A stretch of DNA of 64,000 bases from positions 441,374 through 505,373 of the forward strand of contig BROG01000550.1 of NCBI GenBank assembly GCA_030159075.1. Reading direction: 5' to 3'. The translations under genes and the position numbers were made by a program. Below the pieces are notes generated by a model. The model was not told the DNA's origin and did no database searches. It was given only the letters and a program-made list of their open reading frames with translations. Position 1 is the first letter of the stretch. Every line of letters starts with the position of its first letter. Origin of the DNA: Atrina japonica (taxonomy: Eukaryota > Mollusca > Bivalvia > Pterioida > Pinnidae). Shown piece by piece: positions 1 through 64,000 of the stretch.

Positions 1-290
1 ACTAGAGCCTGCTTCAAACGATGAATTCAACCACATAGCAGCACATACCCCTCTTTAATGGGATATTTTGAAATAAAACATCGTTTTATTTGCATGTACA
101 TAAATTTTTACAAACATTTTGCGTATACATTCAATTTTCTAGCCATTTGAAAAAAACGGAAATTTAGCAAGTTTGCCGATATTCCCAATCACCTTTGAGC
201 TGTTTGACTGCCCTATCTCAGGTGATTACCTGAGGATATTTAATCTGATCAACCGTGAAATAAACATAGTCTTGACATGGCAATTAACAG

Positions 291-1217
291 GTTAAAGCTT
301 AACTAGGTTCATAAAAACTGCTGAACTTTTAATAAAAAAAATATTGTGTTGAAGAAAATTTTTGAAACATTCTCACTTCATTTCTCCACATGCAGACATA
401 TTTGTAAGTGTTTCACCAGAAAACAAGTCCCACAACAGGTATAAAAAGCAGATTAGTTGCATTAGTCATCATTGTATATCTGTACTCTCAATGCAAAATG
501 TGCTAAGTCCCAGAGCTGAATAAAACTCTCGGACTTAGTCTTACCTGTACTTTTCAACGAAAATAATCAATTCTGCCTCGATTGAATTTTTCAATACAAT
601 CAGCAACAAACAGAGAATGAATATATCATCCAAAATAAATCCAAAATTTATTCTGTAGCACCAATATAAAGCACTTTCCAAAACAAAAACAAAGCGATCT
701 GCTTCTTACTGTCATTCAGCCACTGAGCAATGTTTCAACTTCCATTTTCTCAGAACACTTCTCTGTTTACCAGAAGAAGAGACATGGCTCAATGACAGTA
801 GGAAACTGATTGCTTTGTTTTTGTTTTGTAAGGTGCTTGATATTTATTGCAATGGAATAAATTTTGGATTTATTATGGATGAAATATTCATTCTCTGTTT
901 GTTGCTGTTTGTACGTTGCAGAAAATTCCACTTTTAGGCACAGATGATTGTTTTCATTGAAAAAGTACAGGTAAGACCAAGTCCGTGAGTTTTATTCAGC
1001 CTCTGGGACTTTGTGAGTACAAATATGCAATGACGACTGATATAACTAATCAACCTTGTATACCTGTTGTGGAACTTGTTTTCCGGTGAAAGAATTACAA
1101 ATATGTCTGCTGTATGGGGAGATGAAGTGGGAATGTTTCAAAATATTATTTTTTCAACAAAATTTTTTTTTATTAAAAGTTCAAAAGCTTTTTATGATCC
1201 TAGATCAGCTTTAAGGA
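291..1217. repeat. ~0.93-kb fold-back palindrome
   Basis: The two halves are reverse complements with moderate divergence. The left arm (about 291-735) runs through 'ctccacatgcagacatattt', 'caacaggtat' and 'cttacctgtacttttcaa'. The right arm (about 778-1217) carries the matching complements 'atacctgttg' and 'aaatatgtctgctgtatggg'. A loop of roughly 40 bases lies near 740-778. There is no coding signal. It may be a fold-back transposon or an inverted duplication; I see no clear target-site duplication. Confidence 0.8.
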
Positions 1218-1925
1218 GTAAACAATAGGGTAGGGGGTTTCACGAGCAATTTCTCTAATGAATAAATTTTTTTTTTCATAACTGGGAAGGGGGGCGTTAT
1301 TTGCGATTGACAGCATGAAAAAAGGCATGGCACTGGAAAAAAGGGCATGGCATGGTGCCATGCTATGTTGTTCTAGATTCAGTACTAATTGGTCTAGCAA
1401 GCAAGACCAAAACTTTAAAAAAAATAAAGTTGTTGATTTTAAATATACATTCTATACTATGGTACATGTAGGAAACAAACTGAGTACTCTAATCTAAGGG
1501 TTTAAGACTGGGGTTATAGGCTAAATATTTTTCTAGCTTATCATTTTAATTGTCTACATTCAGACTGTATTAGTACAGTATTTTTGAGTGAATATTTCTT
1601 TCAACAATTTGAAATGGTAAGACATTGATGTTCTGCCTTGTATAACTAAAGTCTAATTGGCTACAGAGTCTCTTAGACTATTTACTGGCAATTTTGAGCA
1701 CATATGATTTCTATGTGTTGTTTTTAATATTGTTTCTGTTTTTTGTTGCTTCCATCTCATGGGTCACATTGTATGTAGTATACAACAGAAGCAATATTAC
1801 CTGCTGTGCTATGGTTTTTTTTTATCATAATGTATAAAACCTCTGTTCATTTTAGCAAATCCTTCATCTTTGAACATTTACATTGTATTCTGTATCACAT
1901 CTGCGAGACTGTGTGTATATTCTAT
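1218..1925. other. No recognisable feature
   Basis: AT-rich sequence with short random open frames. I see no exon, RNA gene or repeat that I can support. Confidence 0.5.
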
Positions 1926-1999
1926 ATGTGTATGTTCTACACATGTATGAGTGTTTTTATTATACACATTTGTGAGTATGCATGTATACATCTATTATA

Positions 2000-2350
2000 C
2001 ATGAGAGTGTAATTGTATAACACATGTATGAGGAGGGTATATATCTGTCCATACACATGTGTGAGGAGGGTATGTATCTGCATACACATGTGTGAGGAGG
2101 GTATGTATCTGTGCATACACATGTGTGAGGAGGGTATGTATGTGTGTATACACATGTGGGAGGAGGGTATGTATCTGTGCATACACATGTGTGAGGAGGG
2201 TATGTATCTGTGCATACACGTGTGAGGAGGGCATGTATCTGTGCATACAAATGTGTGAGGAGGGTATGTATCTGTGCATACACATGTGTGAGGAGGTTAT
2301 GTATCTGTGCATACACATGTGTGAGGAGTGTATGTATCTGCATACCAGGT
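2000..2350. repeat. 33-bp minisatellite
   Basis: About ten units of roughly 33 bp (core 'acatgtgtgaggagggtatg'), with small indels. Because 33 is a multiple of 3, several frames stay open on both strands and give an 11-residue repeated peptide. These frames are artefacts of the repeat, with no start context or homology. Confidence 0.9.
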
Positions 2351-2426
2351 AACAGGGCAAGTTGTCTCATGATAGTACTCTAGATACAGTAACATTCTTC
2401 CTTTAACTTGTATAAATTGTAGACTC

Positions 2427-2427
<1 letters not shown>

Positions 2428-2477
<50 letters not shown>
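2428..2477. repeat. (AT)n microsatellite
   Basis: Uninterrupted AT dinucleotide run of about 25 units. Confidence 0.95.
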
Positions 2478-2480
<3 letters not shown>

Positions 2481-3151
2481 GCACATATAATGTTTTCTTT
2501 AATCATTATCACATTTGTAAATATCCATAGTGTCAATATCAACATGACATGCAGTGTACTACAGCAGTAATACCCTCAGTATTTTTCTGTTCTATTGTCA
2601 CATGTGACGGTTTATTTTGTCTTATTATTGCTGAATATTAAGTGACCTATTAAAACCACTAATGTTTGTGAATATTTTAATCAAGTTAATGATGATAATG
2701 TTCAATCTGTGCTATTTGTTTTGATGTAAACATTTTCCATCTGAAGTGCTTTTCATAGATGCTGTGTAACCTACTGAATCATTGACCATCTCAACTTCTG
2801 GGTTTGTTTTGTCTCTTTTTCTGTCGCAATGATATTCAATGCTCAATCTTGTTGCCTGCAGAAGCTCTTAGTGGGTATGTCTTTTGGAGGGGGTGCAGTG
2901 ATATTTGTACCTCTCTCTAAGTCACTAATTTACAGGAGGAATTTAGAGTCATTTAAAGCCTTCCACTCCATGCAAATCAAGTCTTACCTTATCCAAAATT
3001 TTAGTTTATTTTGCATTGCAGCTATAGGATGAAAGAAGAAAACCTTGAACAACATGAATATTTGCCTTAGAAATATTTAAAACAGGGTTTTCATTATGTT
3101 AGTTTTAGATCAGTACTTTTTGTGCAGTAATCTACTGGGACATTATATATG

Positions 3152-3317
3152 TACAGTAAAACCTGCTTCAGTTACCACTTGTATATAAAGACCATCTGGT
3201 CACTAAGACCATTTTTACCATCTGTGTACAAATCGACCTTTACATAAAAGCCACCATCCTATAAAGACCAGTTTTCATGTGTCCCTAAGGAGGTCGTTAT
3301 ATACAAGTTTCACTGTA
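3152..3317. mobile_element. MITE with 'tacagtRaaacYtg' inverted ends
   Basis: The left end 'tacagtaaaacctgcttcag' and right end 'acaagtttcactgta' are imperfect inverted repeats. The interior repeats phrases such as 'tataaagacca'. There is no coding capacity. This layout is common in small non-autonomous DNA transposons of invertebrates; the family is not named here. Confidence 0.7.
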
Positions 3318-3884
3318 TTCAGATCTTCTTTGTATTATATTTTTAAAAAATTGCAAAATCAAATGTTTGCATGGGAATTGCATCACTGCAGTGTTCATTG
3401 TCTTTATGCATTAAATGCAACCATTTGACTGAAAATTTATTATAAACAGTAAAATTTTGATATGCTTCTGAGATATTTTACCTTTAGTCTTTTAATCAGG
3501 TGGACTTTTAGATGGTCTAACTTCACCTTTAGGTGTATACATATTTGTTTAATCCACATCATTAACAGAATCTGCAGGTAACAGGTTTTCATATGCTTAC
3601 AGCAATGGTAATCACTCTTTTGTATGCCGCTTTGGTAATATAATTTAATGCTCAATGTTTTGTCTGCTTAAATTTCTAATCATATCATTTTTATGATTTA
3701 AACAGTAACAGTTGCTACTAAAATACATATGAATACCATTTTGTATCTTAGTAAAATCAAAGGAGCACAAAAGTATTTCTTCCATTAGATCAGATGCAAT
3801 TTTATCCTCTAGTATTTTGCTTTTATAGTACTACTAATGTATGATCTTGTATTTTATTGGCCAAGTACATGTATATGTAAATTA

Positions 3885-4470
3885 TAGGCCAGTGCTGGTC
3901 TTATTGTACATTATGGACCTGTGCTAGTTGTACATTATGGACTAGTGCTAGTTGTAAATTATGAACCAGTGCCATTTGTAAATTATGGTCCTGTGCTAGT
4001 TGTAAATTATGTACTAGTGCTAGTTGTAATTTATGGACTTGTGCTAGTTGCATATTATGTATTAGTGCTAGTTGTACATTATGAGTCAGTGCTAGTTGTA
4101 ATTTATGGACTTGTGCTAGTTGTACATTATGTACCAGTGCTAGTTGCACATTATGAGTCAGTGCTAGTTGTACATTAGGAGCCAGTGCTAGTTGCACATT
4201 ATGAGTCAGTGCTAGTTGCACATTATGAGTCAGTGCTAGTTGCACATTATGAGTCAGTGCCAGTTGAACATCATGGACCAGTGCTAATTGTACTTTATGA
4301 ACCAGTGCTAGTTGAACATTATGACCCAGTGCAAGTTGTACATTATGTAATAGTGCTAGTTGAACATTATGCACTATTGCTATTTGTAAGTTATGGACTT
4401 GTGCTAGTTGTACATTCTGTACCAGTGCTTGTTGCAAATTTTGGACTAGCTTCACTAGTGTGAGTCTCGT
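3885..4470. repeat. 24-bp minisatellite
   Basis: About 24 diverged units around 'gtgctagttgtacattatg'. The 24-bp period keeps frames open on both strands (up to 184 codons on the minus strand) with an 8-residue periodic peptide. I treat these as repeat artefacts. Confidence 0.9.
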
Positions 4471-4639
4471 TTTAATTGTACATCATGGACTAGTACTTGT
4501 CTTGTACTAGTTGTACACTATAGTCAAGTAATTGTCTTGTTGTTAACTATGGACCAGTATTTTTCTAGTACATTGTTCACCAGTATTAGTACATTATGTA
4601 TGAACCATTGCTTGTCTAGTATTTGTATATTACAGAGTA

Positions 4640-5300
4640 ATGCTTGTCAAGAAATAGAATATAATGGACTAGTGCTTGTTTAATACTAGTATATCATGAC
4701 CCAGTCCCTTTCTAGATCTATTATATCATGGACCAGTACTTGTCTAGTACTAGTATATCATTTACTTGGGCTTGTCCTTGTCTAGTACCAGTATATAATG
4801 AAATAGTGCTTGTCTACTACTAGTATATAATGGACTATTGCTTGTCTAGTACTAGTATATAATGGACTAGTGCTTGTCTAGTACTAGTATATAATGGTTT
4901 AGTGCTTGTATAGTACTAGTATATAATGGACAAGTGCTTGTCTAGTACTAGTATATAATGGACTAGTGCTTGTCTAGTAGTAGTATATAATGGACTAGTG
5001 CTTGTCTAGTACTAGAATATAATGGAATAGTGCTTGTCTAGTACTAGTATATAATGGACTAGTGCTTGTCTAGTACTAGTATATAATGGACTAGTGCTTG
5101 TCTAGTATTTGTATATTATGGATCAGTACTTGTCTAATACTAGTATATTACTTACTTGTGCTTGTCTAGTATTTGTATATTATGGAGCAGTACTTTTCTA
5201 GTACATTACTTTCTTATGCTTGTCTAGTATTTTTATATTATAGACCAGTGCTTGTCTAATACAAGTAAATTATGGACTAGTGTTTGTCTAGTACTAGCAA
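4640..5300. repeat. ~32-bp minisatellite, CTAG-rich
   Basis: About 20 units around 'agtgcttgtctagtactag' and 'tatataatgga'. It follows the 24-bp array after a ~170-bp transition and shares the words 'gtgctt/gctag' and 'ttatgga', so the two arrays probably have a common origin. Confidence 0.9.
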
Positions 5301-5759
5301 TTATTGAGAAGGTTGTAATTGTGTTCCCATTTGATATAAATTTGTTTTTCATCATGATGACTTATGTTAGGAATTCTAAATGTGATTAAAACCCTTTTTC
5401 AATTCAGAATTTATATTTTTGTGGTAAATATCTATGATTACAACCTTAAAGAGTTTGTACATATTTTTCCGTGGGCTTCCCTAGAAAACACATGCGTGAA
5501 ATTCTATGGCTTTCTTTAATAAATGATGCAAGAAGCTTCTTCAATTTGTTTCTTTTCTGGAGTCACATAAATGATAGCAGTTAAAATTAATCAAGATGGA
5601 ATTTTGTTGCTGTTACATTTAAAATCGTGCATATTTACTTTTTTCACTGAAATTTCCGAAACATTTTACCCATAATCCTGGATGATCATGCTAAACATGA
5701 GACTGTCTGGTTTGAATTTCCATATCTAATGGCTTAACTATAAAAATTACTTACATTTT
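5301..5759. other. No recognisable feature
   Basis: AT-rich and non-repetitive to the eye. No exon or RNA gene can be supported. Confidence 0.5.
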
Positions 5760-5847
5760 AATTCATTCACCCCAACAAACACATTTGGACTGGTCTATGT
5801 CATTGATTTTCAGAAGAGTCTATTGTTATTCAGGGGTCAGTGAGTTA
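5760..5847. mobile_element. ~90-bp MITE, family 'taactcatt-cacccct'
   Basis: Begins 'attcattcaccccaacaaac' and ends 'caggggtcagtgagtta', which are imperfect inverted ends. The core includes 'acatttggact'. It is one of six related copies in this window. Confidence 0.65.
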
Positions 5848-6280
5848 ATACTATTAACATTACTTAAAATGTCGAATCTAGGTAATTCTGTATTAGGGTT
5901 TTGAACTACACTGTACAGTTTATTTAAGGGGAGGGATACATAAAAATTTTAGAGGAGCTTTTTACCTTGAAAAAATATAATATAGTTTAAATGAGAGTTA
6001 TACATTACAGACAAATATTGCATAATTGAATTTTTAAAATCCTGTATCTTGTAATTTTTATTTTTACCGATAGTTCATTTTCCTGACATGTCAAATATTT
6101 CTCTCATCCACTGGTGTTTCCAGGTTATGTTCATCATATTCTACCATTAATTTTAGTTTTATACTTAGCATGAATTACAATATATAAATTACTGTAAATA
6201 GTCATTCTGTTGTACATAGTCTAATATATTTATGAATCTCTAACTAAAGCCAGTTTTCAGTATAACAATATTTTTATTTT

Positions 6281-6369
6281 TAACTCTTTCACCCCTAAAG
6301 ACACATTTGGACCAGCCCAAATCAATGATGTACAGAAGAGTCCATTGTTTTTCAGGGGTTAATGAGTTA
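6281..6369. mobile_element. ~90-bp MITE, family 'taactcatt-cacccct'
   Basis: The best-preserved copy. Left end 'taactctttcacccctaaag' pairs with right end 'ttcaggggttaatgagtta'. The interior carries 'acacatttggaccag' and 'agagtccattg'. Confidence 0.75.
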
Positions 6370-8070
6370 ACCTTACCCAGCACATATATATATATATATA
6401 TATAAATTACAATAATATGTTAAAGAATTACAGCATAACAGTTTGGAAGATAATCTTAGAAAATAACAATATTTTATGTGCATATATTTACTTTGTCAAA
6501 TTGTTGTACAGGGCTGTTATATACTGATTTTTATCTACAGAATAAAGGGTAATCTCAAAGTGTGTGAAGTTTTTCCTGTTTTAGCGTATTGATGGTAATT
6601 AGATCAACACCATGTCTTCCATTTTCTGTCCATTTCAATATTAGTGTTAATGTGAAATAAAAGTGTTGTGACTAGCATTTGGCTGAATCTAGGAATTCGT
6701 CTAAGATAATGTCTCTTTGAACATTCTATAAATTGAAGCACAATTGTAAATTGTAACTATTTACCGATATCTGTTAAATAATCATTTGTAAAGGTTGTGA
6801 ATTTTTACATTTTGCTCAATTTAAATCATTTCGTGCAATACAATAGATTCTTTGTACAAAATTTAGTTGAATATTATTATTATTTGTAGTTCAAATGCTT
6901 ACTCTATTTTTTTTAACAATAAATTTAGATAGAAATGAGGTTTTAAATCTTGAGGGTCTTGGGCATCCCATAATTTTCTTGTTGCAAAAATAAATCCCTA
7001 CACTGTTTGTGATTTTGTTTTCAGATTTGTATACATGTACATAGTTTAGTCATTTAGCAAGAATTCATGATTCAAAACTTGTTGATTTAAATATCAAAAT
7101 GGTGAACTAAAAATTTTCATCATATTTACAATGTTCTTCAAATTAAGTTTGTGTTAAAATGATTTATGTGTCACAAAATGTGTTAATATTTTGTTACAAT
7201 TCTTATTTATTAGGTTTTGACAAGTTTTTATTTCATAATTTTGAAATACCCTATGTAAAAAGATGTAAAAATTGTACCAAAAAGTAAGATCAAGACAACC
7301 CTCTAGGATCAATAATCGTCTGAAAGGAATAGTCACGTGAAATGTATCTGATTCAGAGGTATTTAAAGGGAGGCAACTCTGAAATCTTTCTTATACAGCA
7401 GTAATCAGAGATTAAAAGTAAACAAATTTAGTTTTCTTGTTTTCATCTTTCAATGTTCATTGTTTTATATAGGGTAATATTCTTGGTGCTTATTTCATCA
7501 TATTATGGATGCCTTATTTTTTCTAACTGAACAATTATGGCCATCTTGCATTCTTTTTTTTCTGACTAAATGATTCTGGTCGTCTTGCACCACTTCTACA
7601 GCATGTACTATCAGCTGAAGGAAGCATTTACATTATGCGGGCAAATTTCTTCTTTGTTGTTGAATTTCCCCTTAAATGTAAAACGTGAATGAGTAAACGT
7701 GTTTTAAACTCACAAAATAAATTCCAACTATCCAATTTTCATTTTCAGAAATGGGATTGAAGAGACAGTAGAGTTAGGATGGGAGAGTACTATGTTATAT
7801 CATTGCATGCTACTCCTTGCTTTTTCCAGACAACAATATCAACTCATGCAATACCAAAAGAACTTAATACAGCTTTATCATTTTATATGCCGCAGTACGT
7901 TTGACATTGAAAGTGTAGATTATGGAATTCAAAGATCTATAACAGAACACAAGGCAATAGTTATGATCTAACTTGTATTTACTTTAGTTACAAGTACTTT
8001 TTATTTACTGTAGGTACAGTTTTAACCTAACAATTGTAAATGTGTGTTAAGTGGATCATACATATTTATC
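6370..8070. other. No recognisable gene
   Basis: AT-rich sequence with a short (AT)n tract near 6383-6403. The open frames are short and unconserved. No RNA gene or exon can be supported. Confidence 0.5.
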
Positions 8071-8221
8071 ATAATGAAACCTCATATTGGAAATTAGAAA
8101 TATACTGAAAACATTGTGAGTGGAACATCTTTATCTCATGAATTGTAGCATGGTCTGTGTGCGTATGATATTACATATGTATTTTGTATCTGTCATGTTC
8201 TCAGATCACACATGCTTAACA

Positions 8222-8302
8222 ATGTATTCGCCTTTAAAGAAACATTTGGACCTAACTGTCTATGATGTTAGTAGAGCTTATTGTTTTTCAAGGGTAAATA
8301 AA
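8222..8302. mobile_element. Degenerate MITE, family 'taactcatt-cacccct'
   Basis: The core 'aagaaacatttggacctaac' and the right end 'ttttcaagggtaaataa' match the better copies at 6281 and 12565, but the inverted ends are worn. Confidence 0.5.
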
Positions 8303-9051
8303 TTGTACCACAATTTAGTTCCTTTCCCACAATTTGTGTTAATTAATAAGTTTGAATTATTTCCCAATTTAGAATTGTAGTGTATATTTTCTTCCAAACC
8401 CTTTACACAAATATGATACAATTTTTCAATTTATCTCATACGAAATGAACTTAACTTTGTCCTTACATAGTTTCTGTAAAAGGTTGGTAAATTTACTTAT
8501 ATGTCTGGTTAACCAGATCTTACAAAAGAATGATTTTGAAACTTTGATTTCACTGTTTTTGTTTGAAAATAAAATTATTTTCAGTCAATCCTGTGAATTT
8601 TCTCTAAATCTTGTGTCTTAAGTAATAGTGTACTGTAGAATACTAAAATAAAGTTAAAGTATACAAGCTTCCCTCAGAATTCAGATTTTATCTCTAATCC
8701 TGAATTTAAGTATTTAACATGATGCCAGCATCTTTCACTTAGAAAACTGCTGAAGCTAAAACTTTTTATAAAACATGCCATACTTTATCCGTGGTGTATC
8801 TTAAGTATAGATTTGTCTTTTGTCAGAGTATTTTATTTTAGTATTACCAGTGTATTATACCAGTTTAAGTTTTTATATTAAGTTTGTCTTGTATGTTTAA
8901 TAAATCATTAAACATTTTTTTGTTTGTGAGTTTTTTTTTACAATTTTTGTCACCATTTTTAGGAATAAATTTTTCTTTTCTGTTACTCTATTTCATATTC
9001 AGTGTTTCATATCATACTCACATTTTAGTTTTAAATACACACACACAGAGA

Positions 9052-9052
9052 T

Positions 9053-9126
<74 letters not shown>
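9052..9126. repeat. (AT)n microsatellite
   Basis: About 37 AT units after a short 'acacacaca' tract. It lies inside the part of unit A1 that is missing from A2. Confidence 0.95.
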
Positions 9127-9134
<8 letters not shown>

Positions 9135-10160
9135 AGCTAGCTTCATTCTCTTGACCTAGGTTGGACATATCATCTTCAGAATCATATCTTTTGACAAGTC
9201 AAATAACTTCTGATAATACATTTGAAAGCAACTGTTGAGTAAAAATTAAAGTGACAATGTTTATGTATAAGATATAGCAAATTTATTGGTTGTGATTTTG
9301 TGCAGGTTTTGACAAGTCAACATTCACTATATTTTATTAATTTTTATGAAATTTTCATCATAATTTCCTAGACAGAAATCAAAAGTTATTCAACATAGAA
9401 TTGACCTGATATTTTCCCTTTTCAAAAAATATTGAATATAGTCTTTTTAATTCTTTTTCTTTTTAATTATTTCCATTTTTGCATTTTGTGCCGATTCTCT
9501 GTACTATTAGATGTTTTCAAGTAAGCATATTATGACATTTCCATCTCTTAAGAGATAAATGTTGTATTAACCTAATTGTATAAAACGTATGCTGTGATAA
9601 GTCTTTTGAGTTGTTGACCATTCAAGTTGAATTTGATGTAAAATCTTGTATATGATAGTCTGCTTGTGCTTGCTTAGTAACTAAACATTTAAGACAAGAA
9701 ATGATATACATAGGACTGCAATAAGAATAAATTTGTATTTTCCTATAATCTTGAAGGAGAAAATTTCAAATTTGTAGATTTTATCGAACTTACTGGAGCT
9801 TATATAGACATGGATTGCAAATAACTACCACATAATCTAGAAAGCAGTTGGTCACCCTCATCCCAGACAAAAGTTTAATTCTAGCTTATGTGATGATTTT
9901 AAAATTGGATTTCATAGTAGCTTTATCTTGGCATTGCTGTGCAAGAATATAATGGATTATTGACTCATATAAGGTAGTCAGTATTAAATCTATAGAGGTT
10001 TTAGATTTTAGATTTAGGTTGCACAATCATAGCCATTGTTATTTTTATTTCATACGAGAAACTATTACATATTGCTATCTAAGTAGATATGCACATGAGC
10101 GGTAAATGACAGTAGCTTTATACATCACACCTTTTATCAGCAGATATATGTATACCGGTA

Positions 10161-10312
10161 ATGAATTATTATTATTATTATTATTACTTGTATTTTTTTT
10201 TTTTTTTTTTATGGTTATTACTATTTTTTTTTATTATTATTTATTTTATCTTTATTATTGTTATTATTATTATTATTATTATTGTTATTATTATTATTTT
10301 ATTTTTATTTTC
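10161..10312. repeat. (TTA)n / T-rich simple repeat
   Basis: TTA runs around a T-homopolymer. The matching place in unit A2 (15986-16031) is a single shorter TTA run, so this locus has changed length since the duplication. Confidence 0.9.
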
Positions 10313-10996
10313 TATTGGCACTAAATTATTTAAAATATTGCCTTGTGACTTAAAATAAGGAAATAATGGTAAAAACTAAAATGAGGAGGAATACAATGTC
10401 AATAGACCAGTAAAATGATTCTTTTTTATTTGGTTTCATGTAGTATTGTTATTAGATAGAAAATTTATCTCTGTATTCTTAAACATCTGAAATATAAAGA
10501 ATTATACAGAGAAAGTTTTTGTTATGTGCATTTTGTTTTGAAGTGTAACATATTTTCATTTTGTTTAAAAAAATTTTTTATTTAAGCTGAATTATATAAA
10601 CCTACATGGATTACAAAAACTTGAATATTTACTTCCAAATCATTGCTATTTAGGGACTTCCGGGATTCTGTAATAAACACACACAAGGGTTTTCATATGA
10701 TAAAATTTATTTAAACTTTCAAAATTATAACATATATACACATGTGTAAACGTGAATAATTTTGATATTAGCATTTATAAAAGTATGGAGATTCGCTATC
10801 ATACACACAGAATATTTTATGTTTTTTTTTTCTAGACACCTTAGATAGTGATTTAAATTATACTTTACACTTCCGTTATTGTTAAATTATATCGCCTTGT
10901 ATTCTGCACATTTTGCAATAAAAGATCTTGAATGATATTATTGTTGTGTCATTTATGCAAAGATGGTTGGCGTAAGTAATAACAGGCTTAACGCCT

Positions 10997-11822
10997 TTAG
11001 ATGAAAAATACAATACCCATTCCAATAGATGAAAGAAGTATCCACAGAGCGGTAGATGAAATTATAATACCCGTGCTGCTGATAGAGTGCAGTTCCACAC
11101 CCGTAACGATACATGAATGTGCTAAACAAAAACTGAAAGTGCTATACACAGACCGGTAGAAGAAGGTGCTATACAAAGACCGGTAGAAGAAGGTGCTGTA
11201 CAAAGACCGATTGAAGATTTTGCTATACCCATAGCGGTAGATGAAATTTTCCTATCCGTGCTGATAGAGTACAGTTCAGTTTCCATAACGATACATGAAT
11301 GCTAAATCCGTCACGATACATGAAAGTGCTAAAAACAAACTGATAGATGAAGGTTTTATACCTATACAGATAGATGAAGGTGCTTTACTCATACGGATAG
11401 ATAAAGGTGCCATACCCAAACCAATGGATGAAGGTATTATACCCATAAGGATAGATGATGGCGCTATACTCATACCGATAGGTGAAAGAATTATACCTAT
11501 ACGGACAGATAAAGGTGCTATATTGTATGATTCACATAAGATGGCGGGGCTTTGTAATCTTTTGATTATTAAAGGGTGATTCTACTCACTTTTCGGTTAT
11601 GAGAGCTGCACGAGAAAAACTTAAACTTGTCCAGGTCAAAAAAGGGTTCATAAGACTCCACCCCGCCAAGTTATCTGGAATTGACTATACCCCATATAGA
11701 TAGATAAAGGTGCTATACCCGAACCGATAGATGAAGTTATTATACTCATACGGATGGATGAAGGCATTATACCCATACGGATAGATGAAGGTGCTATACC
11801 CTTACCAATAGATAAGGTATAG
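10997..11822. repeat. ~30-bp minisatellite 'gatagatgaaggtgctatac' (copy in A1)
   Basis: Tandem ~30-bp units with the core 'atagatgaaggtgctatacc', interrupted near 11525-11690 by unique sequence. One frame (11295-11579, 94 codons) encodes a 10-residue periodic peptide of the type 'IDEGAIPIRI'. The same frame is intact in A2. I see no start context, signal peptide or homology that would make it a gene, so the call is satellite. Confidence 0.8.
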
Positions 11823-12564
11823 TACTCATGTCGTTAAAAGTGCTGTATCCACGCTGATGGGTGTTTTAACATGCTGTTGTGGAGACTTCTAATTACTGTA
11901 ATAAGCGTTGCGAGTGTTGCAATATAACGGTGACAGATACTGGGCATATACTATAACTACGCTATGTGGATATTGTACCCACGCTGATATGTAGTAAACG
12001 TCACGTTGATAATGATATGATGGTGACTAAGAAGAGAGTTGAAAAACACCATAGATCTAGTGCTTAATCAAACAGATTGTATTGCTGACCTATGTATTCA
12101 TCAAACTGATATGAAATTTCTTCATCTGATATTTGTTTTATCAGCGATATATAAAGCTAATATATATCGCTGGTTTTATTTTATCTCACGGATATATCAC
12201 AAAAGATCAAATTAATGGTAGTAGGTTTGATTATGAGAAATATTACTAAATTCATGCTCGTTTTCACGGAATAAGAGACAGCAAGTACAAAATGACAACG
12301 ATTGTCATTCACTTGCATGGTTATTCATGTTTAAAAGAAGTTCCCGTGCTAAATGTATATCACGTTTCAACTTCTTGGATTTTGATAAGTTAAATGCATG
12401 CTACCTAACATATGTAATCTTTTTACAACGGTAGACTTTACCTGGCGACCGCCATTATTCTTAAACGACCACTTTTCCAGCGGTTACTCCCCATGGCGTT
12501 TTCTTGCTAACTAACATGCACACAAAGTCGAAATTTTATTTAAGACCACCATACATATATAGTT

Positions 12565-12652
12565 TAAATCATTCACCCTTAAAGACACATTTGGACTGGT
12601 CTAGGTCATTGATTTACATTGAGTCCATTGATTTTCAGAGGTTGATGAGTTA
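12565..12652. mobile_element. ~88-bp MITE, family 'taactcatt-cacccct'
   Basis: Left end 'taaatcattcacccttaaag' pairs with right end 'cagaggttgatgagtta'. The same insertion is present in A2, so it predates the duplication. Confidence 0.7.
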
Positions 12653-12754
12653 ACTGAAAGCTAAATGCCAAGTATAGGTTGGTAAAATAATTCTATATAA
12701 TAACTTACATTTTTATGAATTAGAAAATTTGGACCAGTGTTATGCATTGACACC

Positions 12755-12965
12755 AATGCAGGGAGGGTTACGTTACCTACCACGCCCACCGGGACCTCGG
12801 GTTTGACTAAGTTTCAACCGAAAGAACCATAACTTTCACTTCTCCTCGAGCCGAGCACTTGGTGAGGAGTCACTTACTACCATATCTAAACTTTGGTACG
12901 ACCTGGAGTTGAACACTAGATTGCTTAATCACTGCAAACGGTCCTAGTGTTAGATGAATCTGGAT
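12755..12965 (-). mobile_element. tRNA-derived SINE-like element (copy in A1)
   Basis: On the minus strand, 'gtgttcaactccagg' resembles a tRNA B box. It is followed by 'cctcaccaagtgctcggc', 'ttctttcggttgaaac', 'ccgaggtcccggtg' and 'aaccctccctgca'. The same order of words occurs in the SINE tail at 49596-49813, so both probably belong to one superfamily. The family is not named here. Confidence 0.6.
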
Positions 12966-12992
12966 TCTATTTCATCAAATAGATAACTATGT

Positions 12993-13156
12993 CATAGGCG
13001 TCGGAAACGGGGGGTATCCCCCCACTTTTTTTGTAAAGATAGACATAGGTGTTGAAAATTCGGGCTAATCCCCAGACGTTTCTGGCGTGTGTGTGTTTTA
13101 AGTTGGTTTAGCCCCCCCCCCCGCCCCCCACTTTCAATTTCCTTCCGACGCCTATG
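12993..13156. mobile_element. MITE with 'cataggcgtcggaa' inverted ends
   Basis: Left 'cataggcgtcggaaacgggg' and right 'ttccttccgacgcctatg' are inverted. The interior contains G and C runs. The A2 copy is 18790-18939, with a shorter C tract. Confidence 0.8.
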
Positions 13157-14074
13157 TATTTGAAAGAGTGTATAAATTTAAGAAAAAAACACATTGTTTT
13201 AAATTGACAGGGCTTGTTTCGTTGTATCCAATGTAATGTTTTAAGACGGGTGTTTTATCTGCGTCGATATATTTTCTATTCTATTAACTGTTTGGAATTC
13301 TGCCATTGAGTGGGATCAAAACTCGAAAGGTATCTCAATTAAACTATCATATATTGTATCTAATTGAACAAAGTAGGTAATTAAAGGAATATCAGATCTA
13401 ACAATAAGACAAAAAATGAATATGCTATGTAGCAAACTATAGATAGATCTACGTCATTTCTAATTTGTCATTTTCCGAAAACATGCAGTAAAATCTAATG
13501 TAGAACGAAAGTGGGAAAAGGTGTTATTGCAGTTACTAAATGCACATATGGTAAAAGGGGGGGAGAAGATGTCATTCACATTTTGTTACATTTTAAATGT
13601 ATTTTTTCACGTTTAACATCGTTTCTGGTAAATATTTAAAAATCCCAGATACCGAAGTATAAATCTTCATGGTGTCCATGATACATATACAAAAGCTGGG
13701 AAATATTGGACAATATTGGATCAAATCACCAGGACATCTGTGTTGAAAATTACACTTGTTCAAGTTAATTTTAGTCAAATAACGATGAAAGTTCACACTT
13801 TTTTGAAAACTGTGTGTTTACAAAAAGTTGGTATAAAAAACTACTGATTTAAATCTATTTATAGAACAAGATAATTCCATGTTCTAAAATTAATCATGAT
13901 TAGCACATAAAGGAATGTATATTGCAAAATACAAATAAGTCTTGAGTCTTGAGCACCGTTTAGATTTGCTTCAAAAGATGAACTATCGATTTGAAATATA
14001 CGATTGAATGTCTCTCAATAGAAGCATGATCTACGGAAACCCATAAGAGTCACTGGAAAAAATATGTATTAATT

Positions 14075-14200
14075 ACAACATAACTATGTCGAAAATAAGA
14101 CATAACTAAGCCGAAATTACGACATAACTAAGTCGAAATATAACGACATAAGTAAACTATGCCGAATTTACGACATAACGATTTGGAAATTCCGACATGG
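14075..14200. repeat. ~20-bp minisatellite
   Basis: Units around 'acgacataactaagtcgaaa'. The A2 counterpart is at about 19920-20045. Confidence 0.75.
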
Positions 14201-14671
14201 CACTAACTGTAACGATATTTCTACAATAGAGCTACATAAGCCGTGTGGGACCAAACACAGGGCATATAAAATTACAGATCAAAATTAATACTAAATGACA
14301 CTTTTCAGGAATAAATGTTTAAAATAATAACCCTATTAAACGATATTAAAGTGATATAAGCTGTCACAATGATTATTTTTGTCCTCTGAAATATAGTAGT
14401 CGAAGTTATGATAAATTATGTGTTCAAATACATTATCAAACACGTAAAACGTTGTAAAAGATCTTTTCGAAGTTATTTGTTTTATTAGAATTTATTTTTT
14501 CCGTACCTTAAAAATCCAGCTGTATTTCCGTATGCAATGACCTTTTAGATAAACCCTTTCGCCATATCAAATGTACTTCGTAATTCGGTCAGAGGATCTC
14601 GGTCCTTTACGCGCTCGGACTATGTGAAAGTCGGCCGATTTTTATGTGTTTTACATCTATTTTAAAATACA

Positions 14672-14770
14672 GGACCCGGTTGCACAACAAAATTAATCTA
14701 CAGTTAACCCATTGCTTTAACATTGGTTAACTTCACGTTAAATTTAACGAACTGTTGTGCAACTGGGTCC
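14672..14770. mobile_element. 99-bp palindromic MITE
   Basis: Left end 'ggacccggttgcacaaca' and right end 'tgttgtgcaactgggtcc' are inverted (17 of 18 match). An inner 'gttaaccc...ggttaac' pair extends the hairpin. It also occurs in A2 at 20519-20617. Confidence 0.85.
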
Positions 14771-15330
14771 AGGACGTTATTTTCATCGGAAAGTGCATGT
14801 ATTATGTAAAATATATGCTTTTCAACGCTATTTTAAATACCTGAAGAAAATCGGGTGAAAATATGAATAAATATCGATCTTTAAAGTTACCCTGAATGCT
14901 GACATTGACAAAATGAAAACAATATAACCGGGGAAAATATGCGTACCTCACGTTTTACAATCGTGCCGCCATGTCCAGTGGAGTTGGGCAGTTCATGATC
15001 ATGTGTCAAGAATGATAAAGCCGAGAATGCAGTGGAGGAGTTAAAAATGGATCGATATTACCCGATATACTCAGCACGTGGATAATTTCAAAACGAATGT
15101 TAATACTGATAGGCTAATTTCCTGGCGCAAAGTTGAATATTGGCCGCTAGGGTTGCCACCAGTGGCGCAGTTGATGACGTCATCAGAATGCTGGCTAATA
15201 ATGAAATCACATATTGGAAATTAGAAGTATACTGAAAACATTGTGAGGTCTGTGATGTGTGGCAACGTCTTGTATGATATTACATATGTATCTTCTATCT
15301 GTCATATTCTCAGATCACACATGCTTAACA

Positions 15331-15409
15331 ATGTATTCACCCTTAAAGAAACATTTGGACCTAACTGTCTATGATTTTAGTAGAGCTCATTGTTTTTCAA
15401 GGGTAAATA
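15331..15409. mobile_element. Degenerate MITE (A2 copy of 8222-8302)
   Basis: Same core 'aagaaacatttggacctaac' and worn right end as the A1 copy. Its start reads 'ttcacccttaaag', slightly closer to the family than A1. Confidence 0.5.
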
Positions 15410-15987
15410 AGTTGTACCACAATTTTGTTCCTTTTCCACAATTTTTATTAAGTTTGAATTAATTTTCCCAATTTAAAATTGTAGTGTATATTTTATTCTA
15501 AACATTTAAGACAAGAAATGATATACATATGACTGCAATAAGAATACGTTTTGTATTTTCCTATAATCTTGATGGAAAAAATTTCAAATTTGTAGATTTT
15601 ATCGAACTTACTGGAGCTTATATAGACATGGTTGGCAAATAACTACCACATAATCTAGAAAGCAGTTGGTCACCCTCATCACAGACAAAAGTTTAATTCT
15701 AGCTTATGTGATGATTTTAAAATTGGATTTCATAGTAGCTTTATCTTGGCATTGCTGTGCAAGAATATAATGGATTATTGACTCATATAAGGTAGTCAGT
15801 ATTAAATCTATAGAGGTTTTAGATTTTAGATTTAGGTTGTACAATCATAGCATAGCCATTGTTATTTTTATTTCATACGAGAAACTATTACATATTGCTA
15901 TCTAAGTAGATATGCACATGAGCGGTAAATGACAGTAGCTTTATACATCACACCTTTTATCAGCAGATATATGTATACCGGTAATGA

Positions 15988-16029
<42 letters not shown>

Positions 16030-16728
16030 TTATTTTTATTTTCTATTGGCACTAAATTATTTAAAATATTGCCTTGTGACTTAAAATAGGGAAATAATGG
16101 TAAAAAATAAAATGAGGAGGAATACAATGTCAATAGACCAGTAAAATGATTCTTTTTTTATTTGGTTTCATGTAGTATTGTTATTAGATAGAAAATTTAT
16201 CTCTGTATTCTTAAACATCTGAAATATAAAGAATTATACAGAGAAAGTTTTTGTTATGTGCATTTTGTTTTGAAGTGTAACATATTTTCATTTTGTTTAA
16301 AAATTTTTTTTATTTAAGCTGAATTATATAAACCTACATGGATTACAAAAACTTGAATATTTACTTCCAAATCATTGCTATATAGGGACTTCTGGGATTC
16401 TGTAATAAACACACACAAGGGTTTTCATATGATAAAATTTATTTAAACTTTCAAAATTATAACATATATACACATGTGTAAACGTGAATTATTTTGATTT
16501 TAGCATTTATAAAAGTATGGAGATTCGCTATCATACACACAGAATATTTTATGGTTTTTTTTTCTAGACACCTTACATAGTGATTTAAATTATACTTTAC
16601 ACTTCCGTTATTGTTAAATTATATCGCCTTGTATTCTGCACATTTTGCAATAAAAGATCTTGAATGATATTATTGTTGTGTCATTTATGCAAAGATGGTT
16701 GGCGTAAGTAATAACAGGCTTAACGCCT

Positions 16729-17685
16729 TTAGATGAAAAATACAATACCCATTCCAATAGATGAAAGAAGTATCCACAGAGCGGTAGTTGAAATTATAAT
16801 ACCCGTGCTGCTGATAGAGTGCAGTTCCACACCCGTAACGATACATGAATGTGCTAAACAAAAACTGAAAGTGCTATACACAGACCGGTAGAAGAAGGTG
16901 CTATACAAAGACCGGTAGAAGAAGGTGCTGTACAAAGACCGATTGAAGATTTTGCTATACTCATAGCGGTAGATGAAATTTTCCTATCCGTGCTGATAGA
17001 GTACAGTTCAGTTTCCATAACGATACATGAATGCTAAATCCGTCACGATACATGAAAGTGCTAAAAACAAACTGATAGATGAAGGTGCTATACCTATACA
17101 GATAGATGAAGGTGCTTTACTCATACGGATAGATAAAGGTGCCATACCCAAACCAATGGATGAAGGTATTATACCCATACGGATAGATGATGGCGCTATA
17201 CTCATACCGATAGGTGAAAGAATTATACCTATACGGACAGATAAAGGTGCTATATTGTATGATTCACATAAGATGGCGGGGCTTTGTAATCTTTTGATTA
17301 TTAAAGGGTGATTCTACTCACTTTTCGGTTATGAGAGCTGCACGAGAAAAACGCTTTATTCCTCACTGGATACTATCGTATTTATGGTGATAAGTAGCAA
17401 CGATTTCTCTAGTCAGTGTAATTTTAATGCTTTGATTTATTACCTAAAATTTAAACTTGTCCAGGTCAAAAAAGGGTTCATAAGACTCCACCCCGCCAGG
17501 TTATCGGGAATTGACTATACCCCATATAGATAGATAAAGTTGCTATACCCAATACGGATATATGATGGTGCCATACCCGAACCGATAGATGAAGTTATTA
17601 TACTCATACGGATGGATGAAGGCATTATACCCATACGGATAGATGAAGGTGCTATACCCTTACCAATAGATAGGGCATAGTACTC
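16729..17685. repeat. ~30-bp minisatellite (copy in A2)
   Basis: Same array as 10997-11822. The open frame 17027-17311 (94 codons) differs by very few residues from its A1 partner. A ~100-bp segment at 17351-17451, absent from A1, splits the array. Confidence 0.8.
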
Positions 17686-18375
17686 ATGCCGTTGAAAGTG
17701 CTGTATCCACGCTGATGGGTGTTTTAACATGCTGTAATTACAGTAATAAGCGTTGCGAGTGTTGCAATATAACGCTGACAGATACTGGGCATATACTATA
17801 ACTACGCTATGTGGATATTGTACCCACGCTGATATGTAGTAAACGTCACGTTGATAATGATATGATGGTGACTAAGAAGAGAGTTGAAAAACACCATAGA
17901 TCTAGTGCTTAATCAAACAGATTGTATTGCTGACCTATACATGTATTCATCAAACTGATATGAAATTTCTTCATCTGATATTTGTTTTATTTTATCTCAC
18001 GGATATATCACAAAAGATCAAATTAATGGTAGTAGGTTTGATTATGAGAAATATTACTAAATTCATGCTCGTTTTCACGGAATAAGAGACAGCAAGTACA
18101 AAATGACAACGATTGTCATTCACTTGCATGGTTATCCATGTTTAAAAGAAGTTTCCATGCTAAATGTATATCACGTTTCAACTTCTTGGATTTTGATTAG
18201 TTGAATGCATGCTACCTTACATATCTAATCTTCTTACAACGGTAGACTTTACCTGGCGACCGCCATTATTCTTAAACGACCACTTTTCCAGCGGTTACTC
18301 CCCATGGCGTTTTCTTGCTAACTAACATGCACACAAAGTCGAAATTTTATTTAAGACCACCATACATATATAGTT

Positions 18376-18463
18376 TAAATCATTCACCCTTAAAGACACA
18401 TTTGGACTGGTCTAGGTCATTGATTTACATTGAGTCCATTGATTTTCAGAGGTTGATGAGTTA
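18376..18463. mobile_element. MITE, family 'taactcatt-cacccct' (A2 copy)
   Basis: Same insertion as 12565-12652, with nearly identical sequence. Confidence 0.7.
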
Positions 18464-18552
18464 ACTGAAAGCTAAATGTCAAGTATAGGTTGGTAAAATA
18501 ATTCTATATAATAACTTACATTTTCATGAATTAGAAAATTTGGACCAGTTTT

Positions 18553-18760
18553 ATGCAGGGAGGGTTACGTTACCTACCACGCCCGCCGGGACCTCGAGTT
18601 TGACTAAGTATCAACCGAAAGAACCATAACTTTCACTCCTCCTCGAGCCGAGCACTTGGTGAGGAGTCACTTACTACCATATCTAAACTTTGGTACGACC
18701 TGGAGTTGAACACTAGATTGCTTAATCACTGCAAACGGTCCTAGTATTAGAAGAATCTGG
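18553..18760 (-). mobile_element. tRNA-derived SINE-like element (A2 copy)
   Basis: Partner of the element at 12755-12965, with the same minus-strand order: B-box-like segment, 'gtgctcggctcgagg', 'ccgaggtcccgg'. It has a short deletion near the plus-strand left end relative to A1. Confidence 0.6.
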
Positions 18761-18789
18761 ATTCTATTTCATCAAATAGATAACTATGT

Positions 18790-18939
18790 CATAGGCGTCG
18801 GAAACGGGGGGTATCTCCAACTTTTTTTGTAAAGATAGACATAGGTGTTGAAAATTCGGGCTAATCCCCAGACGTTTCTGGCGTGTGTGTGTTTTAAGTT
18901 GGTTTAGCCCCCCCTTTCATTTTCCTTCCGACGCCTATG
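18790..18939. mobile_element. MITE with 'cataggcgtcggaa' ends (A2 copy)
   Basis: Same element as 12993-13156, with a shorter C homopolymer. Confidence 0.8.
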
Positions 18940-20518
18940 TATGTTTTACCAAATATTTGAAAGAGTGTACAATAAGGAAAAATACATTGTTTTAAATTAA
19001 CAGGGCTTGTTTCGTTGTATCCAATGTAATGTTGTAAGGCGGGTGTTTTATCTGCGTCGATATAATTTCTACATGTATTCTATTAACTTTACTAGTACTT
19101 GTTTGGAATTCTGCCATTGAGTCGGATCAAAACTCGGAAGGTATCTCAATTAAACTATCATATATTGTATCTAATTGAACAAAGTAGGTAATTAAAGGAA
19201 TATCAGATCTAACAATAAGACAAAAAATAAATATGCTATGTAGCAAACTATAGATAGATCTACGTCATTTCTAATTTGTCATTTTCCGAAAACATGCAGT
19301 AAAATCTAATGTAGAACGAAAGTGGGAAAAGGTGTTATTGCAGTTACTAAATGCACATATGGTTAAAGGGGGGGGGGGGGAGAGAAGATGTCATTCACAT
19401 TTTGTTACATTTTAAATGTATCTTTTCACGTTTAACATTGTTTCTGGTAAATATTAAAAAATCCCGGATACCAAAGTATAAATCTTCATGGTGTCCATGA
19501 TACATATACAAAAGCTGGGAAATATTGGACAATATTGGATCAAATCACCAGGACATCTGTGTTGAAAATTACACTTGTTCAAGTTAATTTTAGTCAAATA
19601 ACGATGAAAGTTCACACTTTTTTGAAAACTGTGTGTTTACAAAAAGCTGGTATAAAAAACTATTGATTCGAAAGATGTTATTTAAATCTATTTATAGAAC
19701 AAGATAATTCCATGTTCTAAAATTAATCATGATTAGCACATAAAGGAATGTATATTGCAAAATACAAATGAGCACGTTTAGATTTGCTTCAAAAGATGAA
19801 CTATCGATTTGAAATATACGATTGAATGTCTCTCAATAGAAGCATAGAATCCCGTTTTCTAAAATTTATCATGATCTACGGAAACCTATAAGAGTCACTG
19901 GAAAAAATATGTATTAATTACAACATAACTATGTCGAAAATAAGACATAACTAAGCCGAAATTACGAGATAACTAAGTCGAAATATAACGACATCAGTAA
20001 ACTATGTCGAATTTACGACATAACGATTTGGAAATTCCGACATGGCACTAACTGTAACGATATTTCTACAATAGAGCTACATAAGCTGTGTGGGACCAAA
20101 CACAGGGCATATAAAATTACAGATCAAAATTAATACTAAATGACACTTTTCAGGAATAAATGTTTAAAACAATAACCCTATTAAACGATATTAAAGTGAT
20201 ATAAGCTGTCACAATGATTATTTTTGTCCTCTGAAATATAGTAGTCGAGGTTATGATAAATTATGTGTTCAAATACATTATCAAACACGTAAAACGTTGT
20301 AAAAGATCTTTTCGAAGTTATTTGTTTTATTAGAATTTATTTTTTCCGTACCTTAAAAAATCCAGATGTATTTCAGTATGCAATGACCTTTTAGATAAAC
20401 CCTTTCGCCATATCAAATGTACTTCGTAATTCGGTCAGAGGATCTCGGTCCTTTACGCGCTCGGGCTTTGTGAAAGTCGACCGATTTTTATGTGTTTTAC
20501 ATCTATTTTTAAAATACA

Positions 20519-20617
20519 GGACCCGGTTGCACAACAAAATTAATCTACAGTTAACCCATTGCTTTAACATTGGTTAACTTCACGTTAAATTTAACGAACT
20601 GTTGTGCAACTGGGTCC
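20519..20617. mobile_element. 99-bp palindromic MITE (A2 copy)
   Basis: Same hairpin as 14672-14770. Confidence 0.85.
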
Positions 20618-21240
20618 AGGACGTTATTTTCATCGGAAAGTGCATGTATTATGTAAAATATATGCTTTTCAACGCCATTTTAAATACCTGAAGAAAATCG
20701 GATGAAAATATGAATAAATATCGATCTTTAAAGTTACCCTGAATGCTGACATTGACAAAATAAAAACAATATAACCGGGAAAAATATGCGTACCTCACGT
20801 TTTACAATCGTGCCGCCATGTCCAGTGGAGTTGGGCAGTTCATGATAATGTGTCAAGAATGATAAAGCCGAGAATGCAGTGGATGAGATAAAAATGGATC
20901 GATATTACCCGATATACTCAGCACGTGGATAATTTCAAAACGAATGTTAATACTGATAGGCTAATTTCCTGGCGCAAAGTTGAATATTTGCCGCTAGGGT
21001 TGCCACCAGTGGCGCAGTTGATGACGTCATCAGAATGCTGGCTTCTGAGTGGTCAATTCAAAGGAAGCCGCCTGTGACGTCATAATCGGAAGTGTGTCAT
21101 ACCGGAAGTAGAGTCATACTGGAAGTTCGTCATACCGGAAATGAGGTTATGTAGTCATGGCAATAAGGAGAAAAAGGCAATCGTTGAGCTTGGAGGCGTG
21201 TATTTCCGTATCGACCATCAAACTACTTGAACGACAGTAG

Positions 21241-21378
21241 TTATAGGCAGCTCCATAGCACGTTTTTGAAATTTTGCCGGTAGGGTGCGCCACTGGTGGC
21301 ACTGTTTGATGACGTCATCAGAGTACTGGCTTCTGATTGGAAAAATTTCAAAAATGTGCTATAGTATTGCCTATGACG
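21241..21378. repeat. Hairpin repeat 1 centred on TGATGACGTCATCA
   Basis: 'ataggcagctccatagcacg' at the left is the imperfect complement of 'gtgctatagtattgcctat' at the right. The central palindrome contains the CRE word. It may be a MITE. Confidence 0.7.
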
Positions 21379-21400
21379 TTTGGAGGCGTGTCTATGAGTA

Positions 21401-21544
21401 GTTATAGGCAGCTCCATGGTGTGCCATTTGAATTTTGCCGCCAGGGGGCGCTTTTTAACGGTTTTTGATGACGTCATCAGAATACTGGCTTCTGATTGGT
21501 CAATTCAAATGGCACACCATGGAGCCGCCTGTGACGTCATAACC
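21401..21544. repeat. Hairpin repeat 2 centred on TGATGACGTCATCA
   Basis: 'ggctccatggtgtgcc' type sequence at the left pairs with 'ggcacaccatggagcc' at the right. The left arm also contains 'ccgccagggggcgct' (21437-21451), which resembles the CTCF core motif. It is a sister of hairpin 1. Confidence 0.75.
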
Positions 21545-22019
21545 GGAAGTGCGTCATACCGGAAGTGAGGTCATACCGGAAGTGAGGTCATGTTGTCATG
21601 GCAATAAGGAGAAAGAGCCAATCGTTGAGCTTGGAGGCGTGTCTATGACCGGAAGTGGAAGGTTGTGGGGGCGGCCATCTTGGCTAAGGAGCCAATGAGA
21701 GCCTTCGTTACAAGAGGTTGGGGTCACGAGAGGTCACGTGAGTTTGCGAGAAGTCAACGGGAAGAGAGAGAAGTTGGGTTTTTCCAGTTTTGAGCTGAGA
21801 GTGAATCTATTTTTAGAACCGAAACTTTGGGTTTTTCCAGTTTTGAGCTGAGAGTGAATCTATTTTTAGAACCGAAACTTTGGGTTTTTCCAGGTTTGTG
21901 AAACCAGCAGTTGGTGGCGCCACCGTCGGTAAGAGTTGTGTATCATGCGCATGCGCAAGAAGCGATAGGCCGAGCTCGAGTCAAGCTTGAACTAAGACTT
22001 GTACTGAGGCTTGTAGAGT

Positions 22020-22138
22020 GACGAGTATGTACAAAGGGAGATCACTCTGTATAGACTTTACAGGTGAAACAAAGGGAGATTACTCTGTATAGCTTGTATG
22101 AGTAGGACTAAAGGGAGATCACTCTGTATAGACTGTAT
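22020..22138. repeat. ~50-bp minisatellite 'acaaagggagatcactctgt'
   Basis: Three units, immediately left of duplication unit B1. A longer array of the same family occurs at about 42700-42985, just after unit B2. Confidence 0.8.
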
Positions 22139-22984
22139 GGTTATGTGGAAATGGTTTTATCTTTAAAGGGACATTATTTATATTTTCTAGGGTATACAAT
22201 GAGAGGTTTTTGATATTACCATACAAAACCTCCTGTTGAAATGATTTATGATATTTATATTATACATGTACCTCTCATCAAGTATAATCTGTTTCTATTG
22301 TATATATGGTCCCATTTTATATCGACCTATTCTCTGTATTTTTGAAAATCCCCATGCACCTTTCTGTTTGGAAGCATATTATTACCTAAAAATCATTCCA
22401 GTGTAACATGAAAATTTGATCCGCCGTAGAAATGCTACCCGGAGTCTATGATAAAAATCCTGGGTCACATTTCTACGATAGAAATCTTACCCGGGTAGCG
22501 GTAGATAATTGACCCGCTTCAACATTTTTGTTAGTCACCCGTGAAAAATGACCCCAATAGATAAATACACCCTATATTTTAAGTTCATATAGCTTGCATG
22601 TAGCTCACAGAGAAACTAGTTAAATTCGCTTTATGTCCCATAGACAGATGTATTTCTCTATGCTACGAAAATAAATACACGACAGCATTAATATTCCTAA
22701 ATATACGCTTTATTTTCCGAAAATGAAAGTTATACGTTTTCAATGGCATGTAGAGCATAAATACATGTATATCAGTTTTCCGAAAATGGATTTCCGTTGC
22801 TGTTACGCGATAACGAAAGAGGTTGTTCTATTTTTAGAGATATACACTACTAATTTGATTTTGTTGAGTAAATATTTAAATTAAGTTACAATTATACAAG
22901 TATGTAATCAAATGCATATATATTGTTAATATATTTAAGTTAGTCGTTCTTAACAGTATCATATGAAATAACACCCATTTGTAC

Positions 22985-23564
22985 CTTGTAACTGACTTGC
23001 AGGGACAGGGTCATACCTTCGCCCTCTGTATATGACCGTGTGCATTATGTAGCCAGTGATGGCGTCTACGAGCATCCATAATTTTACGCCGAATTTTGAG
23101 TGCTTACTTGGAATGAACTGAATTATCTCTGATCTATTTTTTGATCCAATAAGTGATTCGTCGATGCTCCAGTTTGCTTGTGGTGTAAAATATCATTTGA
23201 ATTGCATGTTTATATGATCTAGAAATGGTTTTATTTTTGCCACTGGACAGTAGAATGGACTTTCTCGACTGGGAATTTTTGAATTGTCTACCACATGAAA
23301 AAATCTAAGAATATTTTGAAATCTGTTTCTAGTCATTATCTTTCCAAACCAGGGTGTTTTTTGACTTTTAACTGTTGACCAGTACTCTTTTATTGAAGGT
23401 TTTCTTATTAAGCCCATGTTGATAACGATGGCCAAAAACGCCTTGAATTCGTGTGCCGACAACGGCCACCAGTCTCTTGCTCTAGACATTGGTCCAAGTG
23501 TTCTCATATTTCTTTTCATGTAGTTTCGAGCATACCTGTAAAGGAATTGTCGTAACTTTACCAA
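22985..23564 (-). pseudogene. piggyBac-type transposase fragment (DDE_Tnp_1_7), broken
   Basis: The enzyme family cuts and pastes DNA at TTAA. The minus-strand frame from 23564 gives a stretch with the family signature 'EFKAFLAIVINMGLIRKP', 'YWSTVKSQKTPWF' and 'FQNILRFFHVVDN'. An in-frame TGA follows 'HINMQFK' (near 23190). Beyond it the same frame continues with 'NWSIDESLIGSKNR', which holds the first catalytic Asp, and 'LWMLVDAITGY', which holds the second. The frame then reaches the truncated edge near 22985, so the last third, with the remaining acidic residue and any C-terminal Cys-rich domain, is missing. It cannot make an active transposase. Confidence 0.88.
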
Positions 23565-23731
23565 GTATTTTTATTACATTGCAAAATTTATTTCGGTAGC
23601 TGTTCCACAATTAATCTATCATAGACATTCCCATTGCGGAAATCAAGAATTCAAACTAAAAAAGGCGGCCGCGTAGGTAGCCCGTAGGTTCATTAAAATG
23701 TATCATGCACATCTGAATATGGATTCATTCC

Positions 23732-23881
<150 letters not shown>

Positions 23882-25410
23882 TTAGTGCGTGTTGACTTCT
23901 CCGATAGGGGGCGCAACCTCATTTTATTTCAGAAATTTTCTTGGGAGAGACTTGACTTGTTTTGGGTACGTCTCCGATTTGGATATGGCATGGTTTCCAT
24001 AATTATTTTCTTGGGTACGAGTTGACCGATGTCGGGTACGAGTTGACTTCTCCGATTTTGGTAGAACTCAAAAGTTGCCCGTAAATCCTTTCACATCAAA
24101 AATTTACATTTACAATTTTTAGTACCTTTACTACCGAGTATATCACCGATTGGAAATTTGGGATAATTTTAACCATTTTTTGACAAATTGTTAACTTTCT
24201 CTAGGGGAAGAAACCTTAATTTTGGAGGAAATTGAAAACAAATAGTATCACTGCGAATTTAATTTGTTGAAATATATTATTTTCCTGAAATGATTTTTTT
24301 TTTTTTTTTGATAAACATAACTAATACCGTTGGTATTCGATTTCAATTAGAATGTTATCTTACGCCACACGTAACAATTTTCAAATGGAGGTGGCCAATA
24401 TTTAAAGGATGGGAATGAGAACCTGGTTAAAATGTATTGAGGAAAAGACCGTCGACCTTCTGTAATATGGGGGAGGTAGTGAATAGTGATGTCTTTGAGC
24501 CTACCGAATTATTTTCAAATTCATCAGCATCTTTTGAAGCGACCAGAGAGGTAAACGTCGGATTTTTATGTGATGAAACAGCTACTTGTACTGGTATGGT
24601 ATCTATTCTGGGACGAAAAATCGTGTTTTTTTTTTGTTTTTTTTGAAAATATGTTTAGTTCAACTGATCTAATAACTTTGAAATTTTATATCACAATAGG
24701 TTACAGGGAAAGATCCAGGATTTTTTTAAAGGGAGGGTGAGTATTAACCAGAAAAATGCCGAAATATTAACTAAAATCGGGGCAGAATTTCGACCTAGTA
24801 TTCTCCAGACATTGAATTATGCCCTCTTTATCGTTAAAAATATTTTGTTGTTTGATTAATTCGGAAGACCAGTGACTTATTATCTAGCTTCCATATATAT
24901 CAGGTAGCGCCAGAGAAAAGATACCATACCAGTATCATTCGGCAAAGTCAAAAAAAAAAAAAAAAAAAAAAAAAATGTCATAACAAACATTCATTCATTT
25001 CATAAATATTGATAAATATTAACTTAAATTAAATTTCATAGATAGAGTTCTTATCTATTCCTTCCATTTTTCATTCATTCATAAAAAAGTATGATAAGAA
25101 TCGCTCATTTTCAATATTTTCTGATGTTATGAAAAAGCTTTGATCTAGACCTATTACCTGTTTGTCTCCTGAATACATTTTTTCATCAAATTTATGGTGA
25201 AAAATAAATAAAAGTACACAACTGGTCCCGAGTTTGCAGGTGGCATACGTTTGGGTCCTGGCTGCGCCGTAAACGGAAAGGATTCCTCTTGATTTTCCGG
25301 TGGATAAACGCGAACCCACGGAGTCGCCATTACTACACAGTGCGTCGGCGTTTATTGCGTCATGAAGTGAGTGACGTCATAGTGTGTTTGACGTCAACAC
25401 AATTGAAAGA
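23882..25410. other. Interior of the piggyBac remnant without recognisable coding
   Basis: Contains a T run (24296-24309), a 27-A run (24949-24975) and short frames, for example 24437-24646 on plus and 25071-25319 on minus, that I cannot relate to any family. 'gataggggg-cgcaacc' near 23905 resembles a CTCF core. It probably represents the 5' non-coding part of the transposon or nested insertions. Confidence 0.4.
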
Positions 25411-25684
25411 ACGTTAAAATGATTAAAGCCTCAAATGCGGCCCTCTGGCACTCAAAGGAATATAGCTAGGGCCGCAAATGAGGCCCTCTGGCACCCCAAG
25501 GGTTAACAGTATCATGTGATATAACACCCAACACATCAGTGTTTGACTACTTTTTCCCACGCTGTTAATACATCTTTTTGCTCGAAAATAATCTTAATCT
25601 GACGCAACTTTAAATGCACTGCCTCTTCATCACATATATGTGATGAGGTCCAGCATAATGAAATTATATTTTGACGCCCTAGTG

Positions 25685-25950
25685 CGTGTACCTTGTCTAC
25701 ACCCTGGGTTGTGAATATGGAAATTCTTGCTTGGAAAAACGGTAAATACGCCTATCAACGGTGGGCAAAATTCCCATCAGTGCAAGGGATGCTTACTCCT
25801 CAATGGCAATTTATCCTACTTCTCGATTTTCTAGAGTTCAACATGTCTGTATACTGTCTTCTGAACATCATGACAGTTTTAAACACTTTTGTATCTGCAC
25901 ATCAAGGGACATTATTTGAGTTTACCAACAAAACGATAGATATTTAGATT
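25685..25950 (+). repeat. Retroelement-tail-like repeat 'ggatgcttactcctc' (B1)
   Basis: Contains 'agggatgcttactcctcaat' followed by 'agttcaacatgtctgtat'. The same module follows the Penelope-like sequence at 49340-49490 and recurs at 36440, 38170, 56940 and 60965, so it looks like the 3' tail of a dispersed retroelement. The open frame here (25693-25947) is not conserved in B2, which has a stop, so it is not a gene. Confidence 0.55.
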
Positions 25951-26546
25951 TTGTTTCTACATTTACTGCCTGCTCTTGATGTACAATAACAAATAAGAGC
26001 TATACACAGGCATAAAAATTCTTATATTCCTATATCTTAAGTAAAAATGAGATCGGGTCCAGTGTGGTATTCATATATAATTAGTAAGGTTGATTTAATC
26101 AATTGCAATTAAAACAGTACCAAACCTGGATTGGTTTCTCAAGCAATTTTCACAAAATAAATAGGAATTTTGGAATTGTTATGCCTGTGTATGTCTCTTT
26201 TTGTTATTGTATATCAATCTAGTAGTAAAAAATGAAACAAAATTGAAAAAAACCACAGCTTATGCGCCTTAAACTTTTTATAATAATATAAAAAACAGTG
26301 ATCGCCAGTTAACAACAAGTTTGGATATCAATCTTACTTTAACTGATAATTATGTACAGGTTAGTCAAGGTAAAGTGGCAAAAACCAATACAATACGGTA
26401 AATTTTCCAAAAATAGGTTGTATAGATAAATCGTATTGCCTTGTAGGGATTTCATGCATTACCAATACTTATTTGTAAACATGCTCCAATTTTACTTGGT
26501 GGACCAATACTTCACATCATGTGTATATAAAATATAACATTCTCGT
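25951..26546. other. Duplicated non-coding DNA (B1)
   Basis: AT-rich and alignable to B2 36730-37305. No exon is supported. Confidence 0.5.
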
Positions 26547-26574
26547 TAATTACTTTCCTATGTTTATTTGGTGT

Positions 26575-26917
26575 CGTCCTGATTGTCCCACTTTTGGTAT
26601 TTACATGTAAAAAGGTGAAACAAAATGTGGCTGGCGCAGAATTATCCATTATAACTGTACAAGTAAGTAGAAAAGTATTTTTACCTCACTCAATTTAAAT
26701 TTTAACTCGTTTTTAAATATATTTCTTTTTTTTTAGTCTGCATATTGGGATGCTATTTACTTAAGCAAGCAAATCAATTATTTTGATTAGTCCTGATTGT
26801 CCCACTTTTTGAAAGTCAGTTGTTGTTTTAACAATTGAAGTTAACTAGTTTTTGTGGGACAAGTTATGTGGGATAACCAGGACAACTGAATTGAAAAAAG
26901 TGGGACAATCAGGACTA
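26575..26917. mobile_element. MITE pair with 'tagtcctgattgtcccactt' ends, B1-specific
   Basis: The inner element 26788-26917 (130 bp) has 23-bp near-perfect inverted ends (left 'tagtcctgattgtcccactt', right 'aagtgggacaatcaggacta'). A third copy of the end, 'cgtcctgattgtcccacttt', lies at 26575, so either a longer element shares the right end or a solo end sits beside the short element. B2 lacks this whole stretch. Confidence 0.8.
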
Positions 26918-26930
26918 AACCATTTGTGAA

Positions 26931-27960
26931 TGCTGAAGTCGACCTCAGATCAGAATGACCATACACATGCGCAGACGTGAATTTCATCAGAATTAATTCA
27001 ATAGATATCTACTACTTACTTGATTTTGTAGTCAAAGCGTATATACAGTCACTGTAATACAGTTATAATAATATAAATACAAATATTGAGTTCATCGTTA
27101 TGCGATATTATTGGTCACAAAAATACATACTGTGGACAACACAACAACAGGATATATTGCTTTAAGATTATTGGGGATACATTCGGAAAGAAATATTCAT
27201 GTATTGCTACTGGTGTATGAAACTGTCTTACTTGTATATTTTGTAATACAATGGCTATCTTGCTCATTCTCTTGTCCTTTAGAGTTATGATAAAAATTCT
27301 ATCCTAAAATAAAGGGAAAATAGGAATATATGTGTTTAAATTGTATATACATTTTGGAACTGGTTAATATGTCAGGTTTGGAGTACAGATGACATCATAT
27401 TAAATTTGAAATTTTTTATCGATATAGAAAACAAACAACACAACATTCTTAGGTGTCATTGAACGAGTAGTATATTTGTATATTGCTGACTGGATCTCAT
27501 GACGATTTATGCGGTGGTATCTGTTCTTTTTTTTTTTTTTGAAAGTTAAAAGCAATATGGACCCTGGTATTTCATAAATTAACTTTATATCATATTGCAA
27601 ATATTTCCAAATTCATAGTCTACCCTTGAGCAGATTTTAAACACAGATTCTTTTTAGTTCTTCAGTCTTTTTGGTAATTCCGGTTGGAATCTTTTTCATA
27701 GAATATGAATAAGACAATAAATAAACTGAAGACAGTGTGTGTATTCCGTACCATAAAAATGACTCAAATTGAAACATCATATTTACAGGATGAATAATAA
27801 CAAAAACAAGTTATGACTTAAACGTAAATGATTCATACTTAGTAAGTGAGCTTGAATAACTACAGTATTACAATTGTCAGTATCATCACAAAACAAGCTG
27901 GCTTCAAAACGAACATATATTATACAGCTTGTATGCGCCTAATTTAAAACAAGAAAATAG
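26931..27960. other. Duplicated non-coding DNA (B1)
   Basis: AT-rich and alignable to B2 (about 37320-38750) apart from the B2-specific insertion. Frames are short and unconserved. Confidence 0.5.
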
Positions 27961-27971
27961 CATCTTATCTT

Positions 27972-29560
27972 AATGTCAATCACGTATACAATGGTTAACG
28001 TGAACATATCGCAACATGTCCCCAAGTCAATTATATATACAGTATCTGGAGAGAACAGATCGCAACATGCCCCATGTCAATCACGTATACAATGGTTAAC
28101 GTGCACATATCGCAACATGTCCCCAAGTCAATTATATATACAGTATCTGGAGAGAACAGATCGCAACATGCCTCCATGTCAATCACGTATACAGTGGTTA
28201 ACGAGAGGAGATCGCAATAGGTCCCCAAGTCAATCATGTATACAGTATCTGGAGAGAACAGATCGCAACAGGTTCCCCAAGTCGTTCATGTATAGAGTGG
28301 CTAACAATAACAGATCACATCAGGTCTCCCAAGTAATTAATGTATACAGTGGCTAACAATAACATATCACAAGAGGTCTCCCAAGTCGTTCATGTATACA
28401 GTGGCTAACAATAACAGATCACATCAGGTCTCCAAAGTAATTAATGTATACAGTGGCTAACAATTACAGATAACATCAGGTCTCCCAAGTAATTAATGTA
28501 TACAGTGGCTAACAATAACAGATCACATCAGGTCTCCAAAGTAACAATGGTTAACAATAACAGATCACATCAGTTCTCCCAAGTAATTACAATAACAGAT
28601 CACATAGGTCTCCCAAGTAATTAATGTATACAGTGGCTAACAGGATAACATCAGGTCCCAAGTAATTAATGTATACAGTGGCTAACAATAACAGATCACA
28701 TCAGGTCTCCCAAGTAATTAATGTATACAGTGGCTAACAATAACAGATCACATCTCCCAAGTCGTTCATGTATACAGTGGCTAACAATAACAGATCACAT
28801 CAGGTCTCCAAAGTAATTAATGTATACAATGGTTAACAATAACAGATCACATCAGGTCTCCCAAGTAATTACAATAACAGATCACATCAGGTCTCCCAAG
28901 TAATTAATGTATACAGTGGCTAACAATTACAGATAACATCAGGTCTCCCAAGTAATTAATGTATACAGTGGCTAACAATAACAGATCACATCAGGTCTCC
29001 CAAGTAATTAATGTATACAGTGGCTAACAATAACAGATCACAACAGGTCTCCCAAGTAATTCATGTATACAGTGGCTAACAATAACAGATCACATCAGGT
29101 CTCCAAAGTAATTAATGTATACAATGGTTAACAATAACAGATCACATCAGGTCTCCCAAGTAATTAAAATAACAGATCACATCAGGTCTCCCAAGTAATT
29201 ACAATAACAGATCACATCAGGTCTCCCAAGAAATTAATGTATATTGTGGCTAACAACAACTGATTACATCAGGTCTCCCAAGTAATTAATGTATACAGTG
29301 GCTAACAATTACAGATAACATCAGGTCTCCCAAGTAATTAATGTATACAGTGGCTAACAATAACAGATCACATCAGGTCTCCCAAGTAATTAATGTATAC
29401 AGTGGCTAACAATAACAGGTCACATCAGGTCTCCCAAGTAATTAATGTATACATTGACTGACTAGAACAGGTCGCACATTCCAAAGTCAATCATGTATAC
29501 AGTGGCTTACGTGAATATATTACAACAGGTCCCCTAAGTCAATTATGTATAGTGTGACAT
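27972..29560. repeat. ~52-bp satellite array (B1)
   Basis: About 30 units whose consensus strings together 'ctcccaagtaattaatgtat', 'acagtggctaacaataac' and 'agatcacatcaggt'. The first units are a variant (…'gtcaattatatatacagtat' and 'ctggagagaacagatcgcaa'). Several internal units are truncated. The B2 array has only about 12 units. It lies a few hundred bases 3' of the membrane-protein exon on the opposite strand. Frames across it are artefacts. Confidence 0.92.
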
Positions 29561-29786
29561 ACTTTAGCAACATGTTACAGGTCCCCAAATCATTCATGAA
29601 CTAAATATTTTATTGAAATTATCATTGAAGGATTACATTGATTAAAATAAATGTTGTGTTAAGAGACGTGTTTAATTTAGGTAAAGCTAAACAGGTTTGT
29701 ATAAGTGCAGAATGGTATATACGGTGTTTGAATGTAAAAAAAACTGTTCGAACATTATGTGTGTAACTAACCCGTAAGTGTCGATT

Positions 29787-30372
29787 TTAAAAGGGAAAGT
29801 ACCCACAGTGTTTTGCTAAAATTATGATGGAACATATTACGATACAAGCAGTTCCTATGCATTTGACTTTAATATGGTTGCTTTGAATGTCATCATCAAA
29901 ATAGTTGTTCCGTATTCTATTAAGTTTGTGGATGTCGTCATAATAACACCAGAGTCTAATAATTGCTTCAATTATTGCAAATATAGGTTTCATCAACTGA
30001 ACCCCCAGAGTTATCGGTTTTTCTGCTTTAAACGCAACGATCAAGGCAAGAATGATTTGCGTAACATCCTCAATCCAGGTCGATAATGTAGAAGCAGTAT
30101 GTGGATGACAGCAGGCTTCATCTAGAATCATTTTCGCAATCAGATTGACCAACTCGAGCACAAATATTAGTGTTCCGGTAATAGCAAATACTTCAATGGC
30201 ATTATGGATCCATGTTGCCTGTTGTATTGTTATTTGTTCAGTCTTAACTATTTCATTATGGAAACACCAGTCCAAATGCAGATCTATTACTTCTAGGAAG
30301 ATTAAACCCAAGATCTTGCTGCAGCTATTCATACTGGAGATCAAACTTTCCACTTCTTGTTTATTTCTTTGT
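29787..30372 (-). CDS. Terminal exon of a multi-pass membrane protein, copy B1
   Basis: The frame from the exon edge to the stop is 1 nt plus 195 codons. The apparent start at 30353 is GTG. The frame stays open further upstream to a good splice acceptor ('tttctttaactag|acaaag', cut before 30372), so this is a 3' exon and not a whole gene. About five hydrophobic segments are visible, at roughly residues 8-30, 45-75, 90-110, 118-142 and 165-185 from the GTG. The segments include acidic residues ('FLEVIDLHLDW', 'STWIEDVTQIILALIVAF'). The last segment lies close to the C-terminus. Function unknown. The 'E-D-x-x-Q' phrase inside a hydrophobic helix faintly recalls XK-type membrane proteins, but I do not assign it. 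A near-identical copy lies at 39606 and a broken third copy at 56177. Confidence 0.7.
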
Positions 30373-31064
30373 CTAGTTAAAGAAAAACAATATTGATTTA
30401 TATTTTTTATGATAACTATGCAGTGTGTTTAGTGGAATTTTTTACCAATTTAATTATACAGTGTGCAAAGTGAATGCATTTAGTATTTGATCATTTTAAA
30501 CACATGCACAGTACATTCCTGACTGATAGTCTGTGAAGGAATTGTCGACTTTTTATTTACAAATGTGCTTGTTTCTACTTCCGAAGACTTTTGACCAATT
30601 TTACTCATTTTCAATATCATTAAAGACATAAGAATATAATAATCAAATGCTCATTAGAGCCTGCATTGCACAACTGGACTTTTAGCAAAAACGTAGAAAT
30701 TCTACTTAAGCCGGTAACGATCAATTTGGATGATGGATCGATACCAAAGTAAAAACATTTAGTCAGTACCTTGTAAGGTACAGTTATGTCATGTTTGGCT
30801 TCAATTCATTCAACATTCAATATGAATTCGACATGACCAAAATATTCGAATATAGTCAGATATGATTTTAGGATGGACAAACAGACAACCTTGACAAAAC
30901 CCATTGGTCTTCTCAGCCCATTGCCGACATAAGTTTGTATGATTACTACCATGTTACTTGTTACAGTAAGAAGTTGTTTGGAGAATGTCGGGAAGAATGA
31001 AGTAGCTGTGTAAAATCTATATATAACAGATGATATAAACTTACCGTTGTTTGGTAGCTTTTAA

Positions 31065-33167
31065 GAGTAATTCTATGTAAAGACCAAAGAATTATTTAAG
31101 TGCTGAGAAATGGTATGTCACAGAATACGCTCATATTTACTATATATGTTTATTATAGAATGCTTAAACATAATATTGATTTTAAAATTGAAAAAAATAT
31201 ATATTGTTGCCATGGCAACAAAGAGTTGTTTTTCACAAGATTTGTCGTCTTACCCTTATAGAAAAAGGCATTTTTGCATAGTTTCAACATTTTATTTTTA
31301 TTTAACATACAAGATATATCAATAATGTAAATATTTTATTTGAATCTACTTTGATTAGACATTCAAAAAAATAAAACCCAAAGTGATAATCAGTACAGAA
31401 GGTATTTTGCCTAACAACTTAAAGATAGGGGGTTTCTGCAATATTCCAATTAGAAGAATCTTATGATTTTTTTATTTTTCAAGACTTTACTCCCCAAAAA
31501 TGCAGCATAGAAATTTTAAGATACTTTGACCTAAAGTTTGAATAATTTGATAATATTTAGGGACACCTATGATCATATACAATAATTATATTCAGTTTAT
31601 CTTTAGTCAAAAAGCTTCCGATTAGTGTAAATTGACCTGACATCTCAACTCCGCCACTGAAATCTGACTGCTAATTTTAGTGTGCTTTCATCAGCCAAAA
31701 CCTAGGAAATCTAAAACGAACCAAAATTTGAGTAACTTTTTACTGAAAATAATTCAGAAAGATGTCATTAATTATTATTGAAAAGATTACTTAAATAGAA
31801 TTAAAACTGGGTGAGAAATCATTGATTATTTATTTCGATTCCGCCGCTAATCGAATCCGAAAACACTATACTATCAGGAATCCGACATTAGCATCTTTTC
31901 GATCCGACTCTGTAGTATTACTAAGCGATTACAAATTATAATTGCTAACGAAAAATAAGTGATTTTAGTGTCATTTAATGGTATATTTAGAAGGATATTA
32001 TCATAAGCGATTGATATATACTTTACTTAAAGTTTAAGTATAACAAATGAACTTAAACCGATCCAATACCTCGACTCCGCCGTCGAATCCGACTACTAAT
32101 TATAGTGTGCCAACGTAAGACAATGTCACGTAAATCGAGTCCAAAATAATTTTGTTCAATTTTCTACTGTGAATGATGTAAAATACCACAATAAAGATAT
32201 ACTACAATTATTGTGTTAATTGAATAAGTATTGGGGAAGAAATAGACAATTATTTGTTCGATTCCGCCGATTCTCGAATCCGACTCCGCCTCCGACTACT
32301 ACTTTTAGTGACCGCTTTAATCAACGTGAGATATACGCTCTAGTTTATTCCAAACCTATCGTGGTTATTTTTAAGCGCATTACTGACCACGATTTCGGCT
32401 GTATTGACAGAGTGGAAACGGAAAACATTCAAATTCCGGTTTGAGAAAACGGGTAGCGATAGATTTGGACATAAACCCCCCCCCCCAAAACCTAAACATT
32501 GTTCGTATTTACGAGTGATTTGGTTGCATCATGGATCTATGTTTATTGCAAGTACGATTTCTTGTATCCACATGTAGTACCGAGTTCACATAAGCTGTTC
32601 ATTTCCAATTTTCTTAAAGGGTTCTCTTTTTGCACGGATAACAAATTATGTTGATGTTGTCCAATGAATTATTAATTAGTAACAAAAATACCCACTGAGA
32701 TATTTTGCTGTTCGTTTCTACTAATGTTACTAAAGTCACTAGAGATAAATGAGCGATTTCCTATGCTGCGTTTTTACAGAGGCCTGATTTAAATTTGCAC
32801 GGAATTTCCCTATATTAACCCTAAAAAACCAACTTTCAACAGGTCTTTTTTAAAAACGGAGGCATTACGATCCCCGATATTTTCTACCTTGTTATATAAA
32901 CATGTTAAGATCAATAATTAATACAAAAAAACTGCTGTCAAAACTGACAAATATCACATTTCATGAAATTTACGTAATATGACTATTTCCATTAGGTTAC
33001 CATATTCAATATAGATAAATGACCGTTGCTATGGTAACGAGGAAGTTTTACTGGGAAAAATTGTAAGGTTTTGTTACTCTCATGCAAGGCTATCATTGTG
33101 ACCAGCTGCCTTCAAAATTTGCGATATACCATTTCTGACCAATTTTGGTCTTTACAGAGAATTACTC
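31065..33167. mobile_element. 2.1-kb non-autonomous TTAA transposon, B1-specific
   Basis: Ends are inverted: left 'gagtaattctatgtaaagac', right 'gtctttacagagaattactc'. The element is flanked on both sides by TTAA (31061-31064 and 33168-33171). Unit B2 has a single TTAA and no insert at 40886, which is a clean empty site. Inside are diverged internal repeats rich in 'tccgactccgcc' and 'ctaattttagtgtgc'. No transposase-like frame is present (the longest are about 71-74 codons and unrelated to known families). The TTAA target resembles piggyBac, but the terminus is not the usual CCC type. Confidence 0.85.
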
Positions 33168-33171
33168 TTAA

Positions 33172-33880
33172 TCCTTTCCAATAAAGGTGATGTAAATATG
33201 ATGATCAGGTACCGAATCAATAACAACAATCAATCTCAATAGTTATGAAAATGAAAAATAAATAAATTTTCTCGTGGCGCTTCAGGTTGTTATGCGCAAA
33301 ACTTCTCGTCTCCAAGAAATGACGCTGCAACGTTCTCGAATGTAATACACGTTTTGAGATAAAGCATATTACATGTTAGACTATTTCAGTATATTTACCT
33401 TAGCAACATAGTTCATATAAAAGAACTAAGAAAATGTACGCCCCTTTGTTGCAAAAATATCATATACCGCATAATTCTATTTATAGAGCAATCTATTCTT
33501 GGTTTATAAAATGATTTTCGGTTTTCCTAAAAATGGTTGATTAATATCTTTGAATGTTGTTTAAAAGGATTTTTCGAAATGAATTGTCGTTACTATTGCA
33601 TATGGAAAACCAAAATGTCGTAGAGTTATTTATATCTGTCTGGAACCAAATATGTAATATGTCAATTAACTTTAGTTCTCATACCTAAGTGAGTCTCTCA
33701 ACAATAATAATCAAAGTACCGAGAATGCTGAAAGTCAGGTTACAAATATCCAAGTAATAATATTGCCTATTTTCATTCTGACGCTTTCTTTCCCACATTC
33801 TGCCTAATATACCCTCGAGCTTCGTATGCTGAAGGATACAAACTGTTTTTTCGTAAACTAGAATTTATATTTAGAGGAAA
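33172..33880. other. Duplicated non-coding DNA (B1)
   Basis: Alignable to B2 40887-41620. No exon is supported. Confidence 0.5.
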
Positions 33881-34175
33881 TTCCTCATATATACCCAGTT
33901 GGAATATCGTTGGCCCAACATATCGCGCTATGTGGCCCAGCGCTTTCAGCCAACGTTGCTCCAATGTATAAGTGCAAAGTGGGCCAAGGTTGGGCCAACA
34001 TGTTGTTTTCACATTGGTCCAATGTTGTACATTGAGTGAAGAAACGTTGATTCAAGACTGGACCGATGTTATATTTACCGAAAGCCAACGTTGGTACTGC
34101 GATGGCTCAAGATAGATATCCCATCAATGTTTGGCTAGCATTATGTTGGCTCAACATTGGTTCACCATTGGATAG
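33881..34175. repeat. 'gttggcccaac'-rich dispersed repeat (B1)
   Basis: Many variants of 'ttggcccaac' and 'aacgttgg' spaced through about 290 bp. The same block is in B2 at 41625-41905. This self-complementary word cluster is common in invertebrate repeats. Frames through it are artefacts. Confidence 0.7.
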
Positions 34176-34344
34176 GAAGAACCAATAAATATTAATTCTG
34201 CAATGGCACAACACTTGTTAAGCATTCGGAAATTCCATATTTTTCAGTAAGAACTAAGTTTGGTTCAATATTGTTCCAATATTTAATCAATCGCTGGAAC
34301 ACTGAAAATACAGCTTGTAAGTGCAAGAACTCTCAGTTCAGTTT

Positions 34345-34612
34345 TACTATAGACACAGACGGGAAATGAACAACTAAGCTTCGACAAACGCGACGATTTC
34401 GCTTTTCCATCGCAAACTTTCTACATTTAACTAGTAATATCCCACAATCCCCCGCATATGGAGTTTATATTTCGCAAATTATCCGATATGCCAGGGCGTG
34501 CTCAACATATGAACATTTCATATACAGAGGTTAACTACTCACTGACAAATTATCGACACAGGGATATCGAAAACCGCGTTTGATGTAAACGTTCCACAAA
34601 TTTTACGGTCGG
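34345..34612 (+). pseudogene. Penelope-like reverse-transcriptase C-terminal fragment (B1)
   Basis: The sequence aligns at the DNA level with 48890-49190, downstream of the 'YIDD' motif region of the larger copy: 'tagacacagacgggaaatga', 'cgacaaacgcgacgatttcg', 'ttcatatacagaggttaact', 'cagggatatcgaaaaccgcg', 'aaattttacggtcgg'. It holds only the region after the catalytic motif, with frame breaks. It is truncated exactly where the promoter-like repeat starts ('gaaatgacgtcatg'). Confidence 0.7.
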
Positions 34613-34739
34613 AAATGACGTCATGTTGTCATGGCAATAAGGAGGAAGAGCCAATCGTTGAGCTCGGAAGTGTGTGTATGATCGGAAGTTGGAGGTTGTG
34701 GAGAAGGTCATATTGGATAACGAGCCAATGAGAGCCTTC
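34613..34739 (+). promoter_or_regulatory. Short copy of the CRE/ETS promoter-like repeat (B1 right edge)
   Basis: 'aaatgacgtcatgttgtcat', 'gagccaatcgttgagc', 'cggaagt' and 'gagccaatgagagcc' match 21590-21710. The NRF1 site and donor of the long copy are absent. Confidence 0.55.
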
Positions 34740-35444
34740 AGTTTCTTAGACGTTATATGTATTTCTTTTCTACCATAAATGTTTCTCTCTACTTAAAAAT
34801 ATCATTCACTGTGTGGAATTAAAATCTTCATCTCCGAATAACACGCGAAAGGTAAAAACCAGCTACACGTTCTAAGACGCTGTGTGTTCCACTATAAAAT
34901 TAATATCAAACCCTCGTAGAAAATATAAACCCACGCTGAAAAAGATTAAACCCAAGATGAGAAAATATCAAACACACATAAAAAAATATAAAAACCAGAC
35001 AGAAAAATATCAAATCCAAGCTGAAAACATATACCAACGTAGAAAAGTAAAAAAAAATGTCTACAGAAAATATAAAATCCACGCAGAAAAATATATTTAA
35101 CCATTGTAGTAAAATACAAAACCAACGTAGCAAAATAATGCTTTAAATTACAAAACCCCAAATATAAAAATAAAAAGCACTACAGATATAGAACCGCACA
35201 GGGACAAAAATATCAGACATACGCAGAAAAAATCAGATACATATGGAATTATAGTCTTTTAAGTTATCAATAATGTTTTATGTTGTTGTTTTGTTTAATT
35301 TCAAATGGATTCATACGTTTGTATGAAAAGCTATAAGACTCTACACACGCATATCTCAAATTATTTTAAAATGGTTTAATCTTAAAATACCTTCTGATGA
35401 ACTGTCAGAAACGTTTTTGTACATGTTTAAAAAGGTGCCGATTT
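34740..35444. repeat. Spacer between B1 and B2 with a ~22-bp degenerate satellite
   Basis: 34740-34960 matches 61622-61845 ('atcattcactgtgtggaatt', 'atctccgaataacacgcga'). 34905-35240 is a run of degenerate units around 'aaaatataaaacccacgcag'. Frames here (for example 34882-35100) are satellite artefacts. Confidence 0.6.
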
Positions 35445-36439
35445 GGTTATGTGGAAATGGTTTTATCTTTAAAGGGACATTATTTATATTTTCTAGGGTA
35501 TACAATGAGAGGTTATTGATATTACCATTCAAAACCTATTGTTGGAATATGATATTTATATTATGCATGTACCTCTCATCAAGTATAATCTGTTTCTATT
35601 GTATATATGGCTCCATTTTATCTCGACCTATTCTCTGTTTTTTTTTTCGAAAAGCCTCATGCACCATTCTGTTTGGAAGCATATTATTACCAATAAAACA
35701 TTCCAGTGTAACGTGAAAATTTGATCCGCCGTAGAAATGCTACCAGGAGTCACTTTTCTATGATAAAAAACATGGGTCACATTTCTACGATAAAAATCTT
35801 ACCCGGGTAGCAGTAGAAAATTGACCCGCTTCAACATTTCTGTTTGTCACCCGTGATAAATGACCCCAATGGAAAATACCCCTATATTTTAAGTTCATAT
35901 AGCTTTCATTTAGTTCACAGAGAAACGAGTCAAATTCGCTTTATGTCCCATAATCTATGTTACGAAAATAAACAATGTGTTGAAAAACACGACAGAATAA
36001 ATTCCTAAATATATACTTTATTTTCCGAAAATGAAAGTTATACGTTTCCAATGACATGTAGAGCATAAATACATATATATCAGTTTTCAGAAAATGGTTT
36101 GCCGTTGCTGTTACGCGCGTGGGTAACGAATGAGGTTGTTCTATTTTTAGAGATATACACTAGTAATTTGATTTTGAAGTTTGAGTAAATATTTAAATTA
36201 AGTTACTACTATACAAGTATGTAATCAAATGCATGCATATTGTTAATCTATTTAAGTTAGTCGTTCTTAACAGTATCATGTGATATAACACCCAACACAT
36301 CATTTTTTTCACACTTTTCTCCACGCTGTTAATACATCTTTTTGCACGAAAGTAATATTAATCTGACGCAACTTTAAATGCACTGACTTTTCATCACATA
36401 GAGGTCCAACATAATGAAATTATATTTTGACGCCCCAGC

Positions 36440-36735
36440 GCGTGTACCTTGTCTACGCCCTGGGTTGTGAATATGGAAATTCTTGCTTGGAAAAACGGTA
36501 AATACGCCTATCAACGGTGGGCGAAATTCCCATCAGCGCAGGGGATGCTTACTCCTCAATGACAATTTATCCCACTTCTCGATTTTCCAGAGTTCAACAT
36601 GTCTGTATATTGTCTTCTGAACATCATGACAGTTTTAAACATCTTTGTATCTCCACATCGAGGGGCATTAGTTGAGTTTATCAACAAAAAGAAAGATTTT
36701 GATTTTGTTTCTACATTTAATGCTTGCACTTGATA
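36440..36735 (+). repeat. Retroelement-tail-like repeat 'ggatgcttactcctc' (B2)
   Basis: Partner of 25685-25950, with the same 'ggggatgcttactcctcaat'. A TGA replaces the TGG that kept the B1 frame open. Confidence 0.55.
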
Positions 36736-37814
36736 TACAATAACAAATAAGAGCTATACACAGGCATAAAAATTCTATATATATTCCTATATCTTTAGTA
36801 AAAATGAGATCCGGACTAGTGTGGTATTAATATATATTTAGTAGGGTTGATTTAATCAATTGCAATTTTAAAAAGTACCAAACCTGGATTGGTTTCTCGA
36901 GCAATTTTCACAAAATAAATAGGAATTTCGGAATTGTTATGCCTTTGTATGTCTCTTTTTGTTATTGTATATCAATCTAAGTAGTAAGAAATGAAACAAA
37001 ATTGAAAAAGAGAACATGGCTTATGCCCCTTTAATTTTTTTTAAAGTAATATTTTAAAAAACAGTGATCGCTTGTTAACGGCAAGTTTGGATGTCAATTT
37101 TACTTTGACTGATAATTATGTACAGGTAAAGTGGCAATAACCAAAACATTACGGTAAATTTTCCAAAAATAGGTTGTATAGATAAATCGTATTGCCTTGC
37201 AGGGATTTCATGCATTACCAATACTAATTTATAAACATGCTCCAATTTAACTAGGTGCACCAATATATCACATCATGCGTATATAAAATATAACATTCTC
37301 GTTGTTTAATTTGCGAGCAAGTGTGAATGATCAAGTCGACATCAGATCATACACATGCGCAGACGTGAATTTCATCAGAATTAATTTAATAGATATCTAC
37401 AACTAACTTGATTTTGTAGTATATACAGTCGCTGTAATACAAGTATAATAATATACAAATATTGAGTTCATCGTTATGCGATATTATTGGTCACATAAAG
37501 TACATACTGTGGACAACACAACAACAGGATATATTCGGAAAGAAATATTTATGTATTGCTACTGGTGTATGAAACTCTCTTACTTGTATATTTTGTAATA
37601 CAATGGCTATCTTGCTCATTCTCTTGTCCTTTAGAGTTATGATAAAAATTCTATCCTAAAATAAAGGGAAAATAGGAATATATGTGTATAAATTGTATAT
37701 ACATTTTGGAACTGGTTAATATGTCAGGTTTGGAGTACAGATGACATCATATTAAATTTGAAATTTTTGATCGATATAGAAAACAAACAACACAACATTC
37801 TTAGGTGTCATAGA

Positions 37815-38255
37815 ACGAGTAGTTTCTAGAAATGAAGTTTTGTATATAAATACTACAGCCAATCTTCCTGGAGACAGCAGGAGCAATAATCCAATGAGAA
37901 GATGCAAACACCTGTTTTAGGGATTCAGATTGCTGTAAGTGGCATTGCTTGTACCTCAGGATATTCCTGTCATGTTATGATTTTTGTATTTACCTCCCAC
38001 CTAGTAAATTCAAAACTTGCAATTATTATATTTTCATGATTTAAATTAAAACTGTATATTTTAAACAAAAATATTTGTTAATTTGTTAAATCATGAAAAT
38101 ATGATAATTTCAAGTTTTGAATTTACTAGATGGGTTGTAAATATACAAAAATTAATTAAAACATGACATTCCTATGCAAGGGACGCTTACTCCATGTCAC
38201 GTTGTTAAACATATCTATTGTCCAGAGACCCATGTTTGCCCAAAGTTCAACATAT
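37815..38255. mobile_element. B2-specific insertion with a ~200-bp hairpin
   Basis: Absent from B1, where 'gaacgagtag' joins directly to 'tatatttgtatattgctgac'. It contains a long inverted repeat (about 37966-38172). In the left arm 'ctagtaaattcaaaacttg' and 'atattttcatgattta' complement 'caagttttgaatttactag' and 'taaatcatgaaaatat' in the right arm. It ends with another 'gacgcttactcc...gtttgccca' tail module. The class is unknown. Confidence 0.75.
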
Positions 38256-38754
38256 TTGTATATTGCTGACTGGATCTCATGACGATTTATGCGGTGGTAT
38301 CTGTTCTTTTTTTTTTTTTCTTGAAAGTTAAAAGCAATATGGACCCTGGTATTTTATAAATTAACTTTATATCATATTGCAAATATTTCCAAATTCATAG
38401 TCTACCCTTGAACAGATTTTAAACACAGATTCTTTTTAGTTCTTCAGTCTTTTTGGTAATTCCGGTTGGAATCTTTTTCATAGAATATGAATAAGACATA
38501 AATAAACTGAAGAGAGAGTGTGTATTCCGTACCATAAAAATGACTTAAATTGAAACATCATATTTACAGGATGAATAATAACAAAAACAAGTTATGACTT
38601 AAACGTAAATGATTCATACTTAGTAAGTGAGCTTGAATAACTACAGTATTACAATTGTCAGTATCATCACAAAACAAGCTGGCTTCAAAACGAACATATA
38701 TTATACAGCTTGTATGCGCCTAATTTAAAACAGGAAAATAGCATCTTATCTTAA

Positions 38755-39412
38755 TGTCTATCAAGTAAACAATGGTTAACGTGAACATATCGCAACATGT
38801 CCCCAAGTCAATTATATATACAGTATCTGGAGAGAACAGGTCGCAACAGGTTCCCCAAGTCGTTCATGTATACAGTGGCTAACAAAAACATATCACAAGA
38901 GGTCTCCCAAGTCTATCATGTATACAGTGGCTAACAATCTCAGATCACATCAGGTCTCCCAAGTAATTAATGGATACAATGGTTAACAATAACAGATCAC
39001 ATCAGGTCTCCCAAGTAATTACAATAACAGATCACATCAGGTCTCCCAAGTAATTAATGTATAGTGTGGCTAACAATAACTGATCACATCAGGTCTCCCA
39101 AGTAATTAATGTATACAGTGGCTAACAATTACAGATAACATCAGGTCTCCAAAGTAATTAATGTATACAGTGGCTAACAATAACAGATCACATCAGGTCT
39201 CCCAAGTAATTAATGTATACAGTGGCTAACAATAACAGGTCACATCAGGTCTCCCAAGTAATTAATGTATACATTGACTGACTAGAACAGGTCGCACATT
39301 CCAAAGTCAATCATGTATACAGTGGCTTACGTGAATATATTACAACAGGTCCCCTAAGTCAATTATGTATAGTCTGACATACTATAGCAACATGTAGCAG
39401 GTCCCCAAATCA
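38755..39412. repeat. ~52-bp satellite array (B2, short)
   Basis: Same units as 27972-29560 but only about 12 of them. It lies 3' of the second membrane-protein exon. Confidence 0.92.
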
Positions 39413-39605
39413 TTCATGAACTAAATATTTTATTGAAATAATCATTGAAGGATTACATTGATTAAAATAAATGCTGTGTTAAGAGACGTGTTTAATTTAC
39501 GTAAAGCTAAACAGGTTTGTATAAGTGCAGAATGGTATTATACGGTGTTTGAATGTAAAACTGTTCGAAGACATTATGTGTGTAACTAACCCGTAAGTGT
39601 CGATT

Positions 39606-40191
39606 TTAAAAGGGAAAGTATCCACGGTATTTTGCTAAAATTATGATGGAACATATTACGATACAAGCAGTTCCTATGCATTTGACTTTAATATGGTTGC
39701 TTTGAATGTCATCATCAAAATAGTTGTTCCGTATTCTATTAAGTTTGTGGATGTCGTCAGAATAACACCAGCATCTAAAAAATGCTTCAATTATTGCAAG
39801 TATAGGTTTCATCAACTGAACCCCCAGAGTTATCGGTTTTTCTGCTTTAAACGCAACGATCAAGGCAAGAATGATTTGCGTAACATCCTCAATCCAGGTC
39901 GAAAATGTAGAAACAGTATGTGGATGACAGCAGGCTTCATCTAGAGCCATTTTCCCAATCAGATTGACCAACTCGAACACAAATATTAGTGTTCCGACAA
40001 TAGCAAATACTTCAATGGCATTATGGATCCATGTTGCCTGTTGTATTGTTATTTGTTCAGTCTTAACTATTTCATTATGGAAACACCAGTCCAAATACAG
40101 ATCTATTACTTCTAGGAAGATTAAACCCAAGATCTTGCTGCAGCTATTCATACTGGAGATCAAACTTTCCACTTCTTGTTTATTTCTTTGT
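39606..40191 (-). CDS. Terminal exon of a multi-pass membrane protein, copy B2
   Basis: Same length and frame as 29787-30372, with the same acceptor ('tttctttaactag|acaaag'), GTG at the apparent start and intact stop. It differs from the B1 copy by about a dozen residues, for example 'ITGTLIFVLELVNL' versus 'IVGTLIFVFELVNL', and no frame-breaking change has appeared in either. Both copies staying open after the loss or gain of kilobases around them suggests coding constraint or recent duplication. Upstream exons are not recognisable on the minus strand between 40192 and about 41600. Function unknown. Confidence 0.7.
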
Positions 40192-41624
40192 CTAGTTAAA
40201 GAAAAACAATATTGATTTTATATTTTTTATGATAATAAGCAGTGTGTTTAGTGGAATTTTTTACCAATTTAATTATACAGTGTGCAAAGTGAATGCATTT
40301 AGTATTTGATCATTTTAAACACATGCACAGTACATTCCTGACTGATAGTCTGTGAAGGAATTGTCGACTTTTTATTTACAAATGTGCTTGTTTCTACTTC
40401 CGAAGACTTTTGACCAATTTTACTCATTTTCAATATCATTAAAGACATAAGAATATAATAATCAAATGCTCATTAGAGCCTGCATTGCACAACTGGACTT
40501 TTAGCAAAACGTAGAAATTCTACTTAAGCCGGTAACGATTCAATTTGGATGATGGATCGATACCAAAGTAAAAACATTTTAGTCAGTACGCTTGTAAGGT
40601 ACAGTTATGTCATGTTTGCTTCAATTCATTCAACATTCAATATGAATTCGACATGACCAAAATATTCGAATATAGTCAGATATGATTTTAGGATGGACAA
40701 ACAGACAACCTTTGACAAAACCCATTGGTCTTCTCAGCCCATTGCCGAGCATAAGTTTGTATGATTACTACCATGTTACTTGTTACAGTAAGAAGTTGTT
40801 TGGAGAATGTCGGGAAGAAAATGAAGTAGCTGTGTAAAATCTATATATAACAGATGATATAACCTTACCGTTGTTTGGTAGCTTTTAATCCTTTCCAATA
40901 AAGGTGATGTAAATATGATGATCAGGTACCGAATCAATAACAACAATCAATCTCAATAGTTATGAAAATGAAAAATAAATAAATTTTCTCGTGGCGCTTC
41001 AGGTTGTTTATGCGCAAAACTTCTCGTCTCCAAGAAATGACGCTGCAACGTTCTCGAATGAATAAAATACACTTTTGAGATAAAGCATATTACATGTTAG
41101 ACTATTTCAGTATATTTACCTTAGCAACATAGTTCATATAAAAGAAACTAAGAAAATGTACTGCCCCTTTGTTGCAAAATATCATATACCGCATAATTCT
41201 ATTTATAGAGCAATCTATTCTTGGTTTATAAAATGATTTTCGGTTTTCTAAAAATGTTGATTAATATCTTTGAATGTTGTTTAAAAGGATTTTTCGAAAT
41301 GAATTGTCGTTTTACTATTGCATATGGAAAACCAAAATGTCGTAGAGTTATTTATATCTGTCTGGAACCAAATATGTAATATGTCAATTAACTTTAAGTT
41401 CTCATACCTAAGTGAGTCTCTCAACAATAATAATCAAAGTACCGAGAATGCTGAAATAGTCAGGTTACAAATATCCAAGTAATTAATATTGCCTATTTTC
41501 ATTCTGACGCTTTCTTTCCCACATTCTGCCTAATATACCCTCGAGCTTCGTATGCTGAAGGATACAAACTGTTTTTTCGTAAACTAGAATTTATATTTAG
41601 AGGAAATTCCTCATATATACCCAG
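40192..41624. other. Duplicated non-coding DNA upstream of the membrane-protein exon (B2)
   Basis: Includes the empty TTAA site at about 40886. An upstream exon of the minus-strand gene may hide here, but none can be picked out. Confidence 0.4.
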
Positions 41625-41905
41625 TTGGGATATCGTTGGCCCAACATATCGCGCTATGTGGCCAGCGCTTTCAGCCAACGGTTGCTACCAATGTATAAGT
41701 GCAAAGTGGGCCAAGTTGGGCCAACATGTTGTTTTCACATTGGTCCAATGTTGTACATTGAGTGAAGAAACGTTGATTCAAGACTGGACCGATGTTATAT
41801 TTACCGAAAGCCAAACGTTGGTACTGCGATGGCTCAAGATAGATATCCCATCAATGTTTGGCTAGCATTATGTTGGCTCACATTGGTTCACCATTGGATA
41901 GGAAG
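41625..41905. repeat. 'gttggcccaac'-rich dispersed repeat (B2)
   Basis: Partner of 33881-34175, with small indels. Confidence 0.7.
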
Positions 41906-42059
41906 AAACCAATAAATATTAATTCTGCAATGGCACAACACTTGGTTAAGCATTCGGAAATTCCATATTTTTCAGTAAGAACTAAGTTTGGTTCAATATT
42001 GTTCCAATATTTAATCTATCGCTGGAACACTGAAAATACAGCTTGTAAGTGCAAGAACC

Positions 42060-42402
42060 CTCAATGTATATACCTAAAAAGATACGACAGAATCAAGCAC
42101 AAACGCTTCATACTTAGGCATTATATTTACTATAGACACAGACGGGAAATGAACAACTAAGCTTCGACAAACGCGACGATTTCGCTTTTCCATCGCAAAC
42201 TTTCTACATTTAACTAGTAATATCCCACAATCCCCCGCATATGGAGTTTATATTTCCGCAAATTATCCGATTATGCCAGGGCGTGCTCAACATAATGAAC
42301 ATTTCATATACAGAGGTTTAACTACTCATGACAAATTATCGACACAGGGGATATCGAAAACCACGTTTGATGTAAACGTTCCACAAATTTTACGGTCGGA
42401 AA
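42060..42402 (+). pseudogene. Penelope-like reverse-transcriptase C-terminal fragment (B2)
   Basis: Longer than the B1 copy. It also keeps the stretch equivalent to 48847-48890 ('gatacgacagaatcaagcac') before 'tagacacagacgggaaatga'. The frame is broken. It ends at the same point, directly abutting the promoter-like repeat. Confidence 0.7.
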
Positions 42403-42680
42403 TGACGTCATGTTGTCATGGCAATAAGGAGAAAGAGCCAATCGTTGAGCTCGGAAGTGTGTGTATGATCGGAAGTTGGAGGTTGTGGAGGAGGTCATCT
42501 TGGATAACGAGCCAATGAGAGCCTTCGTTACAAGAGGTTGGGATTACGAGAGGTCTCGTGAGTTCACGAGAAGTCAACGGCTAAAAATAAAAGCGGCGAG
42601 AGTTGACGATCCTGTATCAAGTGCACAAGCGCGAGAAGCGGTAGGCCGAGCTCGAGTCAAGCTTGAACATGTTATCCTTG
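42403..42680 (+). promoter_or_regulatory. Copy of the CRE/ETS promoter-like repeat (B2 right edge)
   Basis: TGACGTCA at about 42403-42410, 'gagccaatcgttgagc', 'cggaagt', 'gccaatgagagccttcg' and 'acgagaagtcaacgg' match 21590-21760. The NRF1-type palindrome is degenerate ('gcacaagcgcgagaagcg'). Confidence 0.5.
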
Positions 42681-42699
42681 TACTAAGACTCATAGAGTT

Positions 42700-42985
42700 T
42701 ATGAGCATGTACAAAGGGAGATATATGTGTACAAAGGGAGATATGTATACATATGATGTATAGACTCTATAGGTGGATCAAAGGGAGATCACTCTGTATC
42801 GACTGTATATATGGGGTAAAGCCTGTATGAGTAGGACAAAAGGGAGATATAGACTGGAACAAAGGGGATATCACTGTGCATAAACTCTATGAAGTGAAAC
42901 ATCACGTTGCATAGGTTGTATAGGTGGAACAAAGGGAGATTACTCTGTATAGACTATAGTGATGGAACAAAAGGGGAGAGTTCTC
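42700..42985. repeat. ~50-bp minisatellite 'acaaagggagatcactctgt'
   Basis: About six degenerate units of the family also seen at 22020-22138. Confidence 0.8.
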
Positions 42986-43129
42986 TATATGGACTGTATG
43001 CACTAAACCAGAGAGGGAGGGTGGGTAGTGAAACTGGAAGTGTAGAAAGGGTAGCTATCTTGGCTATGGAATCATCGGATATCTAGCTTTTCAGAGATTG
43101 ACTAATCTCACGGTAGGAGGGAGATACAT

Positions 43130-43430
43130 TGAACATGAAAGTGTGTAACGTTCTCAAAGTTTCCAAAGTGATAATAGTGTGTACCGTTCTCAGAGTTAGC
43201 AAATTGATCAATGTGTGTGTGCCGTTCTCAAAGTTTGCCAAGTGATCAAGTGTGTACCGTTCTCATGTTTCAAAGTTTGCAACGTGTGCAATATTCTAAG
43301 TTATGAAGTCTCAAAGTGACAAAGTGACTAAGTGTCAAAAGTGACAAAGTGACAAAAGTGACAAAGTTGTGAAGTATGAAGTTGTTCACTTACATCGTTT
43401 CAACATGTTTCAAAGTTCAGACAGTGAAAA
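43130..43430. repeat. Short tandem repeats near the left edge of the virus-like element
   Basis: 'gtgtgtaccgttctcaaagt' repeated about four times, then 'agtgacaaagtgac' units. They loosely resemble the 'aagtgttttcaaagttaat' repeats at 53995-54120 inside the right part of the element. The orientation is not clearly inverted, so I do not call them terminal repeats. Confidence 0.5.
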
Positions 43431-43724
43431 AAAAGTATCTGTATTATTTTATATCGTTTTTGTACTTCTGTATATAAAATAAAAAATTGAAACACTTTCT
43501 GACGATGTTGACTCTTCGAGCTCCGGATGCCAAATGATCTCTCAGAGGTCTAACTGAACTTATTTTCTAGTTTTTAAAAGTTACTATTTTTAAAATTTAC
43601 TAGTTTGAATTTCTATCTAATAAAATTTTATCGATCAAATAAAATAACTAGTGAATGTTCACATTAACTATATGTTAGATTTACCTGTACAGTATAACAC
43701 AACACATACAAAAAACATAAAAAA

Positions 43725-43737
43725 AGGTTTCTTTTCG
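43725..43737 (-). promoter_or_regulatory. Histone-downstream-element-like motif 1
   Basis: Minus strand CGAAAAGAAACCT, separated by exactly 12 nt from the stem-loop at 43750-43765. The same 13-mer occurs at 54499-54511 and 55386-55398. Confidence 0.6.
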
Positions 43738-43749
43738 AGTAAGTTGGGT

Positions 43750-43765
43750 GGCCCTTAAAAGGACC
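43750..43765 (-). terminator. Histone-type 3' stem-loop 1
   Basis: Minus strand GGTCCTTTTAAGGGCC: 6-bp stem (one G-T pair), loop TTTA, 3' flank ACCCA exactly as in histone mRNAs. It starts 2 nt after the stop codon of the minus-strand gene 43768-43983. Confidence 0.7.
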
Positions 43766-43767
43766 GT

Positions 43768-43983
43768 TTAAATTTTCGAGTTCTTTCTCGAAGTCAGTCG
43801 CCTTATTTCTGCCTCGCGCAGGCTCAGAAGCCTCAAATCCGCCTGAGCCATAGTATACTGTAGCTCAGGCATCGGGAGTGCTGATGGCATATTTCTTGGC
43901 AGAGGGGGCCTAGTTGGTGCTGTTCTATGCCTATAAGGTGGTTGTGGCGGCGGACGGGGTGTAAACAGCCACATTTCTCTCAA
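43768..43983 (-). CDS. Small proline/arginine-rich protein, left end of element
   Basis: 72 codons including the stop. The N-terminal half is rich in Pro and Arg ('TPRPPPQPPYRHR'). The C-terminal half is helical and charged ('LRLLSLREAEIRRLTSRK'). The frame is intact. Upstream on the minus strand are a TATA box (TATATAAA, 44036-44043) and a CRE word (44072-44079). Downstream, after only 2 nt, is a histone-type stem-loop. No homologue is recognised. It is divergent from the ATPase gene, with about 250 bp between the starts. Confidence 0.55.
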   Translation of the reverse strand: MREMWLFTPRPPPQPPYRHRTAPTRPPLPRNMPSALPMPELQYTMAQADLRLLSLREAEIRRLTSRKNSKI

Positions 43984-44029
43984 ATGGTGAATCAGTTTTT
44001 CATGATGAACTGATACAGAGTAAAACCAA

Positions 44030-44080
44030 ATGTCTGGTTTATATAGAGACTATGAACGCACACACAAGCTATGACGTCAG
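44030..44080 (-). promoter_or_regulatory. TATA + CRE promoter for the minus-strand gene at 43983
   Basis: Read on the minus strand: 'gacctctgacgtcatagc' then 'gtctctatataaaccagac', about 50-60 bp upstream of the ATG at 43983. The order and spacing fit a TATA promoter. The opposite direction, towards the ATPase, has no equally clear box. Confidence 0.5.
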
Positions 44081-44230
44081 AGGTCTATTCGGAGTATGAG
44101 TTGTTTCATGACGCCTACAACTACTACTCGGAACGTTTTTTTGTCTTATACCTTAAATGATTTATACATACACTACTAAAGTGACAATATATATAATACT
44201 ACATCTCTCTGTTTCATTACTTGTATTAAA

Positions 44231-44503
44231 ATGGCTTACTATCAGTCCATATCTCCCGATACGATACAATTAAAGCATGAATTTACCACGGTTGTGGCAG
44301 GACCTACCAAATCGGGGAAAATTGAATTTGTAAAACAGTTGATAGAATGGAAGGATCAATGGATTCATTCCCCTCTCGAAAAAATTGTATGGTGTTATCG
44401 TGAATAGTAACCTGCTTATGAAATCTTACAACATGGTCACTTCATTCAAAATATACCTGAGGATGACGAAGTCTTAGTTTATGATCCAACTCGTCGTCAC
44501 CTA

Positions 44504-44577
<74 letters not shown>

Positions 44578-45001
44578 GTCTTTGATGATATGATGGGTAG
44601 TAAAGCTCTCGATTCTATCGTAGAATGGTTTACACGTAAAGCACATTATCGGAACACTAGTGTGATCTACTCAAAACTTGTTTGATCGTGCTAAACAATA
44701 GCATACCATAAGTCTGAATGCTCATTATCTCGTCCTGTTTAAAATTCCTACAGATAAATCTCAAATGACCAGCTTATTACGTCAATTAGACCTACCAGGA
44801 TTAAACCATGCTTATCACAATGCTAGAAATCGTCATCATGGTTATCTCTTGATTGATCTCACATCGTCTACCCCTGATAATCTAAGATTAAGATCAGATA
44901 TATTTCGTCCTTGGTATAATGGAGGGATAGTGTTGTACACACCTTATAAAGCGACTGTAACTTTCTCTAGGCCGTCATTTCTCGTATTCCTGTTAACGTA
45001 G
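44231..45001 (+). pseudogene. FtsK/HerA-type genome-packaging ATPase (A32-like), broken
   Basis: The family pumps DNA into preformed capsids. The ATG at 44231 starts a frame with the Walker A motif 'VVAGPTKSGK' (residues about 23-32; the motif ends in Ile where Thr/Ser is usual). Two adjacent stops (TAG TAA, from 44405) follow, then 'DDEVLVYDPTRRHLP', a run of 67 T (44507-44573), then the Walker B-like 'LLVFDDMMGSKALDS'. A stop or frameshift lies near 44683, and the C-terminal part 'SLLRQLDLPGLNHAY...HGYLLIDLT' runs to about 45001. Length apart from the breaks is near the usual ~240 residues. The gene is clearly dead. Confidence 0.85.
44507..44573. repeat. 67-nt poly(T) run inside the ATPase gene
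   Basis: An uninterrupted T homopolymer between the 'TRRHLP' and Walker B parts of the ATPase. It may be an expanded slippage tract, the poly(A) tail of a minus-strand retroinsertion, or an assembly/consensus artefact. Confidence 0.95.
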
Positions 45002-45005
45002 AATC

Positions 45006-45480
45006 ATGAATCCTTTACTTAAAGCCACCAGTAAACTGGTGACTACTTTAAGAAAATTGCAATTGGAGAAAGATCCCGTAAGACGCCAAGAATTGTGAGA
45101 ATTAGGTAGAGACGCTTTATTGAAATGGTTTGGTATAGGAGCAAAAAATTTTCGGTCTGGTACTATTCCAGTGACCAAACCGTCAGCAATGTTAATACAG
45201 AGATATTCTGATCATTTAAAAATCGTTGGTGACCCAAAAGCTGTTGAAGAAGCTAAGAAAACTACTATCTTTAAACGGGGAGAGGCAGGGTTCTTAGGTG
45301 GGGTAATCATTCGATCCCTATTACAATGGGCTAGTCGTCTCAAGAAGAACACTGCACCTAAAAAAAAACACCCCTCCTCCTGAGCAGAAAAAGAAAACCC
45401 CTAAGAAGAAGAAGAGCTCTAAGAAGAAGAACCCGCCATTGATTCTAAAACTGAATCTGAAACAGATTCGTGAATCTGAC
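45006..45480 (+). pseudogene. Small basic protein with Lys-rich tail
   Basis: ATG at 45006. One in-frame TGA at 45096, then an open frame to 45383 ('WFGIGAKNFRSGTIPVTKP', 'GFLGGVIIRSLLQW'). A nine-A run at about 45360 shifts the frame. Beyond it the +1 frame continues as a Lys-rich tail ('EQKKKTPKKKKSSKKK'), which suggests a nucleic-acid-binding or nuclear-import role. It starts 5 bp after the ATPase end, in the same direction, as expected in these compact elements. No family name. Confidence 0.55.
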
Positions 45481-45583
45481 ACCTGTAACCAACAACCCTG
45501 TAGCAGGAACTTCTATTGCAACATCTATCTTTGGACAAAGAAACGGGTCTTTGGAAAACTAGTTCATCTTCAATTGACTGTCC

Positions 45584-45694
45584 CTTAACGACGACATATT
45601 CTAACGAATCAACATGGTGGTGTTTTACCTATCTTACCCTTATTAGCGCCATTACTGGGGCCGTAGCTTCTCCTGTCTTAAAATCTATTCTATA
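45584..45694 (+). pseudogene. Short hydrophobic peptide gene
   Basis: Frame 'RRHILTNQHGGVLPILPLLA' followed, after a one-base shift at 'ggggccg', by 'GAVASPVLKSIL' and a stop at about 45692. A basic start, Gly-Gly and a Leu/Pro/Ala-rich hydrophobic run are typical of the small core- or membrane-active peptides encoded beside capsid genes in Maverick-like elements and adenoviruses. That is an analogy; there is no firm homology. Confidence 0.4.
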
Positions 45695-45697
45695 ACC

Positions 45698-46196
45698 ATG
45701 AGCACACGAAAAATGATCTTAGTCCCCGAGAGGACCATTGAGGAACTCAAGCAATGGCGAGAAAGAAGTTTACACCCTTTGCCTCATACACCTGAAGTAG
45801 CATCTTAGGTACGTTACGGTAATGAATTAGATGCGATCGTAGATCGTGATGATTTGACTCCTGAAGCTAAGGTAGCCAAGTTTGGTCAAGAACTTTATCG
45901 ATACCGTACGTATCTTGAACAAGCTCGTCACCCTGAAGAACAGAGAGAGACCTTGGTCTCAAAAAACAGAAAAAGTAAAAGAAGTGAAAGATGATGTTAA
46001 AGCTGAAATGTCTCCTGAAGAACAAGATCGTATGACAGCTATTACATCCAGTGTCACTGCTCCATTAAAACCAAAAGTCCCTTTGTTATATAAACATCTC
46101 AAGAAACAATCTGATATACTAAAATGGGAAAAAGCCCGTCAAATACAATACAAAGGGAAGACCGTACCTGGGACATTGGAAAGGATATCCTTCTAG
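45698..46196 (+). pseudogene. Helical protein, conserved in this element class, broken
   Basis: ATG at 45698 gives 'STRKMILVPERTIEELKQW'. A TAG at 45806 is followed in frame by 'YGNELDAIVDRDDLTPEAK' and 'KFGQELYRYRTYLEQARHP'. A frameshift near 45940 then leads to the frame ending at 46196 ('DVKAEMSPEEQDRMTAITSS', 'LLYKHLKKQSDILKW'). It is charged and strongly helical. Proteins with this look (a 'KM-x-x-VPE' start and repeated helices) occur beside capsid genes in related elements. Function unknown. Confidence 0.5.
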
Positions 46197-46205
46197 TTTT
46201 GATTC

Positions 46206-46466
46206 ATGGATCCCAAAATCCAACTTGATCGACCAGTAGACTCGGTAAGCCGAGTGTCTATCAGAGTCAACAATGAGCCCACAAAGCAACTACCCGATAG
46301 AGTAAGTCATACGCCTAGTACTACTTGGAAATGGTGCGGATAAAACATACCTCGAAATGAAATAGTATTCTTTGTTCAAGTAATTCTTGCCTTTACTATC
46401 ATCATAGCTTGCGTCGTTCATTTGGCTAATCCCAGTATGAAACTACCCTATAAAGCAAATCATTGA
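46206..46466 (+). pseudogene. Small single-pass membrane protein, one stop
   Basis: 87 codons counted through an in-frame TAA at 46341. The N-terminal half is polar ('MDPKIQLDRPVDSVSRVSIR'). It is followed by 'TTWKWCG', the stop, then 'IPRNEIVFFVQVILAFTIII' and 'ACVVHLANP', one membrane helix with a short tail. Small proteins with a 'WKWCG...PR-EIVFF' region are common in Maverick-like loci of invertebrates. Role unknown, possibly virion membrane or assembly. Confidence 0.6.
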
Positions 46467-46533
46467 ATTTATAAAGGATTCAAGTTCCCAAGTTTGAATC
46501 CATTCCTAAGGACTGTATTGATAGTGACACATT

Positions 46534-47037
46534 ATGACACTCATCGTTCATAAAGAGGTATCTCGTCAGAAAGGATATGGGCTTCTCTTTCCTAAATTGA
46601 TTCAATCGTTAACGAGAACAACTCATGGTCTGATCTCTCCTCAGAAGGGTGAGATTATCAATACATTAAGACTTGCAGGTAGTATAGTCAATACACTCAT
46701 AGGAGCATTTCGTCCCAGAGCATCTGATATGCAATATGACAAGGGTATTTGGTCAGACTTTCTCAAACCTACCATGACGAAAGCCATTCCTCATATAGCC
46801 AAATTTGCTTTGAATACGGGCATGGATGTGATACCAAATAAACGTTCATTGAAAAATGCTCTTGTTCAACGAGGGAAAGAAGCAATGACCAACTTAATGA
46901 CTGGTCCTAAGAAAACATTAGCTCATGCACCCTCTCGTTTAGCAGACAAGAAACGAACAGGAACAACGAGTCATATGAACAGTAGTATAAAAAAAGAAAC
47001 GAATGAGACCTCCCTTTCAGTCTACTTCTACAAGTAA
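46534..47037 (+). CDS. Putative minor capsid/core protein upstream of the capsid gene
   Basis: 168 codons including the stop, intact. It begins with a polar segment, then 'KGYGLLFPKLIQSL'. A middle region reads 'KAIPHIAKFALNTGMDVIPN' and 'SLKNALVQRGKEAMTNLM', then a basic tail ('SRLADKKRTG'). The layout (Gly-rich start, amphipathic helices, 'T-G-x-D-V' then a basic repeat) and the position directly before the capsid gene fit the minor capsid proteins compared with adenovirus pVI. That is inference from position and style, not from a conserved catalytic residue. The surviving frame is notable next to so many broken neighbours. Confidence 0.55.
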   Translation: MTLIVHKEVSRQKGYGLLFPKLIQSLTRTTHGLISPQKGEIINTLRLAGSIVNTLIGAFRPRASDMQYDKGIWSDFLKPTMTKAIPHIAKFALNTGMDVIPNKRSLKNALVQRGKEAMTNLMTGPKKTLAHAPSRLADKKRTGTTSHMNSSIKKETNETSLSVYFYK

Positions 47038-47081
47038 ATCTAAACAGGTCGGAAGAGAGCAAGTTATCTTTAACTAACAAG

Positions 47082-47802
47082 ATGATGATACAAAAAGATT
47101 TGTGTGAGTGTAGTAGTGAAGCTTTAGAGTTGTTTAATGTCCCTCATACCAATGTAACCTTAGAAGAACGAAGATGGATGGAAAATTACACCGTCTCTAG
47201 TGTCAATACACAATCTGCCCCTATTGAGTTTAAATCAAAGGACAAGGCGATGAGTATTTGGATTTGAACCAGACTTATGTGTGCGTAGAAGCTAAAATCG
47301 TCAAAAAAGATGGAACTAATAGAGCAGTTGGTAGTTAAATCACCCCGTCAACAATTTGCTGCACAGTTTGTTTTCCGAGATCGATTGTAATCTAAATGGA
47401 AAAGTGATCACTCCTCAATCGATACCTGTCCCTATCGAGGTTATTTCGAAACGTTGCTGTCCTTTTCTGACGAAACGTTAAAATATCAAATTAGTGCTAC
47501 AAGTTTATGGTACAAGGATAAACCTGGACGATTTGACAAGGTGAATCCTCATACCGGTGATGGCGGCGAGAAAAAACTCTGGATCGGCTGATCGTCATGA
47601 ACGTATCAGTGAAAGTAAAACCTTTAATATGATGGATCGTCTCCATTTGGATATGTTTGAACAGAAACCATTTCTACCTAATGGTATATTTGTACACTTA
47701 AGGTTTAATAGAAGTCGTGAAACCCTTTACGTAATGTGTGGAGGAGGTGAATTGCGTTATTTGAAGATATTACAAATGTATCTAGTGGTACGTAAAGTGA
47801 AA
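47082..47802 (+). pseudogene. Capsid-family protein (F54H12.2-like), truncated by a retroelement
   Basis: The ATG at 47082 begins 'MMIQKDLCECSSEALELF' followed by 'VPHTNVTLEERRW' and 'SAPIEFKSKD', the recognisable start of the family annotated F54H12.2-like, which accompanies Maverick packaging genes and is taken to be the jelly-roll capsid protein. Stops and frameshifts occur near 47266, 47335, 47385 and 47540. The middle part is recognisable again at 47557 ('GSADRHERISESKTFNMM', 'PFLPNGIFVHLRFNRSRE', 'LQMYLVVRKVK'). At about 47802 it passes without a frame break into reverse-transcriptase sequence, so roughly the last 40 percent is missing. I do not reconstruct it. Confidence 0.75.
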
Positions 47803-48918
47803 TCCATCGCAACCTTACTGAATCAGATGAACAAACAGATGAATCCAAAAGTAGAAATTGAACTGGATAGATTACATGACCAATATGTACTGGTACCAGC
47901 AGGCAAAGCCTCAAATAATATTGTTTTTATTTGTAGGACACATTACTACAATTGTTTATTAGAAGAACTTCGGTTTAATACGAATTCTGGAAATCCTACA
48001 TACACACGTAGCTCATTTTCAAAGTACGAGATCCTTCAAAATCACGTGTCCGTATTACGCTCATTTGATATACCTACAACGGATACCGATTTTGAGCTAC
48101 CATATTTATATTGGATACCTAAACTTCATAAAACCCCATATAAGCAAAGATGCATAGTAGGATCCAGCAAATGTTCTACCAAACCTTTCTCTTAACTCCT
48201 TACCAAGATATTGACAACTATTAAGGAGAAACTTCAACAATACTGTACAGTTGCTTATTCCAAAAGTGGTGTAAATCAGATGTGGATACTAAAAAATTCT
48301 AAACAGCTTTTAGAAAATTTGAAAGCACACAATTTTTCTCGAATTCACAGTATCAAAACATATGACTTCTCTACTCCGTACACAACCATTCCACATAAAA
48401 AATTTAAAGAAAGACTTTTAGTATCATAGACAACTGTTTTTTCACTAAAGGTGGTACCCGAAAATTTAGATATCTAGTGATTGGCTATCAGGATACTTAT
48501 TTTGTCTAACACCACTCTGATTCTACACATGAATACACTGAAGTTGATAGAAAAACATGCTGGAATTTCTAATAGACAATATATTTGTAATGTTCGGAGA
48601 CGTGGTCTTTCAACAAACAAACTGTCGGCATTCCTATGGGAACCAATTTGTGCCCCTTTATTGGCCGACCTGTTCTTTTATTCATACGAAGCAGATTTCA
48701 TTCAGAAACTGCTGAATCAAAAGAAGAAAAGGTTAGCGGTGTCCTCTTATTTGACATTTAAATATATCGACGACGTTTTGTCAATTAATAATGACAATTT
48801 TCATACATATGCCAATGCGATATATCCCAGCGAACTAGAGATTAAAGATACAACAGAATCAAGCACACGTGCTTCATACTCAGACATTTTACTTAACATA
48901 GACACAGACGGGAAATAA
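47803..48918 (+). pseudogene. Reverse transcriptase, Penelope-like type, broken
   Basis: Successive frames give 'RLHDQYVLVPAGKASNNIVF', 'LPYLYWIPKLHKTPYKQR' and 'IVGSSKCSTKP' (to 48195), then 'TYDFSTPYTTIPHKKF' (48211-48429), then 'APLLADLFFYSYEADFIQK' and the catalytic 'FKYIDDVLSINND' (48481-48918). The order of RT motifs, with YIDD and the 'IPKLHK' region, fits Penelope-like or a closely related RT family found widely in molluscs; the exact clade is uncertain. Two frameshifts and several stops kill it. The remaining C-terminal region (48919-49190) is recognisable only in pieces. No GIY-YIG endonuclease is visible. Confidence 0.72.
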
Positions 48919-49490
48919 GCAACTAAGCTGTACGACAAACGCGACGATTTCGGCTTTCCCATCGTAAATTTTCCACATTTAGAATAGTAAATATCCTTTT
49001 TATGTTTTATATCACCCCATCCGATATGCTAGGACTTTATATTTCACAAATGATCCGATATGCTAGGGCATATACAAACATATGAAGATTTCATATACAG
49101 AGGTAAACTACTCACTGACAAATTGTTGACACAGGGATATCGAAAACCGCGTTTAATGTCAACGTTCCGCAAATTTTACGGTCGGTATAGTAGCCTTGTT
49201 TGCGTTTACTGTTTCACTGAGTGAAATGTTGAGTTACCTGTTCGATGGTGGTTGTTGAGACGTCTGTACCAATTGTGACGAAGATTCATTCCTCACGTAT
49301 TTCATTGGACTTGACTGTGGACTCACGGCGGGTGTGACCGGTCGACAGGGGATGCTTACTCCCCATGGCACCTGATCCCACCTCTTAGTATCCAGAGGTC
49401 CATGTTTGTTCATTTTTACCTGATTTGTATCTATGTCCTGGACATTCTATTGATTTATACTTTGGTATCTGAGATTTTTTATATTTTCTC
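47803..49490 (+). mobile_element. Penelope-like retroelement, 5'-truncated, inserted in the element
   Basis: Runs from inside the RT coding region to a 3' tail that contains 'actcacggcgggtgtgaccg', 'ggggatgcttactcc', 'atggcacctgatcccacctc' and 'tttggtatctgagatttttt'. Related tails, or parts of them, occur at 25685, 36440, 56935, 57170 and 60960. The insertion joins the middle of the capsid gene to the palm region of the polymerase gene, so it came with a deletion of both. Confidence 0.7.
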
Positions 49491-49491
49491 C

Positions 49492-50515
49492 AGATTAAGC
49501 AACAGGCTAGTGGTTTTCCTGTTTCCTGTCAAACAGTAGAAGACCGTCGTCAGTACCTCAAAGAAATTGAAACGAGAGAACATGGTTACCAACCCGGATA
49601 CGCTCCTGTCCTTCGGACTGAGACAGTAAAAACCGAGGTCCCGTGTCACAGTGAGTGTCGGCACGTTAAAGAACCCTCACTGCTCAATGGCCATAGGTGT
49701 CGAGCATAGGCCAAAATTTGAAGCCCTTCACCGGCATTGGTGACGTCTCCATATGAGTGAAAGATTCTTGAGTGGGACAATAAACAACAATAAACAAACA
49801 AACAAACAAACGAAACATTACAACAGTTACTTCAAGATGACACTCGTGATATATTACATTCAGAACTGATTCCAAATGACGAAGGCCATGATGAGCTAGA
49901 CATGATGCTGGTGAATTCGAAACCGAAGGAAGACTTTGATGAACCGAATGGTTTTAGCATTGTAGTGCTAGCAGCCTTTACTACGCCTTTAGCACGGTTA
50001 CATCTCTATGCCACCCTAGAACGGTTGGGAGAACGTGTGTTGTATTTTGATACAGACAGTATCATTTATCAACACGATCCGCAGCATTGGAATCCCACTA
50101 TAGTGGACAGTTTAGGAGGATGGACAGACGAATTAGATGGCGATTCTATCTTATCCTTTGTCTCGGGAGGTCTTAAAAATTATGCGTACAAGACTCGTTA
50201 GGACAAAAAAGGGTGTGTAAAGTCAAAGGAATCACTTTTGATAGTCGTACCACTTCTACGGTCAACGTAGATACATTGAAAAAGTTGTTACGTGGTCAAC
50301 AAAAGAAAGTGCTTATATCGTACCTTCATAAAATCATGCGAACGAAACAGCATAAAGTCAAAACACAGGCGATGACTAAAGACGTGCGCGTAGTGTATGA
50401 TAAGAGACATCGCATTGAAAACTTTTGTACTTTACCTTATGGTTATAGAAAAAGTGAGACTGAAAACTTGAGACTGTTTGAAAAATTGTTTGAAAAGTTG
50501 TTTGAAAAAAGTTAG
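49492..50515 (+). pseudogene. Family-B DNA polymerase (Maverick type), C-terminal part
   Basis: Starts with 'KQQASGFPVSCQT...EDRRQYLKEIE', interrupted by a SINE (about 49596-49813), and resumes with 'LVNSKPKEDFDEPNGFSIVV' and the palm motif C 'LYFDTDSIIY' (about 50040), which carries the two metal-binding Asp residues. A TAG and a G-run frameshift near 50200-50212 precede the last part ('TKDVRVVYDKRHRI', 'FCTLPYGY'), which ends at 50515. The exonuclease domain, the protein-priming region and most of the palm are missing. In this family the enzyme copies the element from a protein primer. This copy is inactive. Confidence 0.85.
49596..49813 (+). mobile_element. SINE (molluscan type) inside the polymerase gene
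   Basis: Contains 'cggactgagacagtaaaaac', 'cgaggtcccgtgtcacagtg', 'gtgtcggcacgttaaagaac', 'cctcactgctcaatggcc' and 'gtgacgtctccatatgagtg', and ends in a (CAAA)n tail. This is the 3' half of a SINE family related to the elements at 12755 and 18553. The tRNA-like head is absent, so the copy is 5'-truncated. Confidence 0.8.
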
Positions 50516-50840
50516 GTTAACTTTGGTGTTGTTGTTGATATAAAACAGAAGAGGGTGAAGGATAGGGGTTCATTTAACACCATTTAAATTCGAAAATCTT
50601 CTAAAGCTAAGATAGTCATTTATTTTACAGTGGTTACTCTTAGACGGATTTCGGCTATACTTTAAGAGTTATTATTTGACCTTGTATGATACAGCTTTAT
50701 CTTTAGAAAATACACATATTTTTCAAATTGGAGCTCAACCGATGAAGTCTAATTGACAGAAACGATATATCGTCTTGAGCATTATAACTTTGGTATTATG
50801 TTTATAATATTTATACAATGTCATCTCAAGTACACGTATA
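50516..50840 (+). other. Spacer with a possible DnaQ-like exonuclease scrap
   Basis: A frame at about 50640-50755 reads 'LLLDGFRLYFKSYYLTLYDT' then 'ALSLENTHIFQIGAQP'. The 'YYL-x-x-YDT-x-x-L...I-Q-I-G-A' pattern resembles the first exonuclease motif of DnaQ-like nucleases found in some of these elements, but the second acidic residue (E of DxE) is gone and nothing follows. A TATA-like 'gatataaaa' is at about 50536. This is a weak call. Confidence 0.25.
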
Positions 50841-51871
50841 ATGGCTACTCTCGATTCTAAAGATCATGGTAGTTTTTACATGACTTTACCTAGCGATGCT
50901 AGTTGAAAGGTCTTTCATGATAATACCTTAACAGAATTCAAAACTCATTTACTCAAGCTTTAAGTATGATGGATAGTGAGTGGAAAGTATCTTTGAGTGA
51001 ATTGATCTTTCCCAACTTAATAGAATTCGTAGGATCGAATGATAATTACATAGATGTCCTGGTTCCCGTTCACGTTCCTTTGGAATCCGTCGTTACGTCT
51101 ACAGATCCCCTGGACCCCTCTACGTATCCTAAGAAAAGGGAAATGAAATATCGTCAACATGAACGTTTTACTGTAGAATTGATTAAGAAACACGTCTTCT
51201 TAGATGATTCCCAATTTGACCATGTCATCTCTAAAACAGATACGAAGTCGGGGATCGCTTTTGTAGGAAGTATTTGGAGACTTAAATATTGTTCGGGGTT
51301 TTATGCGTCTCCTGCAGCTTTAAAAGAAGAGATGAGAGTCGGGTTTTCTAGAGCCTTTCAATATGTCATTGATGGTGTAGAAGAACTATCACATAAAAAT
51401 ACTATTCAATTCAAGTATGACTCAGCTTTAGATCGATTCATGATTGAGTTTAAAGGCCGATCCATCTATTCCGTTCCCTTTTTAATACGTTTTCCAAATC
51501 TACTAGGTTATAAACTCGGCTTTGAAGCCATTGACATGCATGAGGGTATGGCTAAATGGATCGACGTTATACACATGCAACGGTATCCACCCGATTTAAA
51601 TATTGGTATGAGTGGTATCTATGTCTACAGTGACATTGCCGAAAGTTAAATTGTGGGTTCACAATAGTTACCGTTATTACGTGTGGTGCCTTTTCAAACG
51701 GGTCAATTGCTCAATCATCAACATAGGGAACCTTATTATTACAATTATGTGGGATTAAATAAAATGTATTTTGATACCATTGAAATACAATTGAGAGATG
51801 ACATGGGACGTAAAGTTCATTTTCTAGGGGACAAAGTGATTGCCAAACTTCATTTTCGTCGTGTGATTTAA
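50841..51871 (+). pseudogene. Conserved unknown protein of Maverick-like elements, broken
   Basis: The ATG at 50841 gives 'KDHGSFYMTLPSDAS', a stop, then 'KVFHDNTLTEFKTHL'. A frameshift near 50960 leads into the long frame 50966-51649 ('SEWKVSLSELIFPNLIEFVG', 'FVGSIWRLKYCSGFY', 'IRFPNLLGYKLGF', 'GIYVYSDIAES'). Two in-frame stops separate it from 51683-51871 ('RDDMGRKVHFLGDKVIAKLH'), which is the same frame. The 'SFY-TLPS...LTEF...W-VSL-E-IFP' start and 'IEIQLRDD-G' end are recurrent in this element class. The role is not known; a structural role is plausible. Full length would be about 340 residues. Confidence 0.7.
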
Positions 51872-51878
51872 TCATAAA

Positions 51879-52340
51879 ATGAAGTGCATCACAGGACTTT
51901 GGTCAGTTGATGCCGAGAGTCATCATGTCAACATCTTCTATTGGACATCTATCAATATGAAACCTACGAGAAAGGAAAATGAAATGAGAAAAGACGTGGG
52001 AAAAGAAGAGATGAAAAGACCAAAGGGATTGAAAGGGGAGAAACAGAAAGAAGAGAAACAGAGAGAAGAAGAGAAACAGAGAGAAGAAGAGAAATAGAGA
52101 GAAGAATGACAGAGAGAAAGAATGGGGAAACGGTGGAAGGACAGAGTCAGGAAAGGACAGAAGGACAGGAAAAGATAGAAGGACAGAGAGATGAAGGAGA
52201 AGAAGAACAGAAACAGAGAATAAAAAAGGGGAACGTCCACGAAAAGTATCCATAGAGAACAAAAGAAGAAAGAGAAGAAAAAGGACAGATGGAGGGAGTG
52301 AAAAGAAAGAGGGGAATACCACAAAAAGTAGAACACGAAG
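51879..52340 (+). repeat. Purine-rich low-complexity repeat over a short frame
   Basis: After a short frame from 51879 ('KCITGLWSVDAESHHVNIFY'), the sequence becomes a long GA-rich stretch with 'gagagaagaagagaaacaga' units (about 52020-52300). The Lys/Glu-rich peptide and the minus-strand frames across it are products of the repeat. The first ~35 codons may be a genuine gene start that the repeat has invaded. Confidence 0.6.
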
Positions 52341-52349
52341 AAATACCTC

Positions 52350-52577
52350 ATGATTTTTATGTTTATACGAAAATGGTTAATCGACTGTCGTCAGTCTCCC
52401 ATGTACGGTGACACTTTTCATTTACAATTAAATGATAATAATGGTAACCGAGCAGGTATGATGTATCATGTGCATAAAGAACAACGACAACAAGCATGGG
52501 ATCCTATTGGTCATAGTGTAGACGTACCGATGATACAATTTGTGTTTCAGGACAAAAAACGTAAAAAATTTGAATGA
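52350..52577 (+). CDS. Hypothetical 75-residue protein of the element
   Basis: Starts in the track with a non-ATG-like context near 'ttttatgtttatacg'. It encodes 'GDTFHLQLNDNNGNRAGMMY' and 'PMIQFVFQDKKRKKF', with a basic end. Unrecognised. It may be the tail of the preceding broken gene rather than a gene of its own. It ends about 35 bp before the TATA box of the BIR gene. Confidence 0.35.
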   Translation: MIFMFIRKWLIDCRQSPMYGDTFHLQLNDNNGNRAGMMYHVHKEQRQQAWDPIGHSVDVPMIQFVFQDKKRKKFE

Positions 52578-52611
52578 TTTTGGTCTGATCTAAAAATAGA
52601 CTTTATGGACC

Positions 52612-52620
52612 TTATAAAAA
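52612..52620 (+). promoter_or_regulatory. TATA box of the BIR gene
   Basis: 'ttataaaaa' followed by 'ggggtgaaac', 61 bp before the ATG at 52681, which leaves room for a transcription start about 30 bp downstream and a short leader. Confidence 0.55.
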
Positions 52621-52680
52621 GGGGTGAAACTCCATGTCAGGAACAATTCACTTTCAGACACGATGGAAAGAACATAAAGT

Positions 52681-53175
52681 ATGGATCCTTTATCTTCATC
52701 GACGATGGATGCTTGTCAGACCGTTACAGATAGTGCTCCCATGAACGGAGACATGATGGACAGTGTACCACGAACCCATCGGGTAGAAGTGGATAGTGTA
52801 CCGAGAGCCAACCTGATGGAAGTGGTAAGGAGTTCATCTACAGAAAGGAGACAGGCTGTGACCACTTTTAAACTAAGACCTGCTTCTGTCAGAGGGTTAT
52901 CGTTTTATCAGGAATTAAGAGTACCTTTAGCCTTACCTACTTTTTGTACGTATGAATCCAGGTACCTGACGTTTAAAGATCATTGGCCAAAATATCTACC
53001 GGGACCTAAACAGACACAATTAGCCAGAGAAGGATTTGTGTATTTAGGGAACAGTGACCACGTTCAGTGTTTTTGTTGTGGTACCTGTTTAAAAGATTGG
53101 GAATGGTCCGATAATGCTTATACAGAACATCGACGTTGGTCTAAAGATTGTGCTTTCAGTCAACTGGTGATATAA
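52681..53175 (+). CDS. BIR-domain (IAP-like) protein
   Basis: 165 codons including the stop, intact. The first ~75 residues are unstructured, with repeated 'M-D-S-V-P-R' phrases. The C-terminal ~85 residues form one baculoviral IAP repeat: 'SRYLTFKDHWPKYLPGPK', 'LAREGFVYLGNSDHVQCFCC', then zinc ligands in the exact spacing C-x2-C-x16-H-x6-C ('CFCC...EHRRWSKDC'). There is no RING or second BIR. IAP family members bind caspases or IAP antagonists and block apoptosis, and DNA viruses of invertebrates often carry them, so a host-survival role during element activity is a reasonable inference. It has its own TATA box, unlike the tightly packed structural genes. Its intact frame contrasts with its neighbours. 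Confidence 0.88.
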   Translation: MDPLSSSTMDACQTVTDSAPMNGDMMDSVPRTHRVEVDSVPRANLMEVVRSSSTERRQAVTTFKLRPASVRGLSFYQELRVPLALPTFCTYESRYLTFKDHWPKYLPGPKQTQLAREGFVYLGNSDHVQCFCCGTCLKDWEWSDNAYTEHRRWSKDCAFSQLVI

Positions 53176-53277
53176 AAAAACAAAAAAATTAAAAACAAAA
53201 AAAACCCTTCCGGGATAACCAAGTGCCTGGCGTGAACGAGTCTAAATATAGAATAAGAAGAACGGCTATAAAGTAAA

Positions 53278-53841
53278 ATGAAGTTTAGTCAACGAACAAC
53301 ATTTGAATCAGTCATCAACATGAGTTATCCAGGATTGCCTCAGACGCACCCTAATTATTCACCTAATTGTACACCGTACATAGAAGGGGCTGATGAATTT
53401 GATGAAGTTCCCAAAACTTTAGAACAGATGGAGGATGAAAAACAAAAAACTGATGCGGCCAAGGGAATGTTACGTGTTGCCTTCCTATCCACATTACAGA
53501 AAACACTACAGCCAGAAGTCAAAATATCGTATATGGGTTACGAATATAAGCCTTTCCCAACGACTCATCCTTGTTTCATTTGTGGTGAAATTGGACATTG
53601 GTCTCGTAGATGTCCTAAGAATAACGAGTCGTCAACAACATAAGTAAGAGTATATCCTGAGAACAAAGTAGAAAGTAGATCCCGTCAATCGGACCAGTGT
53701 TATAAATGTCATCAGTCAGGTCATTGGGCTTATGAATGTCCCGAACCGACTTCAACAGGAGCCAAACGTAAACTCAACGTGATGCTCAAGAAGGGGTGAA
53801 AACCCACCAAGAAAGTGAAAGTGGAAACCGAACAGAAGTGA
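53278..53841 (+). pseudogene. Protein with two CCHC zinc knuckles, two in-frame stops
   Basis: ATG at 53278. The first knuckle, 'CFICGEIGHWSRRC', is at about residues 99-112. An in-frame TAA lies at 53641. The second knuckle, 'CYKCHQSGHWAYEC', is in the same frame at about 53698-53739. A TGA at 53797 and a final TGA at 53839 follow, with a Lys-rich end ('KPTKKVKVETEQK'). Both knuckles keep all four ligands (C-x2-C-x4-H-x4-C) and the aromatic after His, so they would bind single-stranded nucleic acid. The context (BIR gene upstream, same strand, no gag or pol nearby) argues that it is an accessory protein of the virus-like element and not a retroviral Gag. The stop at 53641 could leave a one-knuckle protein. 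Confidence 0.75.
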
Positions 53842-53994
53842 TGATGTGATTTTTTGACCTGTTATAATGTAAATACGTTTACTGTCACAGCGTCATGGAA
53901 TCCGAACCGACCGTTCTTTTGCTCCGTGCTGTATGGGCAAGATCAACCGTAGTAGTGAGACAAAGTGATAAAAATTTGTTTGCGTGTTTTAAGA

Positions 53995-54125
53995 CTGTTT
54001 CATAGTGATGAACGTTTCAAAAAGTTATCAGTGTTTTCAAGTTAATAAGTGTTTCAAAGTTAATAAGTGTTTTCAAAGTTAATAAGTGTTTCAAAGTTAA
54101 TAAGTGTTTTCAAAGTTCATTCTTA
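53995..54125. repeat. ~19-bp tandem repeat 'aagttaataagtgttttca'
   Basis: About six units of alternating length in the spacer after the CCHC gene. It resembles the 'caaagt' repeats at 43130-43430 on the other side of the element. Confidence 0.7.
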
Positions 54126-54498
54126 TGTATTGTACAAAGTCACAGAGGGACGGCCCTAATCCTATTCCGACTATCTAAAAAAGTTTTTAGCGGGGTATTA
54201 AACTTATTAAATATCTGGTGTATGTGTATTATGTCTGGGTATAATGTGTACACTTAGAGTTTAGAGTACACTTAGAGTTTAAACCTAGTATCTACACGGT
54301 AGACACAAAGGTACACAGAGTGATCTGGTGTAAAACACCATTGACAAACTATGAGTATGACTAGAAGGATACCAAGAGTAATAGTGTAAAACTTAGATAC
54401 TTAGAGTAGAAGAGATACAGAGAGAGAAAATGACGGTATACAAAGGATCTTTGTTTTATTATTGCAACTATAGAACTACTGTTACTCTAATCAGTCAT
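54126..54498. other. Spacer of the element
   Basis: Contains short duplications ('gtacacttagagttta' twice near 54247-54280). No gene is seen. Confidence 0.5.
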
Positions 54499-54511
54499 AG
54501 GTTTCTTTTCG
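54499..54511 (-). promoter_or_regulatory. Histone-downstream-element-like motif 2
   Basis: Minus strand CGAAAAGAAACCT, 12 nt beyond the stem-loop at 54524-54539. Confidence 0.6.
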
Positions 54512-54523
54512 AAAAAGTTAGGT

Positions 54524-54539
54524 GGCCCTGAAAAGGGCC
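54524..54539 (-). terminator. Histone-type 3' stem-loop 2
   Basis: Minus strand GGCCCTTTTCAGGGCC: perfect 6-bp stem, loop TTTC, 5' flank AAC, 3' flank ACCTA. This is the textbook histone consensus. It lies 9 nt after the stop of the gene 54549-54752. Confidence 0.78.
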
Positions 54540-54548
54540 GTTTGTGGT

Positions 54549-54752
54549 TTAGGTTTTATATACCATGACATTAAAAAAGCATTTTGTGCGTTTGCTCTGC
54601 CGTCTTTCTCTTTTTCTTTTTTCAAACTTCACGAGCTCTATCCATTCATCGATGTTCGTTAGCCATCCCACATTTCTTTCCACTATATCGGCACACACCA
54701 TCCATTCTTCTTTTTCTTTAACTTCACCCCACATGTTTACGCATTCAGCCAT
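54549..54752 (-). CDS. Small charged protein with histone-type 3' end
   Basis: The first ATG in frame is at 54752 (the longer frame starts at a TTG), giving 68 codons including the stop. Composition is Glu/Lys/Arg and Trp rich ('WGEVKEKEEWMVCADIV', 'WIELVKFEKRKRERRQSKRT'), helical, with a basic patch near the C-terminus. It is not a histone and not otherwise recognised. It is divergent from the plus-strand gene at 54870 across a ~115-bp spacer that would have to hold both promoters. Confidence 0.5.
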   Translation of the reverse strand: MAECVNMWGEVKEKEEWMVCADIVERNVGWLTNIDEWIELVKFEKRKRERRQSKRTKCFFNVMVYKT

Positions 54753-54869
54753 GATCAAGCAATGACTATAGACTCTTAGACATACTCAGCAGGTTGTGTC
54801 GTCACTCATCGCGTCAGCGTTTCTTCTCCTGATTGTTGAACATCGTTTAGTGAAAAACAAAAAACAAAA

Positions 54870-55227
54870 ATGGAACGTATACAGAGGCTATTCATAAAAT
54901 TATTCTGTTACGATAGAAGAAACAAAATGACCACGATGCAGTGTGATCATTACTATCAGAGCCTACTGATGAAACTCAATCAGAGATGGAGGCAACTGAA
55001 ACAACAGCAAACCTCACAGAAAGTCGGGGATCAACTCGACCGGCAGTACCGATAGTGCTTAGACCATCTGGCAGCTCAGTATGTATGTACTAGAAAACAG
55101 ATTAGAGCTAGTTTTCGTCAACTACAGATACCGATCATCATGACTATCAAAAGGAAGACAAATGATCTACTGGAAGCAGAACGACGTTTACTTCTGAAAA
55201 AGAGAAGATGTTACTGTCAATATTAGT
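54870..55227 (+). pseudogene. Basic helical protein with histone-type 3' end, one stop
   Basis: 119 codons including the final stop, counted through one in-frame TAG (near 55053) after 'QKVGDQLDRQYR'. Beyond it the same frame continues 'CLDHLAAQYVCTRKQIRASF', 'TIKRKTNDLLEAERRLLLKK', 'RRCYCQY'. It is rich in Arg, Lys and Gln and strongly helical, so a coiled coil or DNA-binding role is possible. The final stop lies 13 nt before stem-loop 3. The continued coding look after the TAG shows that the stop is a recent lesion or a read-through site. Confidence 0.55.
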
Positions 55228-55240
55228 ATCCTAACCAACG

Positions 55241-55256
55241 GCCCTTTTTAGGGCCA
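55241..55256 (+). terminator. Histone-type 3' stem-loop 3
   Basis: Plus strand GGCCCTTTTTAGGGCC: perfect 6-bp stem, loop TTTT, 5' flank CCAAC, 3' flank ACCAA. It follows the plus-strand gene, so hairpin orientation tracks gene orientation. Confidence 0.72.
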
Positions 55257-55268
55257 CCAAACTCATTA

Positions 55269-55281
55269 GAAAAGTAATCTA
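55269..55281 (+). promoter_or_regulatory. Histone-downstream-element-like motif 3
   Basis: AGAAAAGTAATCT, a weaker variant of the 13-mer, again 12 nt beyond its stem-loop. Confidence 0.5.
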
Positions 55282-55385
55282 AACTGTATTGATATATGCT
55301 ACATATACTAATTACTCTATTATAAAACACTCCTTCTCATAAACCCTATAACTCATTTCATTGTATACACTGCACATTCAGTTTA

Positions 55386-55398
55386 AGGTTTCTTTTCG
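55386..55398 (-). promoter_or_regulatory. Histone-downstream-element-like motif 4
   Basis: Minus strand CGAAAAGAAACCT, 12 nt beyond stem-loop 4. Confidence 0.6.
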
Positions 55399-55410
55399 TA
55401 AGATATCAGT

Positions 55411-55426
55411 GGTCCTGAAAAGGACC
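55411..55426 (-). terminator. Histone-type 3' stem-loop 4
   Basis: Minus strand GGTCCTTTTCAGGACC: perfect 6-bp stem, loop TTTC, 3' flank ACTGA. It lies 24 nt after the stop of the gene 55451-55705. Confidence 0.74.
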
Positions 55427-55450
55427 GTTGTTTTTAATATCTGCCATGAT

Positions 55451-55705
55451 TCATGAACAGAATCTCTTGTTAAACGGCAAACACTTCTCGTCCACCATCT
55501 GCTTACGTTTTCTCTCTTCTGTAACAAACCACTAAACAGAATTGAGAAGTACAATTCGTCTCAGGTGAACATCTTCCTTTCCCTGTTGAAAGTTCATATT
55601 AATCTTTCGTAACTTCTCTTTGGTATCACGAACAATCTGATTGGTATCATATACCGGAACAGGTTCGTTTTCTTGTTCCATAGTGTACTCTATAGCATAC
55701 TCCAT
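55451..55705 (-). pseudogene. Small helical protein with histone-type 3' end, one stop
   Basis: ATG at 55705. 85 codons including the final TGA, with one in-frame TAG after about 49 codons ('EDVHLRRIVLLNSV' then stop then 'WFVTEERKRKQMVDEK'). The start is acidic ('MEYAIEYTMEQENEPVPV') and the middle basic and helical ('RDTKEKLRKINMNFQQGK'). Unrecognised. It is the outermost gene of the element on the right and is too short when split to stand out as an open frame. Confidence 0.5.
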
Positions 55706-55794
55706 GTTTAATATTTTTTATCACTCTTAGACTGATTTCTCCTAGGCGTCTATCACTGCTTGCTTTTTCATTGAGTGAAACCACGTTGCCAACG

Positions 55795-55875
55795 ACGCAT
55801 AGACCAATCATCAAAGAGGTCAAAGTTGATGAGACGGAGTACGTCGCGTGCGCTATATTGCTCATATAAAAAGCC
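55795..55875 (+). promoter_or_regulatory. CCAAT + TATA promoter, right end of element
   Basis: Plus strand 'gaccaatcat' (about 55801) and 'ctcatataaaaagccg' (TATA at about 55864) at promoter-like spacing, followed about 30 bp on by 'tttcactgtgcttc'. The layout is like that of histone or viral promoters. It points away from the element, with no recognisable plus-strand gene before 56177, so its target may be lost. Confidence 0.4.
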
Positions 55876-55930
55876 GTGCGCGTCTGTTTTCACTGTGCTT
55901 CGATTCAGAAGACATCACACACAAGATCAC

Positions 55931-56176
55931 AGTGCATAACCGTTTGTAAATGAAAAGTCGAGCATTCTGTCACAAAATATCACTCATCATTTATTTTCAA
56001 CGTGTGTGCTGTGAACATGCGTATAATAAGTAAAAAAGTACAAATATTTACATGCTGTATAATTGTCGTAACATTTTATAATTCAAAAGTTCAAAGTTTT
56101 TATAACCTGTCGAAATCTTTGTCATGTAATTTATAATTATTTTAATGATAATCATAATTCATTTACCTTTAACCAG
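55931..56176. other. Spacer between the element and the membrane-protein pseudogene
   Basis: No gene seen. The true right boundary of the virus-like element should lie here or slightly to the left, but no target-site duplication or terminal repeat is evident. Confidence 0.4.
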
Positions 56177-56776
56177 ACAAAGAGATACACAAGAAGTGGA
56201 GCGTTTGATCGCCAGTATGTGCTGTAAAAAGTTCCTTCTGATTTTCGGATTTATCCTCCTGGAAGTATCAGATCTGTGTTTTGACTGGAATTTCCACATT
56301 GACGTAGTTAACAGTGGATAAGAAACAATTAAAGATGAAGTACGGATCCATTATGCCATCCTGGGTTTGCTATAGTCGGATCAGTAATATTTTTGTTAGT
56401 AAATCCGTTTGGGAAAGTGGTAAAAGAGGAGACTGCTGCTATTCCCATATTATCTCAATACTGTCGACTTGGATTGAGGATGTGCCGCAAATAATTCTTG
56501 CATTGATTGTTGCGTTTAAAGAAGAACTGATAACCTGGGTTCAATTGGCAAAAGCTGTTTTTGCAATAGTTGAAGCTATCATCAGATTGTCTATCGTCAT
56601 TTACAAACTGTTTAAAAGACATAACAAGTGCCATGGCGAAAATGACATTAAATGTAATCATATTGTATTTAATGTAATCATATTGTATTTAATGTAATCA
56701 TATTGTATTTAATGTAATCGGAACAATTTGTATTTTCATTTGTTCCATCATAATTCTCATAAAATTGTTTAGTTAG
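56177..56776 (+). pseudogene. Third copy of the membrane-protein exon, broken
   Basis: Same exon edge as the B1/B2 copies ('tttaaccag|acaaagagat'). It continues 'FLLIFGFILLEVSDLCFDWN', then a TAA (near 56319) and, after one frameshift, 'FAIVGSVIFLLVNPFGKVV'. After another shift comes 'LSTWIEDVPQIILALIVAF', 'AVFAIVEAIIRL', a triplicated 20-bp unit (about 56650-56712), and a last helix 'CIFICSIIILIKLF' ending at 56776. It is much more diverged than B1 versus B2, so it is an older paralogue. It confirms which parts of the family are conserved: the E-V-x-D first helix and the W-I-E-D-V-x-Q helix. Confidence 0.75.
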
Positions 56777-56934
56777 GGAATTACCCTTAATAAATATGGT
56801 TTATTTACACGTTTTCATGCACAATGAATACTACTTAAATTGTAATAAACAGAACTACTTAAATAGTATGAAATGTTTGTTCTTTTCTTTTGCCTTACAT
56901 GGTGTTTTCCTAATCCTTAAATTTAAGCAGACTC

Positions 56935-57430
56935 GTGGCGGGTGTGACCCGCTTACTCCTCCATGGCACTCGATCCAACCTTTAGATTCATAGAAGTCCA
57001 TGTTTGCCTATATTCAATAGATTTGTATGTTGTATCCTGGAAATCCTGGAAATGTATATGGATTTTTATATTCTATTGAAAATTATTTAGATAAACACTT
57101 TCTCGACACTTTTAAAATGATATAAACTAATTGCCATCAACTTTATACAACAAAAGTTTAAGTTATTTATTTATTGATACAACCCCTAGATTTTCCAAAG
57201 GTCTGTGTTTGTCCAATAGTCACCAGATTTGTAAATTACTGAAGATGTATACATTGGTATCTGTGATTTTTATATTCTAATGAAAATTATTTAGAAAAAC
57301 GAGTTCTCAACACTTTAAAACTGATATAAACTAGTCGCCATCATCTTCATGCAACAAAAGTTTAAATTTCGGATTTATAAATTGAGGTTTGGATTTGCTA
57401 TCGACACTGCAGTTATAAGGTAATAGTAGT
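56935..57430 (+). repeat. Two retroelement-tail modules in tandem
   Basis: 'cgtggcgggtgtgacccgct', 'tactcctccatggcact' and a degenerate tail (to about 57165), then a second copy of the tail ('ccaaaggtctgtgtttgtcc', 'ttggtatctgtgatttttat', 'aaaacgagttctcaacactt'). The second matches 60985-61255 closely. They belong with the 3' end of the Penelope-like element at 49300-49490. Confidence 0.6.
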
Positions 57431-57955
57431 TAGAGACAAGTAAAAAGTTTACCATAGGCGACAATGTTAACGTTTTCCTGTATATCTCATCTTTCGAGCG
57501 AGTGTTGACTTGTAAATTATACATGGATCTTTTCCGCGTTCTTTACGCAATCAGAAAATAAACACGAAACATAGGCTTGACCATCTTATGTTTTTGCCAC
57601 AGGTGCATATGTCAACCCCAGCAGTTTCCCTACACTTTTTCAACCAACCGATTTCCCGCTTTTTAGTTGTCTCTGACCTATAATCAATTATTTTTCTTGT
57701 TTTAAACTTTTTAGTTTACAACTACAGAGATATATAAGTATGGTCATACCATTGAAACCAATGCCAAATATGTGTGAACAATCACTTTTGGCATGTTATA
57801 CCATACTGATAAATTGAACTTTATAACTTTCAGAATTTTTTTTATGAAAAAACTTTCAAATATTTTTTTCTAAGACTACATAAAGCCAAAACAGGTCCAG
57901 GCTACCAGTGAGTCATCATACAAACACATTAAACACAAAGTACACACATACCTGG
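57431..57955. other. No recognisable feature
   Basis: AT-rich. No exon or RNA gene can be supported. Confidence 0.5.
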
Positions 57956-57969
57956 TACAAGTAATACTT

Positions 57970-58140
57970 AAATTGGTTTTCATGTACATATACATATATC
58001 CCCCTCTTCATTTATATGCATGCATGCATGTATCCAAATATTTAGACATCAATTTCATATTTTATATACGTGCAAACACACACACACACACACACATACA
58101 TATACATACATATATATATACATACACACATACCTACACG
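57970..58140. repeat. Degenerate (CA)n/(TACA)n simple repeat
   Basis: Runs of 'acacacac' and 'catacatata'. The open frame through it is an artefact. Confidence 0.8.
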
Positions 58141-59105
58141 CACCACATATCACTGTAACTCATTTATTGTTTATTGTTTTATTGTTATTATAATATAAAG
58201 TTCAATCTATAAAGTAGCTAACAACTGCCACTGACCCAGATATATCCACTGTTAAAGTATATGTAAACATTATGTTAATTTTCTAAATTACTTGTATTTT
58301 TCATATTAATTTTTTTACTACTAGTAATATTCTTTTACTATGAGTGTCTATTTATACTCTCTATATATCTTAAATATTAACAACATATTTAGAAATATAT
58401 ACAGCTGTGTCAAACTACATATACATTTGTAAATATATAAGTATTCATCATTTACTTTAATATAATAATGATAACAGGTCATGCTTTTACTTCCAAAAGT
58501 AAATACACGCATATTCATATATGCACTGTACATTACCAATTAGTTTAATGTTTTACTATAAATCTTTACTTGTGCATATACATGCACAGTAATGTGTAGA
58601 AACATACACTCAACATACATGCATCCACCTTTATAATTTTAAACATGTTGTCATTACTTGCAGATGTACATATGTATACATTTAAGAAAGTATATATTGA
58701 CTGAATTAATACATTTGTACAAGGAATGTATATAATTTTAATATATTTGTAACTCTGAGTTATATTATATTTTACTTATTTGTTCTTTTTTTCCATATTA
58801 GTCCTACCAAACCTGCAAGTATATATACAGTGGCTTTTAATTTGTCAAGTTTTTGAGAAATAGTCATTTCCCATATTTGACACCATGGTGTCCTTAATAT
58901 TGCCTAATAAATGAGTATGATTTAATATTATAAGTACATGAAAAAAAATTCTCATCAACCCATATATGAACATATTCCTGGATACAAACACATACATCAT
59001 GATATAAATATACATATACCAGCATATGCACATACATGTACACATATACACCGTAAATGTATTACACATCCATGTACACATATACACCGTAAATATATTA
59101 CACAT
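58141..59105. other. AT-rich stretch without a supported gene
   Basis: Contains a ~38-bp direct duplication near 59030-59105 ('acatatacaccgtaaat' twice). The frames are low complexity. Confidence 0.5.
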
Positions 59106-59109
59106 GCAT

Positions 59110-59560
59110 GCCACAGTGTAGCTTATTGATTCTCCCCCAATGATTACACTTCTTTTCAAAGTGTTCTAATTTACATGTTTTTTCTGCAACAAGTTTTCCT
59201 GCATTAAAGCATTGCTTCATATATTTTTGTAATGGGATGATGTTTATATTAATATCTATTCTAGTGGTATAGTATATGAAATATTTTGTCTGAATTATAG
59301 TTGAATTTATAGGATTGCTTGGTGAAACAGTATTTTTTCCCAAATAGGATATCTGGTTCATTAAAAATTATATTTAAATTCACTTTATTTAAGATTAAGT
59401 CCGAAAGATCAATATACAATCTTCTTATATCGTCACATAGGCAGAATAAATGTTTTATTGTTTCCTCGGTGGTTCCACATGTTTTACATTTATCATTATT
59501 TGTGATTCCATTTTTACCAGTTGATGGAACATCAACGCAGTTATGTTACGCTAAGTTGTT
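59110..59560 (-). pseudogene. LINE ORF2 C-terminal fragment (zinc-finger tail)
   Basis: The minus-strand frame gives 'TGKNGITNNDKCKTCGTTEE' followed by 'TIKHLFCLCDDIRRLYIDL', the C-x2-C ... H-x3-C zinc tail (zf-RVT) that ends many non-LTR retrotransposon polymerases. Then 'IIFNEPDILFGKK' and, after a frameshift near 59320, 'IIQTKYFIYYTTRIDINI' and 'YMKQCFNAGKLVAEKTCKLE' to about 59110. The reverse transcriptase proper is absent and a stop lies upstream ('NLA' then stop), so it is a 5'-truncated dead copy. The exact clade cannot be given. Confidence 0.72.
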
Positions 59561-59624
59561 TATTGTGAATAAGTCAAATCACATTTTGAAGTATGGGGTT
59601 AATAACACATTGAATTGACGTAAA

Positions 59625-60249
59625 ATTACACATGTATGTGCATTTCAGCAACATAAACTCAACTTCAAGTTTGAAATTTCCAAATCACACATTTATTCGT
59701 ATATTTTTGCTTTTTTAAATGACGAAAATACAGCAACAATTCGCTGAAAAATATAGGTCTACAAGACTTGTTGAAATAAATGCTATTAAAGGTCAGTTCG
59801 GCGTCCTTTATGAATTTTCAGATATTATAAATTTGCTTTAGAATGTTACTTTTCAATTATTTACCATTATAATCTTGTGATAGAATTGACATTAAAAGCG
59901 ATAGACTGGACTGTTAACAATTCTTGGGCACGATTAATCTGAAAACGATCAAGTTTCCATTCCTAGGTATTGACAAGATCTGTCTGTGAAGTTGGACATC
60001 GAAGTTGCGTCATTCCTCCTTCAGGTGATCTTAACTGATGAGAAACTCGTGGCAGTGTTTGAAGTTGGGGAAAATATTTTACATGTACATGTACACATAT
60101 TGACCTAGAGATTTAAAACTACTGATAGAAAGTATAGCGTAAGGGTATAATTCTGCCCTGTCGCATCGAAATTTAATATCGATGAAACGATGTTTATAAG
60201 CACAAGATTTTATAATCATGTCGCTGATCTATGTAGTTTGTTGTAAACG
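59625..60249. other. No recognisable feature
   Basis: AT-rich with unconserved short frames. Confidence 0.45.
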
Positions 60250-60960
60250 TTATTCGTGGTCTAAGTGCTTAACAGAAGTCAAACGGAAAATCCATTTTCT
60301 GAAAACTGATATATTCATGTCTGTCAGTGTAAACTTATTTCTTTCCATTTTCAGAAATCAGAGTCTATTCTAATTATGTTATGATATTATTTGCATTTAT
60401 GTTATTGGTTTAACAAATGGTTCAGAAAGATTGCCAGGGGAACTGAGGCCGAGTGACATATTACAAGTGTAGGCCTACTTCAAGACAAATATACAGTCAT
60501 ATAATTTAAATCGATATATACGATAGTAACGGCTAACTCATTTATCTGAAAATTAATGCATTTATTCTCTTTACACATTACTATCAAGTATAATTCACCA
60601 TTTTCGGAAATCTGCAAAAATCGTAAGTGAAACGTTTCTCGAAGAAAGTATATATAAATAAAACAAGGTAATTTTATATTTATAGCAACAAGGGGATTCC
60701 ATTTTATAACATTTATTTTATATGGACAACGTCACTTAAATAAAGGGAATGGAGCATACCAATCTGTTACATCATTTCTTTATACGTTTACCAAATCGAA
60801 AGACGAGAGTTTTGTCACATTTCCCATATTCACAACTACTGAAATTGAATGTTGGCATTGAGTAGATATTTTGGAAATTAGATTCAAATCACTGGTATCA
60901 CACAAAGGCAGAGAAGCTACCAACAATAAAGGTAAGGTTTTATCATCTTTTATTATATAG
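60250..60960. repeat. ~0.7-kb repeat R, copy 1
   Basis: Includes 'ggaaaatccattttctgaaa', 'acgtttctcgaagaaagtat', 'gggaatggagcat' and 'ttggcattgagtagatattt'. It matches 62930-63650 in order and orientation, and its right half matches 63747-64000. The minus-strand frame 60780-61034 lies across it and is not conserved in the other copies. Confidence 0.75.
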
Positions 60961-61255
60961 GCATACAGGGGATACTTACTCCTCAGTGGCAACAGATCCC
61001 ACCCCTGGATTTCCAAAGGTCTATGGTTGTCCAATATTCACCAGATTTGTAAATTGTATCCTGAACATTAGGAATATTTATACTTTGGTATCTGTGATTT
61101 TTATATTCTAATGAAAATTATTTAGAAAAACAAGTTCTCAACACTTTAAAACTGATTTAAACTAGTCGCCATCATCTTTATGAAAGAAAAGTTAAAATTT
61201 CGGATTTATAAATTGAATTTTTGATTCGCTATAAACACTTTAGTTATGAGGTTGA
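60961..61255 (+). repeat. Retroelement-tail module
   Basis: 'caggggatacttactcctca', 'acagatcccacccctgga', 'ttggtatctgtgatttttat' and 'aaaacaagttctcaacactt'. It is a close match to 57170-57430. Confidence 0.6.
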
Positions 61256-61621
61256 ATTAGAGTAGTAATAACAGTCTGACATCACTATTAATAATAGTAC
61301 GTCACAGTCTGTCATCATCACGATTAATAAAAATGAGTTTAGACAATTTTGATTGTAAAATATATTGTACTGATACTGCACTAAATGATGTGAAACGTAT
61401 GACAGATTGTGATATGTACGGGGCTCGTGTTTCTGCTATTGTTTGCTATTTTTTACATGTATGGGTGCGTCTAAGACACCGATGTATTGCGTTGTCCAAA
61501 TTTGACAAACATATAAGCACCATTGTTTTAAGACGTCGTCATCACAGCTGAGTCCGGAAGATTGTCGGTGTATAAAACTATGTATAAAATTATACAGCAA
61601 CAGATGAATTATGGGTTCACT
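61256..61621 (+). other. Unassigned stretch with a 72-codon frame
   Basis: The frame 61333-61551 starts at an ATG ('MSLDNFDCKIYCTDTALN') and is Cys/Arg rich ('VWVRLRHRCIAL'). I recognise no family, see no splice signals that would settle it, and find no second copy in the window, so I do not call it a gene. Confidence 0.25.
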
Positions 61622-61845
61622 TTCTTAGACGTTCATAAAATTCTATGTGTTTCTTTTCTATCATAAATGTATCTATAAACTTAAAAATATCATTCACTGT
61701 GTGGAATTAAAATCTTCATCTCCGAATAACACGCGAGGAGTAAAAACAGCTACAGGATCTAAGACGCTGTGTGTTCCACTATAAAATCAATATCAAACCG
61801 ACTTAGAAAATATAAAACCCACGCAGAAAAATATCACACCTATCT
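61622..61845. repeat. Repeat shared with 34740-34960
   Basis: 'aatatcattcactgtgtgga', 'cttcatctccgaataacacg' and 'aagacgctgtgtgttccact', in the same order as at 34740. Confidence 0.75.
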
Positions 61846-62160
61846 ACACCCGCATATGGAGTTTTTATTTCACAAATGATCCGATATTCTAGGGCGTGTT
61901 CAACATATGAACATTTCATATACAGAGGTAAACTACTCACTGACAAATTGTTGACGCAGGGATATCGAAAACAGCCTTTGATGTCAACGTTCCGCAAATT
62001 ATCCGGTCTGTTTAACAGTCCTGTATGAGATTACTCTGTTTCACTCTGTGAAATGTTGAGTTACTTGTTCGATGGCGGTTGTTGAGACGTTTGTACCAAT
62101 TATGACGAGGATTCGTTTCTCACGTATTTTATTTCAATTTGACTGAATTCACGGCGGGTG
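61846..62160 (+). pseudogene. Penelope-like reverse-transcriptase C-terminal fragment
   Basis: 'tcacaaatgatccgatattc', 'acatttcatatacagaggta', 'cactgacaaattgttgacgc' and 'aacgttccgcaaattatccg' match 49035-49190. It continues into 'tgaaatgttgagttacttgt' and 'ttcacggcgggtg', as at 49215-49335. It is a fourth remnant of the same retroelement family in the window. Confidence 0.7.
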
Positions 62161-62925
62161 ACATTGCGATTGACGATGTGCAATTTTGTATTTCACGGCG
62201 AGTGTTGTCCGTACGATGACATGGACTGGGCAACAAAATTATTAGTATTTCAATATACATGTACATACATTTTAAGAAAAAAGCTTAACGAAGAGATGTG
62301 TTTTTTTATTTGGTGGCGGTTATGTATGCAATCTCCAATTTTAAAAAAAAATCATTGAACAGAAAAATCACGAACATCTGGGAAAAAATATAGAACAAAG
62401 CTGTCAAATGAACACTTAAACATGAAGATCTATTTTCCTCAATGTGAAAACATTATTCCATAGGTTATTTATAAGTTTGTGCCAAAGATATGGTTTTTAT
62501 TATTTATAGATATGTTTTTCTATCGCTGCAAATGGACACCGGTATAATTGTCAGAAATATCATTTTATCCTATCCACCTGACTATCCATGAATAAACACG
62601 TCTGAATGAAAAATATCTAAAGAAAATTGAAGAAAAAATAAGTACAGAGAAAACGAATTAAGGAAATTAAATATCGAAAGAGAATTGAGGAGTGATCACA
62701 GATAAAGACAGAGTTAAGTGAATATTGTAAGAGCTAAATGAATATTGTAAGAGAATGGAGAGGCGAAATTGATCACATATAGGTACAGAGGAAAGAGAAT
62801 AAAATGAAGCAGCTTTCCTACCCAGGATAAGCATTTAAAATATCAAGTATGAAACAATACTAATGCTATCTTAATCATCTACGCTCAAAGTGCAAAAAAT
62901 TACCTCAGTAGTTGATAGCTTAATT
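62161..62925. other. No recognisable gene
   Basis: AT-rich. 'gagaatggag' and 'agtgaatattgtaagagcta' words repeat near 62680-62800. No exon is supported. Confidence 0.45.
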
Positions 62926-62929
62926 GTGT

Positions 62930-63434
62930 GGTCTAAATGCTTAACAGAAAACAAACGGAAAATCCATTTTCTGAAAACTGTCTTTGTAAACTTATTACTT
63001 TCCATTTTCAGAAATAAGTCAATCAGGTTTATTCTACTAATGTTATGATATTATAAGTATCCATGTGCTGGTTTAATAGATTGGCAGGACAACTGCGGCC
63101 GAGTGACATATTACATGTGTAGTTCAAGACAGATACATATGATAATAACGACAAACTCATTTATCTCAAAATTAATGCATTCTTTTTACACATCACTATA
63201 ATGTATATTTCACCATTTACTGAAATTTGCAAAAACATTTATACCATGAATCATAAGAAAAACGTTTCTCGAAGAAAGTATATCGATATATAAATAGAAC
63301 AAGGTAATTTAATATAATATTTATAGCAACAAGAGGAATTATTCCATTTTTCTAGCATTTTTAATACGGACAACGTAACTGAAGCAAAGGGAGTTGCATT
63401 ATCATTTCTTTATACGTTTACCAAATAAAAGGCC

Positions 63435-63491
<57 letters not shown>

Positions 63492-63650
63492 ATCAAATAT
63501 TCCATACTCACAATTACTGAAAATGAATGTCGGCATTGGGAGGTATTTTGGAAATAAGATTCAAATCACTGTCTTATTTAGTTTGGTATGATACAAAGGA
63601 AGAAATGCTACTGAAGTAACAGTAATGTTTTATCATCATTTTATCTAAAT
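62930..63650. repeat. ~0.7-kb repeat R, copy 2
   Basis: Matches 60250-60960. It carries a (GA)n run (63437-63489) where copy 1 has 'cgaaagacgagag'. Confidence 0.75.
63437..63489. repeat. (GA)n microsatellite
   Basis: About 26 GA units inside copy 2 of repeat R. Confidence 0.95.
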
Positions 63651-63746
63651 TAGGTCATTGCTTTGAAGTATGACCGCTTAAAACATCTTACTAAATAATT
63701 TTTCTTCCATTTTCTTCCTCATATCATCCAAACAAAATGTTATTAT

Positions 63747-64000
63747 AATAAATAACGTTTCTCGAAAAAAGTATATCGATATATAAATAGAACAAGGTAA
63801 TGTGGTATATTTATAGCAAGATGGGGACTTCCATTTTTCTAACATTTAAATGGACCGATGCGCACCAAGTTGCATCGTAATTTTAATTATACGTTTACCA
63901 AATCAAAAGGCTGTAAGAGAGAGAGGGTTTTATTAAATATATTCCATACTCACAAGTACTGAAATTGAATGTTGGAATTCGGGAGGTATTTTGGAAATTA
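63747..64000. repeat. ~0.7-kb repeat R, copy 3 (runs off the window)
   Basis: 'acgtttctcgaaaaaagtat', 'atatttatagcaag', 'tacgtttaccaaatcaaaag' and 'tgttggaattcgggaggtat', in the same order as the right half of copies 1 and 2. Confidence 0.7.

Follow-up and report, generated by a model that had tools for sequence, protein, structure and literature searches.

The histone 3' end is regarded as the only animal mRNA end made without poly(A); it is reserved for histones and coupled to DNA replication. In the 64-kb window (the whole stretch of DNA analysed here), signals of this type follow four small genes, here called gA to gD, that belong to a virus-like element. Are these genuine histone-type 3' ends, and what could a mobile element gain from them?

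Results

Four histone-type modules in the window

The 16-nt hairpins described in an earlier note are all present on the strands it gave, three of them with perfect stems and the one at 43750 with a G-T pair, and each is followed after 12 nt by an A-rich 13-mer, as had been claimed (Table 1). The plus-strand hairpin had been placed at 55241-55256, one nucleotide away from its true position. Distances of 13 and 24 nt between stop codon and hairpin agree with our feature list for gC and gD, whereas the 2 and 9 nt given for gA and gB rest on stops of decayed frames in the window copy. Where other copies keep a longer open frame, the hairpin follows the gA stop after 25-36 nt; typical values are 16-18 nt in gB, 13 nt in gC and 25-26 nt in gD. 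The hairpins share with histone mRNA 3' ends, which are processed by SLBP and the U7 snRNP, the GGYYYT-TTTN-ARRRCC stem-loop, an ACC-type 3' flank and the A-rich element at 12 nt. The Rfam model Histone3 (RF00032), which had been suggested as a check, matched all four places, three over the gathering threshold (34 bits) and the one at 43750 below it (E 4e-5); the window contained no fifth match at E 0.5 or below. The gD stem, GGTCCT/AGGACC, is a compensatory variant of GGCCCT/AGGGCC. A hairpin alone is not rare, since a loose version occurs on average 0.73 times per dinucleotide shuffle (maximum 3, 60 shuffles). The combination of a hairpin, 8-20 nt and an A-rich heptamer, a motif defined after the four sites were known, occurs four times in the window versus none in 300 shuffles.

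Table 1. Positions of the modules, the small genes and neighbouring element genes in the window
Feature	Position	Strand	Evidence
gA A-rich 13-mer CGAAAAGAAACCT	43725..43737	-	12 nt 3' of stem-loop; same in host H1 loci L147, L148
gA stem-loop, one G-T pair	43750..43765	-	Histone3 31.5 bits, below gathering
gA, small gene, frame decayed in window copy	43768..44049	-	ORF
Structural half-element remnant	44180..47844	+	no Histone3 match among its genes
PolB C-terminal remnant, then penton-like gene	49470..51871	+	no Histone3 match
BIR-domain (inhibitor-of-apoptosis-type) gene, between penton-like gene and gB	52678..53175	+	PF00653 2.9e-21 (window copy)
Zinc-knuckle (zf-CCHC) gene, between penton-like gene and gB	53272..53643	+	PF00098 4.2e-7 (window copy)
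gB A-rich 13-mer	54499..54511	-	gap 12 nt
gB stem-loop, histone-type	54524..54539	-	Histone3 38.6 bits
gB, small gene, 3' end decayed in window copy	54549..54752	-	ORF; 7 copies aligned
gC, gene for a small basic protein (window copy with one in-frame TAG)	54870..55226	+
gC stem-loop, histone-type	55240..55255	+	13 nt past stop; Histone3 38.3 bits
gC A-rich 13-mer AGAAAAGTAATCT	55268..55280	+	gap 12 nt; gC sample
gD A-rich 13-mer	55386..55398	-	gap 12 nt
gD stem-loop, histone-type	55411..55426	-	24 nt past stop; Histone3 34.5 bits
gD, small gene (window copy with one in-frame stop)	55451..55717	-

In the window, the frames of gA and gB have decayed and gC and gD each contain an in-frame stop; longer or open relatives show the products. 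gA occupies part of the structural half-element's terminal region, and its longer relatives (L047, L016, L145, L153) encode about 100-112 residues, proline-rich and then charged. Open relatives of gB encode 59-65 residues. The window copy of gC is 76% identical over residues 11-119 to a relative and has one TAG; open relatives have 119 residues and a C-terminus, ERRLP-KKRRCYC, that is invariant in seven aligned sequences. The gD assignment is based on C550:496830-497081 (78% identity, one TAG), with open relatives of about 89 residues.

Most modules belong to apparent element copies and are conserved

A Histone3 search of the host genome (832 Mb) gave 75 scored matches, 72 of them over the cut-off; the control also matched in Lactococcus lactis, below cut-off. 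We fetched 68 loci covering 69 of the 75 places. Because these loci were found via the hairpin, they reveal which sequences own it and not what fraction of genes carries one: 67 resemble element copies, three of them by short matches, and the remaining locus is a host H1 gene. Relatives of gA, gB or gC adjoin 54 of the 68, and 13 resemble the terminal region of the element but match none of these genes; for L048, L049 and L056 the similarity spans at most 64 nt. Searched with five histones by tblastn, the 68 loci gave a single match, H1 at L010.

The earlier note had looked to other copies for conservation, and many of them indeed keep hairpin and spacing beside orthologous small genes; all copies compared at the DNA level come from one genome. 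For gC we drew a sample by protein match, blind to the hairpin, taking every third of the 111 listed genome matches that extend to residue 119 (hand-counted, n = 37). A hairpin lies 12-14 nt past the stop in 35 of the 37, although in some of these copies one or two pairs are disrupted. In these 35 copies the mean share of the majority base is 0.968 at the coding end, 0.910 between stop and hairpin, 0.971 in the hairpin, 0.974 in the 12-nt gap, 0.967 in the A-rich element and 0.803 beyond. Between L018 and L053, whose gC proteins share 45% identity (dS 1.1, dN 0.37), hairpin and 13-mer are unchanged and the downstream sequence differs. Spacing is looser in gB, with a gap of 12 nt in 26/39 copies and of 13-14 nt in 13/39, and the A-rich motif used found no match in 6/13 gA copies and 3/12 terminal-region copies.

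Pairing is maintained through sequence change. Among 20 hand-picked aligned 3' ends, all 120 of 120 stem cells are paired, and 6 cells, in two of the six pairs, have changed on both sides. Neither the covariation score nor the percentage paired was reached by any of 500 shuffles; two other measures did no better than shuffles (both-side-changed pairs 106/500, further pair types 374/500).

Host H1-like genes carry the same module, and the host encodes SLBP

Four of seven H1-like host genes (L010, L147, L148, L150) have a hairpin with a 12-nt gap, and two of these loci, L147 and L148, carry the gA 13-mer itself. At 33.5, 33.5 and 30.0 bits, three of these four hairpins fall slightly short of the gathering threshold; the remaining three genes show no hairpin within the stretch fetched. 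The RNA-binding domain of host SLBP (PF15247) is encoded in two exons, both over cut-off, one of which matches the PDB entry 4l8r_C ('Histone RNA hairpin-binding protein'; 3e-14). Searches for a host U7 snRNA found none: the model RF00066 gave no match, and its control gave none either. Two U7 patterns returned at least 399 matches (control at least 173) and 75 (control 60), and none of 25 candidates inspected among the matches listed could form a strong hairpin 3' of its Sm-like site.

In the stretches examined, the signal is restricted to accessory genes of a Maverick-like element

No hairpin follows any of 25 penton-like 3' ends, and 30 such loci contain none. Replication and capsid-type genes examined are without the signal, which in the examined stretches is restricted to accessory genes.

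The structural remnant contains frames that we take, by resemblance, to be packaging-ATPase-like and capsid-like, together with a 169-aa gene (46528-47037) that has at least 150 scored matches in the genome; positions 44763-47844 match L153 at 84-94%. The capsid-like frame gave no Pfam and no significant PDB match, and the penton-like gene, presumably a penton by its resemblance, gave no Pfam match. A B-family DNA polymerase at L145 is over cut-off (PF03175, 1.5e-15). An integrase-like frame near a chromodomain (1.2e-10) matches rve below cut-off (E 0.03) and has no match in PDB. A putative protease reaches 19.8 bits with Peptidase_C5 (cut-off 21.3) and matches adenain in PDB at 2e-4. In inverted orientation, the left terminus of L145, a polymerase element, matches the right terminus of L153, a structural element, at 91-94%; this match joins two element kinds in different copies rather than both ends of one copy; gA is found in terminal regions common to both kinds. 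We call the element Maverick-like because its polymerase is over cut-off, a chromodomain is present, the adenain-like protease is just under cut-off and inverted ends are shared.

Among the matches listed, a structural gene lies at most 30 kb from a polymerase-half gene in only 7 of 150 cases, window included. This rarity speaks against all genes residing on one 15-20 kb element, but strand and order agree in three of the seven (window, C268, C707). The element may consist of two parts that integrated separately and have common ends.

Discussion

It is likely that the accessory genes gA to gD of this Maverick/adinto-like element terminate in true histone 3' processing signals of the host type. 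We base this on the Histone3 matches, the conserved copies, the identity of the module with that of host H1 genes, the host SLBP and the penton-like ends that lack the module. The use of the histone 3'-end pathway, as proposed in the earlier note, is favoured by the same matches, copies, SLBP and H1 identity, and the element probably borrows the histone mRNA processing machinery of its host. In the mechanism that we infer, host SLBP would recognise the stem-loop on the growing transcript, and the A-rich element, 12 nt past the hairpin, would be the pairing site of the host U7 snRNP. The histone cleavage complex would then cut a few nucleotides 3' of the hairpin, in the ACCCA-type sequence, leaving an mRNA that terminates in the stem-loop without poly(A), like a histone mRNA. 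SLBP would govern the stability and translation of the accessory messages, and we propose that these would therefore be made mainly in S phase, when the polymerase of the element could copy its DNA.

It is possible, if rather unlikely, that the signals are functional but provide a short 3' end independent of poly(A) rather than S-phase timing. Such an end might serve to terminate the convergent gC and gD or to allow expression while poly(A) processing is blocked. gC and gD do converge tightly, with their A-rich elements about 105 nt apart, and gC ends are almost devoid of poly(A) signals (1/37 within 167 nt). However, gA and gB carry the signal though neither has a close convergent neighbour in the window, and SLBP, which renders histone-type messages S-phase dependent, would impose this dependence anyway.

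In another, unlikely explanation, the small proteins would resemble histones or act as core proteins that condense DNA. They would be required in amounts matching the newly made element DNA, and the module would provide bulk synthesis with replication, as for histones. The basic character of gA, gC and gD (pI 10.3, 10.3 and 9.6, one copy each) and the KKRRCYC terminus of gC would fit, but gB is only mildly basic (pI 8.8), and Pfam gave no histone or core-protein match for the small genes of the window.

It is improbable that the hairpins are idle leftovers with polyadenylation further downstream. In 30 of 39 gB copies, AATAAA or ATTAAA does occur 32-65 nt past the hairpin, so that polyadenylation could provide an alternative or backup 3' end for gB; this is partly evidence against exclusive use of the histone pathway. 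Histone genes, too, can have backup poly(A) signals. In gC, however, conservation of the hairpin and the A-rich element equals that of the coding end, and both persist between copies whose proteins have diverged to 45% identity. That the hairpins act at the DNA level, as recombination or replication signals with a secondary likeness to histone ends, is very improbable: the hairpin is palindromic and gA is terminal in both element kinds, but gB, gC and gD are internal, every hairpin is oriented to the coding strand with the A-rich element on one side only, and stem, loop and flanks match those of host H1 genes.

If host-pathway processing is correct, this would represent a clear parasitic takeover of the histone pathway by a mobile virus-like element, affecting several small genes of different sequence in many copies, and Maverick-like elements would gain a direct means of timing expression to S phase. 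Element mRNAs are then predicted to be SLBP-bound and to lack poly(A), and the module could serve as a sequence tag that helps to locate the accessory genes of Maverick-like elements in further animals. Unlike histone genes, the genes concerned are non-histone and mobile, and many gB copies have a poly(A) signal.

With Maverick/Polinton elements and Adintoviridae the element shares the PF03175 polymerase, the chromodomain by an integrase-like frame, a putative adenain-like protease, inverted terminal regions and, by resemblance, penton-like and capsid-like genes. It differs from them in the histone-type ends of its accessory genes and in gene sets that seem to lie on two separately integrated element kinds with common ends; neither feature was found for Mavericks or Adintoviridae among the literature matches listed. 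Viral contigs that we scanned contained no relative of the element. Bidnaviridae have two-part genomes, like the arrangement suggested here. They also resemble the element in carrying PolB (PMC4061559) and differ from it in being small ssDNA viruses. Adomaviruses, which are animal DNA viruses with a link to histone biology, carry 'Histoid' genes for a virus-encoded histone-like protein (PMC11071296); the element's proteins, in contrast, have no Pfam histone match, and solely its RNA 3' signal is histone-type.

Tentatively, and with more doubt than confidence, we consider a virus-like element in two parts with similar ends, one polymerase/penton-like/accessory and the other integrase-, protease- and capsid-like, which would have taken over the histone pathway as a joint S-phase programme. 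On this two-part reading, the terminal region of each part would encode a small protein whose mRNA ends in a histone processing signal.

Histone-type 3' ends in the window

An earlier note had described four histone-type hairpins, each followed by a purine-rich 13-mer, behind small genes of a virus-like element. All four hairpins and their A-rich 13-mers (CGAAAAGAAACCT and AGAAAAGTAATCT) are present behind the accessory genes, here called gA to gD. Three lie at the positions reported there, the fourth needed a correction of one coordinate by one nucleotide, and the spacing between hairpin and 13-mer is 12 nt in all four cases. The Rfam Histone3 model matches every one of these places (38.6, 38.3, 34.5 and 31.5 bits); three scores are above the gathering cut-off of 34 bits and the fourth is below it, with an E value of 4e-5. 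No further Histone3 match was found in the 64-kb window up to an E value of 0.5. Taken alone, a loosely defined hairpin is not uncommon: 60 shuffles gave a mean of 0.73 and a maximum of 3. The combination of hairpin and A-rich element at 8-20 nt occurs four times in the window versus never in 300 dinucleotide shuffles, and a chance origin was rejected on this count.

We examined base pairing in an alignment of 20 hand-picked, related 3' ends (4 from the window, 4 from host H1 genes and 12 from element copies). All 120 cells are paired, and two of the six pairs differ at both positions, gD having U-A for C-G and host H1 having A-U for G-C. For these related, hand-picked rows the covariation score and the percentage paired were reached by none of 500 shuffles; 106 of the 500, however, have at least as many pairs changed at both positions, and 374 at least as many further pair types.

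Histone3 matches in the host genome

A Histone3 search of the host assembly (832 Mb, 2347 contigs) scored 75 matches, 72 of them above cut-off, a lower bound because the window's own matches are absent from it. The control search of 14 known genomes gave one match, below cut-off. We fetched 68 loci, representing 69 of the 75 places, and assigned them by tblastn and blastn. Relatives of gB directly precede the hairpin at 39 of the 68 loci, relatives of gA at 13, relatives of gC at 2 and a host H1 gene at 1; at 13 loci the hairpin is surrounded by terminal-region-like sequence with no gene match, the assignment of L048, L049 and L056 to this class resting on a similarity of at most 64 nt. Almost all strong Histone3 matches among those returned and fetched thus belong to the element. 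We rejected the idea that the hairpins mark histone genes within the element, as the window's small genes have no Pfam histone match and H1, at L010, was the only histone matched among the 68 loci.

Host H1 genes and processing machinery

A histone H4 search of the host's own genome gave no match although H1-like genes and SLBP occur there; H4 genes are possibly missing or unassembled. Because this search was counted as uninformative, H1-like genes rather than core histones serve as the host comparison. Seven were found, and four have a hairpin with a 12-nt gap, with Histone3 scores of 41.9 (L010), 33.5 (L147), 33.5 (L150) and 30.0 bits (L148), the last three slightly under gathering. The remaining three have no hairpin within the 780-800 nt fetched. 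The element's own 13-mer CGAAAAGAAACCT is also present at the H1 loci L147 and L148, and L147 continues past it with TTAACTG, as do some element copies. Host SLBP is represented by two exons, both above cut-off, one of which matches PDB entry 4l8r_C ('Histone RNA hairpin-binding protein') at 3e-14. The Rfam model for U7 snRNA found nothing in the host genome, and its controls matched nowhere either. The pattern CTTTTCN{0,10}AANTTNNTCTNG gave 399 matches versus 173 for its control, and TCTTTTN{0,14}AATTTGTCTNG gave 75 versus 60; none of 5 listed matches inspected for the former, or of 20 for the latter, was U7-like.

The best reading of the module is that the host histone 3'-end machinery would end the gA-gD mRNAs, now or while the element was active. 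A histone-type end would tie these messages to SLBP and, we infer, to S phase.

Distribution and conservation of the signal on element genes

In the stretches inspected, gB, gC, gD and the terminal-region gene gA bear the signal. L145 (polymerase stretch) and L153 (structural stretch) contain one Histone3 match each, at gA. No hairpin was found at the 25 penton-like 3' ends reached by the 30 penton-like loci, nor in a scan of all 30; a poly(A) signal follows within 250 nt at 7 of the 25. In gB, AATAAA or ATTAAA follows the hairpin by 32-65 nt in 30 of 39 copies (e.g. L059, L040 and L030). It is perhaps a backup end, and it counts against exclusive use of the histone-type end. For gC, a poly(A) signal within 167 nt occurs in 1 of 37 copies. 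The gap between hairpin and A-rich element in gB is 12 nt in 26 of 39 copies and 13-14 nt in 13. The A-rich motif used was unmatched in 6 of 13 gA copies and 3 of 12 terminal-region copies. Many element copies, including those in the window, are decayed.

Conservation of the hairpin beside an orthologous small gene, to which the earlier note had looked for support, is borne out for gC. A search with the gC protein scored 150 of 562 candidates, and we took every third of the 111 listed matches extending to the C-terminal residue (n = 37), a sample chosen by protein rather than by hairpin that covers gC alone. A hairpin lies 12-14 nt past the stop in 35 of these copies, in some of which one or two of its pairs are broken, and is absent from two. 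Across the 35 ends the mean majority-base share is similar for the last codons (0.968), the hairpin (0.971), the 12-nt gap (0.974) and the A-rich element (0.967), lower from stop to hairpin (0.910) and lowest past the A-rich element (0.803); conservation drops past the processing signal. The gC proteins of L018 and L053 are 45% identical (dS about 1.1, dN 0.37), with the same hairpin and 13-mer and dissimilar sequence after them. The dN/dS ratio is well below 1 in three pairs each of gB and gC, so both behave as real genes. In the single gA pair tried, synonymous sites are saturated.

Past the A-rich element of gA, L047 and L016 are still alike (CTTCACTAAAGGTATGCAGGG...) although synonymous sites are saturated, which suggests that the terminal region is under some further constraint or undergoes gene conversion. 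The C-terminal peptides of gC (LPLKKRRCYC) and gD (LPFKKRFC) are similar; the two are possibly related genes or share a signal.

Relatives elsewhere

Viral contigs scanned with penton-like, capsid-like and PolB pieces, and with a stem-loop pattern, revealed no relatives. A canonical histone-loop pattern occurs in two contigs, neither with an Rfam match at gathering. Protein relatives are encoded on short public contigs: two of the penton-like protein, and three of gC at 58-62% identity. Among the open-access papers listed, titles and abstract starts yielded no description of histone-type 3' ends on Maverick-like elements, which is not proof of absence. A histone-like gene is mentioned for adomaviruses (PMC11071296), and the main text of that source does not contain the term 'stem-loop'.

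Organization of the element

L145 encodes a B-family DNA polymerase (PF03175, 1.5e-15). In L153 a chromodomain (1.2e-10) lies near an integrase-like frame whose rve match (E 0.03) is below cut-off; the same stretch shows an adenain-like protease, likewise under cut-off (19.8 bits versus 21.3), with a PDB match to adenain at 2e-4. This gene content fits a Maverick/adinto-like element. Other frames we take to resemble capsid, penton and ATPase proteins; no profile confirms this likeness, and the capsid-like frame has no significant match in PDB.

Features of the element and its surroundings
Feature	Position	Content or remark
Element parts	window 44180-47844 and 49470-55717; other loci L145, L146, L153	two gene sets
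Polymerase half		gA, PolB, penton-like gene, gB, gC, gD; in window also BIR and zinc-knuckle genes
Structural half		integrase-, capsid- and protease-like frames, 173-aa gene, gA
BIR-domain gene (inhibitor of apoptosis type)	window 52678-53175	between penton-like gene and gB
Related ORFs of multi-copy sequence	window 39606-40217, 29787-30332, 56130-56697	inverted copies flank element region
Large direct duplications	window 9681-21043 and 22138-42526	longest blocks 87-99% identity
Reverse-transcriptase-like repeat sequence	window 41455-42526 and 47545-49334	resembles Penelope type; no Pfam match; adjoins junction of two half-elements

The two halves seem to lie at different genomic places. A penton-like match lies within 10 kb on the same strand for 68 of 150 gC matches (the best ~150 of 562 candidates). 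Among the matches listed, the best ~150 of 562-781 candidates, 7 of 150 structural-gene matches, window included, have a listed polymerase-half gene no more than 30 kb away, where chance would give about 2 to 3 (from 232 distinct sites). Two of these seven close pairs are on opposite strands, two are polymerase-half-first, and three (the window and the contig loci C268 and C707) are structural-half-first on the same strand. In inverted orientation, the polymerase half's left end and the structural half's right end are 91-94% alike, a match that takes in gA. The gene set could be split over separately integrated kinds of element with shared inverted terminal regions, a reading we rate below even odds, as the three close pairs of shared strand and order weigh against it. 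For the same reason there may be single elements with both gene sets.

Inverted repeats at ~39.8 and 56.5 kb (80% over 97 nt) were dropped as element ends because the same sequence recurs near 30 kb and because the shared ends adjoin gA in other copies. The window holds structural-half sequence on the left and polymerase-half sequence on the right with other repeats between, and its copy may therefore be a junction of two elements.
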